From Pseudarthrobacter sulfonivorans (lineage in GTDB: Bacteria; Actinomycetota; Actinomycetes; Actinomycetales; Micrococcaceae): 64,000 nucleotides of DNA. The notes beneath the pieces are model-generated. The model saw nothing but the letters and a program-made list of their open reading frames with translations. It was not told where the DNA came from and did not search any database. Positions 1 to 64,000 of this stretch are shown here, piece after piece (positions within the stretch are counted from its first letter, which is position 1; every line of letters begins with the position of its first letter). The stretch spans positions 2,542,001-2,606,000 of the forward strand of contig NZ_CP013747.1 of the NCBI RefSeq assembly GCF_001484605.1, in the 5' to 3' direction. The translations under genes and the position numbers were made by a program.

Positions 1-117
1 GCAGCACGCACCGGCCGCAACCCGCAGACGGGCGAGACCATCCAGATCGCCGCAGGCCACAGCGTCAAGCTGACCGCCGGCTCCAAGCTGAAGGCTGCAG
101 TCGCCAAGAAGAAGTAG
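1..117 (+). CDS. hup: HU-family DNA-binding protein, C-terminal tail (partial)
   Basis: The window opens inside a reading frame that ends at the TAG at 115-117. The visible 38 residues contain [19 protein letters not shown] followed by a lysine/alanine-rich end. RNPxTGE is the DNA-binding beta-arm signature of HU/IHF proteins, which bend DNA in the nucleoid. The tail is short, so this is the compact HU form and not the long lysine-rich actinobacterial HupB tail. The start lies outside the window. A strong terminator follows directly. Confidence 0.9.
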
Positions 118-134
118 TCTTCTTCAGCCACAGC

Positions 135-174
135 AGCAAAGGAGCGGCAACCTCAGGGTTGCCGCTCCTTTGCT
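135..174 (+). terminator. Intrinsic terminator after HU gene
   Basis: A perfect 18-bp inverted repeat (135-152 with 157-174) closes on the 4-base loop TCAG and is followed by TTTAAG. It begins 17 bases after the HU stop codon and separates HU from the next gene. Confidence 0.85.
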
Positions 175-235
175 TTAAGCCGATTCTGCTTTAATCCGAT
201 TCGCCGCGCGGGCACCCGTAGCGGACAATGGATAG

Positions 236-2386
236 GTGCCTTCTGCAGCAAAATCCCGTCCCGCAGCACCCCAGCCAGGCCCCGACAGGGGCGCCCCGGC
301 CAGGGCTGGCGGCGTCGTGGGGATTTCCCGGCCGTGGCAGCTCGCGGGCCTTGCAGCCCTCTTCCTGGGACTGACAGCGGCACTCCTTTTCTCCGGCGCC
401 GCCGCGGCCCGTGAGGTCTCTGACCCGGGGGCACTGGTCCGCTGGGGGCTTCCCGTCAGCAAGGCCATCCACAACGTGGCACTGGCGACGGTGATCGGCG
501 GACTGATCTTCGCCGTCGGCATCCTCCCCAGAACTGCGGGTCCCCGGTCCCGGACCCAGAAAGGCGACGCTCCGGAACATCCGGCGTTCGCCCGGGCCCT
601 GGCCATTGCTGCCGCTGCGGGTGCTGCCTGGACGCTGTCGGCGGTGGCCGTACTGGTCCTTACTTACTCAGACGTTGCCGGACAGGCCGTTGGCGGGGAC
701 GCGGAGTTCACCCGCGCCCTGGTGTACTTCATGACGGACATCGAGACCGGCCGGGCATGGTTGAGCGTGACCATCATCGCGGCCGTGGTGACCACGGCGC
801 TGTTCGGTGTCAGATCCCTTGGCGGCCTTGCCCTCACGCTGATCCTGGCGCTGGCCGGGCTGGTTCCCGCCGCGCTGATCGGCCACTCCTCAAGCTCGTC
901 GGACCATGAAGGCGCCATCAACTCCCTGGGCCTGCACCTTGTAGGCGTCAGCGCGTGGGTTGGCGGCATCGTCGTCCTGGCGCTGCTGTCCGGAATCCTG
1001 ACCGGCTCGAAGCCCGGCACGGCCGCCGACATTACCGAACCGACGCTGCGGCGTTTCTCCTCCCTGGCCGGCTTTGCGTTTGTGCTCGTCTTTGCCTCCG
1101 GCGTCATCAATGCCAGCATCCGCATCACCAACTGGGGTGACCTTTTTGGTTCCCCTTACGGACAGCTGATCCTCGCGAAATCGGCAGCCACCCTGGTCCT
1201 TGGCGGCATCGGTTTGATGCACCGGCAATGGGTGATCCCCCAGCTGGGCCGCAAAGGCTCGGCCATGTCCTCACGCCGCGTGCTGTGGCAGCTGGTGCTC
1301 GTGGAGCTCCTGGTTATGGGAGCCACCTCCGGCGTCGCCGTGGCCCTGAGCCGGTCGGCCCCGCCGCAGCCCACCACGTTTGCGCCGGACGCGTCGCCGG
1401 CCTTTATCCTCACCGGCTACGAGCTGCCGCCTGAACTGACGCCGGAACGCTGGCTGACGGAGTGGCGCTTTGACTGGCTCTGGGTGGCCGTGGTGCTCTT
1501 CGGGCTGGTGGCCTACTTCCTGGGCGTCGCCAAGGTGCTTGGACGCGGCGACAAGTGGCAGTGGTTCCGCGCAGTGAATTGGGTGATCGGCCTCCTGGTG
1601 CTGACCTTCATCACGTCAGGGCCGCCGTCGGTCTATGGCAGGATCCTCTTCTCCGCGCACATGGTGGACCACATGGCGCTGACCATGGTGGCACCCATCT
1701 TCCTGGTGCTCGGCGCCCCGGTGACGCTGGCCCTGCGGGCGTTGCCTGCCCGCGGCGACGGCACCCGGGGGGCGCGCGAATGGCTGCTCGTGTTTATCCA
1801 CTCCAAGTTCTCCCAGCTGGTCACGCACCCCATCTTCGCGGCGGCCAATTTCGCGGGGTCCATCGTGCTGTTCTACTACTCGGACGCGTTCGGCTTCGCC
1901 ATGCGGGACCACGTGGGCCACGAGCTCATGACCCTGCACTTCACGCTCACGGGTTACATCTTCATCCTGACCATGATCGGCACGGACCCGCTGCCCCGCC
2001 GCGCACCGTATCCCATGCGCCTGCTCCTGCTGCTGGCGACCATGGGCTTCCACGCGTTCTTCGGCGTCGCCATCATGGGCGGCACCAGCCTGCTGGCGGC
2101 CGACTACTTCGGCAACCTTGGCCGCGCCTGGGGGCCGTCGGCTCTCCTGGACCAGCAGATGGGCGGGGCCGTGGCCTGGGGCATCGGCGAAGTGCCCACG
2201 CTCCTGGTGGCCATCGGCGTCGCCATCATGTGGTCCCGCTCCGATGCCCGGGAGTCCAAGCGGACCGATCGGGCGGCGGACAGGAATAACGACGCCGATC
2301 TCACTGCTTACAACGATATGTTTGCCAAATTGGCTGAACGCGATGCCAGATTGGCTGAACGCAACTCAAAGCTGGAAGGACGCTGA
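236..2386 (+). CDS. CopD / caa3-type CtaG fusion membrane protein
   Basis: A 716-residue polytopic membrane protein with two halves. After a basic N-terminus and a first membrane segment (about residues 35-58), residues 75-370 resemble the copper resistance D (CopD) domain. Residues 400-650 resemble the caa3_CtaG cytochrome c oxidase assembly factor, with the diagnostic HMVDHMALTMVAPIFLVLGAP stretch (split here as HMVDHM and APIFLVLGAP) and further histidine-containing helices. The known role of these families is copper import or delivery for terminal oxidase assembly. The start is a GTG at 236 with a weak Shine-Dalgarno, so a later start is possible. The C-terminus (last 50 residues) is charged and helical. 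The stop overlaps the start of the next gene by one base, indicating coupling. Confidence 0.9.
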   Translation: MPSAAKSRPAAPQPGPDRGAPARAGGVVGISRPWQLAGLAALFLGLTAALLFSGAAAAREVSDPGALVRWGLPVSKAIHNVALATVIGGLIFAVGILPRTAGPRSRTQKGDAPEHPAFARALAIAAAAGAAWTLSAVAVLVLTYSDVAGQAVGGDAEFTRALVYFMTDIETGRAWLSVTIIAAVVTTALFGVRSLGGLALTLILALAGLVPAALIGHSSSSSDHEGAINSLGLHLVGVSAWVGGIVVLALLSGILTGSKPGTAADITEPTLRRFSSLAGFAFVLVFASGVINASIRITNWGDLFGSPYGQLILAKSAATLVLGGIGLMHRQWVIPQLGRKGSAMSSRRVLWQLVLVELLVMGATSGVAVALSRSAPPQPTTFAPDASPAFILTGYELPPELTPERWLTEWRFDWLWVAVVLFGLVAYFLGVAKVLGRGDKWQWFRAVNWVIGLLVLTFITSGPPSVYGRILFSAHMVDHMALTMVAPIFLVLGAPVTLALRALPARGDGTRGAREWLLVFIHSKFSQLVTHPIFAAANFAGSIVLFYYSDAFGFAMRDHVGHELMTLHFTLTGYIFILTMIGTDPLPRRAPYPMRLLLLLATMGFHAFFGVAIMGGTSLLAADYFGNLGRAWGPSALLDQQMGGAVAWGIGEVPTLLVAIGVAIMWSRSDARESKRTDRAADRNNDADLTAYNDMFAKLAERDARLAERNSKLEGR

Positions 2387-4437
2387 TGAGCGAAACCGTA
2401 CGCACCCAACACCGGGTCCGCGCCTCCGAACTGGTGGGCCGCAACTGGCTCAACACCGGCGGCAAGTCGCTGGACCTCGAAGCCCTGCGCGGCAAGATCG
2501 TGCTGCTCGACTTCTGGACCTTCTGCTGCATCAACTGCCTGCACGTCCTGGATGAGCTGCGCCCGCTCGAGGAACAGTACTCCGACGTCCTGGTCACCGT
2601 GGGCGTCCACTCGCCCAAGTTTGAGCACGAAGCAGATCCCGTGGCCCTGGCCGCCGCCGTGGAACGCTACGAGATCCACCACCCCGTCCTGGACGACCCC
2701 GAGCTGGACACCTGGAAGGCGTACACGGCGCGCGCCTGGCCCACCCTGGTGGTCATCGACCCCGAGGGCTACATCGTGGCGCACCTGTCCGGCGAAGGCC
2801 ACGCTGACGGCCTGGCCGTGCTCGTCCCCGAGCTGATCGCCGAGCACGAGGCCAAAGGCACACTGCACCGCGGCTCCGGCCCGTACGTGGCGCCGGAAGC
2901 GACCTCGGGCACGCTGCGCTTCCCCGGGAAGGCACTGTTCCTGCCCGCCGGGCGCGGTTCCGCCGGACCCGGTTCAGGCGCCCAGGGTTCAGGCGTGCAG
3001 GGAGCGTCCGACGGCGGGACTCCGGCTGCCGCGGATACCGCCACCGGGGGTTCCTGGCTGGTAACCGACACGGGCCACCACCGTCTCGTGGAGCTGGGCA
3101 ACGACTTCCAGACGGTGCTGCGCACCTACGGCTCCGGAACCAAGGGACACGCTGACGGCCCGGCCGCCGCCGTCGACTCCGTGGAGCCCACCGCACGGTT
3201 CAACGAGCCGCAGGGCCTCGTGCTGCTTCCGGAAGAGGTGGCAGCGAAGGCGGGCTACGACGTCGTCATTGCTGACTCAGTCAACCACCGCCTCCGGGGG
3301 CTCTCGCTCACGGACGGCAAGGCCACAACGATTGTTGGCAACGGCGTCCAGCGTCTGCTGGAAACCGGCCCCGCCCGGGTGGACGAAGACGCTGCCGGAT
3401 TCACGGGCCAGCTCAGCGAGCATCCGCTGGAGGTGTCCCTCAGCTCGCCGTGGGACGTCGTCTGGTCCACCAAGCTCAACGCGGTGGTGATCGCCATGGC
3501 CGGCACGCACCAGATCTTCAGCTTCGACCCCCTCACCGGCGCCGTGGCAATTATTGCCGGCAACGGCCTGGAGGGTTTGCTGGACGGGCCCGCCCACGAA
3601 GCCTGGTTCGCTCAGCCCTCCGGCCTGGCCGAGGACGCCGACGGCAACATCTGGGTGGCGGACTCCGAAACCTCCGCCATCCGCAAGCTGGTCATTGACG
3701 ACGGCGGCACGGTCACCGTGGTGACTGCCGTGGGCAAGGGCCTGTTCGACTTCGGCTTCCGCGACGGCCCCGCCTCCGAGGCACGCCTCCAGCACCCCCT
3801 CGGCGTCACCGTCCTGCCCGACGGCTCCATTGCCATCGCCGACACCTACAACGGTGCTGTGCGGCGCTACGACCCCGCCGCGGGGACCGTGTCCACGCTG
3901 GCCCGCGGACTTTCGGAACCCTCCGACGTGATTGTGGACCACACGCACGCCGCTGGCTCCGAGCCGCTGCTGGTGGTGGTTGAGGCCAACAAGCACCAGC
4001 TGGTCTACGTGCCCATCCCCAAGGAAGCCCAGCAGGTGGACGAGGGCGCCTCGCAGACTCACCGGCCCAAGAGCCCGGTCGCCCCCGGGCTGCTCGAGCT
4101 GACCGTGCGCTTCACCGCGCCCACCGGGCAGAAGCTCGATGACCGCTGGGGCGACCCCACGCAGCTGAAGATCTCCTCCACCCCGCCGGAGCTGCTTGTG
4201 GCCGGCGGAGGAACCTCGGTGGGGCTGCTCCGCACGCTGGAACTGGCTTCCGACATTCCGGAGGGCATCCTGCACATCACCGCCCGCGCCGCGGCCTGCG
4301 ACGGCCCGGAGGATGCGGACGGCGAGATCCCGGACCACGCCGCCTGCCACCTGTACCAGCAGGACTGGGGCATCCCCGTGTTGCTGACGGACGACGGCGA
4401 CACCGAGTTGGTCCTGGACCTGCGCGGAATGGACTGA
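2386..4437 (+). CDS. Thioredoxin-like / NHL-repeat protein
   Basis: 683 residues. The N-terminal 150 residues form a thioredoxin-like domain with a redox CxxC-type site (FWTFCCINCLHVLDEL, near residue 50) and the usual cis-Pro segment (ARAWPTLVVIDPEG). Residues about 220-540 hold NHL-type beta-propeller blades with repeated DxxNHRLR, NIWVADSETSAIRKL and GSIAIADTYNGAVRRY motifs. A C-terminal beta-rich domain follows. Members are known as NHL domain-containing thioredoxin family proteins; a thiol-disulfide role is likely, but the substrate is unknown. No signal peptide is visible, so the protein looks cytoplasmic. It is translationally coupled (TGATGA) to the CopD/CtaG gene, which suggests a shared role in copper or oxidase maturation; that link is inference. 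Confidence 0.88.
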   Translation: MSETVRTQHRVRASELVGRNWLNTGGKSLDLEALRGKIVLLDFWTFCCINCLHVLDELRPLEEQYSDVLVTVGVHSPKFEHEADPVALAAAVERYEIHHPVLDDPELDTWKAYTARAWPTLVVIDPEGYIVAHLSGEGHADGLAVLVPELIAEHEAKGTLHRGSGPYVAPEATSGTLRFPGKALFLPAGRGSAGPGSGAQGSGVQGASDGGTPAAADTATGGSWLVTDTGHHRLVELGNDFQTVLRTYGSGTKGHADGPAAAVDSVEPTARFNEPQGLVLLPEEVAAKAGYDVVIADSVNHRLRGLSLTDGKATTIVGNGVQRLLETGPARVDEDAAGFTGQLSEHPLEVSLSSPWDVVWSTKLNAVVIAMAGTHQIFSFDPLTGAVAIIAGNGLEGLLDGPAHEAWFAQPSGLAEDADGNIWVADSETSAIRKLVIDDGGTVTVVTAVGKGLFDFGFRDGPASEARLQHPLGVTVLPDGSIAIADTYNGAVRRYDPAAGTVSTLARGLSEPSDVIVDHTHAAGSEPLLVVVEANKHQLVYVPIPKEAQQVDEGASQTHRPKSPVAPGLLELTVRFTAPTGQKLDDRWGDPTQLKISSTPPELLVAGGGTSVGLLRTLELASDIPEGILHITARAAACDGPEDADGEIPDHAACHLYQQDWGIPVLLTDDGDTELVLDLRGMD

Positions 4438-4489
4438 TCACCGCCGCCGCTACGGCTTTGCGGCGCCGGCTTGCTGAGCCGGTGTGAAG

Positions 4490-4532
4490 AGGCTGCCTTC
4501 TGTGACTTGATGTCACGGGAGGCAGCCTTTTG
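4490..4532 (+). terminator. Terminator after the NHL-thioredoxin gene
   Basis: AGGCTGCC (4490-4497) pairs with GGCAGCCT (4521-4528). Inside it TGAC (4503-4506) pairs with GTCA (4512-4515). A TTTT tract follows. It lies 53 bases after the stop codon. Confidence 0.75.
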
Positions 4533-4593
4533 CACGCCGCGGGCTGGGATGGCCGCGGATTTCCGGGGTTTAAGGCCGCCGGCCGTGGCCAAA

Positions 4594-4715
4594 AGCGTGC
4601 TCTGCGTGACGCCGTGGGGCGGCTGCCGGGCCCACGAGTTTTCCACATACGCCGCCCTGAGGGCGCGGCCAGACCCTCGGCAACGGCAGCATGGCAAGAG
4701 CGTGCTGTGCGTGAC
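4594..4715. repeat. Two copies of a 17-bp intergenic repeat
   Basis: AGCGTGCTCTGCGTGAC at 4594-4610 and AGCGTGCTGTGCGTGAC at 4699-4715 differ at one base and lie in the same orientation. A third copy with two differences is at 52416-52432, also intergenic. Each is followed by GC-rich sequence. The rest of the gap between 4438 and 4740 holds only the terminator; no credible gene was seen. Confidence 0.6.
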
Positions 4716-4740
4716 ACGAGGCCCGCCGGTAGCCGACGCG

Positions 4741-5733
4741 CTAGTAGCTCAGGAGCGGGGTGACCCTGATGGTGTCGCCGGCGACGTCCAGGCGGGTGGT
4801 GAAGCTGAAGTCCACCTCTTCGTTGAGCGGGGACCAGGCGCCCGTGAAGGAACTCTGCTGGACCGCCTCCACCTTGGCCTTCCCGTCGAGGGGAGCAACC
4901 ACCCAGCGGCCGTCAAAGGGCTCGATGGATATCTCCGGGTACTCGGTGATAGTCCACTTGATGGTGCCGTCGTCCACGTTGTTGGTGCTGGCGAAGTAGA
5001 AGGGGCAGTCCGGTTGCAGCTTTTGCTGCTTCACAGCTTCGGCGGCGCAGGTGTCCAGGAACTCCTGTACCTTCGCGCCCACATCCTTCCGCAGCTGGTC
5101 GGTGGCCTCGGTCAGCAGGTTCAACGGAGCCGCCGGGACATCGCGGGATGTCACCGTGGCGCGTGTGGCGGGCGCGGCGAAGTATTCACCGTTCAGGGAG
5201 GCTTCGTATTCACCCGGATAGAACACGGCGAACGAATTTCTCCCTTGGGGCATGTTCACCGGCACGCCGTTGAGGTTGGCTTCGCTGGCGTTGACCACTG
5301 TCAGGCCCACCGTGGGCAGCCGCGACGGCACAAACGCCCACGTGTTAAAGAACAGCCATTCGGTGCCGGTCTTCTCCAGCAGGAACTCGGTGCGAAGCCT
5401 GCTGCCATCGATCGTGTACTGCACGGGCACCATGACCTGGTTGCCCGAGCGTTCCTCGGCTTCGCCGATGCTGACGTTCGCCAGCCGGGAAGAGGCCGTC
5501 TGCAGCGCTGTGCCGTCGAGCATGGCGGCGTTGCTGGGCGGCACAGTGGCCCGCAACAGACCCAGCGCCTTGCCGCCGTCGCCCTCGTGGAGGGCGTCGA
5601 GATACTCCCGGACAGGCTGCTGTGGACTCGCCACCGTATTGTTCACCACGTTGACCCCAACGACGGCCGCGGCCACGGCAAGCATGAGGCCAAGCAGCCA
5701 CCCTGCTGCCATCCTCACCAACGCCTGACTCAT
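4741..5733 (-). CDS. Membrane-anchored conserved hypothetical protein
   Basis: 330 residues from the ATG at 5733. A longer frame reaches 5919, but its extra 62 residues are low-complexity and lie upstream of the natural membrane anchor, so the shorter start is preferred. Residues 9-30 (WLLGLMLAVAAAVVGVNVV) form a signal anchor. The next 100 residues (REYLDALHEGDGGKALGLL) resemble the NTF2-like/DUF4878 fold common in actinobacterial exported proteins. The remaining region is beta-rich with no lipobox and no catalytic motif that I recognise. It is the last gene in a minus-strand run, 130 bases beyond the HerA-like gene, and may have its own promoter. Function unknown. Confidence 0.75.
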   Translation of the reverse strand: MSQALVRMAAGWLLGLMLAVAAAVVGVNVVNNTVASPQQPVREYLDALHEGDGGKALGLLRATVPPSNAAMLDGTALQTASSRLANVSIGEAEERSGNQVMVPVQYTIDGSRLRTEFLLEKTGTEWLFFNTWAFVPSRLPTVGLTVVNASEANLNGVPVNMPQGRNSFAVFYPGEYEASLNGEYFAAPATRATVTSRDVPAAPLNLLTEATDQLRKDVGAKVQEFLDTCAAEAVKQQKLQPDCPFYFASTNNVDDGTIKWTITEYPEISIEPFDGRWVVAPLDGKAKVEAVQQSSFTGAWSPLNEEVDFSFTTRLDVAGDTIRVTPLLSY

Positions 5734-5863
5734 CTGCACTTCACTTACGTTACCTGCAAGCCCGCTGAACACAGGTGTCGCCGCCGCCCCGTGTAGCGGG
5801 GTGCGGCGGCTTTCCTGATGCCCGACGGCGGGAAGTCCAGGGCGGGACATCGTCCGGTTTTGC

Positions 5864-7591
5864 CTACCGGCGGCGACGGGACGAGGTGCCGAAGACGCCG
5901 CGGAGCAGCTCCCGGCCAAGCTGTGTGCCCAAGGAACGGACCATGCTTTTCAGCCCGCCACCCAATGCCCCGCCGAGTGCTCCGGCGAGGTCGCCCACCA
6001 TGCCGCCGCCGGCCGGGGCCGCAGGTTCCGGTGCACGCCGCGAGGGCGCATCAGTGCCGGCACCACGATCCGGCGCGGGACGGCTGCTGGGCCGGCCCAG
6101 GATTTCCTCTTCGATCCTGCGGGCCTCGGCGTCGACGTCGACGTCGGCCTGGTCCGAACCTGCCTGCCCCGGACCTGGCTGCCCGGAAGTCCCCGGAACC
6201 GGGGGCTCGCCGGGCGCGGCTCCGCCGGTGGGCGCAGCGCCCTTGCCGGTGAGCTTCTCGTAGGCGGAGATGTTGTCCACGGCGGTCCCGTACTTGGCGA
6301 GCAACGCGGACCCGCCCACCGTGCTCTTGATGAGCTCCTCAGTGCTGGGGCCCATGACGGATTCCGGGGCGCGCAGGCGAGTGTGCGCGACCGGCGTCGG
6401 GGCGCCCTTCTCATTCATGACGGTAATGACGGCCTCGCCGATCCCCGCGGACGTGAGGGTCTCCTCCAGGTCATAATCGCTCATCGGGAACGTGGACACG
6501 GTGGCTTTCAGGGCCTTGGCGTCCTCCGGGGTGAAGGCGCGGAGGGCGTGCTGGATGCGGTTGGCCAGCTGGCCCAGGACGTCGGCGGGGACGTCCTTGG
6601 GGGTCTGGGTGACGAAGAAGATCCCCACACCCTTGGAACGGATCAGCCGGACCGTGGTGGTGATGGCGTTCAGGAAGGCCTTGGACGCGCCGTTGAACAG
6701 CAGGTGGGCCTCATCGAGGAAGAACACCAGTTTGGGCTTGTCCAGGTCGCCGGCTTCGGGGAGGTCCTCGAACAGGTCAGCCAGCAGCCACATCAGGAAG
6801 GTCGAGAACAGCATCGGCTTGGTCTGCAGCGTGGGCAGCTCCAGGCAGGTGATGACGCCGCGCCCGTCCGGGGCGGTCCGGAGCAGCTCGGCCGTGTCGA
6901 ACTCAGGCTCGCCGAAGAACCTTTCCAGGCCCTGCGCTTCAAGATTCACCAGTTCGCGGAGGATGACGCCGGCGGTGGCCTTGGACAGGCCGCCCAGTTC
7001 CTCCAGCTCGTCCTTGCCCTCGTCCGAGGTGAGGAACTGGATGACCGCGCGGAGGTCCTTGAGATCGATCAGCTCAAGGTTGTTCTTGTCCGCAAAGTGG
7101 AAGACCAGCTGCAGGCTGGATTCCTGGGTGTCATTGAGCTCCATCACACGCGAGAGCAGGATGGGGCCAAACGAGGTGATGGTGGCACGGACGGGAATGC
7201 CGTTGCCGTCGCCGCCCAGGGCCAGGAACTCCACCGGGAACGTCTTGCCGGCCCAGACCTGGCCGATGCTGTCGGTGCGCGCCTTCAGCTTGTCACTGCC
7301 GGCGGCCGCAGTGGCCAGGCCGGACAGGTCACCCTTGATGTCCGCGAGGAACACGGGAACTCCGGCTGCGGACAGCTGCTCGGCCATCATGTGCAGCGTG
7401 ACGGTCTTGCCGGTGCCGGTGGCGCCTGCTACGAGGCCGTGCCTGTTCATCATGGCCAGCGGCAGGCGGACCTGGGCTTCCTTGTGGAGTTCGCCGTCAA
7501 CAATGGCGGCACCCAACTCGATGGTGGCACCCTCCAGGGTGTAGCCCTTCTGGATGGTGGCGAGCTTTTCTGCAGTGGTTTTGTTGGCCAT
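5864..7591 (-). CDS. HerA-like ATPase, DUF853 (YjgR) family
   Basis: 575 residues. Walker A is GATGTGKT at residues 56-63 and Walker B is KLVFFLDEAHLLF near residue 280. RSKGVGIFFVTQTPKDVP and LANRIQHALRAFTPED are typical of the DUF853/YjgR group of helicase HerA-like proteins. Residues about 470-545 are a Pro/Gly/Ala-rich linker, followed by a conserved basic C-terminus (LGRELLRGVFGTSSRRRR). The family is widespread and poorly characterised; a DNA-translocating or remodelling ATPase role is inferred from HerA. The start lies 4 bases after the GNAT stop, so the gene is probably cotranscribed with the two genes upstream. No clear Shine-Dalgarno precedes it, consistent with coupling. Confidence 0.9.
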   Translation of the reverse strand: MANKTTAEKLATIQKGYTLEGATIELGAAIVDGELHKEAQVRLPLAMMNRHGLVAGATGTGKTVTLHMMAEQLSAAGVPVFLADIKGDLSGLATAAAGSDKLKARTDSIGQVWAGKTFPVEFLALGGDGNGIPVRATITSFGPILLSRVMELNDTQESSLQLVFHFADKNNLELIDLKDLRAVIQFLTSDEGKDELEELGGLSKATAGVILRELVNLEAQGLERFFGEPEFDTAELLRTAPDGRGVITCLELPTLQTKPMLFSTFLMWLLADLFEDLPEAGDLDKPKLVFFLDEAHLLFNGASKAFLNAITTTVRLIRSKGVGIFFVTQTPKDVPADVLGQLANRIQHALRAFTPEDAKALKATVSTFPMSDYDLEETLTSAGIGEAVITVMNEKGAPTPVAHTRLRAPESVMGPSTEELIKSTVGGSALLAKYGTAVDNISAYEKLTGKGAAPTGGAAPGEPPVPGTSGQPGPGQAGSDQADVDVDAEARRIEEEILGRPSSRPAPDRGAGTDAPSRRAPEPAAPAGGGMVGDLAGALGGALGGGLKSMVRSLGTQLGRELLRGVFGTSSRRRR

Positions 7592-7595
7592 GCCG

Positions 7596-8186
7596 CTAGC
7601 TTAGCGGGGCCGCCGGGAGATTCTTGGTGAACGCGAGCGACCTGATGATCTCCGGATCCTGGTCCAGGTCGAACTGCGGCTCATAACCCGAGGTGAGGTA
7701 CAGGTGCTTGGCTTCAGGCTGGCGCGGACCGGTGGTCAGGAAGACTCGACGGTAGCCCCTGCCGGCGGCCAGCGCCTCCAGCTCCGCGAGGACGAAACGG
7801 GCGAGCCCGCGGCGGCGGTGCGCCGAGTGGGTCCAGATCCGCTTGAACTCCGCCGTCTCGTTGTCGTACCGGCGGAACGCGCCGCCGGCTATGGACCCGC
7901 CGTTTTCCTGGACCACCAGCAGCGCGCCGCCCGGTCCCTTGAATTCCGACGCCGGGTAGCGGTTGAGTTCGTCGGCCGCTGCTCCGCGGCCAAAGAGGTC
8001 ACCGTAGCGGGAATCGTATTCCACGGCCAGTTCATCCAGGAGCGGGCGGACCCGCGGATCGTGCATGGGTAGGTTCAGGACGGTGAGTTCGGACCTGTTC
8101 AGTGCCGCCGGGTTCCGTGGCGCCTGTGTGAGGGCGTCCGGGGTCAGTGCCGCCGGGCTGGCGGGGATGCTGGTTTTCACGTTCAT
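7596..8186 (-). CDS. GNAT-family N-acetyltransferase
   Basis: 196 residues. The core from about residue 95 to 175 carries the acetyl-CoA-binding motif A as SAHRRRGLARFVLAELE and a downstream LYLTSGYEPQF motif B end. The first 45 residues are a less conserved extension. The substrate cannot be read from sequence. It lies 3 bases after the FAD/NAD(P)-binding gene and 4 bases before the HerA-like gene, making a compact operon. The internal Met at residue 41 (MHDPRVRPLLDEL) is an alternative start. Confidence 0.85.
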   Translation of the reverse strand: MNVKTSIPASPAALTPDALTQAPRNPAALNRSELTVLNLPMHDPRVRPLLDELAVEYDSRYGDLFGRGAAADELNRYPASEFKGPGGALLVVQENGGSIAGGAFRRYDNETAEFKRIWTHSAHRRRGLARFVLAELEALAAGRGYRRVFLTTGPRQPEAKHLYLTSGYEPQFDLDQDPEIIRSLAFTKNLPAAPLS

Positions 8187-8189
8187 TGT

Positions 8190-10163
8190 TCAGGCTCTTC
8201 CGACGGCGGCGGCTTCGGCAGGTGCGGCCTGGCCGGCCGTGCGGGACGAGGCCAGCTCTGCCGCGACGCCCAGGACAGTCCTGGCCAGGGCGTCGTTTTC
8301 GCGGAACGGGGCGGCATTGGTGCCGGGCCTCGCAAAGGCGCCGGCACCCCAGCCGGATGTTCCCGGCCCCACGCCGAAGAGCCGGCCTCCAGCCCTACCC
8401 TGCTCGTCCAGCAGCTCGTGCCGGTCCGAGACGAGCAGCTTTCCGGTGGAGTGGATGCCGTCCGCCGTGAGCAGCTGCTGTTCGCTTCCCAGCCCGGACA
8501 AATGGAGCGACGCCAATATCGGGTTGAGCGACCGGGCCACGGATGTCGCCGGCAGCCGCGCTTCGATGAACGCTGCGGTCCGGACGGCAAATCCTGCCTG
8601 CGGGGACGTAGCCACAAACTCGCCGGTGGACTCATCCGCCATGACGCTAAGGCCCGGGCCAAGGAACCGCAGCAGCCCGGCCCGGTGCAGGGCCAGCATC
8701 TCGCGCAGCCGGCGCGGGGGCGGCCCGGAGTCCACGAAGCTGAAGAATCCATGCCACCAGCCGTGGACGGTCTGCTGGGACCGGGCGTTGAGCCGCTCGG
8801 CCGGGACCAGCCGGCCCAGGTCCATGTACACCTTCAGCAGCGCCACAAAGAGGGCCAGCGTCTCCGGATGGTCCGGGCTGTCGCGGAGGGCGAGATCCTG
8901 CTCGATGTACCGGGCCACCGCCTCCTGGACGTCGGCGGATCCGCCAAACAACGCCCCGGCGAAGGGCCGGTCCAGGGCCTCGAGGTCCAGGCGCAGGGCG
9001 GGGTCCGGGACGGCCGCTGCCACCAGGTCCTCCCGTCCGGTGCTGTACCAGTCCAGCTCGGCGAAGCGGCCCGAAAACTCCGGCCAGCCGGCGCTCACGC
9101 GGTCCGGGCTGCCGGTGAACAGCTCCCGGTAGTACCCATACCCGGCTTCCTTGGCAATGAGGGGCCACAGGTGGTCCTGGAAATCGAGCTCGGCATGACG
9201 CTCCAGCAGTGCGTCCACGGCGGCGGCGGTGAAGAAGCGCAGGCCGCCGGGAACCTCGCCGCGCAGGGCCGCGGAAATCTTGGAGTGGTAGGGCACTCCG
9301 CGCCGCGAACCGGCCCACAGCCGCGGTTCCCTGCCGGATGCCCGGTACCGCAGGCCGCCGTCGGGTGTTTCCTCGAACCGGCCGCCGCGCCCTTCCATCA
9401 GCAGCACCATCAGGTCCACAAACGCCAGGCCCATCCCGGCCACAATGACGTCCTGGCCGGGGACGAGGGCTGAATAGTCGACGTCGGTGGTGTAGCTCGG
9501 TGCCGCATGGAAGGCGCCGTGCCGGGCGGCGAAGCCGGACCAGCCGGCGGACGCGGCATCCGGCTGTGAGTCCGTGTGGCCTAGCGCGGTGACCACGACG
9601 TCGGCCCGCAACGTCCCGCCGTTGGCCAGCCGCACAAGGTGCGTGCCGGCGTCGTCCGCGGTTGTGGAGGAGAAGTCACCGGCACGCTCGATGGCCACTG
9701 CGGTGGTGCGGTGGACGGTGACCGTCCCGCCGAGTTTCGCAACAGCCCGGCGGAAGAACCACTCGAGGTACTGGCTGTGGAGTTGGCGGGTGGGGAAGAT
9801 GGCGCCCGTGAGGGCATGCAGTTGCTCACGGATGGCGAGGGGGAAATCCGGTACGTCCGTGACGGAACCGTCGAGGACGCCGGCGGCCCATTCGGCGAGC
9901 CCGGGCCCGTCGATGGCGGGGCCCTCGCATGCCACGGAGGAATCGGTGAACATGGTGACATCCGTGGCGGCCGAGTTGAGCATGAGGCCGGGGTGCTGGT
10001 CGTAGCGCCAGATCCGCCCCGAACCCGGCTCATACGGTTCCACCACGTGGAGGTCCAGCGGGCGGGGGAAGAGTTCGTCGCGGTTGGCGGCCAGCCGCTC
10101 CAGCACGCCTGCCGCCCGCGGACCGCCGCCGATGAAGACAACCGAGGGGGCGTTCGCTGGCAT
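8190..10163 (-). CDS. FAD/NAD(P)-binding protein (NAD_binding_9 type)
   Basis: 657 residues from the ATG at 10163, which has AGGAG 6 bases upstream. A frame extending to 10241 is Pro/Thr-rich and comes from a 9-bp tandem repeat, so it is rejected as N-terminal coding sequence. Residues 6-25 form a dinucleotide-binding P-loop (VVFIGGGPRAAGVLERL). DVIVAGMGLAFVDLMVLLM near residue 255 is a second nucleotide-binding turn. The family is a flavin-dependent oxidoreductase-like group that includes ornithine-monooxygenase relatives; the substrate is unknown. It is the first gene of the minus-strand operon and is divergent from the ABC/LLM operon at 10474, which may hint at a related pathway. Confidence 0.85.
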   Translation of the reverse strand: MPANAPSVVFIGGGPRAAGVLERLAANRDELFPRPLDLHVVEPYEPGSGRIWRYDQHPGLMLNSAATDVTMFTDSSVACEGPAIDGPGLAEWAAGVLDGSVTDVPDFPLAIREQLHALTGAIFPTRQLHSQYLEWFFRRAVAKLGGTVTVHRTTAVAIERAGDFSSTTADDAGTHLVRLANGGTLRADVVVTALGHTDSQPDAASAGWSGFAARHGAFHAAPSYTTDVDYSALVPGQDVIVAGMGLAFVDLMVLLMEGRGGRFEETPDGGLRYRASGREPRLWAGSRRGVPYHSKISAALRGEVPGGLRFFTAAAVDALLERHAELDFQDHLWPLIAKEAGYGYYRELFTGSPDRVSAGWPEFSGRFAELDWYSTGREDLVAAAVPDPALRLDLEALDRPFAGALFGGSADVQEAVARYIEQDLALRDSPDHPETLALFVALLKVYMDLGRLVPAERLNARSQQTVHGWWHGFFSFVDSGPPPRRLREMLALHRAGLLRFLGPGLSVMADESTGEFVATSPQAGFAVRTAAFIEARLPATSVARSLNPILASLHLSGLGSEQQLLTADGIHSTGKLLVSDRHELLDEQGRAGGRLFGVGPGTSGWGAGAFARPGTNAAPFRENDALARTVLGVAAELASSRTAGQAAPAEAAAVGRA

Positions 10164-10182
10164 GGTGGCTCCTGATCGGGTC

Positions 10183-10209
10183 GGTGTGGGCGGTGTGGGC
10201 GGTGTGGGC
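10183..10209. repeat. 9-bp tandem repeat (GGTGTGGGC x3)
   Basis: Three exact copies of GGTGTGGGC lie just upstream of the Shine-Dalgarno of the FAD/NAD(P)-binding gene. They would encode Pro-Thr-Pro repeats if the longer start were used. Confidence 0.8.
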
Positions 10210-10277
10210 GGGGCCGCCCGGACGGGTGGCCGAGTGCCCATGCTAGGCAGCGTTGACGGCGGCGGTCGACGGGCCGG

Positions 10278-10289
10278 TAATGCCCGTTA
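10278..10289. promoter_or_regulatory. Palindrome-like site TAATGCCCGTTA (possible operator)
   Basis: This near-palindrome resembles TAACGGCCGTTA at 41113-41124. The two sites lie upstream of the two paralogous binding-protein loci (10474 operon and 40000-41001). A shared regulator is a guess from two sites only. Confidence 0.25.
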
Positions 10290-10374
10290 ACTCCGCGTCA
10301 CAGCAGGTCAAGAGACGCAAGAAACCGACTCATGACGCTGTGCGAAGCCGGGTGAAGTTATGCAACCTGCTGCC

Positions 10375-10404
10375 TTGCTGCCCCTTTCCTGACCGCCCTA
10401 GATT
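10375..10404 (+). promoter_or_regulatory. Candidate promoter for the ABC/LLM operon
   Basis: TTGCTG (10375-10380) and TAGATT (10399-10404) are separated by 18 bases and lie 70 bases before the permease start. The rest of the 310-base divergent gap (10164-10473) holds the tandem repeat and palindrome listed here; no riboswitch was recognised. Confidence 0.35.
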
Positions 10405-10473
10405 GGCAGCCAGCAGCTTGGAGCAACCCGTTCCGGCACCGAAAATCCCGACGCATCAGAAGCGAGGTGGCGC

Positions 10474-11490
10474 ATGAGTTCAGCAGCAACCGACGTGGCC
10501 CAGCCGGCAGAGTCAGCACAGTCAGCACAAGCACGGCAGGCCGCGGAGCCTGCGCCCACCGCGGCGGCCACCGACTACTCCGGGTTCCCCCTGGTGGCCG
10601 CGAAGCATCCGTGGCGCTGGGTGGGAACGGCAGCGGTAGGCCTCGGCATTGTTGCCATCGCGTGGTCGCTGGCCACCAACCCGCGCTGGGAGTGGGGCGT
10701 GGTGGCGCAGTGGTTCACCGCCCAGTCCGTAGTGAACGGGCTTCTGGAGACGCTCAAGCTGACGGCCATTTCCGGCCTGCTGGGGTTTGTCCTGGGCTTC
10801 ATCCTCGCGCTGATGCGGCTGTCCGCCTCGCCGCTGCTGGTTTCCGTCTCTTGGACGTTTTCATGGATCTTCCGCTCCACTCCGCTGCTGGTGCAGATGC
10901 TCCTTTGGTACAACCTGGGCTATCTGTACGAGAAGATCAGCTTAGGCATCCCGTTCACGGATGTCCGCTTCTTCGAGGTGCAGACCACCACACTGATCAG
11001 CCAGTTTGCGGCAGCAGTGTTGGGCCTGACCCTGAACCAGGCCGCCTACTCGGCGGAAATCATCCGCGGCGGCATCCTGTCCGTGGACCAGGGGCAGCTC
11101 GAGGCCGCAGCCGCGCTGGGCATTCCGGCCTGGCGCCGGTCCACCCGGATTGTCCTGCCGCAGGCCATGCGGGCCATCCTGCCCACGGCGTTCAACGAGA
11201 TCATCGGCCTGGTCAAGGGCACCTCCATCGTCTACGTCCTGGCCTATTCCGAGCTGTTCTACACCGTGCAGGTCATCTACAACCGCACCCAGCAGGTCCT
11301 GCCGCTGCTCCTGGTGGCCACGCTCTGGTACGTGGTGATCACCTCCGTCCTGAGTGTCTTCCAGTACTACATCGAACGGCACTACTCCAAGGGCGCCGTC
11401 CGGACCCTGCCGCTGACGCCGCTCCAGAAGGCCCGCAAATTCTTCGCCACGCACGCCGAGGCAACCAACCGCGCAAGGAGCCCCCGATGA
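10474..11490 (+). CDS. Polar amino-acid-type ABC transporter permease
   Basis: 338 residues. After an Ala/Gln-rich 45-residue cytoplasmic tail there are about six membrane segments. The HisM/QM-type permease signature includes the EAA loop EAAAALGIPAWRRSTRIVLPQA (about residues 208-229), preceded by AYSAEIIRGGILSVDQGQ. It would form the membrane channel of an importer with the ATPase and lipoprotein encoded next. The stop overlaps the ATPase start by 4 bases (ATGA). The downstream oxidoreductases suggest that the imported solute is then oxidised, for example an organosulfur or amine compound; that is inference. The start ATG has an AGCGAGG-type Shine-Dalgarno 7 bases upstream. Confidence 0.92.
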   Translation: MSSAATDVAQPAESAQSAQARQAAEPAPTAAATDYSGFPLVAAKHPWRWVGTAAVGLGIVAIAWSLATNPRWEWGVVAQWFTAQSVVNGLLETLKLTAISGLLGFVLGFILALMRLSASPLLVSVSWTFSWIFRSTPLLVQMLLWYNLGYLYEKISLGIPFTDVRFFEVQTTTLISQFAAAVLGLTLNQAAYSAEIIRGGILSVDQGQLEAAAALGIPAWRRSTRIVLPQAMRAILPTAFNEIIGLVKGTSIVYVLAYSELFYTVQVIYNRTQQVLPLLLVATLWYVVITSVLSVFQYYIERHYSKGAVRTLPLTPLQKARKFFATHAEATNRARSPR

Positions 11491-12284
11491 GCACCGCCAC
11501 TGCCACCCGCGGCCTCGTGGAAATCACCAAAGTCCGGAAATCCTTCGGAGCCACCGAGGTCCTCAGGGGCATCACCCTGACCGTTGAGCCAGGCGGCGTG
11601 GCCGTGATCGTAGGCCCGTAGGGCTCCGGCAAGTCCACGCTCCTGCGAACCATCAACCACCTGGAAAAGGTGGACGGCGGGCACATCGCCATCGACGGAA
11701 AGCTGGTGGGCTATGAGGTCCGGGGCAAGCGCCTGCACGAGCTTCGTGAAAAGGCGATCTTGAAGCAGCGCACCGAAATCGGCATGGTGTTCCAGAATTT
11801 CAACCTCTTCCCGCACCTCACCGCGCTGGAGAACGTGGCCGAGGCCCCCGTCGTCGCGCAGGGCCGGTCCAAGGAGGAAGCCCGCCGCCGCGGCCTGGAA
11901 CTCCTGGACCGCGTTGGCCTCAAAGACCGAGCCGGCGCGTACCCCCGGCAGCTGTCGGGCGGCCAGCAGCAACGAGTGGCCATTGCCCGTGCGCTGGCCC
12001 TGAACCCGAAAATCCTGCTGTTCGACGAGCCCACCTCCGCCCTGGACCCGGAGCTGGTGAACGAGGTCCTCGATGCCATCCGCGAACTCGCGAAGTCCGG
12101 CACCACCCTGATCATCGTCACCCACGAGATGGGGTTCGCCCGCGACGTGGCGGACACCGTGGTGTTTATGGACGAGGGCCAGGTCGTGGAACAGGGCAGC
12201 CCGGAACAGATCTTCACCAACCCGCAGGAACCACGCACCCGGAGCTTCCTCTCCAAGGTGCTCGAACCGGCCTTCAACATCTAA
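11487..12284 (+). pseudogene. ABC transporter ATP-binding protein interrupted by TAG in Walker A
   Basis: Start ATG at 11487, with AAGGAG at 11475-11480, overlapping the permease stop. The full frame would give 265 residues of a HisP/GlnQ-type ATPase. Codon 45 (11619-11621) is TAG, exactly where the family has Ser in the Walker A motif GPSGSGKST: the frame reads IVGP-stop-GSGKSTLL. Everything downstream is intact: Q-loop (GMVFQNFNLFPHLTALENV), signature LSGGQQQRVAIARAL, Walker B ILLFDEPTSALDPE and the H-loop THEMGFA. One substitution (TCG to TAG) would explain it. Termination at codon 45 gives a useless peptide; reinitiation downstream gives a protein without Walker A. The change looks recent, or is an assembly error, because no other damage is visible. 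Confidence 0.85.
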
Positions 12285-12295
12285 AGGAACTTCCC

Positions 12296-13324
12296 ATGGC
12301 TTTCTTCACAGACCTTAACCGCCGCGGTGGCCGGGTGCGCTCCCTAGTGGCCCTGCCCGCCGTCGTACTTCTTGGCACCGCAGCGCTGTCCGCCTGCTCA
12401 GATCCCGGCGCCGCAGCTTCCGGTGCGACTGATGCGTCGACGACGGCGGCCCGCAACGGTGTTGTGTACAACACTTCCCCGGACCAGCAGCGGGTCCGGG
12501 CAGAGAAGGATGCGGCGCTCGCCGCGCAGGTGCCGGACCTGATCGGCAAGGACGGCAAGCTGACCGTGGCCACCACGGCGGGCTCCATCCCGCTGTCCTT
12601 CCACGCGACGGACGACAAAACGGCCATCGGCTCGGAACTGGACATCGCCCAGCTGGTGGCGGACAAGCTGGGACTGGAACTCGACATCCAGGTGACGTCC
12701 TGGGAAAACTGGCCGCTGAAGACCCAGTCCGGGGACTTCGAGGCCGTGTTCTCCAATGTTGGCGTCAACAAGGACCGCGTGAAGCTGTTCGACTTCGCCA
12801 CGTACCGGGCGGCGTTTATGGGCTACGAGGCCAAGAAGTCCGCGACCTACGACATCAAGGGCGCGGATGACATCTCCGGCCTGAGAATTTCCGTGGGCTC
12901 GGGCACCAACCAGGAAAAGATCCTGCTGGCGTGGAATGCCGAGCTGGAAGGCAAGGGCAAGGCGCCGGCCGTCCTGCAGTACTACTCCTCGGACGCGGAC
13001 ACCATCCTGGCGCTCTCCTCCGGCCGGACCGACCTGAACATCGCCCCGTACCCGTCCACGGTGTACCGCGAGAACACCCGCGACGACCTGAAGATCGTGG
13101 GCAAGGTCAACGCCGGCTGGCCCTCCGAAACGCTGGTGGCCGCCACCACACTCAAGGGCAACGGCCTCGCGCCCGTGCTCTCGGAGGCGCTGAACTCCGC
13201 CATCAAGGACGGCTCGTACGCCGAAGTCCTGGAGCGCTGGGGGCTCTCCGAGGAGGCCCTGCCGGAATCCAAGACCATCAACGAGGCCAACTTCGGAGCT
13301 GGCCAGGCCGGAGCAGCCAAGTGA
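12296..13324 (+). CDS. ABC transporter substrate-binding lipoprotein (SBP_bac_3)
   Basis: 342 residues with an export signal and lipobox (LGTAALSAC, Cys about residue 33), so it should be a membrane-anchored receptor on the outside of the cell. The body matches family 3 binding proteins: DGKLTVATTAGSIPLSFHAT, GSELDIAQLVADKLGL, LRISVGSGTNQEKILL and a C-terminal DGSYAEVLERWGLSEEA. It is clearly paralogous to the protein at 40000-41001. AAGGAA lies 8 bases before the ATG. The stop overlaps the GTG of the next gene, so uptake and oxidation genes are translated together. Confidence 0.92.
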   Translation: MAFFTDLNRRGGRVRSLVALPAVVLLGTAALSACSDPGAAASGATDASTTAARNGVVYNTSPDQQRVRAEKDAALAAQVPDLIGKDGKLTVATTAGSIPLSFHATDDKTAIGSELDIAQLVADKLGLELDIQVTSWENWPLKTQSGDFEAVFSNVGVNKDRVKLFDFATYRAAFMGYEAKKSATYDIKGADDISGLRISVGSGTNQEKILLAWNAELEGKGKAPAVLQYYSSDADTILALSSGRTDLNIAPYPSTVYRENTRDDLKIVGKVNAGWPSETLVAATTLKGNGLAPVLSEALNSAIKDGSYAEVLERWGLSEEALPESKTINEANFGAGQAGAAK

Positions 13325-14442
13325 AGTTCCAGGTCCTGGACATCATCCCGCACCTCGAGAATCCCCTGACCGGTGAGATTGTCTCCACGGCGGACCGGCT
13401 CAACCAGGTGGTGGAAACGGCGCGCCGGGCGGAGGAACTCGGCTTCGACAGCTTCTCGGTAGGGGAGCGGCACGCCGGTGAATTCATTTCCTCCTCGCCC
13501 ACCACCGTTCTGGCGGCCATCGCCGCCGTCACCGACCGGATCCGGCTGCAGAGCGGCGTCACCGTGCTCGCCGTGCTGGATCCCGTGCGGGTGGCCGAGG
13601 ACTATGCGACGATCGACCAGCTGAGCCGAGGCCGGCTGGAACTGGTGATCGGCAAGGGCAACGAAGTGCTGCAGTACCCGCTTTTTGGCCTTGACCTGGC
13701 GGACCAGTGGGACCTGTTGGCCGAGAAGTACGGGCTGCTGCGGCGGCTCTGGCGCGAGGAAGGCGTTACCTGGTCCGGCCGCTTCCGCGCGCCGCTGACG
13801 GAACCGACCACCACCACGCCGCGTCCGTTTGCCGGCCCGCCCCGGATTTGGCACGGGTCTGCTACAACCCTGACGTCCGCCGCGCTGGCCGCGAAATGGG
13901 GCGACCCGCTCTTCACCGCCAACGCCATCCAGCCGCGGGAAAACTACCAGGCCCTGATCGATCACTACCGTGCAGAGTACGAGCGTCACGGACACGACCC
14001 GAAGCAGCAATACCTGGGTTCGGGCAGCGGCGCCGGCGGAGTCTTCATCGCGGACACCACCCAGGAAGCCATCCGCCAGTTCGGCCCGGTTTACGAGGCA
14101 CTGACGGCCAACCGCAACGTCCCCGGGAACAACTCGCCCTTCCGCGATATCCAGCACGCCGTTGCCGAAGGTCCGGCACTGGTGGGCAGCTCCGAACAGG
14201 TGATCGACAAAATCCTGAGCTACCACTCGCTCTACGGCCACGACCTGCAGTCGATCTCCCTGCCCACCACGCTGCCGTTCGGACAGCAGCTGGACATCCT
14301 CGAACGGTTCGCTCTCGAAGTCATCCCAGCCGTCCGGGCAGCCGCCCCCACCACCCTGTGGGAGACCGAGGACCCCTACGGCAGCCGACCCGAATCCGCC
14401 GCCCTCAACGCCAACAGGAGCAATCATGCCTACGCACACTGA
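13321..14442 (+). CDS. LLM-class flavin-dependent monooxygenase
   Basis: 373 residues from the GTG at 13321, which overlaps the lipoprotein stop (GTGA). Bacterial luciferase-like fold: EELGFDSFSVGERHAGEF, IRLQSGVTVLAVLDPVRVAEDYATIDQLSRGRLELVIGKGNE and the C-terminal GSSEQVIDKILSYHSLYGHD. Such enzymes use reduced flavin supplied by a separate reductase to oxidise small organic substrates. No flavin reductase is encoded nearby. A longer frame starting at 12931 lies inside the lipoprotein gene and is not real. The 3' end overlaps the DUF1684 gene by 17 bases. Confidence 0.9.
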   Translation: MKFQVLDIIPHLENPLTGEIVSTADRLNQVVETARRAEELGFDSFSVGERHAGEFISSSPTTVLAAIAAVTDRIRLQSGVTVLAVLDPVRVAEDYATIDQLSRGRLELVIGKGNEVLQYPLFGLDLADQWDLLAEKYGLLRRLWREEGVTWSGRFRAPLTEPTTTTPRPFAGPPRIWHGSATTLTSAALAAKWGDPLFTANAIQPRENYQALIDHYRAEYERHGHDPKQQYLGSGSGAGGVFIADTTQEAIRQFGPVYEALTANRNVPGNNSPFRDIQHAVAEGPALVGSSEQVIDKILSYHSLYGHDLQSISLPTTLPFGQQLDILERFALEVIPAVRAAAPTTLWETEDPYGSRPESAALNANRSNHAYAH

Positions 14443-15289
14443 TACTGACATCGACACGGATGCCGCGCCCTTCACTGTGTCCTTCGCCGATGCCTGGCAG
14501 GAGTGGCACACGGCCCACGAAGGGCACCGCGCCGACCCGCACGGCTTCCTGGCCGTCACCCACCTGCACTGGCTGGGTTCCGCGCCCGATGTCCTGGAGG
14601 GTGTGCCGGGAACCTGGAGCGTTAAGGACGACGCCGTCACGGTGGTTCTGTCGGGAGGCGAAAGCCTGCGCCGGGACGGCAAGGAGCTGAACCCGGGCGG
14701 TGCCGGCGGCACCGTCTCCTTCGGATCCATCGCAGAACGGGACGGAATCAACCTCACGTCGGGGGAGACCGTCGTCGAACTGGCCAAGCGCGGCGGAGAG
14801 TACATAGTCCGCCCGCGGCACCCTGAAAACGCGCTGCTGACCGCGTACAACGGAACGCCGGCCTACGAACCCGACGCGGCCTTCGCCGTCACCGGCACGT
14901 TCGTGCCGTTCGACGTGCCGCGCTCCACCACGGTGGGTGCCGCCGTCGAAGGCATCCAGCACGTTTACGAGGCGCCGGGCGAGATCCGCTTCCGCCTCGG
15001 TGGACGGGATCTCACGCTCACTGCGTTCAATGGTCACACGCCCGGCACGCTGTCTGTGCTGTTCACGGATGCCACGTCGGGCAAGACCACCTACGCCGCC
15101 AACCGCTCCCTTGCGGTCGCGGCGCCGGGCCCGGACGGGACAGTGCTCCTGGATTTCAACCGCGCGGTGAACCTGCCGTGCGCCTACACCGACCTGGCCA
15201 CCTGCCCGCTGCCGCCGGCTGAGAACCGGCTGAGCGTGGCCATCGAAGCCGGCGAGCAGATCCCCTACGAACGTCAGGACCAGCAGTGA
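14426..15289 (+). CDS. DUF1684 domain protein
   Basis: 287 residues. The start has AGGAG 7 bases upstream and lies inside the end of the preceding gene. WQEWHTAHEGHRADPHGFLAVTHLHWL at the N-terminus and the conserved C-terminal DFNRAVNLPCAYTDLATCPLPPAENRLSVAIEAGE (both shown only in part in databases) are characteristic of DUF1684. Its function is unproven. The cysteines in the C-terminal motif are conserved in the family. Its position between LLM genes in several actinobacterial operons suggests that it works on the same substrate; that is inference. Confidence 0.88.
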   Translation: MPTHTDTDIDTDAAPFTVSFADAWQEWHTAHEGHRADPHGFLAVTHLHWLGSAPDVLEGVPGTWSVKDDAVTVVLSGGESLRRDGKELNPGGAGGTVSFGSIAERDGINLTSGETVVELAKRGGEYIVRPRHPENALLTAYNGTPAYEPDAAFAVTGTFVPFDVPRSTTVGAAVEGIQHVYEAPGEIRFRLGGRDLTLTAFNGHTPGTLSVLFTDATSGKTTYAANRSLAVAAPGPDGTVLLDFNRAVNLPCAYTDLATCPLPPAENRLSVAIEAGEQIPYERQDQQ

Positions 15290-16377
15290 GCACAACGGAA
15301 GAGCACGCCACCGAAGCGGGACACACCGGATTCCTGGCGATCGAACTTGACGGAGCAGGGTGGGATGGCGGGGACTTCGCGAGCCTCGCCGAAGCCGTCC
15401 TCGCCGTTGAATCCGCGGGTTTCCACGCTGCCACCTTCACCGACGCGCCCGTTGCGGGGCGGACCAACGCCCTGCAGCGCGCCGCCTACGCCGGGCCGGT
15501 AACCCGGAGCATCGCCCTGGTTCCCGAAGTGGACACCGTGCACACCGAACCGTTCCACGTCTCTACCCAGCTCGCGAGCCTGGACTACGTCTCCGGCGGC
15601 CGTGCCGGGTGGATCGCAACCGCAGCGGAATCACCGGAGGCGGCAGCCGCCGTCGGGCGCAGCGACGTCACCGGCGCCGCCCTTGCACAGGAAGCCGCCG
15701 CTTCGATTGAGGTGTCCCGCCGGCTGTGGGACTCCTGGGAGGACGACGCCGTCATCCGCGACGTCGCCACCGGCCGGTACATCGACGTGGACAAGCTGCA
15801 CCATGCGGACTTTGAAACACCGGCGGATTTTGCCGGGGCCGGCTACTCGGTCAAGGGCCCGTCCATCATTCCCCGGCCGTTGCAGGGGCAGCTGCCGGTG
15901 CTTGCTGCCGCGTCGCTGGTGGGCGAGGGGCAGGTTTCGGCGGACGGCGTTGACGCCGTGCTCGTCACCGCACCGACCCCCGAACTGCTCGCCGCCGAAA
16001 TCAGGGATGTTCGAAGCCGTCTGGGAGCGCCGGTGGCGGTAGTCGCCGAGCTCGACGTGGTCCTGGACTCCCGCGGGCTGGCCGCCGCCGACCGCGCGGC
16101 CGGCTCCGAAAGTGGCCGAGCACGTTACGCCGGCACTGCTGCCGGCCTGGCTGACCTCCTTGAGTCCCTACTGGTGGAGGCCGACGGCGTCCGCCTCCAC
16201 CCGGCGTCGCTCGCCCTGGAACTGGACGAACTTTCACGGCTGGTCCTGCCCGAACTACGGCGCCGCGGCGCATTGCGTGCCCCGGTCCCTGGCGGCACTT
16301 TCCGGGACCTGCTGGGACTTACGCGCCCGGCCAGCCGCTACACAGACTCATCCGCGGCCACTGCCGCCGGAAACTAA
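15286..16377 (+). CDS. LLM-class flavin-dependent oxidoreductase
   Basis: 363 residues from GTG at 15286, overlapping the previous stop by 4 bases. It shares the luciferase-like fold and the segments typical of the NtaA/SnaA side of the family: STQLASLDYVSGGRAGWIATA and RLWDSWEDDAVIRDVATGRYID, followed by VKGPSIIPRPLQGQLPVLAAA. It is shorter than the 454-residue monooxygenase encoded next, and the C-terminal half is more divergent. The pair may form a two-enzyme step or a heteromeric oxygenase. ATGA-type chaining shows that it belongs to the same transcript. Confidence 0.87.
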   Translation: MSTTEEHATEAGHTGFLAIELDGAGWDGGDFASLAEAVLAVESAGFHAATFTDAPVAGRTNALQRAAYAGPVTRSIALVPEVDTVHTEPFHVSTQLASLDYVSGGRAGWIATAAESPEAAAAVGRSDVTGAALAQEAAASIEVSRRLWDSWEDDAVIRDVATGRYIDVDKLHHADFETPADFAGAGYSVKGPSIIPRPLQGQLPVLAAASLVGEGQVSADGVDAVLVTAPTPELLAAEIRDVRSRLGAPVAVVAELDVVLDSRGLAAADRAAGSESGRARYAGTAAGLADLLESLLVEADGVRLHPASLALELDELSRLVLPELRRRGALRAPVPGGTFRDLLGLTRPASRYTDSSAATAAGN

Positions 16378-16388
16378 GGGGAAGACCA

Positions 16389-17753
16389 ATGACACAGCAC
16401 AGCGGAGCTCAATCCGACGTTTTTGTGCCGACGGGCAAGCTGCAGTTCGGCGTCTTTTTCCAGGGCGTCAACTCCGGAACCATCTGGAAGGCAGCCGAAT
16501 CCGGTTCGCAGACCGACTTCGAATCGTTCCGCCGTATTGTGCAGACGGCCGAGCGGGGGCTGTTCGCCGCGTTTTTCCTGGGCGAAGGCCTCCGCCTGCG
16601 GGAACACCTCGGCAGGCCGCATGCGCTGGACGTCGTGGGCCGACCAGATGCGCAGACCATGCTCGCGGCGTTAGCTTCCGTGACCACAAACATCGGCCTG
16701 GTGGCCACCCAGAACACCACGTACAACGACCCCGCCGACCTGGCACACCGCCTCTCGTCCCTCGACCTGATTTCCCGTGGCCGTGCCGCGTGGAACATCG
16801 TGACCACGGACAACGCCTGGACCGGTGCCAACTTCCGGCGCGGGGGATACCTGGACCACGCCGACCGTTACAGGCACGCCGAAGCATTCGTGGAGACGGC
16901 CAAGCGCATTTGGGATTCCTGGGAAACTGCGGAGGGACCCGCGGGCCGGGTACTCCATGAAGGGCAGCACTACACGGTGGACGTGACTCCCCGGCTGCCT
17001 CGAAGCGCGCAGTACCGGCCCGTGCTCTTCCAGGCCGGCGACTCCCCGGAAGGACGTGACTTTGCTGCCCGCCAGGCGGACGTCATCTTCTCGGCCCACC
17101 CGAAGTTCGATGCCGCCGTCGAGTTCCGCAAGGACCTCGTGGCACGCTCGCTGAACGCGGGCCGCGGAGCCAACGCGGTACAGATCATGCCGGCCAGCGA
17201 ATTCATCCTGGCACCCACGGCTGACGAGGCTGCGGCGAAGAAGGAATGGGTGCGCAGCCTGCAAATCGGTCCGCAGCAGGCCGTGGCTTACCTGGAGCAG
17301 TTCTGGGGCCGCGAGCTGTCGGCATACGATCCGGACGGGCCGCTCCCGGAGATTGATCCTGTGGTGGAGGAAACCTCCGAGACCCGCGGCAGCGGCTTCC
17401 ATGGCGCCAAAGCTCGGCAGCTGGCGGACCAGTGGCGGGCAGAGGCCAAGGACAAGGGCCTCTCCATCCGCCAGTTCGTCACCTCCCGCACAGCCCGCGT
17501 GGACGCCACGTTCACAGGCTCGTACTCCGCGGTGGCGGACCAGCTGGCTGAATATGCACGGGTCGGCGCGGTGGACGGCTTCAACATCTCGCCGTGGCTG
17601 ATCCCGTCCGGCCTGGATGACATCGTGAACCACCTGGTGCCGGAATTGCAGGAACGCGGCGTCTACCCGACGGAGTATCGGGGCAGCACCCTGCGTGAAA
17701 ACCTGGCCCTGGCAACTCCCGTTCGTTCGGTTGAAGCGGCCCGCGCTTTATGA
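16389..17753 (+). CDS. NtaA/SnaA/DszA-type FMN-dependent monooxygenase
   Basis: 454 residues, the usual size for this subgroup of LLM monooxygenases (nitrilotriacetate, pristinamycin and dibenzothiophene sulfone enzymes). Diagnostic stretches are FDSFRRIVQTAERGLFAAFFL-like (here ESFRRIVQTAERGLFAAFF), TNIGLVATQNTTYNDPADLAHR, SRGRAAWNIVTTDNAWTGANF and the C-terminal DGFNISPWLIPSGLDDIVNH. It needs FMNH2 from a reductase. AGGGGAAG precedes the ATG. A fragment matching its C-terminus is found at 39353-39451. Its stop overlaps a 59-codon ORF. Confidence 0.92.
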   Translation: MTQHSGAQSDVFVPTGKLQFGVFFQGVNSGTIWKAAESGSQTDFESFRRIVQTAERGLFAAFFLGEGLRLREHLGRPHALDVVGRPDAQTMLAALASVTTNIGLVATQNTTYNDPADLAHRLSSLDLISRGRAAWNIVTTDNAWTGANFRRGGYLDHADRYRHAEAFVETAKRIWDSWETAEGPAGRVLHEGQHYTVDVTPRLPRSAQYRPVLFQAGDSPEGRDFAARQADVIFSAHPKFDAAVEFRKDLVARSLNAGRGANAVQIMPASEFILAPTADEAAAKKEWVRSLQIGPQQAVAYLEQFWGRELSAYDPDGPLPEIDPVVEETSETRGSGFHGAKARQLADQWRAEAKDKGLSIRQFVTSRTARVDATFTGSYSAVADQLAEYARVGAVDGFNISPWLIPSGLDDIVNHLVPELQERGVYPTEYRGSTLRENLALATPVRSVEAARAL

Positions 17754-17929
17754 GCGCGGACCGCCCCGGCGGCTTGTGGCAGCGCCTGTGGGGGACGGTG
17801 CGCTGCAGCTACATTGGGGTGTTCGACGGCGGCGGCGCTGGGGACGTTGCCGCCCTCCCCGACGCTGGCCACGTGCCCGACGGTGGCGCGGTCAGGCTGC
17901 AGCTGACGGTGTGGGAACAGCCGCTGTAA
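17750..17929 (+). CDS. Small hypothetical ORF coupled to the LLM operon
   Basis: 59 codons from ATG at 17750, overlapping the monooxygenase stop by 4 bases exactly like the other genes of this operon. It reads MSADRPGGLWQRLWGTVR and ends RLQLTVWEQPL. No domain is recognised. The coupling and the absence of another gene on either strand make it plausible, but in GC-rich DNA an open frame of this size can arise by chance. Confidence 0.4.
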   Translation: MSADRPGGLWQRLWGTVRCSYIGVFDGGGAGDVAALPDAGHVPDGGAVRLQLTVWEQPL

Positions 17930-18009
17930 GAGTTTATTGCGTGGATTCCAGAAGGAGCGCTAGGTGAAGGCGAGGCACTTGTACCGGGGTCACAGCCGCC
18001 AAAATGTGT

Positions 18010-18051
18010 CATTTTGAAATCTGGGACTGGCACAAAGGCGTGTTCAAAATG
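18010..18051. repeat. 9-bp inverted repeat CATTTTGAA / TTCAAAATG
   Basis: CATTTTGAA at 18010-18018 is the exact reverse complement of TTCAAAATG at 18043-18051, with 24 bases between. The left arm also belongs to AAAATG-TGT-CATTTT (18001-18015). It lies downstream of both flanking operons, so a termination or boundary role is possible. Confidence 0.5.
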
Positions 18052-18085
18052 CGCGGAACGGACCCTATCCTGACATCCTTTTCGA

Positions 18086-18108
18086 CCCAAGTCTGACGTC
18101 AGATTGGG
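18086..18108. promoter_or_regulatory. Long near-perfect palindrome centred on TCTGACGTCAGA
   Basis: TCTGACGTCAGA (18092-18103) is a perfect 12-bp palindrome. CCCAA (18086-18090) and TTGGG (18104-18108) extend it, with one unpaired G at 18091. It could be a protein-binding site, a convergent terminator stem or a recombination site. Confidence 0.5.
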
Positions 18109-18405
18109 GTGTAGCTGATCGTGGCAGGACATAAGGAGGGAGGTCCGTCACGAGCGGGAAACGAGGTCAGTCCGCACCCTTATCTCTGCGGAGTGGGGCC
18201 GAGACGATAGAACGGCACCGGGTCTGCTCGAGATCCGGAAGGGCATGACCTTAGTGAAGTGGTGAGGTGAACTGCAGGCAGCGAGACTGATCCCGGCGGC
18301 GCTACCGCAAGCCTTCGATCCTCTGCTCCCATGGGCGAAACTGGGCTAGTCAGGCGAGGAAAAGGCTCGGGTCTGCAGCGGTCGGCGGTGCCGGAGTGAG
18401 AGTAA

Positions 18406-21400
18406 CTACCGTTGAGCCGCGGAGCCTGCCCATCGCCACACTCGTTCGGACAGGATGGCGAGCCGCTCAGGTCCTGCCGGAAGCCCCGACATCAATTGCC
18501 TTGTAGCCTCGTCCAGGACTTCGTCGCTCATCGGAGTTCTCATTTGTACAGCGCTTGTTTCCAGGAAGGCACGAACATCGTCGGGCTCTATGCCACTGAG
18601 TTGTTCCCATGCCACTCCCGAGTTACGAAGTTCGTTGGATTGATCATCAAAATCGAGCAAAACCAACGCCAGCGATGAGCGAGGCTCTTGCGACACGACG
18701 AGGGCGAGGCGTCGCGCAAATTCCTTCATGCGGGGGGAAACCCCTAAGGCATCTATTCCGTCGAGAACCCACACCATTGTTCGGTCGCTGGCTGTGAACT
18801 CCTGAACGACCCAAAGTGCGAGAGCGTACAGGTCGCCGTCAGGGGGCGGCACAAGCCGCCTCTCGCTGTCCATGCTGCGCGACAACATCCCCACGACAGC
18901 CAACGGCGTGATTCCGGGCGTGCTGGCAAGGTCTACGACAAATACTTCAAATAGCCCAGTCTGGCTGGCGAGATGCTCAAGCATCCGGGCCGCGAAGGTC
19001 TTGCCGCTCCCTGCAGGTCCGTTGACAACCAGCACGTTGTACAACCTGAGTTGCACCAACTCACGCAATTTTTCACGGAGACCCAAACGATCGATAACAA
19101 GAGGCGAGAAATCGCCAGAGTGAAGTTCCAAAGGCGCTGCAGATGTTACCAAGGGATGCTGCTCGTACTCGTTTCCGGTAGTGAAGACCAGTCGCTGGAG
19201 GTTGAACCCCTGGACAGTTACGTCTCCCCAGAAACCTTCCCGCTCGTGCTTCTGGCCAATTTCCCATATCCGGGCCTGTACCTCGGCCCTCGTCTCGCGT
19301 ACGGCATCGTCATCCTTTGGCGCTGAACCCTCTAGTGTCTCAGCGAACTCGTGTAGGGCTTTCAGTTGGCCACGGTTCTCTGGGGGTGTTCTGAGCGCCG
19401 TCAACAATACGTCTCCGGTGGCTCGTGCCCCGCTGCGGAGGTCATCGATAGCCCAGGTAATGGTTGACAATCGGGGATGAACGGTGGGCCAATGGACGAG
19501 CATCCAGGGGGCAGGTTGCTGCGGAGACACTTCCAAGAGGCTGATTCTGCGGGAGGACGAGTGCGGGAGGGTTCCCGCTTGTGACACAGCCAGGACACCG
19601 CCTGGGTGAGAACCGGCCAGCCTCAGGACGATGTCCCGCAAGCGGACGGCAGGTTCATCGGGTGCATCATCAAAGACCAAGACGGGGTCGTCGCCTCGAG
19701 CGCTCTGTCCACTGCCGTTGACAAGCAAGAACAATGGCTTGTGCCGGCTAGCACCACTTGTGCCAAGCAGAGCATCAATTGCGGCGGTGACCGTGGCCGG
19801 GCCGGTTGGGGCGCGGATCACCCTAACATCCTCATCGACGTTCGCGCCTTCCGGTGCAACTAGCCATCGGACGATATCGTCCACTTGCTGTGACGCCCTT
19901 GAATCGGTGCCAAGGTCGAGGAGGAGGGCAGCTGCGAACATCGGTGGCCGGCTGGGCGCGACTAGCCGGAGCGTCCGCTCTACCTCCGTCTGAAATGCAT
20001 CCGACGACGTTGGCGGCGGGAATTCAATTGTGAGAGACGGGTCCCCGAAATGCTGGAAGGCCAGCACCGTTTTGGACACCGTATAGCTTTCGTTCGCCAT
20101 TTCGGCCCGCACTTGAGTCAGTGCGTGGGCTGTGGTCGATCCGCTGGCGACGTGCGCGTAGAACCGCTCCGCAACACGACGGGCTGCCTTTGCGTTGACA
20201 GCCCACAGCGGCGCCACAACGGCCCGGGCACCCGCTTCGAGCAGCTTCGTTGCGAGGTCGGCCGTGGAGCCGACGTTTACGAAGACGAGCGGGCCCCACC
20301 TGAGGTCGAGGCTGCCCATCGACCCACCCGCGGCGTGGATTACCTGCGGGTGACCCACCGGGCTTGTGGGGCCTTCATCTGTCGCGAAAACCGGTCGGAC
20401 CGGGTAGGCCGAGGCGAGGTCTACGCCCTCCTGTTGCGCGCTTGACAGTGTCTGGCTTTCTGGTGGAGGAAGTAGAACGACGAAGTCCTCCGCCAGCAGG
20501 TGACCTTGATAGGGATTGGTCCACCACCCCGGAACTACCGTTACCGGCGACCGCCATCCAAGACTCGATTCCCACCTGGTTGATTTCTTGTCGCGAGGCA
20601 ACAGGTGCCAGGGGACGCCGGTGAGGTCTGTGGTCAGGACTAGCGTCACTTCTCGTGAAGGGGTGATCTCTCGCAAATGCGGCCAGAGCCGTGGGGGTAT
20701 GATCCGGCGCAACGCCAGGACGGTCTCTGTGGCCCGTTCGCTCAACTGGGTCCGGCTGCGGACACTGCCGAGTCCCTCGGCCAATCTTCGTCGGACGGTG
20801 CGGGGCGTTCCACTTCTTTCGAAGACTGTCTCTCCTCGGTCAACATACCGCCAATCCAGTACCTCATCCCCGTCGGAGAACGTCGAGGTGATGGACAGGA
20901 CGAGGGGACCGCCGCTTTCCAGTGGAGTGAAATCGATATCTGGCTCGGCGCCGCTCGCACGTTCGCCCAGGTCGAGCGTAGGATGACGTCGGATCACCCC
21001 GTCGGCCCCAGCCGAGACGATGACCACGCGGTCGTCCTCCCGGATGCAGACGATTGACGTAACGTGCTCCGTGTGATCTTGAAGCCCGACCTGGAGGGTC
21101 ACGCCGGAGGCTAGGTCCCACGCGATGAGGTGACCACTTGCATCTCCGCTCACGATGACGCCCCCGGAATTGGATTCGCAGGAGGCGATAGCGGTAACAG
21201 CTTGGAGGTGACCCTTGAATGCCGGTCGGACCAAGGATCCGGTCGCAGCGTCCCAGACCTCGATAGCGTTCCCGGCGCCTGTGACGAATAGTGGTCTTCC
21301 CTCGTGCTCCGTCACTGCAAGGCACGTGATGACATCACGTGCCGGCGCCTTCCAAGTGACCCGTGCTGAGAGCCCGGCCTCTGCCACTTGAAGGGCCCAT

Positions 21401-23559
21401 ACCGTCATGCCACCCTCGGAGTCCGCGCTCAGGAGGCATGGCCCGTCATCAAGTGACGCCCACACCAATGACTTGTAGGCGCTTGTCGATTGTCCGATCA
21501 CACTCCCGCCCTTGGCTGATCCTGAGAGATCCCAAACCCAGAGACCACCGTCTGCGTGCCCGCTGACGACGAACGGTCGACCCTCGATCATGCCAGAACC
21601 GAGTGCCGTGATCCGCGAATCAGGTTGTGGGCCGGTCGAGAATACTGACTCAGCGAAGTCCTCTGACTTGCCACTGGCGAGGTCCTCGATGTGCGAGGAG
21701 CCGAGCGCCCACAAGAGAACGGAGCCGGAGTGTCCTGCTGTCAGGGCGATTGGGCGGTCCCGTTGGTGCGTGCAGACGATGGGACCCGCGTCAACGACAT
21801 CCCAATCAGTTGGCTGAGGACCAAAGGGTCGTCGGAGAGTGAGATCCCACGCGCGGACTGTGCCGGTGTCTGTTCTGGCAACGGCGACGAGACGTCCACC
21901 TGTCACTAGGCAGTCCATTGCGCTTACAGGCGCTTTCACGTCCAGGCGCATGCTGCCATCCGGCTCCGTCCGAACCTGTTCGGCTGTCGAAGGACTGGGC
22001 GCAGCAAGTGCCTCTCGGAGGGCCGGTGCCGAGGTTTTCCGAGCGAGTCCGAGCCGTTCGACGAGTTCCAGCGGGATGGTTGTCCCGGGGAGGTCGGCAA
22101 CGGCATCCCGGTCCTCTTCATACAATAGTGAGAACGGCGATCGGCCACCGATGGCCTCAAGGTAGGGTGCAACCGCGATCCAGACATCCAGTGCGTCTGG
22201 CGCTGTCACTAGATCGTGGAAATAGCGTTGGGCAACGGGGGCGAATGCGAGGCTGTCTTCCTTGAAGACTAGTGCGTCGATGGCTATGAGGTGGGCGAGG
22301 TCAGAGATGTCTGCGTCCGGGATCAGGCGCTCCATGACGATTCGCACGAGGTCCAGCGACAAGTGGACCGTGGAAAGTAGCACCCCGAGCCGCCGTGTGC
22401 GTGGGGACAGGGACGTATTGAGTAGGTCCCGGGCCGCCTCGTCGTCCGCGGGGAGGAGCCCGCCATCTGGCGGTGCGTCGCGCGGGCCCGCGACAACCGC
22501 ATCGACCTCCGCGCCCACTGCTCCCGTTACAAGCCGGGCCCATGCGGCTAGGCGCCCAGGTGTTAGCGAAACGAGAGGAACGACTTCCACTGTTGATGCG
22601 GCTTCGGTGCCTGTCTCGTCTATCCACCACGGATAATCGAACTGAAGCCGCGCGCTGGGCGTCGCCGCCGCCCGCGCCGTGGCGGCGAGCTCGGCCTCCC
22701 CAAGGGTCGTAAGGTCCGCCGCTGATCCAGATAGTAACTGCAAGATCGCAGTGGGCGACCACTTACCCCACAGCTTCAGCGCCTGCCAGACTTCCGTTTC
22801 GGCCCAACGCGGCGACATGCCATCGGTGAGCACCAGCACGAGCGTCCGACCTCCGACATCGGGGTGGAGCAGACCCGTGGGCGTCGTTAGCGCGAAGCCT
22901 CCCCCGCTCGCGTCGATTGACCACCGGCCGACGTGCCGAAACGCTCCTGACCGCTCCAGTAGATCGCCGAACGCACGGCATGTGTCCTGCCATATGGTCA
23001 TAGACGGGCCGGAATCGGTTATGAGCGAGACATCAAGCCACGGCTCCTCCTGTCGCCGAAGCAAGGGGACGAGCAGTTCTGTGTCGCAGTAGTGGTCCAC
23101 GGTGGCCGCGAGGTCAAGCTCCCGGCGACGGGACGACCGTTGTCGGCGTATGAGCGGTCGGATAGCGCGTTCGAGTTCGCGGCGGCGCGGAAGCGCGAAT
23201 CGGCGGGGGGCAACGGCGGAGAGGTCGGCAACTGCATCCCCGCTCACCTGCCCGGTCGTTAGGATCCGCCCTACGGTGGACGCCGCGCGGAGGGGTTTCG
23301 GGGCAGATGGTACTTCTGGTGATGACAAGGGTGACTGGGGTGGTGGGATCTGGTCTGGGGACGGGAAGCGCGATACGGCGTCGGGAGGGCCGGGCTCTTC
23401 CCAAGAGGATGGAACCGGTTCAGCGTTCGCCGTCGGCTTGGTCTCCGTCTCGGCGGCATGTGCTACCTGCGCGCGTATAAGCCACACGATATCGGCGAGC
23501 TCGCGCCAGTCGACGGCCAGGCCGGCCTTCCGTAGCGCGGAAGCGAGCTCAGGGATCAT
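18406..23559 (-). CDS. Giant vWA-WD-CHAT-like-ATPase protein (SAV_2336-like), conflict system
   Basis: 1717 residues. In order: helical SAV_2336-type head (1-35), a disordered Pro/Ser linker (40-100), a basic segment, then a vWA domain (about 174-330) with a weakened metal site (D182, G184 in place of Ser, S186) and VLTDG (D246). Seven WD-like blades follow (545-865), each ending near a VWD/AWD motif. A CHAT-like domain spans 900-1185, but the expected catalytic His and Cys positions are Gly (HAAGGS at 1075; VNVGST at 1094-1099). Residues 1205-1400 may be a second, degenerate caspase-like fold (LFLLVNGSGQS, GGVLAVSQAG). A P-loop ATPase ends the protein (GPAGSGKT 1514-1521; MVWVLDGID, D1600). 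The ATG overlaps the MoxR stop (ATGA). The likely role is sensor/scaffold in an NTP-dependent conflict system, probably cytoplasmic. Domain assignments beyond vWA, WD, CHAT C-terminus and P-loop are less sure. Confidence 0.8.
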   Translation of the reverse strand: MIPELASALRKAGLAVDWRELADIVWLIRAQVAHAAETETKPTANAEPVPSSWEEPGPPDAVSRFPSPDQIPPPQSPLSSPEVPSAPKPLRAASTVGRILTTGQVSGDAVADLSAVAPRRFALPRRRELERAIRPLIRRQRSSRRRELDLAATVDHYCDTELLVPLLRRQEEPWLDVSLITDSGPSMTIWQDTCRAFGDLLERSGAFRHVGRWSIDASGGGFALTTPTGLLHPDVGGRTLVLVLTDGMSPRWAETEVWQALKLWGKWSPTAILQLLSGSAADLTTLGEAELAATARAAATPSARLQFDYPWWIDETGTEAASTVEVVPLVSLTPGRLAAWARLVTGAVGAEVDAVVAGPRDAPPDGGLLPADDEAARDLLNTSLSPRTRRLGVLLSTVHLSLDLVRIVMERLIPDADISDLAHLIAIDALVFKEDSLAFAPVAQRYFHDLVTAPDALDVWIAVAPYLEAIGGRSPFSLLYEEDRDAVADLPGTTIPLELVERLGLARKTSAPALREALAAPSPSTAEQVRTEPDGSMRLDVKAPVSAMDCLVTGGRLVAVARTDTGTVRAWDLTLRRPFGPQPTDWDVVDAGPIVCTHQRDRPIALTAGHSGSVLLWALGSSHIEDLASGKSEDFAESVFSTGPQPDSRITALGSGMIEGRPFVVSGHADGGLWVWDLSGSAKGGSVIGQSTSAYKSLVWASLDDGPCLLSADSEGGMTVWALQVAEAGLSARVTWKAPARDVITCLAVTEHEGRPLFVTGAGNAIEVWDAATGSLVRPAFKGHLQAVTAIASCESNSGGVIVSGDASGHLIAWDLASGVTLQVGLQDHTEHVTSIVCIREDDRVVIVSAGADGVIRRHPTLDLGERASGAEPDIDFTPLESGGPLVLSITSTFSDGDEVLDWRYVDRGETVFERSGTPRTVRRRLAEGLGSVRSRTQLSERATETVLALRRIIPPRLWPHLREITPSREVTLVLTTDLTGVPWHLLPRDKKSTRWESSLGWRSPVTVVPGWWTNPYQGHLLAEDFVVLLPPPESQTLSSAQQEGVDLASAYPVRPVFATDEGPTSPVGHPQVIHAAGGSMGSLDLRWGPLVFVNVGSTADLATKLLEAGARAVVAPLWAVNAKAARRVAERFYAHVASGSTTAHALTQVRAEMANESYTVSKTVLAFQHFGDPSLTIEFPPPTSSDAFQTEVERTLRLVAPSRPPMFAAALLLDLGTDSRASQQVDDIVRWLVAPEGANVDEDVRVIRAPTGPATVTAAIDALLGTSGASRHKPLFLLVNGSGQSARGDDPVLVFDDAPDEPAVRLRDIVLRLAGSHPGGVLAVSQAGTLPHSSSRRISLLEVSPQQPAPWMLVHWPTVHPRLSTITWAIDDLRSGARATGDVLLTALRTPPENRGQLKALHEFAETLEGSAPKDDDAVRETRAEVQARIWEIGQKHEREGFWGDVTVQGFNLQRLVFTTGNEYEQHPLVTSAAPLELHSGDFSPLVIDRLGLREKLRELVQLRLYNVLVVNGPAGSGKTFAARMLEHLASQTGLFEVFVVDLASTPGITPLAVVGMLSRSMDSERRLVPPPDGDLYALALWVVQEFTASDRTMVWVLDGIDALGVSPRMKEFARRLALVVSQEPRSSLALVLLDFDDQSNELRNSGVAWEQLSGIEPDDVRAFLETSAVQMRTPMSDEVLDEATRQLMSGLPAGPERLAILSERVWRWAGSAAQR

Positions 23560-24527
23560 TGCGGGGGCGTCCTGTCGGTCACGGTGTCGCTTTTTAGTTC
23601 GCTGAGCAGAAGGTCGATGATCTTGTTGCGCTCGTCGCCTTCGGCCCGAAACGGACCTGTCACGAGATATATGGCATTTAACAGCTGGTCTGTTGCGACC
23701 TCGGAATGCTTGCGGCGTTGGATGAAGTCGAGGATCTGAACCTCGATTGCCGTTTTGCCATCTTTGAATACGGCGTCGCCGAGGTGGGCGCGGACGATCG
23801 CAGTCAGCTCTTCAAGCCCAGGATCTGGCATCCGGAGCCGGATACATCGACGGAGGAACGCCGCGGGGAAGTCCCGCTCACCGTTGCTCGTGAGCACGAC
23901 GAAGGGAAATTCCGTGCACTGTACCTGTCCTCGTTCGATGCGGTAACTCGTGTCCTTTTCGTCGTGTCCGGGGATGTCGACCCATCGCTCGTTATGCCTG
24001 GCCAGCTCGGGGATCTCAAACTCGCCGCGTTCAAAAATGTTGAGGAGGTCGTTAGGCAAATCAATGTCACTCTTGTCGATCTCGTCGATTAGCAGGGCGC
24101 GCGGTCGTGACCCCGGTACCAGCGCCGTCCCGAGGGGCCCGAGTCGCAGGTACTCGGAGATCGGCGGAGGCGAGGCGTTAGGGTCCTTCTCGAGCCCCCT
24201 AGAATGCAGGCGTCCGATTGCGTCGTAGCGGTACAGAGCTTCGGTGAGCGTGGTCGACGACGTCACGTGCCATCGAAGCACGCGCCCCAGCCGTAGCTCG
24301 CGCGCGACGGAATCGATTAGCGACGACTTACCGGAGCCCGCACGACCAGTCAGCAGGAGCGGCCGGCGAAGGTGAAGCGCTGCGTTTACGGCCTCAGCCA
24401 TCTCTTCGGTGGCCATGAAGGCTGAACCGGCGTCCAAGTCTGCAGGGAACCGCCGCCATGGCGGGGCCGCCGGTAGCTCCGGCTTGTGCGGGTTCGCGTG
24501 GCCCGTGTATATCTTCCACTGGCTCAC
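23556..24527 (-). CDS. MoxR-type AAA ATPase of the conflict operon
   Basis: 323 residues from a GTG at 24527 with a strong AGGAGG 4 bases upstream; GTGA overlaps the caspase-gene stop. Walker A GRAGSGKS (61-68), Walker B LLIDEIDK (D148, E149), sensor 1 Asn215 in VLTSNGERDFPAAF and arginine finger R226/R227 are all present, so it should hydrolyse ATP as a ring. The pattern (TEALYRYDAIGRLH, DLLNIFERGEFEIPEL, AAFLRRCIRLRMPDP) is that of MoxR ATPases found with vWA and VMAP proteins. MoxR ATPases typically remodel a vWA partner, here most likely the giant protein encoded downstream. Its stop overlaps the giant gene by 4 bases. Confidence 0.92.
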   Translation of the reverse strand: MSQWKIYTGHANPHKPELPAAPPWRRFPADLDAGSAFMATEEMAEAVNAALHLRRPLLLTGRAGSGKSSLIDSVARELRLGRVLRWHVTSSTTLTEALYRYDAIGRLHSRGLEKDPNASPPPISEYLRLGPLGTALVPGSRPRALLIDEIDKSDIDLPNDLLNIFERGEFEIPELARHNERWVDIPGHDEKDTSYRIERGQVQCTEFPFVVLTSNGERDFPAAFLRRCIRLRMPDPGLEELTAIVRAHLGDAVFKDGKTAIEVQILDFIQRRKHSEVATDQLLNAIYLVTGPFRAEGDERNKIIDLLLSELKSDTVTDRTPPQ

Positions 24528-26665
24528 TGGACCTCCTCGTTAGAGCGGGCGTTCGGATTCGGGGGCAGCCGAGCTGCATGGTCCCAGATGATGCGGAGCG
24601 AAAAGCCGGTGTCGACGGCGATGTCTCGGAGATCGTTTCGGCGCCGTTCAGGAAAGTCCTCGAGTCCCGCGTTGATGAGCTCGGTTATGCGGTCGCGAGC
24701 CGCCACCGCATCGCTCGGGTCGTCATCGGACCACAGGATGAAAGGTGCACCGGTGCGTAAGAGTTCCTCGAACTGCCCGTCGCCGTGCATCAAGGGCCGG
24801 TAATTGAGCGCCGTGCAGCAAATGTTGTCGTTGGTTCTAGCCTCCGACTTCTCGCCAGGGGACAGCCACTCCACGGCGGGCACCCCGTTGCCAGCGCGTT
24901 CTAGGACGACTTTCAAGCGATCCTTCCACCTTCTTTCATACGGTCCGCGGCGGCGCAGGTGCAGCACCACCGGCAGCGAGTTTGCCATGACCTCCTTCGT
25001 ACGCCTGTCCCATACAGGAGCCTCCCAAAGCTCCGGCCGCCAAGCGAGACGGTCTGGCGTAAGGATGAAGCCGACGGAGGCAGTGTCGGGGTAGCCATCC
25101 GGGTGACGGATGTGGAAGATCTCACCCAACTCCTCAGCCACTGCACGCGCAATCTCTTCCCTGGTCGTCCCGCACGCGCGCGGGCTGGACGCCTCCCACC
25201 ATCCGCGAGGGTTTTCTTCGTTCGCGACCCAGGTGTGCGTCTTGAGCTGAGGCGGCGTGTCATTGTTTTCATCCGCTTCGGTAAGGTCGAATACCACAAC
25301 GATTCGCGGCGGTGTCTCACCTGGGCGGCTAGAGGCACGCACCCGGGCAACAGCGTCGGAGTCGAGTTCACTTCGGAACCACGCGTCAACGCGTTTTCCC
25401 GTCACCCACTCTAGCCTCGCGATCAGGCGGTACAGCGGGGCGTCCTCGTGGTAGCGGCGCCAAAATGAGGCAGCGTGATCGAGCGTCTGAACGAGGCCTT
25501 CCACAACGAAAATCTCGCCGTACCCCTGCCGCGTTTCTCGGTAGGCAGTGCGGAGAGTGTTAAGGTCGACGTTCTCGATTACTCGGAGAGGCGTAAGAAT
25601 CCATTTCTGCCGATCATAGGTATTGCGAACGTGCTCGGCAGCGTGCAGGAGCCGGTCGATGTCGGATGCCTCTGCCCGATCTTCCATGGCACGAACAAAA
25701 TCGTCGCCGCCGCCAGAGGCGAAGATGCTGCGCACACTCTGGCTCTCGCTCGTCATCAGTTCGGGTGCTCGAATAAGCGCCTGCTCGACTGCCTGCTCGA
25801 CAGCCAGAAGCTGGGATGGTTGCAGTGCGAGGGATGCCGACTCGTAAACAAACTCGGCCCCGCCCTCCCCAGACACGCCGGTATAGAGACGTACGGGTCT
25901 ATTGATAAACTCGTCTTTCTTTTCATGAAAGCGCCTGTGCACGTGGTCCGACAGCCGCGCGAAATCGGGTGGGAATGCGTCCGTATGGCCCTCCAGCCAA
26001 GTGAGCAGTTCCGTCGAGTAGGCGGCCCGACCCGCATCCTTGTCGAAGTCCGCATACAGCCCGATGTCAGTCGAATAGTAGAGCAATTGTTGTGGTCTAC
26101 CATTCGGGAATTCGCCCCAGTCACCAGGATTCGGAAGTCGACGGCCCTCTAGTTCGTTGGCACACGCGTCGAAGAACATGACCTGATTGGGGAAACCGGC
26201 GATATCCTCCGACTTTGCGGCAAGCAGGGTCTGAAGATCGTCGATTCGGAAATTAGTAAGCTGCTCCGGATTTCGTATTGCGCCGGTTGTAAGTAAGAGG
26301 CGCTGACGGCTTGTGCTGACCCCATGACCGCACCAGTAAACCAGCAGGAGGTCGCCGCCGTTTTCCACAAGATCACTCGCGGAGGCTTTGATTCCGTCCG
26401 TGGACGTCGAGATCATCCGGACGCCCTTGGCCGCTAGCGCCATCGCACGCGAATCCTCCAGGCCCCCCACCCACGTGCAACCGAGGCAGACGCGTTCGGG
26501 TGGGACGCGGTGGTCAATCGCCCATTGTACGAATCGGACGGCGTGCAGTCCGGCGCCGGGTAAGTCCCAATCGACACCGAGGTCGCCGTACGTTTCAAGT
26601 CCGATCGCCAGCACTGAGACTCGTGCTGGATTGATGGCGGGGAGGGGAGGGAGATCCGTTGTCAT
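24524..26665 (-). CDS. Caspase fused to VMAP middle and C-terminal regions
   Basis: 713 residues from ATG at 26665, which overlaps the hydrolase stop (ATGA); a longer frame to 26833 lies antisense-shifted inside that gene and is rejected. Residues 15-275 are a caspase-like peptidase with an intact dyad: His114 in LVYWCGHG and Cys168 in VMFFDACANE. After a helical joint (280-300), residues about 300-440 resemble the VMAP middle region and 450-700 the VMAP C-terminal domain, with VVLHLRRRG, AVEWLSPGE and the typical GAPFILW end. In the known scheme, VMAP proteins link a vWA-MoxR sensor pair to an effector; here the effector protease is on the same chain. No signal peptide, so cytoplasmic. A self-targeting protease triggered by infection or stress is the best inference. 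Confidence 0.85.
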   Translation of the reverse strand: MTTDLPPLPAINPARVSVLAIGLETYGDLGVDWDLPGAGLHAVRFVQWAIDHRVPPERVCLGCTWVGGLEDSRAMALAAKGVRMISTSTDGIKASASDLVENGGDLLLVYWCGHGVSTSRQRLLLTTGAIRNPEQLTNFRIDDLQTLLAAKSEDIAGFPNQVMFFDACANELEGRRLPNPGDWGEFPNGRPQQLLYYSTDIGLYADFDKDAGRAAYSTELLTWLEGHTDAFPPDFARLSDHVHRRFHEKKDEFINRPVRLYTGVSGEGGAEFVYESASLALQPSQLLAVEQAVEQALIRAPELMTSESQSVRSIFASGGGDDFVRAMEDRAEASDIDRLLHAAEHVRNTYDRQKWILTPLRVIENVDLNTLRTAYRETRQGYGEIFVVEGLVQTLDHAASFWRRYHEDAPLYRLIARLEWVTGKRVDAWFRSELDSDAVARVRASSRPGETPPRIVVVFDLTEADENNDTPPQLKTHTWVANEENPRGWWEASSPRACGTTREEIARAVAEELGEIFHIRHPDGYPDTASVGFILTPDRLAWRPELWEAPVWDRRTKEVMANSLPVVLHLRRRGPYERRWKDRLKVVLERAGNGVPAVEWLSPGEKSEARTNDNICCTALNYRPLMHGDGQFEELLRTGAPFILWSDDDPSDAVAARDRITELINAGLEDFPERRRNDLRDIAVDTGFSLRIIWDHAARLPPNPNARSNEEVQ

Positions 26666-27825
26666 GCGAGAAAGCCCGCAATTTCCGTCCATGTTGCAGG
26701 GTTGTTCCAGTACGCGCTGTGCGACTGGGGGAAGGGCTGGCCGTTGTCGACCCCTACATCTGTAACCCTGCCTGGGAAAACCTCGGCGCCAATGTATGAC
26801 AGTCCGTCCCGCAGATCGTAAATGTTGAGCCACCGCGGGACGCTCTGCGGGAGCGCCTTTCCTGGCTGTACGGCGGGCAGCGCCCCGATCTCAAAAAAGT
26901 ACGGGGACTGGGATCCGACCGTGATGAGACCCTCGACGTGGGAAAACTCCTCCCGCGCGAGCAAATCTACGCACATGACTCCGCCGAGGGAATGACCGAG
27001 TAGGACGACGCGCTCGTCCACAAGATCGGCGAGGGTCGCGCGAAGAAGTCCGGTGGCCGTGACTGGATCGGCTAAAAATTTCAGGATATCGCCGGCGATT
27101 GGAGACGCTTTATCAGACAGGGCTCCGCGACGCTCCACTAGCGGTCGCGTGATGAATTCGGCGGCGAGTGTTTTGACGGCGTTCTTGAGCCACCTTCCGA
27201 TGCCCAACCCGTAGGCGCCCAGTTCCGAACTGAGAGCCTTCACAAGCTCGTCGCGCTGAGCACCGGGGATATCAGGCACCCCAGCGTTCTCTGCCAAAAC
27301 AATTGTTTGCGCGACGATCGCGCGCCCAATTGCTTGACGATGCTCCAGCGGCTGAGCAGGAGCGGTCATTGCGGCCTTCGCTAGCTCGGGGGACGCAGCG
27401 ATCTCGGCGACCCCCCGCTTAAGGTGGTCTGCCAATCGGGCGTCATGGAACCTAGCCGTGAGTTCGACGGACGGCGAGTACTTCTTTAGCTGCTTGATGA
27501 GAGCGTCTCCGGGCGGGGGACCAAACACCTCCGCTGTGGGCTTTAGGCGCAAAACCCGGAGTTCATAGCACGGATCCGAGTAAAGGATTCGCCACAGCGC
27601 GACCGCTTCCTCCTCCTCTGTCTGCTGTTCACCTCCGGTGCTCGCGAACGTCGGAATGGAGGCTCCGCCGAGCTCGAGCCGCGCGCCTGACTCCGCTCCC
27701 CAATAGCACCCCTTTACAAGTAATTTCAGCCCTAACGACGCGACCTTTTTCTCGATGAGATCCAAGGAGACCCTGTATCCTTCTTCCCGCACTCCAGTGC
27801 CGTGGACGAACAGCAGCGTCATCAT
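26662..27825 (-). CDS. Alpha/beta-hydrolase (lipase/esterase-like), first gene of the conflict operon
   Basis: 387 residues from ATG at 27825, with AGGAGGT 8 bases upstream. HGTG (8-11) provides the oxyanion strand, GHSLGG (277-282) the nucleophile Ser279, and Asp340 (NIYDLRDG) with His369 (FPQSHSAYW) complete a plausible triad. The long insertion between residues 60 and 265 is helical and may form a lid or partner surface. No signal peptide or membrane segment is seen. Similar cytoplasmic hydrolases occur beside caspase and CHAT genes. It may act as an additional effector (for example on lipids) or as a signalling enzyme. The 4-base overlap with the caspase-VMAP gene ties it to that system. 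Confidence 0.85.
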   Translation of the reverse strand: MMTLLFVHGTGVREEGYRVSLDLIEKKVASLGLKLLVKGCYWGAESGARLELGGASIPTFASTGGEQQTEEEEAVALWRILYSDPCYELRVLRLKPTAEVFGPPPGDALIKQLKKYSPSVELTARFHDARLADHLKRGVAEIAASPELAKAAMTAPAQPLEHRQAIGRAIVAQTIVLAENAGVPDIPGAQRDELVKALSSELGAYGLGIGRWLKNAVKTLAAEFITRPLVERRGALSDKASPIAGDILKFLADPVTATGLLRATLADLVDERVVLLGHSLGGVMCVDLLAREEFSHVEGLITVGSQSPYFFEIGALPAVQPGKALPQSVPRWLNIYDLRDGLSYIGAEVFPGRVTDVGVDNGQPFPQSHSAYWNNPATWTEIAGFLA

Positions 27826-28752
27826 CGCAGCGACCTCCTGTTGAAGTTGGCGCTCCGTCGAGTTCGCTCCAGGAGCGGCGTTGCCCTATGCGACTATGAT
27901 GTGGCACTAGCACGCGCGCTACAAGGGGTGGCCGGCCGTGCTAGTCCCTGCAGGATAGTGCGTCCACGTAGGGTTGGTGGTGGGGCCCGTAAGCCACTAG
28001 TAAGATCTGGGCGTTATCCCGCAGCGTGTCCTCCCCTTCTCGTGTTCGAAACATGCAGCTATACCCTTTAGCGGTGGCAAGGGCCAACATTAGAGGACTT
28101 TTGTTGGCATGCTGGGCTTTGCCGAGAATTGATCACAAGGAGATTGGTATGGCTAGGTAGATGGATGGCCGATTCGCCGTAGAGGTGGGTCGGGGTGACA
28201 CCCTGCTCTTTTTGGATATTGATCCAAACTTTGGCCCAAAACGAAATTTTTGTCACCCTTAACGACCATGTGAACTACAACGTACTGTATTCGTTGGCCT
28301 CGCTGCTGCCGTTTGAGATAGGCGGCGACGGCGAAAATGATTTTGTTCCGTCGAGTTCGCCATTGCGGGCTGTTATGAGCGCATGATGTTCAGGAACAGC
28401 CTCCGCATCCACCCCAAGCGACGACGGCCGCTCGATGCACATCCAACAGAATCGGTTGTGAAGGTTTGCTCAAGCGCCGATAATGAAGATTACGTCAAGC
28501 TGTACTCTGCGTATCTCATCGGATGAATCATTCAGACCCTCTCCCGCGGAATTGCGCGACAAGCGTTGGCGGCGCCTTGCGCCGCGGCGTTCGGGGGATT
28601 TATCCGACTCCAATCGATGTTCCCAGTCATGACTGGGCGGGCCGGGTCAGCGCGCCGAATGACAGAAAAAACGCCTCTGACCTGCGGATTTGCTGAGATG
28701 ATGCATTTAATGAAACATTGATTCAGATTTTGGAGCAGGTTTAGGAGGCGGA
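27826..28752. other. 927-base intergenic region between conflict operon and recombinase cassette
   Basis: No convincing gene. The first 60-100 bases must hold the minus-strand conflict-operon promoter, but I could not choose a convincing -35/-10 pair. GGGTGACA (28193-28200) and TGTCACCC (28251-28258) form an 8-bp inverted repeat around an AT-richer stretch. The perfect palindrome at 28622-28637 is listed separately. By eye it is lower in GC than neighbouring core genes, as expected for acquired DNA. Confidence 0.55.
28622..28637. promoter_or_regulatory. Perfect 16-bp palindrome CCCAGTCATGACTGGG
   Basis: Both halves match exactly. It lies 115 bases upstream of the tyrosine recombinase start and could be a recombinase-arm or core site, or an operator for the small HTH protein encoded in the cassette. 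Confidence 0.55.
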
Positions 28753-29859
28753 ATGGCAGTCGATGGATCCGGACGGGTGCACCTTCTGGGCTCCGTCCAG
28801 CTGCTTCATCCTGAAGAGCAGTCCTTCGATCAGATGCTCGATGGCTGGCGGAACCAGCAGCTGTCTCGCAACCTGAAGTTCGACACCATTGACCAGCGCA
28901 TCCGGTATGTTCGCAGGTTCGTGGATCATGTGAATGAATTTCCGTGGCATTGGACGCCGGCCCATGTCGAGGAGTATTTCGGGGACCTGCGCTCGATCCG
29001 GCACGTGAGCCACTCGACGCTTCGGGCCCACCAGTCCGCGCTGCGTCACTTCACGTCCTACGTCGCCAATCCCGATTATGGCTGGGACAGGGTCTGCGAA
29101 GAGCGCTTTGGTACCCATCCGGCCCAGGTCTTTTATGAGTGGAACACCTCCACGCATGTGCAGGAATTCGAAGGCCGACCCTCCAAGCGTGCCTACACGA
29201 AGGAGGAACTCCAGAGGCTTTTTGACCACGCCGATGACGAGGTTCAAGTCATTGAGGCCTCGGGCAAGAAGGGTTGGCAGGCGGCCTACCGCGACGCCGT
29301 GATGCTCAAAATGGCTTACTCCTACGGTCTTCGGTTCAATGAGCTGCGGCACCTGCAGACCGTCGATTTCGCAACCAACCCGCACGCGCGCAAGTTCGGG
29401 AAATTCGGTGTTTGCAAGGTCCGGTTCGGCAAGTCCCGCAAGGCATCTCCACCCAAGCCCCGCAGCGTCCTGACGGTCTTCGATTGGACCGCCGGCGTCC
29501 TTGAGGATTGGCTCGCCAACGGCCGAGGGACCCGTCACACCCTCGATCTCTTCCCCAGCGAACGCGGCGGCCTGATCGTCGAGTCCACCCTGCTGCGGCG
29601 GCTCCGGCGGTATCTGGACGAGCTGGGGATGCCTGCGGACGGGTTGGATCTGCATTCCCTGCGGCGCTCTTATGCCACGCACCTGTTGGAGGCCGGATGG
29701 GATCCTAGATTCGTGCAATATCAAATGGGCCACGAGTACGCCTCGACCACAGGCATCTACCAATTTGTCAGCGACGACTTCCGCAGCACCACGCTGCGGG
29801 CGTCCCTGGACCGCACGATGGACCAGGCACTCGGCAAACAATCGGGAGGTCAGCGATGA
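28753..29859 (+). CDS. Tyrosine recombinase / integrase (cassette gene 1)
   Basis: 368 residues with AGGAGG 5 bases before the ATG. Residues 25-110 form the SAM-like core-binding domain. The catalytic domain keeps the full set: Arg194 (YGLRFNELRHL), His301 and Arg304 (DLHSLRRSYATHLL), His327 (QYQMGHEYASTTG) and the nucleophile Tyr336 (GIYQFV). It should therefore be active in strand exchange. Its stop overlaps the next gene by 4 bases. With the two following genes it makes a three-gene recombinase cassette. Such cassettes are mobile, and this one is probably responsible for the neighbouring island. Confidence 0.92.
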   Translation: MAVDGSGRVHLLGSVQLLHPEEQSFDQMLDGWRNQQLSRNLKFDTIDQRIRYVRRFVDHVNEFPWHWTPAHVEEYFGDLRSIRHVSHSTLRAHQSALRHFTSYVANPDYGWDRVCEERFGTHPAQVFYEWNTSTHVQEFEGRPSKRAYTKEELQRLFDHADDEVQVIEASGKKGWQAAYRDAVMLKMAYSYGLRFNELRHLQTVDFATNPHARKFGKFGVCKVRFGKSRKASPPKPRSVLTVFDWTAGVLEDWLANGRGTRHTLDLFPSERGGLIVESTLLRRLRRYLDELGMPADGLDLHSLRRSYATHLLEAGWDPRFVQYQMGHEYASTTGIYQFVSDDFRSTTLRASLDRTMDQALGKQSGGQR

Positions 29860-30194
29860 AGCGCGAGGTCGAATACACGTGGCGGCTGTCCGAGCTGATG
29901 GCAGCACGCGGTCTTCACAACACCACCGATCTCATCCCCCTGCTCGCCGAGCGCGGAATCATCCTGTCCCGGCCCCAGGTCTACCGCATCGTCAACCAGA
30001 AGCCCGAGCGGGTCGCTCTGCAGGTCATCGCTGCGATCTGCGACATCTTCTCCTGCGGCCCCGAAGACCTCATCACCGTCACCGCCGCCGACGTCCGGGC
30101 ACGCAAGACCGGAACCGGCAACTCCCCCAACGTCGTGGACCTGAACCGCACCGTCCGCCCGCGCCGGGCCCGCATCATCGACGATGACCACTGA
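29856..30194 (+). CDS. Small XRE/Cro-type HTH protein (cassette gene 2)
   Basis: 112 residues; GGGAGGT precedes the ATG, which overlaps the recombinase stop. Residues 10-75 form a Cro/C1-type helix-turn-helix: RLSELMAARGL, LAERGIILSRPQVYRIVN as the recognition region, then AAICDIFSCGPEDLI. The tail is basic. It is likely a repressor or accessory DNA-binding factor for the recombinases. The 11-base overlap with the next gene supports one transcript. Confidence 0.88.
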   Translation: MKREVEYTWRLSELMAARGLHNTTDLIPLLAERGIILSRPQVYRIVNQKPERVALQVIAAICDIFSCGPEDLITVTAADVRARKTGTGNSPNVVDLNRTVRPRRARIIDDDH

Positions 30195-31695
30195 ACTCCC
30201 GGAAGGACTCATCCCGCGCAACACCGTCCGCGGCCGGCCCCGCACAACCGGAACCGTCCAGTGCGCCCGCTGCGGCCGCAACGCCGGCAAGACCCGGGCG
30301 AGCTGGCCGGAAGGCAAGATCTGCGGTCCCTGCTTCACCGTTGCGACCCGCACCCACGGCACCTGCCCCGACTGCGGCCACCACAGGCTACTCCCCGGCC
30401 CACCCGCACAGGATGGAGGACCACGGTGCGCCCCCTGCGCCGGTATCCTCCACAACTTCCACTGCGCCCGCTGCAACCACGAAGGTGAGTTCTACCGCCG
30501 CGGCATCTGCGCCCGCTGCGCACTCAGGGACGACCTCACCGCCCTGCTGCTCACGAATCCGGCCAATCCGACAACCGCAAACCGCCTGGTCGATATCCTC
30601 TGCCAAGCTGATCGACCGGAAAGCATTATCACCTGGAAACGCTCCGCCAAGGTCCAGACGCTCCTGACCTCCATCTCGAGCGGACAGACTCCCCTGAGCC
30701 ACGAAGGCCTCGACAGTCACCGCGATACGGCGGGACGGGCAGCCGACCACCTCCGGGCCCTACTCGTCCATCACGGGCTCTTCCCCTACCAGGACCCCTA
30801 TCTGAGCCGCTTCGAAGCCTGGATCGACGTCAAGCTGCGCCCCATGCCGGCCGAAGTTGCCAAACCCGTCGAGCACTTCGCCAAATGGCACCACCTCCGA
30901 CGCATCCGTGCCATGGCAACCCCAGACACTACGGCCCAGGGGCCGGTGCACTCCGCCAAACAGGAGATCACCGAAACCATCAAGTTCCTCGACTGGCTCT
31001 GGCAGACCCATCACCGCACCGCCGCCACCTGCACCCAGCAGGACGTGGACACCTGGCTCACGACCGGGCCGACCACCAGAAAGGCCATCCGGACCTTCTT
31101 CATCTTCGCGAAAAAGACCGGCACGAACATGCGAGTCGAGATTGGGCACTACGCCGCTAAAGGCCGGCCTGCCATCCCGCAGGAACAACGCCTTGCCTGG
31201 CTAAAGGAACTGCTCACCGGCACCAGCGAGTCCCTGCCCTACAGAGTCGCAGGGACACTGCTCCTCCTCTATGCCCAACCCCTGGTCCGGGTGGCCTCGC
31301 TCCGCACCGACGCCATCAGCATCAACGACACCACCGGCGCGATCAGGATCTGTCTTGGCACACACCCCGTTCCGGTCCCGCAGCCTTTCGCGGAACTCCT
31401 CAAGCAGCACCTCCGGAACCGCCCCAACCTCCGAACAGCATCAGACGGGGACAGCCAATGGCTATTCCCTGGTACTCGGGCAGGTCAACACCTCCACCCA
31501 AACACCATTATGGACAGACTCCGTGGCCTCGGGCTGGACCTGCTCGGCGCACGGAACGCGGCCCTGGACGAGCACCTCTCAGTCACCCCGCCACCACTGG
31601 TCGCCGACGCACTCGGATACAGCTACCAGGTCGCCTTCCTCCACGCAGATGCCGCAGAAGAAGCTTGGACGCGTTATGCCAGTGAGCGCACGTGA
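30184..31695 (+). CDS. Zinc-ribbon protein with degenerate tyrosine-recombinase domain (cassette gene 3)
   Basis: 503 residues. The N-terminus has eight CxxC-paired cysteines forming three zinc ribbons (C27/C30-C47/C50, C61/C64-C82/C85, C93/C96-C109/C112). Residues about 170-500 resemble a tyrosine recombinase: SAM-like region, then LLYAQPLVRVASLRTDAI in the place of the first Arg motif and ADALGYSYQVAFLHADAAEE near the end. The usual HxLRH and LGH are not recognisable (LGY instead), so catalysis is doubtful. It probably acts as a partner or targeting subunit of the active recombinase. No Shine-Dalgarno; translation is probably coupled through the overlap. Confidence 0.75.
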   Translation: MTTELPEGLIPRNTVRGRPRTTGTVQCARCGRNAGKTRASWPEGKICGPCFTVATRTHGTCPDCGHHRLLPGPPAQDGGPRCAPCAGILHNFHCARCNHEGEFYRRGICARCALRDDLTALLLTNPANPTTANRLVDILCQADRPESIITWKRSAKVQTLLTSISSGQTPLSHEGLDSHRDTAGRAADHLRALLVHHGLFPYQDPYLSRFEAWIDVKLRPMPAEVAKPVEHFAKWHHLRRIRAMATPDTTAQGPVHSAKQEITETIKFLDWLWQTHHRTAATCTQQDVDTWLTTGPTTRKAIRTFFIFAKKTGTNMRVEIGHYAAKGRPAIPQEQRLAWLKELLTGTSESLPYRVAGTLLLLYAQPLVRVASLRTDAISINDTTGAIRICLGTHPVPVPQPFAELLKQHLRNRPNLRTASDGDSQWLFPGTRAGQHLHPNTIMDRLRGLGLDLLGARNAALDEHLSVTPPPLVADALGYSYQVAFLHADAAEEAWTRYASERT

Positions 31696-31735
31696 ATAAG
31701 GGGCCATTACGCGAGCTCGTGCGAGACTTCCAAGC

Positions 31736-32323
31736 ATGGTAACTGCCGCTTTCTACTTTGCGACCCTTGAGGACCAAGCGACGCTACTCGACTACCTGGG
31801 AGAACCGGACAAAGTCACATTGCATCCGTGGCCGGTTGTTCGAACTCCCCTGGATGTCCTCAACCGCGACGCAGCCCTGGCGGGCCCGCAGATTTTCGTG
31901 GTCAATCGGGACCTCGGCCCACCGGTGTCTATTCGTTTGGGTGACGGCGCGATGGATGGACCGACGAGGGCGGGCCTCTTCAACCGGCTCAATTGGGACC
32001 GGTTGCGCCCTTCCCTCGACAAGGCTCTGGTGGACTCGAACGCGTCCCCGGTGCTCTTCTGGGAGCCCGCCGAAATCTCCAAAGAAGTGTTAGGCGTGAG
32101 CATGCTCGGGTCACAAGCCGATTCGATGGCCGCCATATCGGTGGATTATGAACGCTGGGTCAACCGGACGATCGGCTGGATACGGCGCAAGGGGACGAAA
32201 GTGTGGGGCCTTGAGCGTGGGGCCGTTCGGCCGGACCTCGACATCCAGCTCGGCTTCCTCAACAGTGTTTATGCACTTCCTGGAGCTCTCCGAACACTCG
32301 AGCAAGGCGCGGTCGGCCGCTAA
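31736..32323 (+). CDS. Hypothetical protein, possible cassette or island cargo
   Basis: 195 residues, starting 40 bases after the recombinase cassette. MVTAAFYFATLEDQATLLDYLGEP at the N-terminus and LGSQADSMAAISVDYERWVNRTIGWIRRKGTKVW (shown as two pieces, LGSQADSMAAIS and YERWVNRTIGWIRR) are the most conserved-looking parts. No membrane segment, signal peptide or known motif. The start ATG lacks a clear Shine-Dalgarno. I do not recognise the family. Confidence 0.65.
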   Translation: MVTAAFYFATLEDQATLLDYLGEPDKVTLHPWPVVRTPLDVLNRDAALAGPQIFVVNRDLGPPVSIRLGDGAMDGPTRAGLFNRLNWDRLRPSLDKALVDSNASPVLFWEPAEISKEVLGVSMLGSQADSMAAISVDYERWVNRTIGWIRRKGTKVWGLERGAVRPDLDIQLGFLNSVYALPGALRTLEQGAVGR

Positions 32324-32532
32324 AGAATCGCTGGAAAATCCCTAATGTGCGCCTGTTCCGAAACGAATACGCACAAACCTGATACGCAGGGGTGCCAGTA
32401 GAGGCCAAGAGGGGTCTCCGATCGGGCCTTCTTGCCGCCCCGGGCGGGCCCCTCCCACGTCCCCGGCCGCGGCCAAAAATTCCACACCGGCAGGTATGTT
32501 GCCTGGATCACATTTGATCTATGGTTGTCCGG

Positions 32533-32554
32533 GGCGCCACAGCGTCGTGGCACC
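32533..32554. promoter_or_regulatory. Inverted repeat upstream of the STAS-like gene
   Basis: GGCGCCAC (32533-32540) and GTGGCACC (32547-32554) pair at 7 of 8 positions around a 6-base loop. It lies 23 bases before the GTG start and may be an operator or leader hairpin. Confidence 0.4.
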
Positions 32555-32577
32555 CAACTTAGAGCGGAGAAATATTC

Positions 32578-32907
32578 GTGACAAAAGACAAACTTCGGGT
32601 GCTGGTCCGCGTGGACCTCGACTGCGCCACAGCCCAGGTTGCCGCCCAGGGCCACGTGACCTCCCAAAGCGTCCACGGCCTCTATGCCGTCATGAAGCGC
32701 GCCAACTCACTCACTGCCGGCATGACCCTGGAACTCGACATGACCCGCGCCCTCATCGAGCCCGACGCCTTGGAAGAACTCCGGGCCTGCTCACGCTCGC
32801 ACCATCTGCCTGCCCTCGTCGATCCGCTCCAGTCCGACTACAGGCTCAGCATCCTCGCCCCCGACAACGCGGCGCCCCTGGCAGCAATGGCTGCACAGGC
32901 AGCCTGA
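32578..32907 (+). CDS. Small STAS-like protein
   Basis: 109 residues from a GTG with GGAG 9 bases upstream. Order and spacing of beta and alpha elements (LRVLVRVDLDCATAQVAAQG, SQSVHGLYAVMKRANSLTAG, MTLELDMTRALIEPDALEEL) resemble the STAS fold of anti-sigma factor antagonists, but the phosphorylatable Ser motif is not obvious. No kinase or sigma factor is adjacent. Function unassigned. Confidence 0.6.
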   Translation: MTKDKLRVLVRVDLDCATAQVAAQGHVTSQSVHGLYAVMKRANSLTAGMTLELDMTRALIEPDALEELRACSRSHHLPALVDPLQSDYRLSILAPDNAAPLAAMAAQAA

Positions 32908-33084
32908 CCCGCAAAGCAATCTCAGGGGAGATAGATCCACTGACGACGAGTCGCCGCTCGAGTCGGCGAAGCGGCCCGTAATGCAGCCTCTCCCCCGCGC
33001 TTTTGTGGGGATTCCGCACACACCGCTAGTGGAGAGCACGTCACGCTGATCTGCTGTCGGACTGCGTCCTGAGGAATGGATGCC

Positions 33085-33387
33085 CTAGCCTTCGCACTCG
33101 ATGCAGTACGAGCGGCCGTTGCTTTCGCGTGCGAGCTGGGACCTGTGCCGGACGAGGAAACAGGAATAGCAGGTGAACTCGTCCGCGGCCTGGGGAATGA
33201 CCTGAACGATGAGCTCCTCGGCGACGATCTCTCCCCCGGGAGTCAGACCCTCATCGAGTGCATCCGCTTCGTCCAGTTCAGTGACGACGCTGCGGGCATC
33301 CGGAGCATTCGCAGACTGCAATACCTCCAGGGAACGGTCCTGGGTTTCCTTGACATCGGAACGGACTTCGTCATAATCGGTTGCCAC
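33085..33387 (-). CDS. DUF4193 family protein
   Basis: 100 residues from GTG at 33387. MATDYDEVRSD at the start, an acidic middle, EELIVQVIPQAADEFTC and a C-terminal CYSCFLVRHRSQLARE...CIEC pattern match the actinobacterial DUF4193 family. The four cysteines suggest a zinc ribbon. Function unknown; usually a single conserved gene in high-GC Gram-positives. Confidence 0.9.
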   Translation of the reverse strand: MATDYDEVRSDVKETQDRSLEVLQSANAPDARSVVTELDEADALDEGLTPGGEIVAEELIVQVIPQAADEFTCYSCFLVRHRSQLARESNGRSYCIECEG

Positions 33388-33716
33388 TTTAGGTGATTCT
33401 CAGCTCTAACGTTTCTACGATGTTCTTTCTGACGAGAAAGCAACGTACACCAAAGCGCCGGTGTTCCCATGTCAAAGAACCGGAGGACGTCAGGGCCGCG
33501 CCATAAAGCGGACCACGCCGGTGCATACCCGCGTCACCCAATGCCGGAGCGATATGCCGCGGCCCAGATCGAGGCTCCCCCACGGGCGCCGACTGCCGAT
33601 AGTCGACGTTTCGTCAACCTGAATTCTTAAACAGAAGGGTCGACGGCGGCAAGGTGAGTGCCGCCGTCGACCCTTCCTGGGAACTGCCGGCTTTCGGCTG
33701 ATGGGGAGCAGCGGCA
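33388..33716. other. Intergenic region between DUF4193 and the choline permease
   Basis: About 330 bases. Apart from the terminator at 33635-33675, no gene or other element was recognised. Confidence 0.5.
33635..33675 (-). terminator. Terminator of the choline/betaine operon
   Basis: A 17-bp perfect inverted repeat (33635-33651 with 33659-33675) with a 7-base loop, followed on the minus strand by CTGTTTAAG. It lies 42 bases beyond the permease stop. Confidence 0.8.
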
Positions 33717-35312
33717 TTAGGTGGCTTTGGACTCCACCATCTGCTCTTCGGCTGATGCTTCCTGCAGGGCGGAGCCCGACGACGGATGTGCTGCGACGGC
33801 CGCGGCGTGCTCGGCGAGCACCCCCGTTTGATGGCGGATCTTCAGGCGGTACAGCAGGGCACCGCCTGCCGTGACGGCGGCAACGAACAGCACCCCGCCC
33901 CACTGCAGGTACCACTCGAACGGCGGCACCGAGTTGTAGATCTCCGAGCGCGGCCAGACCAGGTTCACCGTCATGGCGCCGCCCCACAGGACAGCGAGGA
34001 TATTCACCGGAAGCCCCCATCTGCCCATGCTGAATCCGGCGTCGGAATCATCACCCGGCCACCTCCCCAGGAGCCGGTTGCGCAGCATGGGTGCGGTGAC
34101 CAGGAGATAGGACAGATAAATCAGCACGATGCTGATGCTGGACAGAATCGTGAAAATCGCCGGCTGCATGACGTTGATGAGCAGTGGCATGACGGCCAGG
34201 ACGCCGATGACGATGGCCGCAACAGTGGGGGTTCTGCGGACCGGATCAACTTTGCTGAGCTGCCGGCTGAACGGCAGGTTGTTGTCCCGGGCCATGGCGA
34301 ACATCATCCGGATGGCGGCCGCGTGGACGGACAGGGTGCAGACCACCACGGCCACCACGATGCAGACGAGGAAGGCCTTGCCGAAGGGTCCGCCCAGGAC
34401 GGAAAGCACGATGTGCTGCAGGCCGCCGTCGGCAGAGCCCACTTTGGGATCGGTGAGGTCCGGCGCGGCCAGGATGCCAAAAAGCAGGATCAGGCCACCG
34501 AGCAGGAACGAGGCCGTGACGGCTCGCAGGATGGCCTTGGGCGCGGTGCGTTTGGGGTCCTTTGTTTCCTCCCCGAGGGAGCTGGCAGTGTCAAAGCCGT
34601 ACATGACATAGCCGGAAGCCATGGCACCGATCAGGAAGACGCCGAAGAAGCCCAGGTCATGGCCTTCCCCGAAACCGGCGGTGTCGAAGAAGACCTCAGG
34701 CCCGCGCACCACGTGCCAGCCCAGTGCGAGGATCAGCAGGACGGCTGCGACCAGCTCCACGAAAACGCCGACGCTGTTGATCCTGGTCATGAGCTTCACG
34801 CCGAACGCGTTGATGAGGGTGGAGATGGTGATCATGATGGTGGCCAGCACAACGCCGTTCATGGCGAAGTCATACGGGCCGGTGCCGTCACCGACGAACT
34901 GGAAGCCGGACCAGAGCTGCGGCAGGGTGAGCTGCAGCGCCAGTGCCACTGCCCCCAGCGCCATGATGGAGGACAGCAGCAGCAGCCAGCCGGCCAGCCA
35001 TGCCGAGGTTCCGGACGCCAGCCGTTTGGCCCAGTTGTAGACCGATCCCGCAACGGGGTAGCGGCCGGCCAGCTCGGCAAAACACAGCGCCACCATCAGC
35101 TGGCCGGCGAAGACAATCGGCCAGGACCAGGCGTATGCCGGGCCGGCCATGGAAAAACCGAAATAGAACAGTTGAAAAACGCCGGTGAGGATGGAGATGT
35201 AGCTGACGCCTGCGGCGAAACTGGCAAACTTGCCGATGCTCCGGTCCAGGGTCTGGGTGTAGCCGAATTCGTCCATGCCGCTTGAATCAATACTCTTGCT
35301 GGGTTCCATCAT
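33717..35312 (-). CDS. APC-family amino acid/amine permease
   Basis: 531 residues, about 12 membrane segments. The APC signature region SYISILTGVFQLFYFGFSMAGP is at the N-terminus (residues 37-58, shown in part), with FAELAGRYPVAGSVYNWAKRL and GFDTASSLGEETKDPKRTAPKAI further on; the latter is the conserved APC glutamate loop. The first ATG has GAGGAG 6 bases upstream. It is the last gene of the betI-betB-betA run, separated by about 125 bases, so choline, ethanolamine or a related amine is the likely substrate; that is inferred from the neighbours. Confidence 0.88.
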   Translation of the reverse strand: MMEPSKSIDSSGMDEFGYTQTLDRSIGKFASFAAGVSYISILTGVFQLFYFGFSMAGPAYAWSWPIVFAGQLMVALCFAELAGRYPVAGSVYNWAKRLASGTSAWLAGWLLLLSSIMALGAVALALQLTLPQLWSGFQFVGDGTGPYDFAMNGVVLATIMITISTLINAFGVKLMTRINSVGVFVELVAAVLLILALGWHVVRGPEVFFDTAGFGEGHDLGFFGVFLIGAMASGYVMYGFDTASSLGEETKDPKRTAPKAILRAVTASFLLGGLILLFGILAAPDLTDPKVGSADGGLQHIVLSVLGGPFGKAFLVCIVVAVVVCTLSVHAAAIRMMFAMARDNNLPFSRQLSKVDPVRRTPTVAAIVIGVLAVMPLLINVMQPAIFTILSSISIVLIYLSYLLVTAPMLRNRLLGRWPGDDSDAGFSMGRWGLPVNILAVLWGGAMTVNLVWPRSEIYNSVPPFEWYLQWGGVLFVAAVTAGGALLYRLKIRHQTGVLAEHAAAVAAHPSSGSALQEASAEEQMVESKAT

Positions 35313-35438
35313 TTGGACTCCTCAATCAGAAAAGCACGATAGTGATGACCGGTCACCCTGTTGGCGCAGGGAAGGTCAATGGCCTGGCGCCACCCCGGTG
35401 GTGGCCGGCCGCTTCCGCCCGTAACTGTGCGCAGGCAC

Positions 35439-37079
35439 TCAGGCGAACGATGCGCTGAGCTGCACCTCTTCCTCCGTCATGCTCCCGGACCGTCCTGCGC
35501 GGATCAGGTCGGCGCAGCGCTCGCCGATCATCATGACGGTGATGTTGGGGTTGACGGTGACGTGTTCAGGCATGACGGAGGCGTCGGCAACCCGGAGTCC
35601 GGTGACGCCCTTGACCCGCAGCTCGGGATCGAGCGGTGACATGTCGTCGTCGGCCGGGCCCATGCGGACGGTGCCGACGGGGTGGTACACGGTGTTGTGG
35701 GTCTTGCGGATGTAGTCCCGCAGTTCCTCGTCCGACTGTGCTTCGACGCCGGGCGAAAGCTCCCGGCCGGTCCATGCGGCCATGGCCGGCTGGGCGGCGA
35801 TTTCGCGGGCCTTGCGGATGCCGGCCACCATGACCCGCATGTCGTGGCCCTCCGGATCCGTGAAGTAGCGCGGGTCCACCATGGGCTTGTCGCGGAAGTC
35901 GCGGCTGCGCAGCCGGACGGTGCCGCGGGAGCGGGCGTGCGTGACGTTCGGGGTGAGGCTGAAGCCGTTCTCCGTGGTGGGGTAGCCGTGCCGCAGCGTG
36001 TTCATGTCGAACGGGACGGAACCGTAGTGCATCATCAGGTCCGGGCGGTCCAGGCCGTCCTCGGTGGGGGTGAAGATGCCGATTTCCCACCATTGCGTCG
36101 AAGTTTGGACCATCGGCTGCCTGGCCTCGAACTGCACCACGCCCTCGGGGTGGTCCTGCAGGTGCTCGCCCACGCCGGGTGAGTCCACCAGCACCTCGAT
36201 GCCATGCTGGGCCAGGTGCGCTGCTGGGCCGATGCCGGAGAGCATGAGCAGCTTGGGGGAGTCGATGGCGCCGGTGGACAGGATGACCTCACGGTGGGCG
36301 GAGAGCCGGTGGGTCCGGCCGAACGCCGAGTCCACCACGTCCACGCCTGTGCAGCGCTTGTCCGCGTCGAATACCAGTTGGCGGGCGCGGAGGCCGGTCA
36401 GCAGTGTGAAGTTTTCGCGCTCCACGATGGGGTGGATGTAGGACACCGAGCTGGAGGAACGGGTGCCGTCCGCGCGGCGGTTGATCTGGAAAAAGTCGGC
36501 GCCGTTGACCACAGTGGTTCCGGTGTTGAACTTTGCGCGGGGGATCCCGGCCTGTTCGCACGCGTCCAGGAGCGCGACACCGGCCGGATCCACCGGAGGC
36601 ACGTTCATCAGGTGCACGGGGCCTGAGTCACCATGGTGCGGCGCGTCCGGGCCTGCGTCCTCGTTGGTCTCCAGCCGCCGGTAGAGCGGCCAGGCGGCGT
36701 CAGCGTTCCAGCCGGTGGCGCCGTACTTGGACTCCCACTCGTCCAGGTCTTCGCGCGGGGCCCAGAATGCGATGCAGGAGTTGTGGCTGGAGCAGCCGCC
36801 CATGACCTTCGCCCGGGCGTGGCGCATAAATGAGTTGCCGTTCTCCTGCGGTTCCACCGGGTAGTCCCAGTCATAGCCGGATTCCAGCAGCTCCATCCAG
36901 CGGTCCAGCTGCAGGATCTCGGGAAGGTTCCGGTCATCCGGGCCGGCCTCCACCAAGGCAACGGACACGTCCGGATCCTCGCTCAGCCGCGCGGCGACGG
37001 CGGCCCCCGCCGATCCGCCGCCGACGATGATGTAGTCCCAACCGCGCTCGCTGAGGTTTTCGATGTTGTCGGTATGCAT
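35439..37079 (-). CDS. betA: GMC oxidoreductase, choline dehydrogenase type
   Basis: 546 residues. The N-terminal FAD-binding motif is DYIIVGGGSAGAAVAARL with the ADP-ribose acidic end VALVEAG. GMC signatures follow (KVMGGCSSHNSCIAFWAP; STGAIDSPKLLMLSGIGPA). The C-terminal catalytic His lies in VYHPVGTVRMGP, with NPNITVMMIGERCADLI after it. Choline dehydrogenase oxidises choline to betaine aldehyde, and the aldehyde dehydrogenase gene directly upstream (TAGATG junction, no spacing) completes the path to glycine betaine, an osmoprotectant. Substrate specificity is assigned from that neighbourhood; other alcohols are possible. Confidence 0.88.
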   Translation of the reverse strand: MHTDNIENLSERGWDYIIVGGGSAGAAVAARLSEDPDVSVALVEAGPDDRNLPEILQLDRWMELLESGYDWDYPVEPQENGNSFMRHARAKVMGGCSSHNSCIAFWAPREDLDEWESKYGATGWNADAAWPLYRRLETNEDAGPDAPHHGDSGPVHLMNVPPVDPAGVALLDACEQAGIPRAKFNTGTTVVNGADFFQINRRADGTRSSSSVSYIHPIVERENFTLLTGLRARQLVFDADKRCTGVDVVDSAFGRTHRLSAHREVILSTGAIDSPKLLMLSGIGPAAHLAQHGIEVLVDSPGVGEHLQDHPEGVVQFEARQPMVQTSTQWWEIGIFTPTEDGLDRPDLMMHYGSVPFDMNTLRHGYPTTENGFSLTPNVTHARSRGTVRLRSRDFRDKPMVDPRYFTDPEGHDMRVMVAGIRKAREIAAQPAMAAWTGRELSPGVEAQSDEELRDYIRKTHNTVYHPVGTVRMGPADDDMSPLDPELRVKGVTGLRVADASVMPEHVTVNPNITVMMIGERCADLIRAGRSGSMTEEEVQLSASFA

Positions 37080-38597
37080 CTAGCTCTCCTTCCCGTGGTC
37101 AGCGAACCAGCCGGTCACCTGGGGGCTGGTGTTCTGGTAGATGTGCTTGGCTTCCTGGTATTCCGCCAGGCCGGTCGGGCCGAGTTCGCGGCCGACGCCG
37201 GACTGGCCGAAGCCGCCCCACTCGGCCTGGGGCAGGTAGGGGTGGTAGTCGTTGATCCAAACCGTCCCGTGCCGCAGCCGGGAAGCCACGCGCTGCGCCT
37301 TGCCGGCGTCCTGAGTCCAGACCGCGCCGGCCAGCCCGTAGATGGTGTCGTTGGCCGTGGCGACGGCCTCGTCCTCGGTGCGGAAGGTCTCGACGGTCAC
37401 CACGGGGCCGAACGCTTCATCCACGACGACGGACATCCCGCGCTGCACGCGGTCCAGGACCGTGGGCTGGTAGTAGAAACCGGCGTCGTACTGCTGCCCT
37501 TCAGGGGCCGCGCCGCCACACCGCAGCCGCGCTCCCTCCTGCATGCCGCGCTGGACGTAGGCATCAACCTTGTCCCGGTGGGCCCCGGAGATCAGCGGCC
37601 CGGTTTCGGCGTCGTCGTCAAACGGCCCTCCGAGTCGGATTTCCCGCGCACGGCGGACCAGCTCATCGACGAAGCGCTCGGCGATTGATTCTTCCACCAC
37701 CAGCCGCGCCCCGGCGGAGCAGACCTGCCCTGAGTGGACGAATGCCCCGTTCAGGGCATTGTCGACGGCGGCGTCGAAGTCCGCGTCGGCAAACACCACG
37801 TTGGGGTTCTTGCCACCCAGTTCCAGCGCCACCTTTTTCACGGTGCCGGCGGCGGCCGCAGCGATACGCTTGCCGGTTTCCAGTCCGCCGGTGAAGGAAA
37901 CCAGGTCGACGGCGGGGTGTTCGGAGAGCGGTGCCCCCGCCTCCGCACCGGGTCCCGTCACGAGGTTGGCGACGCCGTCCGGCAGGCCGAGGTCCTGCAG
38001 CAGCTGCATGGCGAGGATGGCGGTGGAGGGAGTCAGCTCCGAGGGCTTAAGGACGAAGGTGCAGCCGGCGGCCAGAGCGGGTGCGATCTTCCAGGCGGCC
38101 TGGAGCAGGGGGTAGTTCCACGGTGTGATCAGGCCGCAGACGCCCACGGGCTCGTAGACGATTTTGCTGACGACGGCGGGGTCCCCGGCGTCGACCATGC
38201 GGCCCGCCTGCTGCCCGGCCAGCCGTCCGAAATATTCGAAGCAGGCGGCGATGTCGTCCATGTCGATGCGGCTTTCGGCGATCCGCTTCCCGGTGTCCAG
38301 GGATTCGGCGCGGGCGAACTTTTCCCGGCGTTGGCGCAGTTCGGCGGCGACCTTGAGCAGGAAAGTGCCGCGCTCGGGTGCCGGTACCGAAGCCCAGACG
38401 CCGGAGTCGAAGGCCGCCCGGGCTGCAGCGATGGCCCGTCCGGCATCTTCCCGGCCGGCCTCTGACACTGTGTCGGCCAGCTCGCCGTCGGCCGGGTTGT
38501 GGATGTGGCGCACCGCGCCGGAGGCGGCCGGCTCCCACGAGCCGTTGATGAACAGGGTGGATGCTGTCACGTCATGAGACGTTGTGGCGTAAGTCAT
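37080..38597 (-). CDS. betB: Betaine-aldehyde dehydrogenase
   Basis: 505 residues from ATG at 38597. A frame reaching 39341 runs antisense through the regulator and is not coding. ALDH hallmarks: VCGLITPWNYPLLQAAWKIAPALAAGC, Glu259 in VALELGGKNPN and the catalytic Cys293 in HSGQVCSAGARL, with the C-terminal GLAGAVWTQD and EWGGFGQSGVGRELG. It oxidises betaine aldehyde to glycine betaine with NAD(P)+. The adjacent betA, a TetR regulator and two operator sites in front support the assignment. No clear Shine-Dalgarno is visible before this ATG. Confidence 0.9.
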   Translation of the reverse strand: MTYATTSHDVTASTLFINGSWEPAASGAVRHIHNPADGELADTVSEAGREDAGRAIAAARAAFDSGVWASVPAPERGTFLLKVAAELRQRREKFARAESLDTGKRIAESRIDMDDIAACFEYFGRLAGQQAGRMVDAGDPAVVSKIVYEPVGVCGLITPWNYPLLQAAWKIAPALAAGCTFVLKPSELTPSTAILAMQLLQDLGLPDGVANLVTGPGAEAGAPLSEHPAVDLVSFTGGLETGKRIAAAAAGTVKKVALELGGKNPNVVFADADFDAAVDNALNGAFVHSGQVCSAGARLVVEESIAERFVDELVRRAREIRLGGPFDDDAETGPLISGAHRDKVDAYVQRGMQEGARLRCGGAAPEGQQYDAGFYYQPTVLDRVQRGMSVVVDEAFGPVVTVETFRTEDEAVATANDTIYGLAGAVWTQDAGKAQRVASRLRHGTVWINDYHPYLPQAEWGGFGQSGVGRELGPTGLAEYQEAKHIYQNTSPQVTGWFADHGKES

Positions 38598-38617
38598 ACG
38601 GAGGACAATAACGCACG

Positions 38618-38656
38618 TTGAACGAGTGTTCAATACTTTCTTGAACACTCGTTCAA
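38618..38656. promoter_or_regulatory. Double TetR/BetI-type operator before betB
   Basis: TTGAACGAGTGTTCAA (38618-38633) and TTGAACACTCGTTCAA (38641-38656) are near-palindromes and exact reverse complements of each other, 23 bases centre to centre. They lie between betB (start 38597) and the TetR gene (ends 38696), so repression of betBA is the likely effect. Confidence 0.8.
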
Positions 38657-38695
38657 GTGTGACGGGCGCTACTGCACCGCCGCGCGGGGCGTGAT

Positions 38696-39322
38696 TTAGA
38701 GTTCCCTGAGTGCTGCGTCCCCGCTGGTACTCCTGCGGCTCGGGGCGAAGGCGATCTCCTCCGTGCGGGCGATGCTGCGCTGGATGGAGGCGTTGTCCAC
38801 GCCCAGAAGCGACGTCAGCCACATGCCGTTCTGTATGACGACGATGTCCGCTGCCCGCTCCCGGCATTCCTCCCAGGAGAGTTCGGGTTTGGCGTTGGAT
38901 ACGAGTGCGGCAACGCCGTCGAGGTACCGGTCGAAGGCCGCAGCGTTGATCTCGGCATAGCCTTCGTCGGCCTGGGCGAGGGCCCACAGGTGCAGGCGCA
39001 GGGACAGGTACCGGGTGGTCAGCAGCTCGGCGCCGGCAACCCGCCGCAGGGCCTTGCGGAGCTGTTCGTCCGGCGTCAACGATGGGTCCTGGGCCACCAG
39101 TTGGAGGTCCTGCTCGTCCACCCGGTGCAGGGCTGCCCGGATCAGGCTCGTTTTGTCGTCGTAGTAGTAGTTCACCAGGCCCAGTGCGACGCCGGCTTCG
39201 CGCGCCACGGCACGCATGCTCACGCCTGAGATGCCGTGGCGCGACAGCAGATCGAGCGCAGCCTCGAGAATGCGCGACTGCCTGTCGATCTGTTCGCCGG
39301 AGTTCACGGTATTTGTCCCCAT
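38696..39322 (-). CDS. betI: TetR-family regulator, BetI-like
   Basis: 208 residues. The N-terminal HTH is RILEAALDLLSRHGISGVSMRAVAREAGVALGLVNYYYDDKTSLI (residues 17-61, shown here only by its ends RILEAALDLLSRHG and GLVNYYYDDKTSLI); the Y-Y-D/S-K motif is typical of BetI. The C-terminal ligand region (LHLWALAQADEGYAEINAA, DIVVIQNGMWLTSLLG) also resembles BetI. It should repress betBA and release on choline. The gene is upstream of betB in the same direction. The start has no strong Shine-Dalgarno; a GTG six codons in is an alternative. Confidence 0.85.
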   Translation of the reverse strand: MGTNTVNSGEQIDRQSRILEAALDLLSRHGISGVSMRAVAREAGVALGLVNYYYDDKTSLIRAALHRVDEQDLQLVAQDPSLTPDEQLRKALRRVAGAELLTTRYLSLRLHLWALAQADEGYAEINAAAFDRYLDGVAALVSNAKPELSWEECRERAADIVVIQNGMWLTSLLGVDNASIQRSIARTEEIAFAPSRRSTSGDAALREL

Positions 39323-39352
39323 CTGGCCAGACTATTGCCAAACCCGCCGTTA

Positions 39353-39451
39353 GTGCACTTTCCGGAACAGGCGGACGACATCGTCAACCACCTCGACCCG
39401 GAACTCCAGGAACGCGGCATCAACCCCACGGAGCACTCGATGTTAAGGGAC
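39353..39451 (+). pseudogene. C-terminal remnant of an NtaA/SnaA-type monooxygenase
   Basis: In one plus-strand frame about 33 codons read FPEQADDIVNHLDPELQERG followed by INPTEHSMLRD. The end of the intact monooxygenase at 16389-17753 reads SGLDDIVNHLVPELQERG followed by VYPTEYRGSTLRE. The match covers only the last residues; no body or start is left. It sits between the BetI-like gene and a GNAT gene, whose last codons it touches. This is a decayed second copy of an LLM gene. Confidence 0.75.
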
Positions 39452-39883
39452 CGGTGCCACCATAAACACATCCACGGGGTCCTGGTGTTCCAGTACGAAA
39501 CCATGGCGCTCATACAGACGCCGAGCGGCACTCCCCTGGAGGACGTTCAGGCGGAAGGGCCGGTGGTCCCGGGACCGGTCCATGGCCTGCCGGAGCACGG
39601 CACTGCCGAGGCCCTTTCCCTGATGCTCCGGGGCCAGGTAAAAGTGTTCGATCCACTGCGCGTCGGGCTCCGGGCGGACAGCGATCACGCCCGCATTCTG
39701 CCCCGCCACCTCGACGACGAAGGTGTGCTCCGGCTGGAACCCATTGAGGAAGCGCTCGCGCACGCGAACCGGGTCAAAGCGGCCCAGCCGGTCAAGGTCC
39801 GGACGCATCACGACGGCGCGGAGCTCGGCGATCCACGGGCCGTCAGTATCGAGGCTGGGGCGGAGCTGATACGAGTAGGGCAT
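39443..39883 (-). CDS. GNAT-family N-acetyltransferase
   Basis: 146 residues from ATG at 39883; a TTG 12 bases upstream is an alternative. Acetyl-CoA motif: IEHFYLAPEHQGKGLGSAVLRQAMD, followed by RLNVLQGSAARRLYERHGFVLEHQ, typical of small GNATs. The tail HQDPVDVFMVAP is common in the group annotated as GNAT acetyltransferases of unknown substrate. It is a single gene between the bet locus and an orphan binding protein. Confidence 0.87.
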   Translation of the reverse strand: MPYSYQLRPSLDTDGPWIAELRAVVMRPDLDRLGRFDPVRVRERFLNGFQPEHTFVVEVAGQNAGVIAVRPEPDAQWIEHFYLAPEHQGKGLGSAVLRQAMDRSRDHRPFRLNVLQGSAARRLYERHGFVLEHQDPVDVFMVAPVP

Positions 39884-39950
39884 TCCACTATTCAACGGGG
39901 CGGGTCAGAGCGTCGCAAATTTTCGTGGCGCCGGACATTGCGGACACGAA

Positions 39951-39985
39951 AGAATCCCCGCCGGAAGATATCCGGCGGGGATTCT
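39951..39985 (-). terminator. Terminator after the orphan binding protein
   Basis: A 15-bp perfect stem (AGAATCCCCGCCGGA with its complement) around the loop AGATA. On the minus strand it follows the stop at 40000 by 14 bases and runs into TTTCGTG. Confidence 0.8.
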
Positions 39986-39999
39986 TGTCAGCGGCGGAC

Positions 40000-41001
40000 C
40001 TACTTCTTGGGCAGGCCGGGCGGGTTCAGTTCGGAGGTCTTGATGGCCTCCGAGGACAGGCCCCACCGGTCCAGGATCTCGGCGTAGCTGCCGTCGTTTA
40101 TGAGAGTGTTCAGGGCAGCCTGGGCAGCCTGGGCAGCCTGGGCAGCAACGGCCAGGCCGTTGCCCTTCTGTGTGGTGAAGGCGATTTCGGCGGTCAGCGG
40201 CCAGGCGCCGTTGAGCGTGCCCACTTCCTTGGTCTTGCCGTCCTTCGCGGCCTTGTAGGCCGCCCCGGCGTTGGGCCCGAACGTCAGGTCCGCACGGCCG
40301 GACTGGAGTGCCAGCGTGGAGGCGGAGTCGTCGTCGTAATACTGGAACTCAACCGGCGCGAGCCCCTTGGTCTTGTTCTCTTCGTCCCAGCGCACCAGGA
40401 TCGCTTCCTGGTTGGTGCCCGAGCCGACAATGATGCGCTTGCCGGCGACGTCCTTGGCTTCCTTGATGTCGCCGATGGTGGAATCGGTCTTGGCGTAGAA
40501 GCCCAGGAGGTCGTTGCGGTAGCTGGCGAAGTCGAACTTCTCCTTGCGCGCCTCGGTGACGGTGACGTTGGAAAGGACTGCCTCGTACTTGCCGGATTCA
40601 ACGCCCAGCGGCCAGTCGGCCCAGGCCACGGGAAGCACCTCCACCGTCAGTCCCAGCGTCTCGCCGACCGCATAGGCGATGTCCACCTCGCTGCCGATAG
40701 GCGTCTTGTTGTCGGTAGCGAAGAGACTCAGCGGGGCCGTGCCGCCGGTGCTCACCACAGTGAGCTTGCCGTCCGCCCTGATGGCGTCCGGGACCAATGC
40801 GGCGGCCTCGGCGTCCACCGTCACCTTGACGCGGTTCTGCTCCGGGGCCAGGTTGAACGTCTTGCCTGCTGCGGGCACTGTGGATCCCGACGACGGTGCT
40901 GACGCCGCCGTCGCGCCCGGGTCCGAGCAGGCTGCCAGCGCCAGCAGTGTGGTGATTGCGACTGCTGCGCCGGCAACCTGCCTTGCCCTGAATTTCGCCA
41001 T
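40000..41001 (-). CDS. Orphan ABC substrate-binding lipoprotein (SBP_bac_3)
   Basis: 333 residues with a signal and lipobox (LLALAACSD, Cys about residue 25). It is a paralogue of the 12296-13324 protein: ATDNKTPIGSEVDIAYAVGE, IIVGSGTNQEAIL, FDFASYR and the end INDGSYAEILDRWGLSSEA line up closely. No permease or ATPase gene is nearby, so it may feed another transporter, or be left from a duplicated cluster together with the LLM fragment at 39353. A 9-bp tandem repeat inside (40113-40146) encodes an AAQ run near the C-terminus. GAGGGG lies 6 bases before the ATG. Confidence 0.88.
   Translation of the reverse strand: MAKFRARQVAGAAVAITTLLALAACSDPGATAASAPSSGSTVPAAGKTFNLAPEQNRVKVTVDAEAAALVPDAIRADGKLTVVSTGGTAPLSLFATDNKTPIGSEVDIAYAVGETLGLTVEVLPVAWADWPLGVESGKYEAVLSNVTVTEARKEKFDFASYRNDLLGFYAKTDSTIGDIKEAKDVAGKRIIVGSGTNQEAILVRWDEENKTKGLAPVEFQYYDDDSASTLALQSGRADLTFGPNAGAAYKAAKDGKTKEVGTLNGAWPLTAEIAFTTQKGNGLAVAAQAAQAAQAALNTLINDGSYAEILDRWGLSSEAIKTSELNPPGLPKK
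40113..40146. repeat. 9-bp tandem repeat in the binding-protein gene
   Basis: GGGCAGCCT occurs three times, followed by a partial copy, in frame. It encodes repeated Ala-Ala-Gln. Copy number could vary between strains without breaking the frame. Confidence 0.85.
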
Positions 41002-41351
41002 GATTACCCCTCAAATTTGCTGAATTGCCGAACGGAACGGTGTTCTAGGCAGCAACTATCCGGCAGCCCCGGACCGGTAATCAAAGCTGCCGAAACCCAG
41101 AGATACAAGGCGTAACGGCCGTTAACCGTGCGACCGCGGCGGTCACATTTGGCGGCTTACGGAGTACTCAGCGTGTGTTTTGGCGGTTCTTCCCGGGCAA
41201 ACCAAGTAGCGGGCCATGCGGGCTCCGGGAAAACGAGTACCCGGGAGGGAAAGACGGGTGGGGACTACGCGTGTGCGCGACGGGGGCGGTCCCTACGGTT
41301 GGACTACAGTGCGTCTAGGGCTGGCCGCACTGCTATGAGGGAGGGCATTCC
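41002..41351. other. Divergent intergenic region with palindrome TAACGGCCGTTA
   Basis: 350 bases between two divergent genes. The perfect 12-bp palindrome at 41113-41124 resembles TAATGCCCGTTA at 10278-10289. A 75-codon plus-strand frame across 41128-41355 has no homologous-looking features and is not called. Confidence 0.45.
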
Positions 41352-43397
41352 ATGAACCGTTCAGTGGCAAATCGAAACGCGGGGTCGGGGAATAAATTAC
41401 TCCGGCGTGCGGGGTTCAGGGCGGCGGCCGCGATAACCGCCGGGAGCCTCCTCCTCGCGAGTGCGGGCGTGGTTTACGCGGACCAGATCCACAACACTAT
41501 CGACGCAGGTATTGATACCGAGGCGGAGGTCATGGCTTTGAACGTGGGTGGGGCGAAGGGTGCCACTTCGCTGGCTCTTTTCGAGACAGGCGGCGACGGA
41601 AAGAACGGATGCAACCTTACGGGACAGAACACGCTTAAGCTCAGCCTTGCCTCCAGTAACCCAGGGGTGGCTACTGTGTCACCCTCAGAAACTACGTTCG
41701 ATTCCTGCGGATTCACTCAGCCGCTGACAATCACGCCACTTGCTGCTGGATCGGCCAACGTCACTGTCCGTATCATCAGCAACTCAACTACGTACCTGTT
41801 CGACGTCCTTCCCGCAGCATTCCGCGTCGATGTCGCTGCCCCCGCACCGTCAAATGCTGCGCCAGTCCTGACGTTCAGCGGTGTTGAGAACGGTGGCTCA
41901 TACTTCAAAGGCTCCGTTCCCGACGCTGTGTGTGTGGTTGACGACGCCGAAGACGGCCACGAGACGTTCCCTGCCGAAGTCAGCCCCATCACGGGCGATG
42001 ATTCCGCGAGTGGAGTGGGATCGCAGAAGGCGACCTGCGAGCACACGGACAATGGCGGCATCTACGTGAAGAGTTCGGTGACCTACAACATCGTGGACGC
42101 CTCGGCCCCGGTGATCAGCTATACCCTCAGCCCCGCCGCGGCGGACGGCCTCGCAGGCTGGTACCGCAACTCTGTGCAGCTGACCTGGACCGTCACCGAA
42201 CCCGACTCACCCAGCACGCTTCAGCTCCAGGGCTGCGAGGACCAGACCGTGGCGCTGGACCAGCTGCCCAACGAGTACTCCTGCTCCGCCACCAGTGGCG
42301 GTGGCACTGCCGGTTCGGTCAGTGTGTCCATCAAGAAGGATGGAACCGCCCCCACCGTCAGCTACGCCGATGCAGCCGGCACGCTGGGCAACAATGACTG
42401 GTACCTCTCGGATGTCGTGGCCCGGTTCACCGCCACGGATGAGACGTCAGGCCCGGCCTCGGCCACCCAGACGGTGACGTCCAGCGGCGAAGGCGCTGCC
42501 ATTTCCGTCCAGAGCCCCGAATTCGCGGACGTAGCGGGCAACACCACCGCCGCCGGTGCTGTTTCCCAGACCTTCAAGATCGACAAGACGGCACCGGAGG
42601 TTTCTTACACCTCGGCTGCGGGAACTGAAGGCACGGAGGGCTGGTACCGGAGCAACGTGGTTGCCACGTTCACCGGCGCCGATGAAACGTCCGGTCCGGC
42701 TTCTGCAACGAAGACCGCAACCTCGGACGGCGAAGGAACGGCTGTTGTTGTCGAAAGCCCCGCGTTTGAAGACGTCGCCGGCAATGTCACGCCAGCCGGT
42801 GCGGCTTCGGCCAGCTTCAAGGTCGACAAGACCGCTCCGGAAGTTGGCTTCAGCTCCACCCTGGGCGACAGCTACTTCGGGTCAACCCCCGCCGCCCCCG
42901 GCTGCACAGCCTCGGACTCCTTGTCCGGACTCGCCGCCGACTGCACCGTCAGCGGCTACAACGCCGGGGTGGGCACGCACACGCTGACCGCCACGGCCAC
43001 GGACAAGGCGGGCAACACCAGCACCTTCACCCAGAATTACACGGTGAAGGCCTGGACCCTCAAGGGCTTCTATCAGCCCGTCGACATGAACGGGGTGCTG
43101 AACACCGTCAAGGGCGGCAGCACGGTGCCGGCAAAGTTCGAAGTGTTCGCCGGTGCCTCCGAGATCACCGACCCCAGCAAGATGGCCTTCTCGATGGCCA
43201 GGATCACCTGCTCACTGGCTGTCCTGATCGATGACATCGAAACAACCACAACTGGAAGCACGTCGCTTCGGTACGACGCCACGGGCGGGCAGTTCATCTA
43301 CAACTGGAAGACTCCCACCGGTGCCGGCACCTGCTACCAGCTCACCATGACGGCGGCCGATGGCAGCACCATCAGTGCCAACTTCAAGCTGAAGTAG
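41352..43397 (+). CDS. Secreted protein with Ig-like repeats and PxKF domain
   Basis: 681 residues. Signal peptide about 1-43 (FRAAAAITAGSLLLASAGVVYA, with cleavage after VYA). The middle holds repeats of about 95 residues with the shared pattern DGTAPTVSYADAAGTLGNNDWYLSDVV and DKTAPEVSYTSAAGTEGTEGWYRSNVV (given by ends: DGTAPTVSYADAAG, DKTAPEVSYTSAAG), typical of bacterial Ig-like modules on extracellular proteins. The C-terminal part (NGVLNTVKGGSTVPAKFEVFAG ... YDATGGQFIYNWKTP) is a PxKF domain. No sortase motif. Role unknown; cell-surface or secreted adhesion/binding is plausible. Confidence 0.85.
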   Translation: MNRSVANRNAGSGNKLLRRAGFRAAAAITAGSLLLASAGVVYADQIHNTIDAGIDTEAEVMALNVGGAKGATSLALFETGGDGKNGCNLTGQNTLKLSLASSNPGVATVSPSETTFDSCGFTQPLTITPLAAGSANVTVRIISNSTTYLFDVLPAAFRVDVAAPAPSNAAPVLTFSGVENGGSYFKGSVPDAVCVVDDAEDGHETFPAEVSPITGDDSASGVGSQKATCEHTDNGGIYVKSSVTYNIVDASAPVISYTLSPAAADGLAGWYRNSVQLTWTVTEPDSPSTLQLQGCEDQTVALDQLPNEYSCSATSGGGTAGSVSVSIKKDGTAPTVSYADAAGTLGNNDWYLSDVVARFTATDETSGPASATQTVTSSGEGAAISVQSPEFADVAGNTTAAGAVSQTFKIDKTAPEVSYTSAAGTEGTEGWYRSNVVATFTGADETSGPASATKTATSDGEGTAVVVESPAFEDVAGNVTPAGAASASFKVDKTAPEVGFSSTLGDSYFGSTPAAPGCTASDSLSGLAADCTVSGYNAGVGTHTLTATATDKAGNTSTFTQNYTVKAWTLKGFYQPVDMNGVLNTVKGGSTVPAKFEVFAGASEITDPSKMAFSMARITCSLAVLIDDIETTTTGSTSLRYDATGGQFIYNWKTPTGAGTCYQLTMTAADGSTISANFKLK

Positions 43398-43410
43398 GGG
43401 ACGCAACCCA

Positions 43411-43455
43411 GCAAACAGCAGGGCCCGGGCCGCGAGGCCGGGCCCTGCTGTTTGC
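43411..43455 (+). terminator. Terminator after the PxKF protein gene
   Basis: GCAAACAGCAGGGCCCGG (43411-43428) pairs with its complement at 43438-43455. It starts 13 bases after the stop codon; the stem is GC-rich and ends in TTTGC. Confidence 0.8.
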
Positions 43456-43618
43456 CCACCCGGCCTGCGCACTCGCCGGCCTGCCGCCCTGCACAACGGT
43501 GTGGGCCACCCCACCGCAGCCCGCAGAAATAACCCGGGCACCGCCGTCGTTGTCCACAGTGTGCCCGCCGCGACCCGGCCGGCCACCCTACGCAACGCAT
43601 TGAAAGGCCGGCACCGAC

Positions 43619-44608
43619 GTGACGCTTCCCCTCTCCATCCTTGACCTGGCAACCATTGGCAAAGGCCAGACGGCGGCGGAGAGTTTCGCCGGCAGCGTGG
43701 CCATGGCACAGCGGGCGGAGGAGCTGGGCTACCGGCGGATCTGGTACGCCGAGCACCACAACATGTCCGCCATCGCGTCGTCGGCCACCAGCGTGCTGAT
43801 CGCCCACGTGGCCGCCCACACCAAGACCATCAGGCTCGGCGCCGGCGGCGTCATGCTGCCCAACCACTCGCCGCTGACCATCGCCGAGCAGTTCGGCACC
43901 CTGGAAACGCTGCACCCGGGCCGGATCGACCTTGGCCTGGGCCGCGCCCCCGGCAGCGACCAGAACACCATGCGCGCGCTGCGCCGGGACCCCATGTCCG
44001 CCGACACTTTCCCGCAGGACGTCCTGGAGCTGCAGGGCTACCTCACCGGTCCCACGCGGATCCAGGGCGTGGAGGCCACGCCCGGTAAGGGCACCAACGT
44101 CCCGCTGTACGTCCTCGGATCGTCGCTGTTCGGCGCCCGCCTCGCCGCCCAGCTGGGCCTGCCGTACGCCTTCGCCTCGCACTTCGCCCCCAACGCCCTG
44201 CAGGAGGCCGTGGCGCTCTACCGCAGCGAATTCAAGCCGTCGGCCCAGCTCGATGCCCCGCACGTGATCGCCGGCGTCAACGTGATCGCCGCCGATACGG
44301 CTGCCGAAGCGCAGGCGGCTTTCCGGGCCACCCTGCGCGCCCGCGTCGGTCTGTTCTTCGGCGGCGGGCGCGAGTTCACCGACGACGAAGCGGACATGAT
44401 CCTGGACTCCCCGCAGGGCCAGCACGTCTCGCAGATGATGACGTACTCGGCCATCGGCACCCCGGACGTTGTGAACGACTACCTCGAGGAGTTCGCCAAG
44501 CACTCCGACGCCGACGAGCTCATCGTGGCGCACCAGAACACCGGCACCGAGGCCAGAATCCGCTCCGTGGAGCTGCTGGCGGAGGTTGCCGGGCTGGCCC
44601 GGGTCTAG
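43619..44608 (+). CDS. LLM-class flavin-dependent oxidoreductase (MsnO8-like)
   Basis: 329 residues from GTG at 43619. [20 protein letters not shown] at the N-terminus, [40 protein letters not shown] and [23 protein letters not shown] (given in part) are the marks of the MsnO8 group of luciferase-like monooxygenases. The substrate is unknown. It is a single gene between a terminator and the LacI promoter region. The Shine-Dalgarno (GAAAGG) is rather far from the GTG. Confidence 0.9.
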
Positions 44609-44675
44609 GTCCGGCAAAGGTTCAGACCAGCGCCACAGCAAGCGGGGACGCGCCCATCAATGTGGCGGCGGGCCC

Positions 44676-44726
44676 TTGACATCCCTCAACTGAACCGGTT
44701 TAGTAGAGTCTACTGAACCGGTTCAG
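44676..44726 (+). promoter_or_regulatory. Promoter with two LacI-type operators
   Basis: TTGACA (44676-44681) is followed by the near-palindrome CTGAACCGGTTTAG (44690-44703) and the perfect palindrome CTGAACCGGTTCAG (44713-44726). A -10 such as TTTAGT (44699-44704) overlaps the first. The regulator gene directly downstream is of LacI type, which suggests autoregulation of the sugar operon. Confidence 0.8.
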
Positions 44727-44768
44727 TGGCGTGAGTCACGGGACCCGAAACCTGAAGGGCCCCACATC

Positions 44769-45806
44769 ATGGCAGTAACCATCAGCGACGTCGCCCATGC
44801 GGCCGGCGTCAGCAAGGGTGCTGTCTCGTATGCGCTGAACAACCAGCCCGGCGTCAGCGACGCCACCCGGGGCCGGATCCTGCAGGTCGCCAAAGAGCTT
44901 GGCTGGAAGCCAAGCCTCCGCGCCAAGGGCCTGTCCTCCGCGAAGGCCTACGCGCTGGGCCTGGTGGTGGCCCGCGACCCGAAGCTCCTCGGCACGGACC
45001 CGTTCTTCCCGGCGTTCATTGCGGGCATCGAAACCACCCTCGCCGAGCACGATTACACGCTGGTCCTGAGCGTTGCCACCGCCCCCGGCGCCGAAGAACG
45101 GGCGTACCGCAAACTGGCCGACGGCGGCCGCGTGGACGGCGTGATCCTGACCGATGTGCGGCACAACGATTCCCGGATCGGCCTGCTGCGCGAGCTCAAG
45201 CTGCCGGCCGTGACGCTCAACAGGCCGGATTCGGACTCACCCTTCCCCGCGGTGTCCATGGATGACACGGACGGCATCACGGCCGCCGTCGAACATCTTC
45301 TGGCCCTGGGCCACGTCCGGATCGGCCACGTGGGCGGGGCCCAGGAATACATCCACGGCCGCAGCCGCCGCCGGGCCTGGGAAGCGGCCATGGCCGCTGC
45401 CGGCCTGGCAGCGGATCTGTTCGCGGAGGCTGACTTCACGGCGCCCGGGGGAGTGGCCGCCACCGCGGAACTGCTCCGCCGGCCGGACCGCCCCACCGCG
45501 ATTGTCTATGCGAACGACCTCATGGCGACGTCCGGCCAGTCCTTCGCCCAGTCCCAGGGCCTGAGCGTTCCGGGAGATCTGTCCATCACCGGTTACGACA
45601 ACGCCGAGTTCACCCAGTACCTCAACCCGCCCCTCACCACTATCGCCACTGACCCCATGCGCTGGGGCAGAGTTGCCGCGCAGGCCCTCCTGGACCAGCT
45701 CAACGGCACCCACTCCGGTGAGGATACGGACCTGCAGGCACCTTCCCTGCTGGTCCGCGCCTCCACCGGCCCCGCCCCATCCACAACCACCAAGCCAGCA
45801 CCGTAG
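44769..45806 (+). CDS. LacI-family transcriptional regulator
   Basis: 345 residues. The HTH is VTISDVAHAAGVSKGAVSYALN with the hinge helix LRAKGLSSAKAYALGLVV. The ligand domain shows PFFPAFIAGIETTLAEHDY, MDDTDGITAAVEHLLALGH, IVYANDLMATSGQSF and LSITGYDNAEFTQYLNPPLTTI (the usual GFDD/LTT pattern; shown by short pieces). It should bind the two operators upstream. The effector is probably the imported sugar or the phosphorylase product. The four downstream transport and hydrolase genes follow in the same direction. Confidence 0.92.
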   Translation: MAVTISDVAHAAGVSKGAVSYALNNQPGVSDATRGRILQVAKELGWKPSLRAKGLSSAKAYALGLVVARDPKLLGTDPFFPAFIAGIETTLAEHDYTLVLSVATAPGAEERAYRKLADGGRVDGVILTDVRHNDSRIGLLRELKLPAVTLNRPDSDSPFPAVSMDDTDGITAAVEHLLALGHVRIGHVGGAQEYIHGRSRRRAWEAAMAAAGLAADLFAEADFTAPGGVAATAELLRRPDRPTAIVYANDLMATSGQSFAQSQGLSVPGDLSITGYDNAEFTQYLNPPLTTIATDPMRWGRVAAQALLDQLNGTHSGEDTDLQAPSLLVRASTGPAPSTTTKPAP

Positions 45807-45884
45807 CAATCAATCCCCCAAGCAAGCAAAAAGGCACACCAACCAGTCGCAGATCCCCACCGGGACCAGTACCAAGGAGTCGCA

Positions 45885-47186
45885 ATGAAGCGCTTTACCA
45901 AAGCCACGCGAATATTGTCAGTGGCCGCCCTGACCGTCATGGGGGCAGGCCTGGCTGCCTGCGGCGGCAGCGGAGGGGGCGGCGATGGCGGTTCCGCCAC
46001 GTCCGCCAAAGGCCCCATCAAGATCTGGTACTCCAACAACGAGTTCGAGGTGAAGTGGGGCAAGGCGATGGTGGAATCCTGGAACTCCGCCCACCCGGAC
46101 GAGAAGATCGATGCGCAGGAGATCCCTGCCGGCAAGAGCTCCGAGGAAGTCATCGGCGCAGCCATCACGGCCGGCAACGCTCCCTGCCTGGTCTTCAACA
46201 CCGCGCCTGTCGCAGTTCCCCAGTTCCAGAAGCAGGGTGGTTTGGTGGCCCTGGATGAGTTCCCGGACGGGCTCCAGTACATCAAGGACCGCACCGGTGA
46301 CCTGGCGGACCAGTACAAGTCCGCGGACGGCAAGATGTACCAGCTGCCCTGGAAGTCCAATCCCGTTGTCCTCTTCTACAACAAGGACATGTTTGCCAAG
46401 GCCGGGCTGGATCCGGAGAACCCGAAGCTGGGGACGCACCAGGAACTGCTGGACACCGCCCGGACCCTGGTGTCCTCAGGTGCTGCCACCAACGCCATGT
46501 GGCCATCACCGGCCAGTGACTTCTTCCAGGCCTGGTTCGATTTCTACTCCTTCTACGCCGCCAACTCCGACGGCACCCCGCTGGTGAAGGACGGCAAGGC
46601 CACGTTCGACAGCGAGGAGGGCAAGCAGGTCGCCACCATGTTCGAGACCCTCTATAAGGAGAAACTGGCCTCCAAGGAGGTCTACCAGGGCGATTCATTC
46701 GCCGAAGGCAAGGCGGCCATGTCCATGGCCGGTCCGTGGGCCATTGCCGCCTACAAGGACAAGGTGAACTGGGGCGCGGTCCCGGTCCCCGCTGCCGCGG
46801 CCAAGGCTGATGCCTCAACCTTCTCCGACGCCAAGAACGTGGCCATGTACTCGGCCTGCGAGAACCAGGGCACCGCCTGGGAGGTCATGAAGTTCGCCAC
46901 GAGCCAGGAGCAGGACGGCAAGCTGCTGACCGACACCGGCCAGATGCCCATGCGCAAGGACCTTCCCACGGTCTACGCGGACTACTTCGCCAAGAACCCG
47001 GCGTACACCCAGTTCGCCGAGCAGGCCGCGCGGACCGTGGAGGTCCCCAACGTCGCCAACTCCGTTGAAGTCTGGCAGACCTTCCGCACCGCCTACGCCA
47101 AGGCCGTGATCTTCGGGAACGAAAGCATCGACACCTCGTTCAAGGACGCGGCCGACAAGATCAACCAACTGGTAGCCCAGAAGTAG
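45885..47186 (+). CDS. Sugar ABC transporter substrate-binding lipoprotein
   Basis: 433 residues with a lipobox (GAGLAACGG, Cys near residue 26). Family 1 extracellular solute-binding protein: IKIWYSNNEFEVKWGKAMVESW, VLFYNKDMFAKAGLDPENPK, FAEGKAAMSMAGPWAIAAY and the C-terminal MPMRKDLPTVYADY. AAGGAG lies 5 bases before the ATG. It delivers an oligosaccharide to the two permeases that follow; the GH130 neighbour suggests a beta-mannoside. No ATPase gene is in this cluster, so a shared MsiK-type ATPase elsewhere is likely. Confidence 0.93.
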   Translation: MKRFTKATRILSVAALTVMGAGLAACGGSGGGGDGGSATSAKGPIKIWYSNNEFEVKWGKAMVESWNSAHPDEKIDAQEIPAGKSSEEVIGAAITAGNAPCLVFNTAPVAVPQFQKQGGLVALDEFPDGLQYIKDRTGDLADQYKSADGKMYQLPWKSNPVVLFYNKDMFAKAGLDPENPKLGTHQELLDTARTLVSSGAATNAMWPSPASDFFQAWFDFYSFYAANSDGTPLVKDGKATFDSEEGKQVATMFETLYKEKLASKEVYQGDSFAEGKAAMSMAGPWAIAAYKDKVNWGAVPVPAAAAKADASTFSDAKNVAMYSACENQGTAWEVMKFATSQEQDGKLLTDTGQMPMRKDLPTVYADYFAKNPAYTQFAEQAARTVEVPNVANSVEVWQTFRTAYAKAVIFGNESIDTSFKDAADKINQLVAQK

Positions 47187-47198
47187 CGGTGACCCCCA

Positions 47199-48164
47199 AT
47201 GTCACTCCGCTCTTCTAGTGGGAACCCCGTCACGGGGAAACCGGCTGGTGGAACGGCGGACCGGCGGCTGGTGCCCAGGAAGCGTAAGAACTTCCTGGGC
47301 CCCCAGCCGCTGGGCCTGCTGTTCAGCGCTCCCTACGTCATCTACGTGCTGGCCGTCCTGGCGTTCCCCCTCGGCTACGCCGTCTACATTTCCTTCCACG
47401 ATTTCTTCTTCACAGCGCCACGGGTCAAGGTGGACCGGCCGTTTGTAGGGTTCGACAACTACATCACCGTCCTGTCAGACCCCGCCGTCCAGCGCTCGTT
47501 CCTGAACATCGGCGTTTTCCTCATCATCAACGTCCCGCTCACGGTGGGCCTGTCGCTGCTGCTGGCCAACGCCCTGAACCGCATCACCCGGTTCAAGACG
47601 TTCTTCCGCCTCAGCTACTACGTGCCGTATGTGACCGCGAGCGTCGCCGTCGTCGGGGTCTGGCTGTTCCTGTTCCAGCAAAACGGGCTGCTGAACACGC
47701 TGCTGGGGCCGCTGGCCCCAACCCCGTCCTGGCTGGTGAATTCGTGGCTGGCCATGCCCACCGTGGCCCTGTACGTGACGTGGAAACAGCTGGGATTCTT
47801 CATCCTGCTCTACCTCGCGGCGCTGCAGAACATCCCCGACGAGCTGTACGAATCAGCGGCCGTGGACGGCGGCAACAAGTGGGTCCAGTTCTGGAACATC
47901 ACCGTGCCGGGCGTCCGGCCCGCCAGCGTCCTGGTCACGCTGCTGGCCACCATCACCGGCGCGAACCTCTTCACCGAACCGTATCTGCTGACCGGCGGCG
48001 GCGGTCCGGACGGGGCCTCGGCGTCCCCGGTGTTCATCATGTACCAGCGGGGCCTCCTGCAGGGGAACCCCGACGTCGCGGCCGCACTGGGTGTGGTGCT
48101 GGTGATCGGCGTCCTGCTGATCGCCCTGATCCAGAAACGCCTCGTGGGCGGGAAGGAGGACTGA
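47199..48164 (+). CDS. Sugar ABC transporter permease (MalF type)
   Basis: 321 residues, six membrane segments after a basic N-terminus. FFRLSYYVPYVTASVAVVGVW and the EAA-loop DELYESAAVDGGNKWVQFWNITVPGVRP (shown in part) identify a binding-protein-dependent sugar permease of the MalF/UgpA type. It lies 12 bases after the lipoprotein gene and 2 bases before the next permease. The Shine-Dalgarno is weak. Confidence 0.92.
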   Translation: MSLRSSSGNPVTGKPAGGTADRRLVPRKRKNFLGPQPLGLLFSAPYVIYVLAVLAFPLGYAVYISFHDFFFTAPRVKVDRPFVGFDNYITVLSDPAVQRSFLNIGVFLIINVPLTVGLSLLLANALNRITRFKTFFRLSYYVPYVTASVAVVGVWLFLFQQNGLLNTLLGPLAPTPSWLVNSWLAMPTVALYVTWKQLGFFILLYLAALQNIPDELYESAAVDGGNKWVQFWNITVPGVRPASVLVTLLATITGANLFTEPYLLTGGGGPDGASASPVFIMYQRGLLQGNPDVAAALGVVLVIGVLLIALIQKRLVGGKED

Positions 48165-48166
48165 GA

Positions 48167-49099
48167 ATGTCCGTCACCAACGCACAAAACGCCAAGAACG
48201 ACGACGACGCCAGCCGGCGTCCGGAACCACCGGAACCTGTCCTTCGTCCCGGCTCGGGTGTCGAAAAGCGCCGCAACCTGGGCGTGGGCAGCTTCATCCT
48301 GCTCGGCGTGGGCGCCTTCGTTTTCCTTTTCCCGTTCTATTACATGCTCATCGGTTCACTGCAGACAGCCCCGGACACGTCGATCTTCGGCGCGTTTCCT
48401 AACCCGGCCAACATCACCGGGGCGAACTATGTGCAGATCAACGAGTCCATCAACCTGTTCCGTGGCCTGCTCAACTCCGGCATCTTCACCGGCGGCGTCA
48501 TCTTCTTCACGGTGATTTTCGGGCTGCTCGTGGGCTATGCCCTGGCGCAGATGAAGTTCCGTGGCCGCGGCGTGGTGTTCGGCATGATGCTGCTGGTGCA
48601 GATGATCCCGTTCCAGCTGCTGCTCATCCCGCTCTACGTCATGATCGTGCGCGATTACGGCCTGGCGGACAGCTTCCTGGGCATGATCCTGCCGTTCGCC
48701 ATCAACTCCACGGCGGTGTTTGTGTTCCGCCAGTACTTCCTCCAGCTGCCCTCAACCCTGTTTGAGGCGGCCCGGATCGACGGCGCCTCGGAACTGCGGA
48801 TCCTGTGGCAGATCGCCATCCCGCTGGTTCGTCCGGCTATTGTCACCGCGGTGCTGCTGACCTTCATCGGCCCGTGGAACGAGTTCCTGTGGCCGTTCCT
48901 GGTCACCAAGGAGCAGTCCCTGCAACCCCTGGCCGTGTCCCTGGCCAACTTCATCTCCAACATCGCCGGCCAGGCCGGCAACCCGTTCGGCGCCATCCTT
49001 GCCGGTGCCTGCGTCCTGGCGGCGCCCGCCGTCGCGCTGTTCATTTTCTTCCAGCGCCAGTTCATTTCCACCAATATCGGTTCCAGCGTAAAGGGCTAA
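48167..49099 (+). CDS. Sugar ABC transporter permease (MalG type)
   Basis: 310 residues from ATG at 48167 with AAGGAGG 8 bases upstream. Six membrane segments; IPLYVMIVRDYGLADSFLGMI and the EAA loop STLFEAARIDGASELRILWQIAIPLVRPA (in part), with FIGPWNEFLWPFL, are typical of MalG-type partners. Longer frames in the track of this region run across its 5' neighbour and are not real. It ends 3 bases before the GH130 gene. Confidence 0.92.
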   Translation: MSVTNAQNAKNDDDASRRPEPPEPVLRPGSGVEKRRNLGVGSFILLGVGAFVFLFPFYYMLIGSLQTAPDTSIFGAFPNPANITGANYVQINESINLFRGLLNSGIFTGGVIFFTVIFGLLVGYALAQMKFRGRGVVFGMMLLVQMIPFQLLLIPLYVMIVRDYGLADSFLGMILPFAINSTAVFVFRQYFLQLPSTLFEAARIDGASELRILWQIAIPLVRPAIVTAVLLTFIGPWNEFLWPFLVTKEQSLQPLAVSLANFISNIAGQAGNPFGAILAGACVLAAPAVALFIFFQRQFISTNIGSSVKG

Positions 49100-49102
49100 T
49101 CA

Positions 49103-50188
49103 ATGACTTCCCCCCACACTTCTGCACTCCCCACTGTCCCCTTCACCCTCACCCGCGCCGGCGTCATCATGACCCCCGAACCCGGCAACGACTTCGAGGC
49201 CGAGGGTGTCCTCAACCCCGCCAGCGGCCGCGGCCCGGACGGCGAGCTGTACCTGCTGCCGCGGCTTGTGGCCACCGGCAACGTGTCCCGCGTGGGCCTC
49301 GCCAAAGTGGTCATCAACGACGACGGCGTACCCACCGGCGTGGAACGCGAGGGCGTGGTCCTGGCCCCGGACGAGGGCTGGGAACGCGGCATGAACAACG
49401 CCGGCACCGAGGACCCGCGCACCACCTGGGTACCCGCCCTGGGCAAGCACCTCATGACCTACGTGGCCTACGGCCCGCTGGGTCCCCGCCTCGCCTTAGC
49501 CCACTCCGAGGACCTCCGGAACTGGGACCGCCTCGGCCCCTGCTTCTTCGAGTACCAGGCCGATCTCTCCATGGACCTGAACCTGTTTCCCAACAAGGAC
49601 GCCGTGTTCTTCCCGGAGCCGGTGAACGACCCCGACGGCGTGCCCTCCTACGCCATGCTGCACCGCCCCATGTGGGACCTGGGCTGGATCCGTCCCGGCG
49701 AAGGCGAGCACCTGCCCGCCGGCGTCACGGACAACCGCCCCGGCATCTGGATCTCCTACGTGGCTGTGGCCGACGTCGAACGCGACCTGCGCAACCTGGT
49801 CCACATGGGCAAGCACCGGCTCGTGGCCCTCAGCGAGTTCCCCTTCGAGGAACTGAAGATCGGCGGCGGCCCGCCCCCCTTCCGCGTGAACGAAGGCTGG
49901 CTCCTGATCCACCACGGCGTGGCCGGCAAGATGGCCGCCTCCGCCTTCGAGCAGCAGCAGAACGTCAACTACACCGCCGCGGCCATGATCCTGTCCGCAG
50001 ACGACCCGTCCAGGGTCATCGCCCGCAGCGACAAGCCGCTGTTGGCGCCGGAAACCGAGGACGAGATCTCCGGGATCGTGCCGAACGTGGTGTTCCCCAC
50101 CGCGATCGAAAAAATCGGCGACCAGCTGTTTGTGTTCTACGGGATGGCCGACTCCAAAATCGGTGTGGCCAAACTGGACCGGGTCTGA
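49103..50188 (+). CDS. GH130-family glycoside phosphorylase
   Basis: 361 residues. Family 130 features: PEPGNDFEAEGVLNPASGR at the N-terminus, the catalytic Asp region NNAGTEDPRTTWV, FPNKDAVFFPEPVN, GGGPPPFRVNEGWLLIHHGV and the C-terminal GIVPNVVFPTAIEKIGDQLFVFYG (given in part). GH130 enzymes split beta-mannosides with phosphate to mannose 1-phosphate, in the cytoplasm. The transporter genes upstream would bring in the substrate. It lacks a signal peptide. Confidence 0.9.
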   Translation: MTSPHTSALPTVPFTLTRAGVIMTPEPGNDFEAEGVLNPASGRGPDGELYLLPRLVATGNVSRVGLAKVVINDDGVPTGVEREGVVLAPDEGWERGMNNAGTEDPRTTWVPALGKHLMTYVAYGPLGPRLALAHSEDLRNWDRLGPCFFEYQADLSMDLNLFPNKDAVFFPEPVNDPDGVPSYAMLHRPMWDLGWIRPGEGEHLPAGVTDNRPGIWISYVAVADVERDLRNLVHMGKHRLVALSEFPFEELKIGGGPPPFRVNEGWLLIHHGVAGKMAASAFEQQQNVNYTAAAMILSADDPSRVIARSDKPLLAPETEDEISGIVPNVVFPTAIEKIGDQLFVFYGMADSKIGVAKLDRV

Positions 50189-50193
50189 GGGTG

Positions 50194-52299
50194 ATGCCTT
50201 CACCGAAGGCCACACGGCCGGTGGTGACGGCGGTGGCCGTTTCCCTGCTGGCTGTTTCGCTGCAGGCAGGTGCCGTCACGGCGGCCCCTGCCGCGCCGCC
50301 GTCGTCCGCCACTGCGCATACTGCACCGGCGGCACCCGTCCTGGCACCCGCATTGGCCGACGGCGGCAGCCTGACCAACCTGGACCACCTGGACTTCCTG
50401 CTGGACACGGTTCCGCTGGCTCCGGTGGCCGGGCACACCACCTACCAGCTGGAGCAGGACCCCGAGGCCGAAGCGCCGTGGACCTACGCCGACAAGAACG
50501 ACGACGGCAGTTATGACCGTGTGGGCGGCGGGAACCTGGATCCGGCCACGGGCGACTGGACCCAGGGCGCCTACAACGCGGACGATATTGCCCGCACCGC
50601 CGTCGTATACCTGCGGCACTGGAAGCAGACCGGGGACCTGGCGAGCAAGGAGCACGCCTTCCAGAACCTTCGTACGCTCACGTACCTGCAAACGGTGGAC
50701 GGCCCGAACGCCGGCAACGTCATCCTCTGGCAGCAGACGGACGGCAGCCTGAACCCCAGCGCCATTCCCGTGGAACTGCCGGATCCGTCCGACTCCGCGG
50801 AATCCTACTGGCTGGCCCGCACGGTGTGGGCCCTGGGCGAAGGTTTCGCAGGGTTTGCCGAGTCCGATCCGGAGTTCGCCGCGTTCCTGCAGGACCGTCT
50901 GCACCTTTCCCTAGGTGCCCTGAACCGCCAGTCCCTGGCCAAGTACGGCACGTTCGACACCGCCGACGGCGTCCAGGTTCCGGCCTGGCTGATCGCCGGC
51001 GGCGCGGATGCCTCGGCAGAGGCCGTGCTGGGCCTGGCCGCGTATGTGGAGACCGTTCCGTCCGATGCCGTGGCCACCACGGCGCTGTCCCAGCTGAGCG
51101 AGGGCGTGACGGCGATGTCTTCCGGATCGGCCACGCAATGGCCGTTCGGCGCGATCATGCCGTGGAACAAGTCGCAGAGCCTCTGGCATGCGTGGGGCGG
51201 CATGGCTCCGGCCGCTGTTGCCACCGCGTCCAGCGTCTTGGACCGGCCTGACCTGTTGACGGCAGCCGTGAAGGACACCGCGCAGTTCACGCCGCAGCTG
51301 CTCGCAGCAGGCGGACCGGACAACGCCTGGAGCCCCGCTCCCGGCGAGGCGCAGATCGCCTACGGCGTGGACTCCCGCGTCCAAAGCCTGGTGGCGACGG
51401 CGGAAGCCGCTAAAGCTCCAGGCCTCCTGGACGTGGCCGCCATCGCCGCCGGCTGGTTCTTCGGCGCCAACCCCAACGGCGCCCCCGCGTACAACCCGGC
51501 CACCGGCACGGCCATCGACGGGATCGAAACGGACGGCCGGATCAACCCCAACTCCGGCGCCGAATCCACCATCCACGCCCTGCTCACCATGCTGGCCCTC
51601 GACGCCAACCCGGAACTCCGGGCCAAGGCCGTGGGGATCAGCGTGACCGAAGGGACCAACGGACTCAACGTGGTGGAAGCCGAAGCCGGCACCATCACGG
51701 GCAGCGGCACCGTGGTTCGCCCGCCGTCGTCCTGGACCGGCGAAGCGAACATCTCCGGCGGGGCATATGTTGACCTGAACGCCGGCGGCAGTCTTTCCAT
51801 CCCGCTGGCGGCAGCGGACCAGCCCAGCAATGTCTTCCCCATCGTGAACCAGGCAATTGCGCCCTCGGGCACCACCACCTGGACCTCGGCCAAGGGACCG
51901 CTGGGCACCACGGCCAACGGCGGGGCAGGGGCGCAGGGCATCACCGACGCGCCCGGCATCCTCATCCCGCTCACGCTGAGGCGCGCACTGGCTGCCGGAC
52001 TGACTTCGGTCACCGCCAGCACCGACGGCCACGCGGCACTGGACGCCCTCCTGGTCCAGCCGCTGATCTCCACGGTGCGGGTCTCCGGTTCCGGCGGCGA
52101 GTCCACGCTGTACGTCAGCGCGGCCAAGTCCGCTACCGTGCAGCAGGTGGGCGTGCCGGAAGGGTTTGTGCTGGTCCAGCGCCAGTACGACTCCGCCGGC
52201 CAGCCGGTGAAGGGCTCTGCGGACAACGCCAGCACCACGTCCGGACGCGTCACGGTGGCCCCGGGCGGCTTCACGATGGTGACGCTGACCGCCGGGTGA
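50194..52299 (+). CDS. Secreted six-hairpin-type glycoside hydrolase-like protein
   Basis: 701 residues from ATG at 50194; GTG three bases earlier is possible. A signal peptide (VVTAVAVSLLAVSLQAGAVTAAPAAP) is cut after about residue 34. Residues 50-480 are rich in paired helices with repeating ALGEGFAGFAESDPEFAAFL and DGIETDGRINPNSGAESTIH motifs, like an (alpha/alpha)6 barrel. The last 220 residues are beta-rich and could be a carbohydrate-binding module. I cannot place it in a specific GH family. Its position after GH130 suggests that it releases the oligosaccharides outside the cell. Confidence 0.75.
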   Translation: MPSPKATRPVVTAVAVSLLAVSLQAGAVTAAPAAPPSSATAHTAPAAPVLAPALADGGSLTNLDHLDFLLDTVPLAPVAGHTTYQLEQDPEAEAPWTYADKNDDGSYDRVGGGNLDPATGDWTQGAYNADDIARTAVVYLRHWKQTGDLASKEHAFQNLRTLTYLQTVDGPNAGNVILWQQTDGSLNPSAIPVELPDPSDSAESYWLARTVWALGEGFAGFAESDPEFAAFLQDRLHLSLGALNRQSLAKYGTFDTADGVQVPAWLIAGGADASAEAVLGLAAYVETVPSDAVATTALSQLSEGVTAMSSGSATQWPFGAIMPWNKSQSLWHAWGGMAPAAVATASSVLDRPDLLTAAVKDTAQFTPQLLAAGGPDNAWSPAPGEAQIAYGVDSRVQSLVATAEAAKAPGLLDVAAIAAGWFFGANPNGAPAYNPATGTAIDGIETDGRINPNSGAESTIHALLTMLALDANPELRAKAVGISVTEGTNGLNVVEAEAGTITGSGTVVRPPSSWTGEANISGGAYVDLNAGGSLSIPLAAADQPSNVFPIVNQAIAPSGTTTWTSAKGPLGTTANGGAGAQGITDAPGILIPLTLRRALAAGLTSVTASTDGHAALDALLVQPLISTVRVSGSGGESTLYVSAAKSATVQQVGVPEGFVLVQRQYDSAGQPVKGSADNASTTSGRVTVAPGGFTMVTLTAG

Positions 52300-52361
52300 C
52301 CCTGGCGGGCTGACGCTGGTGCCAACGGACCGGCGTCACGCACGGCAGCCTTTTGGAAACC

Positions 52362-52405
52362 ACGACGGCGCCCTGCCGCGGATAGGCGCGGTGGGGCGCC
52401 GTCGT
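52362..52405 (+). terminator. GC-rich hairpin after the mannoside operon
   Basis: ACGACGGCGCC (52362-52372) pairs with GGCGCCGTCGT (52395-52405). No T tract follows, so termination is uncertain. Confidence 0.5.
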
Positions 52406-52415
52406 CGGGCGTTAA

Positions 52416-52432
52416 AGCCTGCCCTGCGTGAC
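52416..52432. repeat. Third copy of the 17-bp intergenic repeat
   Basis: AGCCTGCCCTGCGTGAC differs at two of 17 positions from the copy at 4594-4610. It lies between the mannoside operon terminator and the TPP/GH15 gene. Confidence 0.55.
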
Positions 52433-52587
52433 ACCGCGCGACGCGAGGCCGGCGGCGGAGGGTGGGTCCCGCCGTCGGACTTTACACGGTGGCAATAGCC
52501 GGGACATTCAGGCGAAACCACCCGGCGGAAACATGGGATACGGCCCCTCCGGCCTTCCGGGCCAGGCTCTGCTGAAGGAGTGCACGC

Positions 52588-55227
52588 ATGGCTACGCCGT
52601 TGAACCAGAGCGTGGCGGATTCCGCCCTGCTGACCAGATCGCTGCCGCTGGGCCTGCTGCGGACGTTCATCCAGTCGGACCTGGCAGACGAAGGGTTCAC
52701 CCCCACCCTCCTGGCCGAACTGAAGGTCCTGGCCCGTGTCCCCGGGCTGCTCGTGGCCTGCAACTACGGCGGAACACTGTGCGACGCGGAGGGAATCTCC
52801 ACCGAGACCCTTCCCCTGGGGAGCGCCGCGATCGCGCTCCGCGCCCTGGCCGCCCTGCCCAACACCCATGCCGCCGTCATCTCGGGGCGCTCGCTGCGTG
52901 ACCTCGCCGCTGTGTCACGGCTGCCCGCGGAGGTGCATCTCATCGGATCGCACGGCGCGGAGTCGGACATGGCCTTCGCCCACGTCCAGGACCTCGCCAC
53001 CGAAGCCACGCTCCACAAGGTAGGCACCGCCCTGACTGAGGCCGTGGGTTTCCAGGAGGGCATCTGGATCGAGCGGAAGCCGGTGGCCGTGTCCGTGCAC
53101 ACCCGGCCGGCCTCGCCGGCGGTGGTGCAGGTGGTGACGGAAACGGCCCGGGAGATCGCCAGGGCCCATGGGCTGTTCTTCATCGTGGACGGTTCGGTCC
53201 TGGACCTCTCGGTAATGGAACCGTCCAAGGCGGACGCCCTGGAAAATCTCCGGTCCCGGCTGGGCGCGAGTGCTGCGCTGTACGCAGGGGACGCCCACAG
53301 CGACGAACTGGCCATCGCCACGCTCCGCGGCCCGGACCTGGGGTTACGCGTGGGGCCGGGGGAGACCCGTGCTTCCCACCGGCTGCGGGATCCGGAATCC
53401 TTCGCCCGCATCCTTGCCCTCCTGTTCGAGCTGCGGCGGGCCTGGCTTTTCGGCGAGGACGCCGTGGGGCTCGAGCGGCACACGCTGATCGGCAACGGAT
53501 CCGCCACCGCTTTGGTCACGCCGGATGCCAAGGTCTGCTGGATGAGCCACCCGCTCCCGGATTCAGGGTCGCTGTTCGCCCACATCCTGGGCGGCGACGC
53601 CGCCGGGCACTTCTCCGTTGAACCGGTCACGTCCTCGCAGGTTCTGGGCCAGCGCTACGTGGACAGCACCATGATCGTGGAGACGCGCTGGGCGGACGTG
53701 ACCGTCACGGACTACCTGGAGCCGGCACCTGAAGGGATCACCAGCCTGGTCCGAGTGCTCTCCGGAACCGGCGGCGCCAAGATCGTCTTCGCACCCCGGC
53801 CGGACTACGCCAACGCGCCGTTCAGCATGGAAGCCCGCGGCGATGAACTCCATGTGGTGGGAACCTCCGATCCCATCTTCCTTTTTGCCCCGGGCGTCAG
53901 CTTCACCGTCACCTCGGACGGCCTCCACGCCACCGCCACCGCTTCGGTCAACCTCCAGGACGGGCCTGTGGTCCTCAACCTGCGCTGCGGCGACACCGAG
54001 CCCGCGTTGGCGGACCCCTGCCGGGAGACGGACCGGCGGGCGGGGGTGGCGCTCCACTCCCGCCGCTGGGTGCAGGAACTGGAGCTGCCCTCGGTGAAGC
54101 CATCGCTGGTCCGCCGCTCGGCGCTGGTACTCCGGGCACTCGTGCACGAGCCCACGGGTGCCGTGCTGGCCGCGCCCACCACGTCGCTGCCCGAAGGAAT
54201 CGGCGGCACACGGAACTGGGATTACCGCTACTGCTGGCTGCGGGACGGGTCCATGACGGTGAACGCGCTGGTGGACCTGGGCTCCACAGCGGAGGCGGCC
54301 GGTTTCCTGAGCTGGCTGGGCCGGATCCTCGAACATGCGCCGGGCCCGGAATGGCTGCATCCGCTGTACTCGGTGACGGGGGCGCCGCTGTCCACGGAGG
54401 CCGTCATCGACAGCCTGCCCGGGTATGCGGGGTCCCGGCCGGTCCGGATCGGCAACGCCGCGGACCACCAGGTCCAGCTGGATGTCTTCGGACCGGTGGC
54501 GGAACTGATCCACGGCGTCAGTTCGCGCAATGGTGCCCTCGAGGACGACCATTGGGATCTGTTGGTGCAGATGGCGGCCGCCGTCCTGGCCCGGTGGCAT
54601 GAGCCTGACCATGGCATCTGGGAAGCACGGCGGCCGCCGCGGCACCACGTCTACACCAAGGTGATGTGCTGGGTGACCCTGGACCGCGCACTGCGGACCG
54701 CCGACCGGCACGGCAGGACGCCGGATCCGTCGTGGGAACCCACGGCCCGGACCATCAGGGAGGAAGTCCTGCGCGAAGGCTGGGATGATTCGGCCGCGTC
54801 CTATACGGTGGCCTACGACAGCCCCGACCTGGATGCGGCCGTCCTGCACATCGGGCTCTCCGGCCTGCTGGATGTCACTGACCAGCGGTTCCTGGACACC
54901 GTCACCGCCGTGGAACGGGAACTGCGGGTGGGTCCCACCGTGTTCCGGTACAGGTACGACGACGGCCTGCCGGGTTTGGAGGGCGGCTTCCACATCTGCA
55001 CTACCTGGCTGATTGAGGCGTACGTTGCGGTCGGCAGGATCGAGGAGGCCTGGGACCTGTTCGACCAGTTGGTGAACCTCTTCGGCCCCACCGGCCTGCT
55101 GCCCGAAGAATACGATCCCAGTACGGAGACGCATCTCGGGAACCACCCGCAGGCCTACTCGCACCTGGGGTTCATCCGCTGCGCCCGGATCCTGGACCGG
55201 CACAAGCCAGAGGCCAAAAGGACATAA
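52588..55227 (+). CDS. Trehalose-phosphatase-like / GH15 fusion protein
   Basis: 879 residues with AAGGAG before the ATG. Residues 40-290 resemble trehalose-6-phosphate phosphatase (HAAVISGRSLRDLAAVSRL, LIGSHGAE), but motif I is CNYGGTL: the nucleophile and acid/base Asp of DxDGTL are Asn59 and Gly61, so phosphatase activity is unlikely. Motif IV is also altered (GDAHSDE). Residues about 300-870 are a GH15 domain with GGTRNWDYRYCWLRDGSMTV and GLLPEEYDPSTETHLGNHPQAYSHLG (in part), the latter carrying the general base Glu. GH15 enzymes in actinobacteria hydrolyse trehalose or glucans. The protein has no signal peptide. Confidence 0.85.
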   Translation: MATPLNQSVADSALLTRSLPLGLLRTFIQSDLADEGFTPTLLAELKVLARVPGLLVACNYGGTLCDAEGISTETLPLGSAAIALRALAALPNTHAAVISGRSLRDLAAVSRLPAEVHLIGSHGAESDMAFAHVQDLATEATLHKVGTALTEAVGFQEGIWIERKPVAVSVHTRPASPAVVQVVTETAREIARAHGLFFIVDGSVLDLSVMEPSKADALENLRSRLGASAALYAGDAHSDELAIATLRGPDLGLRVGPGETRASHRLRDPESFARILALLFELRRAWLFGEDAVGLERHTLIGNGSATALVTPDAKVCWMSHPLPDSGSLFAHILGGDAAGHFSVEPVTSSQVLGQRYVDSTMIVETRWADVTVTDYLEPAPEGITSLVRVLSGTGGAKIVFAPRPDYANAPFSMEARGDELHVVGTSDPIFLFAPGVSFTVTSDGLHATATASVNLQDGPVVLNLRCGDTEPALADPCRETDRRAGVALHSRRWVQELELPSVKPSLVRRSALVLRALVHEPTGAVLAAPTTSLPEGIGGTRNWDYRYCWLRDGSMTVNALVDLGSTAEAAGFLSWLGRILEHAPGPEWLHPLYSVTGAPLSTEAVIDSLPGYAGSRPVRIGNAADHQVQLDVFGPVAELIHGVSSRNGALEDDHWDLLVQMAAAVLARWHEPDHGIWEARRPPRHHVYTKVMCWVTLDRALRTADRHGRTPDPSWEPTARTIREEVLREGWDDSAASYTVAYDSPDLDAAVLHIGLSGLLDVTDQRFLDTVTAVERELRVGPTVFRYRYDDGLPGLEGGFHICTTWLIEAYVAVGRIEEAWDLFDQLVNLFGPTGLLPEEYDPSTETHLGNHPQAYSHLGFIRCARILDRHKPEAKRT

Positions 55228-55231
55228 CCCG

Positions 55232-55286
55232 GCGCGAACGTACACTTGAGGCCCTGTTCGGGAGGGCCCCAACTGCTCGTTCGCGC
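55232..55286. terminator. Bidirectional hairpin between convergent genes
   Basis: GCGCGAACG (55232-55240) and CGTTCGCGC (55278-55286) pair exactly, enclosing a shorter GGCCCT/AGGGCC stem. It fills the gap between the GH15 gene and the AEC transporter gene. Confidence 0.55.
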
Positions 55287-55289
55287 TGG

Positions 55290-56216
55290 TCAGTTCAGCA
55301 GCAGCGCGACGCCGATCATGGCGGGTACTGCCACCACCGTGGTGATCAGGACGGTGTCCTTGGCCACGGTGAGGCCGGTCTGGTAGCGGCTGGCGGCAAC
55401 AAAAACGTTCTGCGCGGTGGGGAGGGACGCCACCACGACGGCCGCGAACAAGGCCGGGCCTTCGATGCCCAGGACAAAGCGGGCAAAAATATAGGCGATG
55501 GCCGGCTGGACCACCAGTTTGAAGGCACTGGCCAGGAGAGTGTCCACCCGTCTGCCGGCGGCGGCCTGCAATGGCCGGCTGCCGTTCAGGCTCATGCCGA
55601 AGGCGATCAGCATGGCCGGAATCGCGGCGCCGCCAATGAGGTGGATCGGCTCCAGGAGCAGCGGCGGAACCTCCCAACCGGTCCCTGCAACCAGCAGGCC
55701 CAGGCCGGAGCCAACAATCATCGGGTTCCGCAGGATCATAAGAATGAATCCCCAGGGCGTGGTGCGGTGTGAGCTGGTGCTGGCATCCAGGATCATCAGG
55801 AAAATCGGCGTGAAGAACGCCAGCTGGAAGATCAGCAGCGGCGCCACGTAACTGGCGTCGCCCAGGACGTAGACCGCGATGGGGATGCCAAGGTTCGCGG
55901 AGTTGGCCAGGGACGCGGCCATCGAGGACATCAGGGCTTCCGGCAGCGCGCGTTTCAGGACGAACTTCACGATGCTGAAGAAGACAAGGGCGGTGCAGAC
56001 GGCGGACACCGCCGTGACCAGCAACGGTTCCGCGAAGACTTCCCGCAGCTGCGCCTTGCTGAGGGTCTCGAAGAGCAGGGCAGGGCTGGCCACAAAGAAG
56101 GTCAGGCCACTGAGGACCTGGCGGGCATTGTCGCCCAGGATCCGCCGGCGGCCGACGAACCAGCCCACCATGATGATGAACCAGACAACAAAGAAGCCCT
56201 GCAGCACGCCTACCAA
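55290..56216 (-). CDS. AEC-family transporter
   Basis: 308 residues, about 10 membrane segments. The start is TTG at 56216 with GGAGG 6 bases upstream; a GTG three codons later is possible. Auxin-efflux-carrier family features: FFVASPALLFETLSKAQL, SSMAASLANSANLGIPIAVYVLG and VVVASLPTAQNVFVAASRY. It probably exports or imports small organic acids. It lies 51 bases downstream of panD in the same direction. Confidence 0.9.
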   Translation of the reverse strand: MVGVLQGFFVVWFIIMVGWFVGRRRILGDNARQVLSGLTFFVASPALLFETLSKAQLREVFAEPLLVTAVSAVCTALVFFSIVKFVLKRALPEALMSSMAASLANSANLGIPIAVYVLGDASYVAPLLIFQLAFFTPIFLMILDASTSSHRTTPWGFILMILRNPMIVGSGLGLLVAGTGWEVPPLLLEPIHLIGGAAIPAMLIAFGMSLNGSRPLQAAAGRRVDTLLASAFKLVVQPAIAYIFARFVLGIEGPALFAAVVVASLPTAQNVFVAASRYQTGLTVAKDTVLITTVVAVPAMIGVALLLN

Positions 56217-56267
56217 GAAAAGCCTCCGAGGCTGCGGCGGCGGTGTCTGCCCGGACTCACGCTCCGG

Positions 56268-56693
56268 CTACAGGGCGGCGTTGTTAAGGGCGAACGGCGG
56301 GCGCATCAGGCCCGGCGTGAGGCCCTCGGCGGGATCGTTTCCGATCCGGACAATCTTGTTGTCCTTATCCACATGGATAACCTTCGGGTTGTAGGCCTTG
56401 GCCTCTTCCGTGGTCATCTGGGCATAGGTGATCAGGATGACAATGTCGTTCTCATGCATCAGGTGCGCGGCTGCCCCGTTGATGCCAATGACTCCCGAGC
56501 CGCGCTCGCCGGCGATGGTGTAGGTCTCCAGGCGCGCACCGTTGGTCACGTCCACGATGGCCACGAGCTCGCCGGGAAGGATGTCGGCAGCATCCAGCAG
56601 GTCCAGGTCAACGGTGACCGATCCTACGTAGTGCAGGTCGGCATGCGTGACGGTGGCCCGGTGGATTTTGGACTTGAACATTGTGCGATTCAT
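56268..56693 (-). CDS. panD: Aspartate 1-decarboxylase
   Basis: 141 residues. [33 protein letters not shown] matches PanD (shown as [15 protein letters not shown] and HYVGSVTVD). Gly24-Ser25 is the self-cleavage site that makes the pyruvoyl group. [28 protein letters not shown] completes the active site region. The enzyme makes beta-alanine for pantothenate and coenzyme A. The usual panBC genes are not here. Confidence 0.95.
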
Positions 56694-56800
56694 AACCCGC
56701 CCAGTCTAGCGCCGGCACACGGATCGCGCTGTGACGCACTAAACATGCCGGCGGAAGCTGTTTCCCCGACTTACCCGCACGTGACCGGGCGATCCGGCAC

Positions 56801-57727
56801 CTAACCGGATGCGCCGCCGTCGTCCGTCCTTGCCACTGAGGTGGCGGTGGCGGCCAGCGTCTCGCGGGCGGCGAGGATGGCCGGCCGCTGCGCGCTGGAG
56901 CGGCGCACCGATGTGAACACGGTGCGGTGCGGGTTGCCCGGCAGGTCCAGCAGCTGGGCGGTGGTGCCGCGGCCGGTCCAGACGAGGTCCGGCATCAGCG
57001 CCACGGCATTTCCGGACTCGATCAGCCTGATCTGCGCCTGGAGATCGGCAGTTTCGAAGCGCACATCGGGTTCGAACCCGGCACTCCGGCAGGCCTGCTC
57101 CGCCCAGTGCCGGGAGGCCGCGCCGCGGGGCTCCATAACCCAGGGCAGCGCGGCGGTATCTTCCAGCGACGTGATGGGCGGCCGGCCGGGAGCGGCCGGC
57201 GGAACGGCCAGCCGGATCGCATCAGTGGTCAGCTTGATGCGGTCCAGCTCCGGGTAACGCGGGGCGGCGTGGCCCGGATACTGTTCGGCGATGACCAGGT
57301 CAAAATCGCGCGCCCACGTCTCGTGAAGTGCCGTTTCGGGTTCGCGCTGGATCATTTCGATCCGGACCTCCGGGTACTCCGCCGTCATCCGCGAGAGCGT
57401 GTCCGGCATCAGCGCCAGGGCCGCGGACTGGAACACCGCAATCCGGACGGTTCCCGTGACAGTGGTCAGCGACGCCGCCAGGTCTGCTTCCGCCTGCTCC
57501 ATGGTTTCGAGCAGCTGGGCGGTGTGGGCCACCAGGACTTCGGCCTGGGGCGTCAGCTGCACGCGCCGCCCCGTCTTCCGGAGCAGCTCCACGCCCACTT
57601 CCTTTTCCAGCAGGGCAAGCTGCTGGGAGACCGACGACGGGCTGTACTGCAGTGCCTCCGCCACCTCCGCCAGGGTGCCCCGGATCTTCAGTTCGCGGAG
57701 AAGCCGCAGGCGCCGGACATCGAGCAT
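56801..57727 (-). CDS. LysR-family transcriptional regulator
   Basis: 308 residues from ATG at 57727; the frame to 58018 runs into the divergent gene's leader and is rejected. The winged HTH is LRLLRELKIRGTLAEVAEALQYSPSSVSQQLALLEKEVG (in part), and the effector domain has TGTVRIAVFQSAALALMP. It is divergent from an amino-acid permease gene, whose control is its likely task. The inverted repeat at 57761-57785 fits between them. Confidence 0.9.
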   Translation of the reverse strand: MLDVRRLRLLRELKIRGTLAEVAEALQYSPSSVSQQLALLEKEVGVELLRKTGRRVQLTPQAEVLVAHTAQLLETMEQAEADLAASLTTVTGTVRIAVFQSAALALMPDTLSRMTAEYPEVRIEMIQREPETALHETWARDFDLVIAEQYPGHAAPRYPELDRIKLTTDAIRLAVPPAAPGRPPITSLEDTAALPWVMEPRGAASRHWAEQACRSAGFEPDVRFETADLQAQIRLIESGNAVALMPDLVWTGRGTTAQLLDLPGNPHRTVFTSVRRSSAQRPAILAARETLAATATSVARTDDGGASG

Positions 57728-57760
57728 GGCCACATTCCTTGATGAATCTAATGAATATAG

Positions 57761-57785
57761 GTTAGAAGTAGTCACTTTATCTAAC
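57761..57785. promoter_or_regulatory. Inverted repeat GTTAGA-N13-TCTAAC (candidate LysR site)
   Basis: Exact 6-bp arms at 57761-57766 and 57780-57785 in an AT-rich island of the divergent LysR/permease region. Arm spacing fits a LysR-type dimer site. Confidence 0.5.
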
Positions 57786-57881
57786 GCAACTGCGCTTGCA
57801 TACTGGTGTACCTGAGTTACCCCCGTCACAGCCCCTCGCCGGGGCGCCGTGTTGGGGCCGCACCCCACGCAGGAGTTCCTG

Positions 57882-59345
57882 ATGAGCACAAGAGATATGT
57901 CCCAGTCGATTATGCGGCGCAAGCCCATCGACGATATCGAAGAAGAAAACAAGCACAGCGGGCTGTTCAAGTCCCTCGGGCTCTGGCAGCTCACTGCCAT
58001 TGGTGTCGGCGGCATCATCGGCGTTGGAATTTTCTCCCTCGCCGGGTTGGTCGCGGCCGGAAGCGAAGATACTCCCGGAGTGGGGCCCGCGGTGCTGATC
58101 TCGTTCCTTGTTGCTGGTCTCGCATCCGCCGCGGCTGCCCTGTCCTACGCCGAGTTTGCAGGCATGATTCCGCGCGCCGGGTCCGCCTACACCTACGGCT
58201 ACGTTGCCCTGGGCGAAGTGATCGGCTGGTTCATCGGCTGGGACCTGCTGCTCGAATACATTGCCATTGTGGCCGTGGTGGCCATTGGCATTTCGGGGTA
58301 CTTCGACGCCTTCCTGTCAGGTATCGGCGTTAACATGCCTGTCTGGATGACGTCCACGCCGGATGAGGGCAAGGGCGGCATCGTCAACATTCCCGCCATC
58401 GTGGTCTGCCTCCTGGTGACCTGGATCCTGTCCCGCGGCACCAAGGCATTCGGCCGGTTTGAACTCGTAGCCGTGGCCATCAAGGTCATCCTGATCCTGT
58501 TCATTATCGGCCTCGGCGTTTTCTACATCGACACCAACAACTACAACCCGTTTATGCCCAGCGGCTTTGGGCCCGTCCTGGCCGGTGCCGCGACCGTCTT
58601 CTTCGCGGTGTTCGGGTACGACGCCATGAGTACCGCGGCGGAAGAGGCAACCGACGGCAAGAAGCACATGCCGAAGGCCATCATCCTTTCGCTGATCATC
58701 GCCATGCTGCTCTACGTCGCTGCCACCCTCGTCCTGACCGGCATGCAGAACTACAAGGACATCGACCCCACGGCCGGCTTCGCTTCCGCCTTCACCGGCG
58801 TGGGTCTGCCCGTCATCGCCACCATCATTTCGGTCTTCGCCGTCCTGTCCATCCTCACGGTGATGCTGACCTTCCTCCTGGGCGTCACGCGTGTCTGGTT
58901 CTCCATGAGCCGCGATGGCCTGCTGCCAGGCTGGTTCGCCAAGACGGACCGGCACGGAACCCCGCAGCGCGTCACCTGGATTGCCGGCGTCGCCTCCGCC
59001 CTGCTGGCCGGCGTGTTCCCCATCAAGGCCGTCGCGGACCTCACGAACATTGGCATCCTGGCCGCGTTCGTCGTCGTCTGCTTCGCCGTGATCGTGTTCC
59101 GCTACAAGAAGCCGGACGCCCCGCGCACCTTCCGCCTGCCGCTGATGCCCGTTATTCCGGCCTTCGGTGTGCTGGCGTCCGCCTTCCTCATGTTCCAGCT
59201 GCACTGGGAGACCTGGGCGCGGTTCGGTGTCTGGCTCGTCATCGGCCTGGCCATCTACTTCTTCTACGGCCGCAAGCACTCCCTGATGAACCCGGACAGC
59301 CCACGCCACGAAGAGATTGTGGAGATGCACCGCCCCATCGGCTGA
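57882..59345 (+). CDS. Amino acid permease, CAT/YfnA-like APC family
   Basis: 487 residues from ATG at 57882 with AGGAG 7 bases upstream; a longer frame to 57849 is less likely. About 12 membrane segments: LGLWQLTAIGVGGIIGVGIFSLAG (first APC motif, shown in part), AEFAGMIPRAGSAYTYGYVALGE, FFAVFGYDAMSTAAEEATDGKKHMPKA and TRVWFSMSRDGLLPGWFAK. This is the cationic amino acid transporter branch of the family. Control by the divergent LysR protein is likely. Confidence 0.92.
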   Translation: MSTRDMSQSIMRRKPIDDIEEENKHSGLFKSLGLWQLTAIGVGGIIGVGIFSLAGLVAAGSEDTPGVGPAVLISFLVAGLASAAAALSYAEFAGMIPRAGSAYTYGYVALGEVIGWFIGWDLLLEYIAIVAVVAIGISGYFDAFLSGIGVNMPVWMTSTPDEGKGGIVNIPAIVVCLLVTWILSRGTKAFGRFELVAVAIKVILILFIIGLGVFYIDTNNYNPFMPSGFGPVLAGAATVFFAVFGYDAMSTAAEEATDGKKHMPKAIILSLIIAMLLYVAATLVLTGMQNYKDIDPTAGFASAFTGVGLPVIATIISVFAVLSILTVMLTFLLGVTRVWFSMSRDGLLPGWFAKTDRHGTPQRVTWIAGVASALLAGVFPIKAVADLTNIGILAAFVVVCFAVIVFRYKKPDAPRTFRLPLMPVIPAFGVLASAFLMFQLHWETWARFGVWLVIGLAIYFFYGRKHSLMNPDSPRHEEIVEMHRPIG

Positions 59346-59420
59346 CCCCCGGGTTCCCGGGCGTCCATCCGCCCCACCCACCCGTTCCGGCCCACCCACT
59401 TCCGCCCCACCCACCCCGGA

Positions 59421-59466
59421 CGCTCTCTCACTTCCTGCACGTTTTTACCAAACGCTCTCTCACTTT
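59421..59466. repeat. Two copies of an intergenic CGCTCTCTCACTT repeat
   Basis: CGCTCTCTCACTT at 59421-59433 and 59453-59465 in the same orientation. Related copies on either strand lie at 60924-60934, 60968-61023 and 62649-62670. The IS3-type element is inserted in the second copy. Confidence 0.75.
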
Positions 59467-59469
59467 GAA

Positions 59470-59525
59470 CTGCTCCCCGGAAGTTGGACTGAGAAATTCA
59501 GTTCCGACTTCCGGGGAGCAGTTTT
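59470..59525 (+). terminator. Hairpin at the IS left end
   Basis: CTGCTCCCCGGAAGT (59470-59484) pairs exactly with ACTTCCGGGGAGCAG (59507-59521) and TTTTAT follows. It reuses the left inverted repeat. It would stop outside transcription from entering the transposase genes, and may also hide the orfA Shine-Dalgarno (GGGGAG). Confidence 0.7.
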
Positions 59526-60011
59526 ATGCATGCACGTAGTTCATTGTCTGAGGCGCAGCGCGAGGCGGCTGTAGCGTTGTTTGAGAAGGGTGTGGGGTAT
59601 GGGTCGGCGGCTCGGTCGCTCGATGCGGCTCGTGTGCCGGTTAGGGCCCTGTATGGGCGGTGGAGGATTCATGGGCAAGGAGTGCTGGTGAGCAGGCTGG
59701 CGAAGTCGTACTCTTTCGAGTTCAAGCTGGCCTTGGTGGAGCGGTTCCTCGCGGGTGAGTCCGGCCCGGCTCTGGCAGTGGAGGCGGGTTTGGCCTCGCG
59801 TGAGCTGCTGCAGAAGTGGGTCCGGGCGTATCGGCTGGAGGGCGAGGACGGGTTGCGGCCAAAGCCCAAAGGCAGACCGCGGAAACCCGATTCCCCGCCA
59901 CCCGCGGAGCTGCCCGAGCTTGAGCGGTTGCGGCGGGAGAACGAGCGGCTGCGCGCTGAGGTGGCGTACCTGGGAAAACTGCGGGCCTTGAGGGAACAGG
60001 GACGTCGGTAA
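59526..60011 (+). CDS. IS3-family transposase OrfA
   Basis: 161 residues. Two helix-turn-helix regions (SEAQREAAVALFEKGVGYGS, VERFLAGESGPALAVEAGLA) followed by a basic proline stretch and a leucine-zipper-like helix (LPELERLRRENERLRAEVAYL). It binds the IS ends and, by -1 frameshifting, forms the N-terminus of the OrfAB transposase. Confidence 0.9.
   Translation: MHARSSLSEAQREAAVALFEKGVGYGSAARSLDAARVPVRALYGRWRIHGQGVLVSRLAKSYSFEFKLALVERFLAGESGPALAVEAGLASRELLQKWVRAYRLEGEDGLRPKPKGRPRKPDSPPPAELPELERLRRENERLRAEVAYLGKLRALREQGRR
59972..59978 (+). other. Programmed -1 frameshift heptamer GGGAAAA
   Basis: In the OrfA frame it reads G-GGA-AAA, the X-XXY-YYZ slippery form. Slipping back one base joins the OrfB frame, which is open from here through 60862. 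Confidence 0.7.
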
Positions 60012-60061
60012 AGGTTCAAGCCGTCGTTTCCCTCAAGGCTGACTATCCGCTTGGTGTCCTG

Positions 60062-60862
60062 TTGGACGTCGCCGGGCTGGCCAGATCCACGTTCTTCTAT
60101 CACCAGGCCCGGATCCAGGGGCCCGACCCGCAAGAGAAGCTCAAAGCGGCGGTCACGGAGATCTTCGAAACGAACCATGGCCGGTACGGGCACCGCCGCA
60201 TCCACACGGAGCTGGTCAAGCAAGGATGGACGGTCGCGAAGAAGACCGTGCTGAAGCTGATGCAGGCACTCGGACTGGCCTGCAAGGTCCGGCGCAGGAA
60301 GCGCTACAACTCCTACCAGGGCGAACAGGGCGCGGTAGCGCCCAACGTGCTGAACCGAGAGTTCGAGGCTGACGGACCGAACCAGAAGTGGGTTACCGAT
60401 GTCACGGAGTTCAGCGTCGGCGACCGGAAGCTTTACCTTTCACCGGTCATGGACCTCTTCGACCGGCAGATCATTTCTTACTCTCTGGGCTTGTCGCCGA
60501 ACCTGGCGCTCACCAACGATTCCCTGCGTGAGGCCCTGACCTGCCTGCAGCCCGGTCAGCAGCCGCTGGTGCACTCGGACCAGGGTTTCCAATACCGCCA
60601 CACCTCCTGGCGCACCCTCATCGAGGACGCCGGCGGGGTCCAATCAATGTCCCGCAAGGGCAATTGCTACGACAACGCCGTCATGGAGAACTTCTTCGGT
60701 CACCTCAAGGAAGAACTCTTCCACCGCGTCCGATTCCTCAACACCGACGCACTGGCAGCTGCAATCGAGGAATACATCCACTGGTACAACACCAAAAGAA
60801 TCTCAACAAAGCTCAAGGGCCTAAGCCCGGTGCAATACCGTGCCCAGGCCCTCGCAGCTTAG
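60062..60862 (+). CDS. IS3-family transposase OrfB (catalytic part)
   Basis: 266 residues counted from a TTG; the frame is open back to the heptamer at 59972, so the real protein is probably the OrfAB fusion. Integrase-type DDE core: Asp113 (KWVTDVTEF), Asp173 (LVHSDQG) and Glu209 (NAVMENFFGHLKEE), with 35 residues between the last two. The HTH_21 part (NHGRYGHRRIHTEL) and the end (WYNTKRISTKLKGLSPVQY) are also typical. Apparently intact. Confidence 0.92.
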   Translation: MDVAGLARSTFFYHQARIQGPDPQEKLKAAVTEIFETNHGRYGHRRIHTELVKQGWTVAKKTVLKLMQALGLACKVRRRKRYNSYQGEQGAVAPNVLNREFEADGPNQKWVTDVTEFSVGDRKLYLSPVMDLFDRQIISYSLGLSPNLALTNDSLREALTCLQPGQQPLVHSDQGFQYRHTSWRTLIEDAGGVQSMSRKGNCYDNAVMENFFGHLKEELFHRVRFLNTDALAAAIEEYIHWYNTKRISTKLKGLSPVQYRAQALAA

Positions 60863-60918
60863 GATCCTATTTGGCCAGTCCAACTTCCGGGGACCAGTTC
60901 ACTTTCGGGGCGCGAACG

Positions 60919-60964
60919 ACGAACCCTCTCTCACATTCTGTGGGGGAGGGTTCGTCCGTTTTTC
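60919..60964. terminator. Hairpin with T tract between the two IS elements
   Basis: ACGAACCCTC (60919-60928) pairs with GAGGGTTCGT (60946-60955), followed by CCGTTTTTC. It contains a related copy of the CTCTCTCAC repeat and was probably the terminator of the permease gene before the insertions. Confidence 0.65.
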
Positions 60965-60967
60965 AGG

Positions 60968-61023
60968 AAGTGCGAGAGCGTTGCCCCAAAATCTGCCGGG
61001 ACTGCGAGAGGGTTGCCCAAAAA
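60968..61023. repeat. Two tandem copies of the GCGAGAGSGTTGCCC repeat
   Basis: AAGTGCGAGAGCGTTGCCCC (from 60968) and ACTGCGAGAGGGTTGCCC (from 61001) lie about 33 bases apart in tandem, each followed by AAAA. They are reverse-oriented relatives of the copies at 59421-59466. Confidence 0.75.
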
Positions 61024-61059
61024 CCCGCATTAAGCCTGTATGCCCCTTGCGGGGCGCCC

Positions 61060-61279
61060 GTTCCGGGCTGAAAATGTGCCTGTGGTCGCCTGCCGACGCC
61101 GTAGTCACTATGGTTCTTTCAGTCCGTCATTAAGCCGGGCGCCGGGGATCACGCCGTGGGCCCTTCACTGTTTCCTTTTACCGAGAACGAGGACTAGATT
61201 CCGATTTTTCCCGGTGATCCCCGCGGGCGGCCGCTTCGATAATCAGAAGTTCCGCTCTGTGAGGAGATGAGCAGTAGCC
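61060..61279 (+). ncRNA. Candidate bridge-RNA region of the IS110 element
   Basis: About 220 non-coding bases precede the transposase inside the element. In IS110-group elements the left non-coding end is transcribed as a bridge RNA that pairs with donor and target DNA. The position fits; I did not derive a fold or guide loops. Confidence 0.35.
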
Positions 61280-62548
61280 ATGCTGGCTGAAACCCAGGAT
61301 GAGGATCAGATCATTGCCAGAGTCGCCGCGATCGACATTGGCAAGGCCGAACTCGTGTGTTGTGTCCGGGTCCCCGCGGAAGGGGACCGGAGGAAACGGT
61401 TGCAGGAGGTGTCCACGCACTCCACGATGACGCGGTCGTTGATGGAGCTGGCCAACCATCTCGTGGACCTCCGGATCGAGCGGGTCGTGATGGAGGCGAC
61501 TTCGGACTATTGGAAGCCGGTGTTTTACCTCCTGGAGGCGCACGGGCTCGAGCCGTGGCTGGTCAACGCCCGCGACGTGAAGCATCTGCCGGGCCGGCCG
61601 AAGACGGACGTGCTCGATTCCGTGTGGCTGTGCAAGGTCGCCGAGCGGCAGATGCTGCGGCCCAGTTTCGTCCCGCCTGCCCCGATCCGCCGGCTGCGGG
61701 ACCTGACCCGGTACCGCGCTGATCTGGTCGGAACCCGGACCGCGGAGAAGAACCGGGTCGAAAAACTCCTCGAGGACGCGTGCATCAAGCTCTCCGTCGT
61801 CGCTTCGGATATTTTCGGGGTGTCCGGGCGGGAAATGATGGCGGCGCTCATCGCCGGCGAACGGAACCCGAGTAGGCTCGCGCAGCTGGCCCGGACCCGG
61901 ATGCGGGGGAAGATCAGCGAACTTGAGGAGGCCTTCACCGGCCAATTTGATGACCACCACGCCTTCCTGCTGGCCCGGATGCTGGCAAGGATCGACGGCA
62001 TCGATGCCGATATCGCCGCGGTCGATGAACAGATCGAGGGGCAGTTGGCCCCTTTCGCGGCGGCAGCGGAACGCCTGGATGAGATCCCGGGCATCGGCCC
62101 CGTCGCTGCTGCCGCTATTATCGCCGAAATCGGGGTAGACATGACCCGGTTCCCGACCGCGGGGCACCTGTGTTCCTGGGCGAAGTTCTCCCCGGGCATC
62201 AACTCCTCCGCGGGGAAGACCAAGGGAAACGGCTCGACCGGACACGGCAACCGCTATCTCGCCCGGGTCCTGGGCGAGGCCGCCGTCGGGGCCAGCAAAA
62301 CTCACACCTTTCTGGGCGAACGCCACCAGAGGATCGCGCGGCGGCGGGGCAAGAAACGCGCTATCGTCGCCACCGGACGTTCCATCCTCGTGATCATCTG
62401 GCACCTGCTCCAAGACCCGGACGCCCGGTTCAACGACCTCGGCCCCGACTACTTCAGCCGCCGCACCGACCCCGAGAGCAGAAAACGAGGCCACATCCGC
62501 CAGCTCGAAGCCCTCGGCTACACCGTCACCCTCGCACCCGCAGCCTGA
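61280..62548 (+). CDS. IS110-family transposase
   Basis: 422 residues with GAGGAG upstream of the ATG. The N-terminal RuvC-like DEDD domain has Asp19 (VAAIDIGKAELV), VVMEATSDYWKP and RPKTDVLDSVWL. The C-terminal transposase_20 part shows LDEIPGIGPVAAAAIIAEIG and SPGINSSAGKTKGNG, with the serine typical of these recombinases, then GNRYLARVLGEAAVGASKT. Apparently full length and intact. Confidence 0.93.
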   Translation: MLAETQDEDQIIARVAAIDIGKAELVCCVRVPAEGDRRKRLQEVSTHSTMTRSLMELANHLVDLRIERVVMEATSDYWKPVFYLLEAHGLEPWLVNARDVKHLPGRPKTDVLDSVWLCKVAERQMLRPSFVPPAPIRRLRDLTRYRADLVGTRTAEKNRVEKLLEDACIKLSVVASDIFGVSGREMMAALIAGERNPSRLAQLARTRMRGKISELEEAFTGQFDDHHAFLLARMLARIDGIDADIAAVDEQIEGQLAPFAAAAERLDEIPGIGPVAAAAIIAEIGVDMTRFPTAGHLCSWAKFSPGINSSAGKTKGNGSTGHGNRYLARVLGEAAVGASKTHTFLGERHQRIARRRGKKRAIVATGRSILVIIWHLLQDPDARFNDLGPDYFSRRTDPESRKRGHIRQLEALGYTVTLAPAA

Positions 62549-62648
62549 CCCTACCCCGTCTTCATACCAACACCAACACCCGCCAGACCACGACGGAGTG
62601 CACCACAGTGCGCACCGACCGCGGTCACGTCCCCTCCATTTTCGGACT

Positions 62649-62670
62649 AGTGAGAGAGCGTTGCCCAAAA
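62649..62670. repeat. Intergenic repeat copy at the right flank of IS110
   Basis: AGTGAGAGAGCGTTGCCC followed by AAAA; same orientation as the copies at 60968 and 61001. Confidence 0.75.
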
Positions 62671-62714
62671 GTGGGGATTTCCTGACCGTTCGGACGGCAA
62701 ATCAAAGCATTGGT

Positions 62715-62740
62715 TTTTCTAACCTGTATTGCTTAGAAAA
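62715..62740. promoter_or_regulatory. Inverted repeat TTTTCTAA-N10-TTAGAAAA upstream of putA
   Basis: Perfect 8-bp arms at 62715-62722 and 62733-62740, in the AT-rich stretch 80 bases before putA. A regulator-binding site for proline-responsive control is likely; the regulator is not in the window. Confidence 0.55.
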
Positions 62741-62819
62741 CATCGCTTTATCTTATGTGATTGCAAGCTCATACTGATGGATAAGACCCCTTCCACACCA
62801 AGGAAAGAACGAGCACACC

Positions 62820-64000
62820 ATGACTCACACTGCAACGGAAGCCGCCGGACAGACAGACGTCCCGCAGGCCCGTGCCCTCGCGGCGGACACCATCACCCTG
62901 GTGCGCCGCTGGCTGACCGAGGCTTCGAAAGTTCCCGTTGACGCCTCGGCCGAGCAGCTCGCCGGTGTGCTGAAGGACCCGAACGGCCTGGACTTCACCG
63001 TTGGCTTCGTGGACGGCGTGGTCCGTCCCGAAGACCTGCATGTGGCTGCCCGCAACCTCGCCGCCCTGGCGCCCAAGGTCCCGGCGTTCCTGCCCTGGTA
63101 CATGCGCAGCGCCGTCCGCCTCGGCGGCACCATGGCCCCGGTCCTGCCGCAGGTGGTCATCCCGATCGCCCGCCGCGTGCTCCGCGAAATGGTGGGCCAC
63201 CTGATCGTCGACGCCACCGACGCCAAGCTGGGCCCGGCCATCGCCAAGATCCGCAAGGACGGCATCAAGCTCAACGTGAACCTCCTCGGCGAGGCCGTCC
63301 TTGGCGAGCACGAGGCTTCCCGCCGGCTCGCGGGAACCCACACACTCCTGGCCCGCCCGGACGTGGACTACGTCTCCATCAAGGTTTCCTCCACCGTGGC
63401 CCCGCATTCCGCCTGGGCGTTCGACGAGGCCGTGGAGCACGTCGTGGAGAAGCTCACGCCGCTGTTCACCAAAGCCGCCTCCTTCGCGGGCGCCGCGTCA
63501 GGCGCTGGCGCGGCGACGAACGCCAAGTTCATCAACCTGGACATGGAGGAATACAAGGACCTGGACATGACCATCGCGGTCTTCACCCGGATCCTGGACA
63601 AACCCGAGTTCAAGAACCTGGAAGCCGGCATCGTGCTGCAGGCCTACCTGCCCGACGCCCTTTCCGCCATGATCCGCCTGCAGGACTGGGCCGCCGAACG
63701 CCGCGCCAACGGCGGAGCCGCGATCAAGGTCCGCGTGGTCAAGGGCGCCAACCTGCCCATGGAACAGGTGGAGTCCTCGCTGCACGACTGGCCGCTGGCC
63801 ACCTGGCACACCAAGCAGGACTCGGACACCAACTACAAGCGCGTCATCAACTACTCGCTGCACCCGGACCGGATCAACAACGTCCGGATCGGAGTGGCCG
63901 GCCACAACCTCTTCGACATCGCCTTCGCTTGGCTGCTCGCCAAGCAGCGCGGCGTGGAGTCCGGCATCGAATTCGAGATGCTGCTGGGCATGGCGCAGGG
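62820..64000 (+). CDS. putA: Proline dehydrogenase / glutamate-semialdehyde dehydrogenase, 5' part
   Basis: The first 393 codons of a larger gene that runs off the window. AAGGAAAG lies 12 bases before the ATG. The visible part covers the N-terminal arm and most of the FAD-dependent proline dehydrogenase barrel: GIKLNVNLLGEAVLGEHEA, DYVSIKVSSTVAPHSAWAFDE, FINLDMEEYKDLDMTIAVF, AGIVLQAYLPDA and IKVRVVKGANLPMEQVE. PutA oxidises proline to glutamate in two steps. The start of the NNVRIGVAGHNLFDIAFAWLL segment is also family-typical. Confidence 0.93.
   Translation, partial: MTHTATEAAGQTDVPQARALAADTITLVRRWLTEASKVPVDASAEQLAGVLKDPNGLDFTVGFVDGVVRPEDLHVAARNLAALAPKVPAFLPWYMRSAVRLGGTMAPVLPQVVIPIARRVLREMVGHLIVDATDAKLGPAIAKIRKDGIKLNVNLLGEAVLGEHEASRRLAGTHTLLARPDVDYVSIKVSSTVAPHSAWAFDEAVEHVVEKLTPLFTKAASFAGAASGAGAATNAKFINLDMEEYKDLDMTIAVFTRILDKPEFKNLEAGIVLQAYLPDALSAMIRLQDWAAERRANGGAAIKVRVVKGANLPMEQVESSLHDWPLATWHTKQDSDTNYKRVINYSLHPDRINNVRIGVAGHNLFDIAFAWLLAKQRGVESGIEFEMLLGMAQ

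Follow-up and report, generated by a model that had tools for sequence, protein, structure and literature searches.

The window analysed here, a stretch of 64,000 nucleotides from Pseudarthrobacter sulfonivorans, contains a minus-strand operon at positions 18406-27825, whose four genes encode an alpha/beta-hydrolase, a VMAP protein with an N-terminal caspase, a MoxR ATPase and a vWA protein of 1717 residues. All three gene junctions are 4-base overlaps (26662-26665, 24524-24527 and 23556-23559); the first was read directly as ATGA, and the other two were derived from the coordinates and the first and last codons. The longest ORF of the second gene starts at 26833 and has 769 aa, while the ATG at 26665 results in 713 aa. 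This ATG, and hence the overlap with the hydrolase gene, is supported by the relatives P0005 (76 %) and P0006 (75 %), which share this start position. The start codon of the hydrolase gene is preceded by AGGAGGT. The initial annotation had described four chained genes on the minus strand, and its coordinates, strand and overlaps were all reproduced. The host is a soil bacterium. A promoter scan found 4 sites with 2.2 expected, a terminator scan found 7 with 7.4 expected, and a search against Rfam gave no match.

The first gene (26662-27825, minus strand) encodes a protein of 387 aa with HG at residues 8-9, S279 within GHSLGG, D337/D340 and H369. Based on this Ser-Asp-His triad, it is a serine alpha/beta-hydrolase with predicted activity. 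Its Pfam matches are all below the cut-offs (best 24.9 bits vs 26.3). Among 11 aligned hydrolases, the HG, the serine and both aspartate columns are kept in all 11, and the histidine column is aligned in four, including the hydrolase of the window, with a histidine two columns off in the other seven. The identity is 52 % to a Pseudonocardia plasmid gene and 45 % to a Nocardia gene.

The VMAP protein (24524-26665, minus strand) was identified from its ORF, a profile match and its relatives. Its caspase domain (residues 10-270; 25856-26638, minus strand) is detected by Peptidase_C14 above the cut-off (24.1 bits vs 21.4). The dyad H114/C168, named in the initial annotation, is invariant across 11 aligned VMAPs together with G113, G115 and D166. 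The caspase thus retains an intact GHG and DxC dyad and is predicted to be active. Of seven caspase relatives outside VMAPs (38-46 %), six are fused to TPR, three of these with NB-ARC, or to WD repeats, a hint that such modules may regulate this type of caspase. The Pfam VMAP-C model PF20028 has no direct match in the second gene. However, four relatives bearing PF20028 (P0008, P0009, P0014 and P0016) are full-length homologs, with alignments covering 97-98 % of its length, and full-length homology extends to L001, L040 and L076. For this reason, a diverged VMAP-C region was assigned to residues 441-713 (24527-25345, minus strand) from an alignment to the four PF20028-bearing relatives. Within this region, G639, P641, W645, W694 and D695 are invariant among the 11 aligned VMAPs.

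The third gene (23556-24527, minus strand; 323 aa) encodes a MoxR AAA+ ATPase, as indicated by its ORF, AAA_5 (26.8 bits vs a cut-off of 22) and its N-terminal motifs. According to the text of Kaur et al. (2020, eLife; PMC7159879), the MoxR proteins of VMAP systems carry the N-terminal motifs WxhapG and PsWRxa, and both are present here as WKIYTG and PPWRRF. In the best 80 of at least 553 confirmed loci, the corresponding regular expressions, the first of which is slightly looser than the printed form, match 65 and 70 of 81 MoxR ORFs, respectively.

The vWA component (18406-23559, minus strand) was identified from its ORF, Pfam and NCBIfam. Residues 17-424 (22288-23511, minus strand) form a SAV_2336-type N-terminal region with a vWA domain (NF041121, SAV_2336_NTERM; 241 bits vs a cut-off of 200), with a MIDAS-like DSGPS at 182 and LTDG at 244. 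A text search of the literature for SAV_2336 found no paper. Across the same best 80 of at least 553 loci, the vWA motif [D/E]xxx[D/E]xxxa with the spacing as printed occurs in 2 of 77 vWA ORFs, while 58 of the 77 carry the form [DE]xx[DE]xx-aromatic, to which the ELADIVW of the protein in the window belongs. A WD-type beta-propeller at about residues 535-870 (20950-21957, minus strand) is indicated by the alignment of relatives and by propeller models, which match with E-values down to 3e-14, those shown being below their own cut-offs. The propeller is missing from the relatives P0020 and P0021.

A CHAT domain follows at residues 878-1185 (20005-20928, minus strand), with 45.9 bits vs a cut-off of 24 and a match covering only profile positions 209-270 of 289. 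The initial annotation was right about a CHAT-like domain on this chain, but it overlooked that the catalytic cysteine is missing. Since the chain contains no cysteine beyond residue 838, and no HG, the CHAT domain, judged from its residues, cannot be an active cysteine protease. In a weak match (i-Evalue 1.4), the CHAT cysteine column aligns to G in the window, and it is G, G and S in P0019-P0021, each of which has one cysteine elsewhere in the block. When the block was aligned to other CHAT domains, the histidine columns were out of register (three of four rows included), so that it is the lack of the cysteine that speaks for an inactive CHAT.

The C-terminal residues 1481-1717 (18409-19119, minus strand) form a STAND-like P-loop ATPase (AAA_22, 29.6 bits vs a cut-off of 27; NACHT, 21.3 bits, below its cut-off). 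The Walker A motif GPAGSGKT at 1514 is intact. Whether ATP is hydrolyzed is uncertain because the Walker B-like region, VLDGID at 1598, varies among relatives (VLDGID, VLDGIG, VLDGRP). The block from CHAT to ATPase occurs on vWA chassis that are divergent: some include the propeller, some lack it, and in some C-terminal TPRs take its place. In residues 1190-1480 (19120-19992, minus strand), the elements seem to follow a caspase-like order, judged by visual inspection only. They were considered as a second, dead caspase based on the likely strand and helix order, NGSG in place of GHG and VSQ in place of DxC. This candidate was dropped and the region left unassigned, as a profile comparison with VMAP caspases gave a probability of 0.7 %, and neither Pfam at E-values up to 10 (one member gave a DUF at 0.09) nor PDB sequences provided support.

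The co-occurrence of these genes was assessed in the best 80 of at least 553 confirmed stretches. Under a strict distance rule, the VMAP gene is upstream of MoxR in 72 of the 80 loci, the vWA gene is downstream in 74, and both apply in 68, so that homologs do occur together in other genomes. Of the 12 loci missing this order, ten are explained by contig ends or by overlaps from the choice of start codon, and in L030 and L051 the VMAP gene is about 2 kb distant. These same loci also served to iterate the profiles for VMAP-C, vWA and hydrolase, so the counts lean upward; the first round matched 35, 76 and 3 ORFs, respectively. In this set of the best 80, the caspase dyad pattern occurs in ten of 80 VMAP-C ORFs, nine of which have a hydrolase just upstream. 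The tenth, L060, has no hydrolase match within its contig stretch. The pattern omits CHAT-type VMAPs such as L002, which likewise has no hydrolase match. Four minus-strand ORFs matching the iterated hydrolase profile in L022, L029, L031 and L033 were excluded from the pairing count, as they lack the serine motif and are distant from the VMAP genes. Seven more of the 13 hydrolase matches are missed by the same serine-motif search, since their motif is HSLG without the first G or is aligned otherwise. Seven other genomes of the class are matched by the second gene. Four of them contain a caspase together with a hydrolase, in three cases with the caspase as a stand-alone caspase-EAD2 gene, and the remaining three, with weaker matches, showed neither.

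The operon lies in a strain-specific island of 15.7 kb (17951-33665), outside which the synteny with the congener G396 resumes. Base composition also speaks for this island, whose DNA looks foreign; in the GC3 comparison, short ORFs were themselves chosen with a preference for high GC3, and not every ORF chosen need be a gene. Adjoining the operon is a plus-strand mobile trio (28753-31695) of a tyrosine integrase (28753-29859), an HTH_26 protein (29856-30194) and a 503-aa protein without a Pfam match (30184-31695). In plasmid records, the annotations of this stretch read recombinase XerD, site-specific integrase and HTH regulator. No convincing att site was found among direct repeats around the island, and a Pfam scan of ten neighbour genes recognised no further defence gene. 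Among 206 genomes of the genus, such a vWA gene is present in this genome alone. The operon was very probably acquired horizontally, and its rarity and its location in an island argue against a housekeeping role in the genus. PADLOC matched no system-defining model; its matches were limited to a generic caspase model at 20.5 bits and weak ones to ATPases.

Taken by its genes, the operon is assigned to the VMAP-type MoxR-vWA ternary conflict systems of the caspase/alpha-beta-hydrolase class. Its description as a caspase-VMAP/MoxR/vWA conflict operon led by a hydrolase is borne out by the profile matches and full-length relatives, with Peptidase_C14 and SAV_2336_NTERM above their cut-offs and VMAP-C recognised only through relatives bearing PF20028. 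The initial annotation had not recognised the arrangement as a described system, which needs correction: the text of PMC7159879 already gives the order VMAP-MoxR-vWA and the alpha/beta-hydrolase neighbour of caspase-VMAPs, and describes vWA chains that bear propellers, caspase-like domains and STAND NTPases. These systems are genomic predictions with two opposite published mechanisms. In the text of PMC7159879, the vWA C-terminus is cargo freed by the VMAP protease, whereas in that of PMC10907252 (2024, PNAS) the alternative of a sensor is given, which is close to the order preferred here. Literature searches found no published experiment on this system. The lack of a cysteine in the protease-like domain of the vWA chain, together with an intact-looking caspase and hydrolase, makes this operon a clean test case between both mechanisms, and as a single unit of 9.4 kb it is compact enough for transfer to a laboratory strain.

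The combination of a live caspase on the VMAP protein and a broken protease-like domain on the giant chain suggests a giant chain that works as the sensor and a caspase that works as the effector. The missing catalytic cysteine weakens the CHAT domain as an effector and therefore favours this order, which the initial annotation had also proposed, with the hydrolase acting alongside the caspase. With a probability of roughly 60 %, the vWA chain would sense, MoxR would switch, and the caspase and hydrolase would execute within a horizontally acquired VMAP-type conflict system. The vWA chain, with its propeller, dead CHAT and STAND-like ATPase, would serve as sensor and assembly platform. A MoxR ring on the vWA domain could set a threshold and remodel the complex, and VMAP would pass the signal on to its own caspase. 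The active caspase and the hydrolase paired with it, which cleavage may unlock, would then damage the cell or its membrane and thereby halt an invader, for instance a phage.

The reverse order proposed for the family by Kaur et al. (text of PMC7159879) appears rather unlikely for this operon. Here, the middle region of VMAP would sense, MoxR-vWA would set the threshold, and the caspase would cut the vWA chain, freeing its C-terminal modules as effectors in the form of decoys, scaffolds or ATPase assemblies. This is consistent with VMAP-M diverging more than the caspase (27 vs 41 % identity to P0007), and a dead CHAT fits the theme of inactive enzymes as decoys stated in that text, which reports about 70 % of the caspases in effector position as inactive. 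However, none of the modules that would be freed here is recognisable as an active protease or another enzyme that could kill, and the hydrolase accompanies the caspase even where the latter is a stand-alone gene. That same pairing in two settings favours another explanation, also rather unlikely, that overlaps with the preferred order. In it, the neighbouring hydrolase would be a lipase or esterase activated by the caspase as its main substrate and would kill by membrane damage, and the ternary complex would only regulate. The hydrolase is better conserved than VMAP (45-52 vs 29-31 %), and the long stretch between its HG and S279 could be a lid. Its Pfam matches below the cut-offs and the histidine column aligned in only a minority of relatives speak against this.

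A more elaborate variant, considered quite improbable, treats the vWA chain as an apoptosome-like platform. Sensing would fall to the WD propeller (in one relative, to TPRs) and assembly to the STAND-like ATPase, and the dead CHAT would pair with the live VMAP caspase and activate it allosterically, so that the caspase unlocks the lipase-like hydrolase and the cell is killed. An animal precedent for such a pseudocaspase is c-FLIP, which pairs with caspase-8 and switches it on allosterically. A role outside defence, as a chaperone-type housekeeping complex or a developmental cell-death programme, is very unlikely given the island and the single occurrence among the 206 genomes, although MoxR-vWA pairs elsewhere work in complex assembly according to the text of PMC7159879.

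The operon has several partial parallels among known systems. The TPR-CHAT protease Csx29, as described in the text of PMC10028731, also has a CHAT fold, there controlled allosterically by a sensor complex, but its pair H615/C658 is live, whereas the CHAT of the window has no cysteine. The Apaf-1 apoptosome, to which the text of PMC7159879 draws a parallel for such systems, likewise combines a WD propeller, a STAND-type ATPase and a caspase; here the caspase is on a separate chain and linked through VMAP and MoxR-vWA instead of CARD, and the likeness is meant as an analogy, not as homology of the whole. The beta-propeller MoxR-vWA ternary systems (subsystem 4 in that text) share the propeller on the vWA chain but differ in the third component, and the MoxR of the window scores 13.7 bits with bpMoxR vs a cut-off of 27. 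Plasmid p1 of Pseudonocardia sp. DSM 110487 (L121) carries all four genes in identical order, with identities of 52 % for the hydrolase, 31 % for VMAP, 65 % for MoxR and 40 % over the initial 520 aa of the vWA protein. Its vWA C-terminus differs, with two trypsin-like stretches, an AAA_22-like region (25.5 bits vs a cut-off of 27) and no propeller or CHAT match at an E-value of 0.05. Relative to the VMAP ternary systems in the main text of PMC7159879, the operon differs in a VMAP-C diverged enough for PF20028 to miss it and in a vWA chain composed of WD propeller, dead CHAT, residues 1190-1480 and STAND-like ATPase. It shares with them the gene order, the VMAP layout, the MoxR motifs and the variable vWA C-terminus, as well as the hydrolase neighbour, a VMAP caspase that is intact and, on the vWA chain, a caspase-like domain that is inactive.

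The four genes form a real and well-built operon on the minus strand, as the initial annotation had rightly recognised. Reading of the ORFs in the window gives an alpha/beta-hydrolase of 387 aa (26662-27825), a caspase-VMAP protein of 713 aa (gene 2, 24524-26665), a MoxR ATPase of 323 aa (23556-24527) and a vWA protein of 1717 aa (18406-23559), with a 4-base overlap at each junction. The caspase of gene 2 is the sole Peptidase_C14 match at an E-value of 0.001 in the 5.06-Mb genome, of which the window is G000:C1:2542001-2606000.

The VMAP identity of gene 2, also proposed there, holds through its relatives but not through a direct profile match: Pfam VMAP-C (PF20028) did not match gene 2 even at an E-value of 1, and a genome-wide search did not pick it up either. 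Among the 14 relatives found, four (P0008, P0009, P0014 and P0016, the last named a VMAP-C domain-containing protein at its source) carry PF20028 and align over 97-98 % with 27-29 % identity. The caspase residues G113, H114, G115, D166 and C168, and G639, P641, W645, W694 and D695 in the C-terminal part, are kept in all 11 aligned VMAPs, and a Nocardia concava locus with the same four genes (L001) has a VMAP-C score of 53.8 bits. Given these full-length relatives, the conserved residues and this score, gene 2 is a strongly diverged VMAP. Seven caspases that are 38-46 % identical to that of gene 2 have no VMAP-C match (P0010-P0013, P0015, P0017, P0018). All seven keep GHG and DxC; five contain TPRs (P0010, P0011, P0013, P0017, P0018), three of these also NB-ARC (P0010, P0017, P0018), while P0012 has WD repeats and P0015 no Pfam domain.

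According to Kaur et al. (2020, PMC7159879), caspase-VMAPs always have an alpha/beta-hydrolase neighbour. The caspase dyad pattern occurs in 10 of 80 VMAP-C ORFs, and a hydrolase lies just upstream in nine of these ten. An apparent exception to this "always" is a cyanobacterial locus (L060), whose caspase-VMAP at 2481-4466 has no hydrolase match within its contig. CHAT-type VMAPs such as that of L002, which has no hydrolase match, fall outside the dyad pattern. Of 393 genomes sampled in the class, 7 besides the window's own have a match to gene 2. The hydrolase adjoins a stand-alone caspase-EAD2 gene with a vWA gene nearby in three (G101, G356, G332) and occurs with a VMAP fusion of the caspase in G293; neither arrangement was seen in the three with weaker matches (G046, G202, G287). 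Hydrolase and caspase thus seem to move together as a pair, whether the caspase is stand-alone or fused. An alignment of 11 hydrolases shows HG, Ser and both Asp columns conserved throughout and the His column conserved in four, with a His two columns off in the other seven.

The vWA chain consists of a SAV_2336/vWA region, a WD propeller, a CHAT domain, a region without assignment and a STAND-like ATPase. None of its eight cysteines lies beyond residue 838 and no His-Gly dipeptide occurs anywhere in it, so the CHAT domain (878-1185) cannot act as a cysteine protease; the VMAP caspase dyad, in contrast, is kept in 11/11 VMAPs. The solved CHAT protein 8tl0 gave a weak profile match (i-Evalue 1.4), with G at the expected cysteine position. 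With vWA residues 430-1717 as query, four other proteins were among the matches listed: P0019, P0020 and P0021 contain the block, and P0022 matches only 23 % of it. By reading of the alignment, these three carriers have no His-Gly and no Cys at the CHAT positions, with one cysteine each elsewhere within the block. The propeller is present in P0019, which stops short of the ATPase, and is missing from both P0020 and P0021, the latter with additional C-terminal TPRs. Since P0021 is 38 % identical to the window chain in the vWA core, 61 % in CHAT and 54 % in the ATPase, either the CHAT-ATPase cassette has been transferred from one vWA chassis to another or divergence was faster in the chassis.

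Two models of action have been put forward. In PMC10907252, sensing is assigned to the variable C-terminus of the vWA protein, which signals via MoxR to the VMAP peptidase. We prefer this model for the window system, with a probability of roughly 0.6 for the statement as a whole, because the vWA chain carries repeats, a dead protease-like domain and an ATPase, only the VMAP caspase and the hydrolase look like enzymes capable of causing damage, and fusions to TPR, NB-ARC/TPR or WD repeats are seen in other relatives of the caspase. The C-terminus of the vWA chain would thus sense and its signal would pass via MoxR to the peptidase, with killing as the presumed outcome and phage as the presumed target. 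The release model of PMC7159879, in which the VMAP is the sensor and effectors borne on the vWA chain are set free by its peptidase, is kept as a rival, as is a caspase-activated lipase. A search of the literature, largely of journals open without subscription, brought up no experiment on a system of this kind.

The operon lies on a 15.7-kb island together with a divergent trio of integrase, HTH and third gene. Synteny with the congener G396 ends at 17951 and resumes at 33665; in G396 the two flanks are separated by 3.5 kb of different DNA. Four genomes were compared at the junctions: G396 and G444 have both flanks and no island, in G449 a short stretch matching 33634-33795 at 71 % comes soon after the left flank, and G434 retains the right flank but no more than 35 bases of the left one. 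A perfect 18-nt inverted repeat with a 7-nt loop, possibly a terminator, lies at the right edge (33634-33676), and G444 and G449 have similar DNA close to the junction. The trio (28753-31695, plus strand) comprises an integrase, HTH_26 and a 503-aa gene, with overlapping genes. It matches 100 plasmid records, 22 over at least 80 % of its length; the organisms listed are mostly actinobacteria, and the best matches are from Arthrobacter and Paenarthrobacter (77-79 %). For the downstream permease/oxidoreductase pair, the most similar plasmid stretches are from Paenarthrobacter and Arthrobacter (82-84 % identity), which points to a probable host in the Arthrobacter group. GC3 is 0.67-0.73 in the operon and at least 0.79 in 28 of 31 chosen ORFs outside the island (0.73-0.77 in the other three); for short ORFs, the way of choosing leans towards high GC3. 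Among 206 genomes of the genus, the one that contains the window is alone in having a vWA gene of the SAV_2336 type.

Large proteins directly after the vWA gene at four Streptomyces VMAP loci (L022, L029, L031, L033) match the window propeller profile with E-values of 1e-35 to 1e-45. The window MoxR scores 56 bits against NCBIfam MadB_ATPase (cut-off 475), a name used for the MADS defence system, and 18.7 bits against PADLOC mad8.

A MoxR search of GTDB genomes gave at least 553 confirmed stretches. With profiles for VMAP-C and SAV_2336-type vWA built in this analysis and a strict distance rule for neighbours, the best 80 of these, kept as loci, have a VMAP-C gene upstream of MoxR in 72, a vWA gene downstream in 74 and both in 68. 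The vWA N-termini fit [DE]xx[DE]xx-aromatic in 58 of 77 ORFs and the spacing printed in PMC7159879 in 2 of 77, so the printed motif may be off in spacing. The window MoxR contains WKIYTG and PPWRRF, both motifs that Kaur et al. call specific for VMAP systems. The same paper reports propeller repeats on the vWA chain, caspase-like domains there nearly always alongside the caspase-VMAP/hydrolase pair, and about 70 % of effector-position caspases as inactive. The arrangement, which the initial annotation did not know as a described system, is therefore already described as to order, hydrolase pairing, vWA propellers and caspase-like domains. The same four genes occur at the Nocardia concava locus, and on Pseudonocardia plasmid p1 hydrolase, caspase-VMAP, MoxR and vWA follow one another as in the window. 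The operon thus belongs to the described, predicted VMAP ternary conflict system; it does not represent a novel type, but is well suited as a test case for the mechanism.
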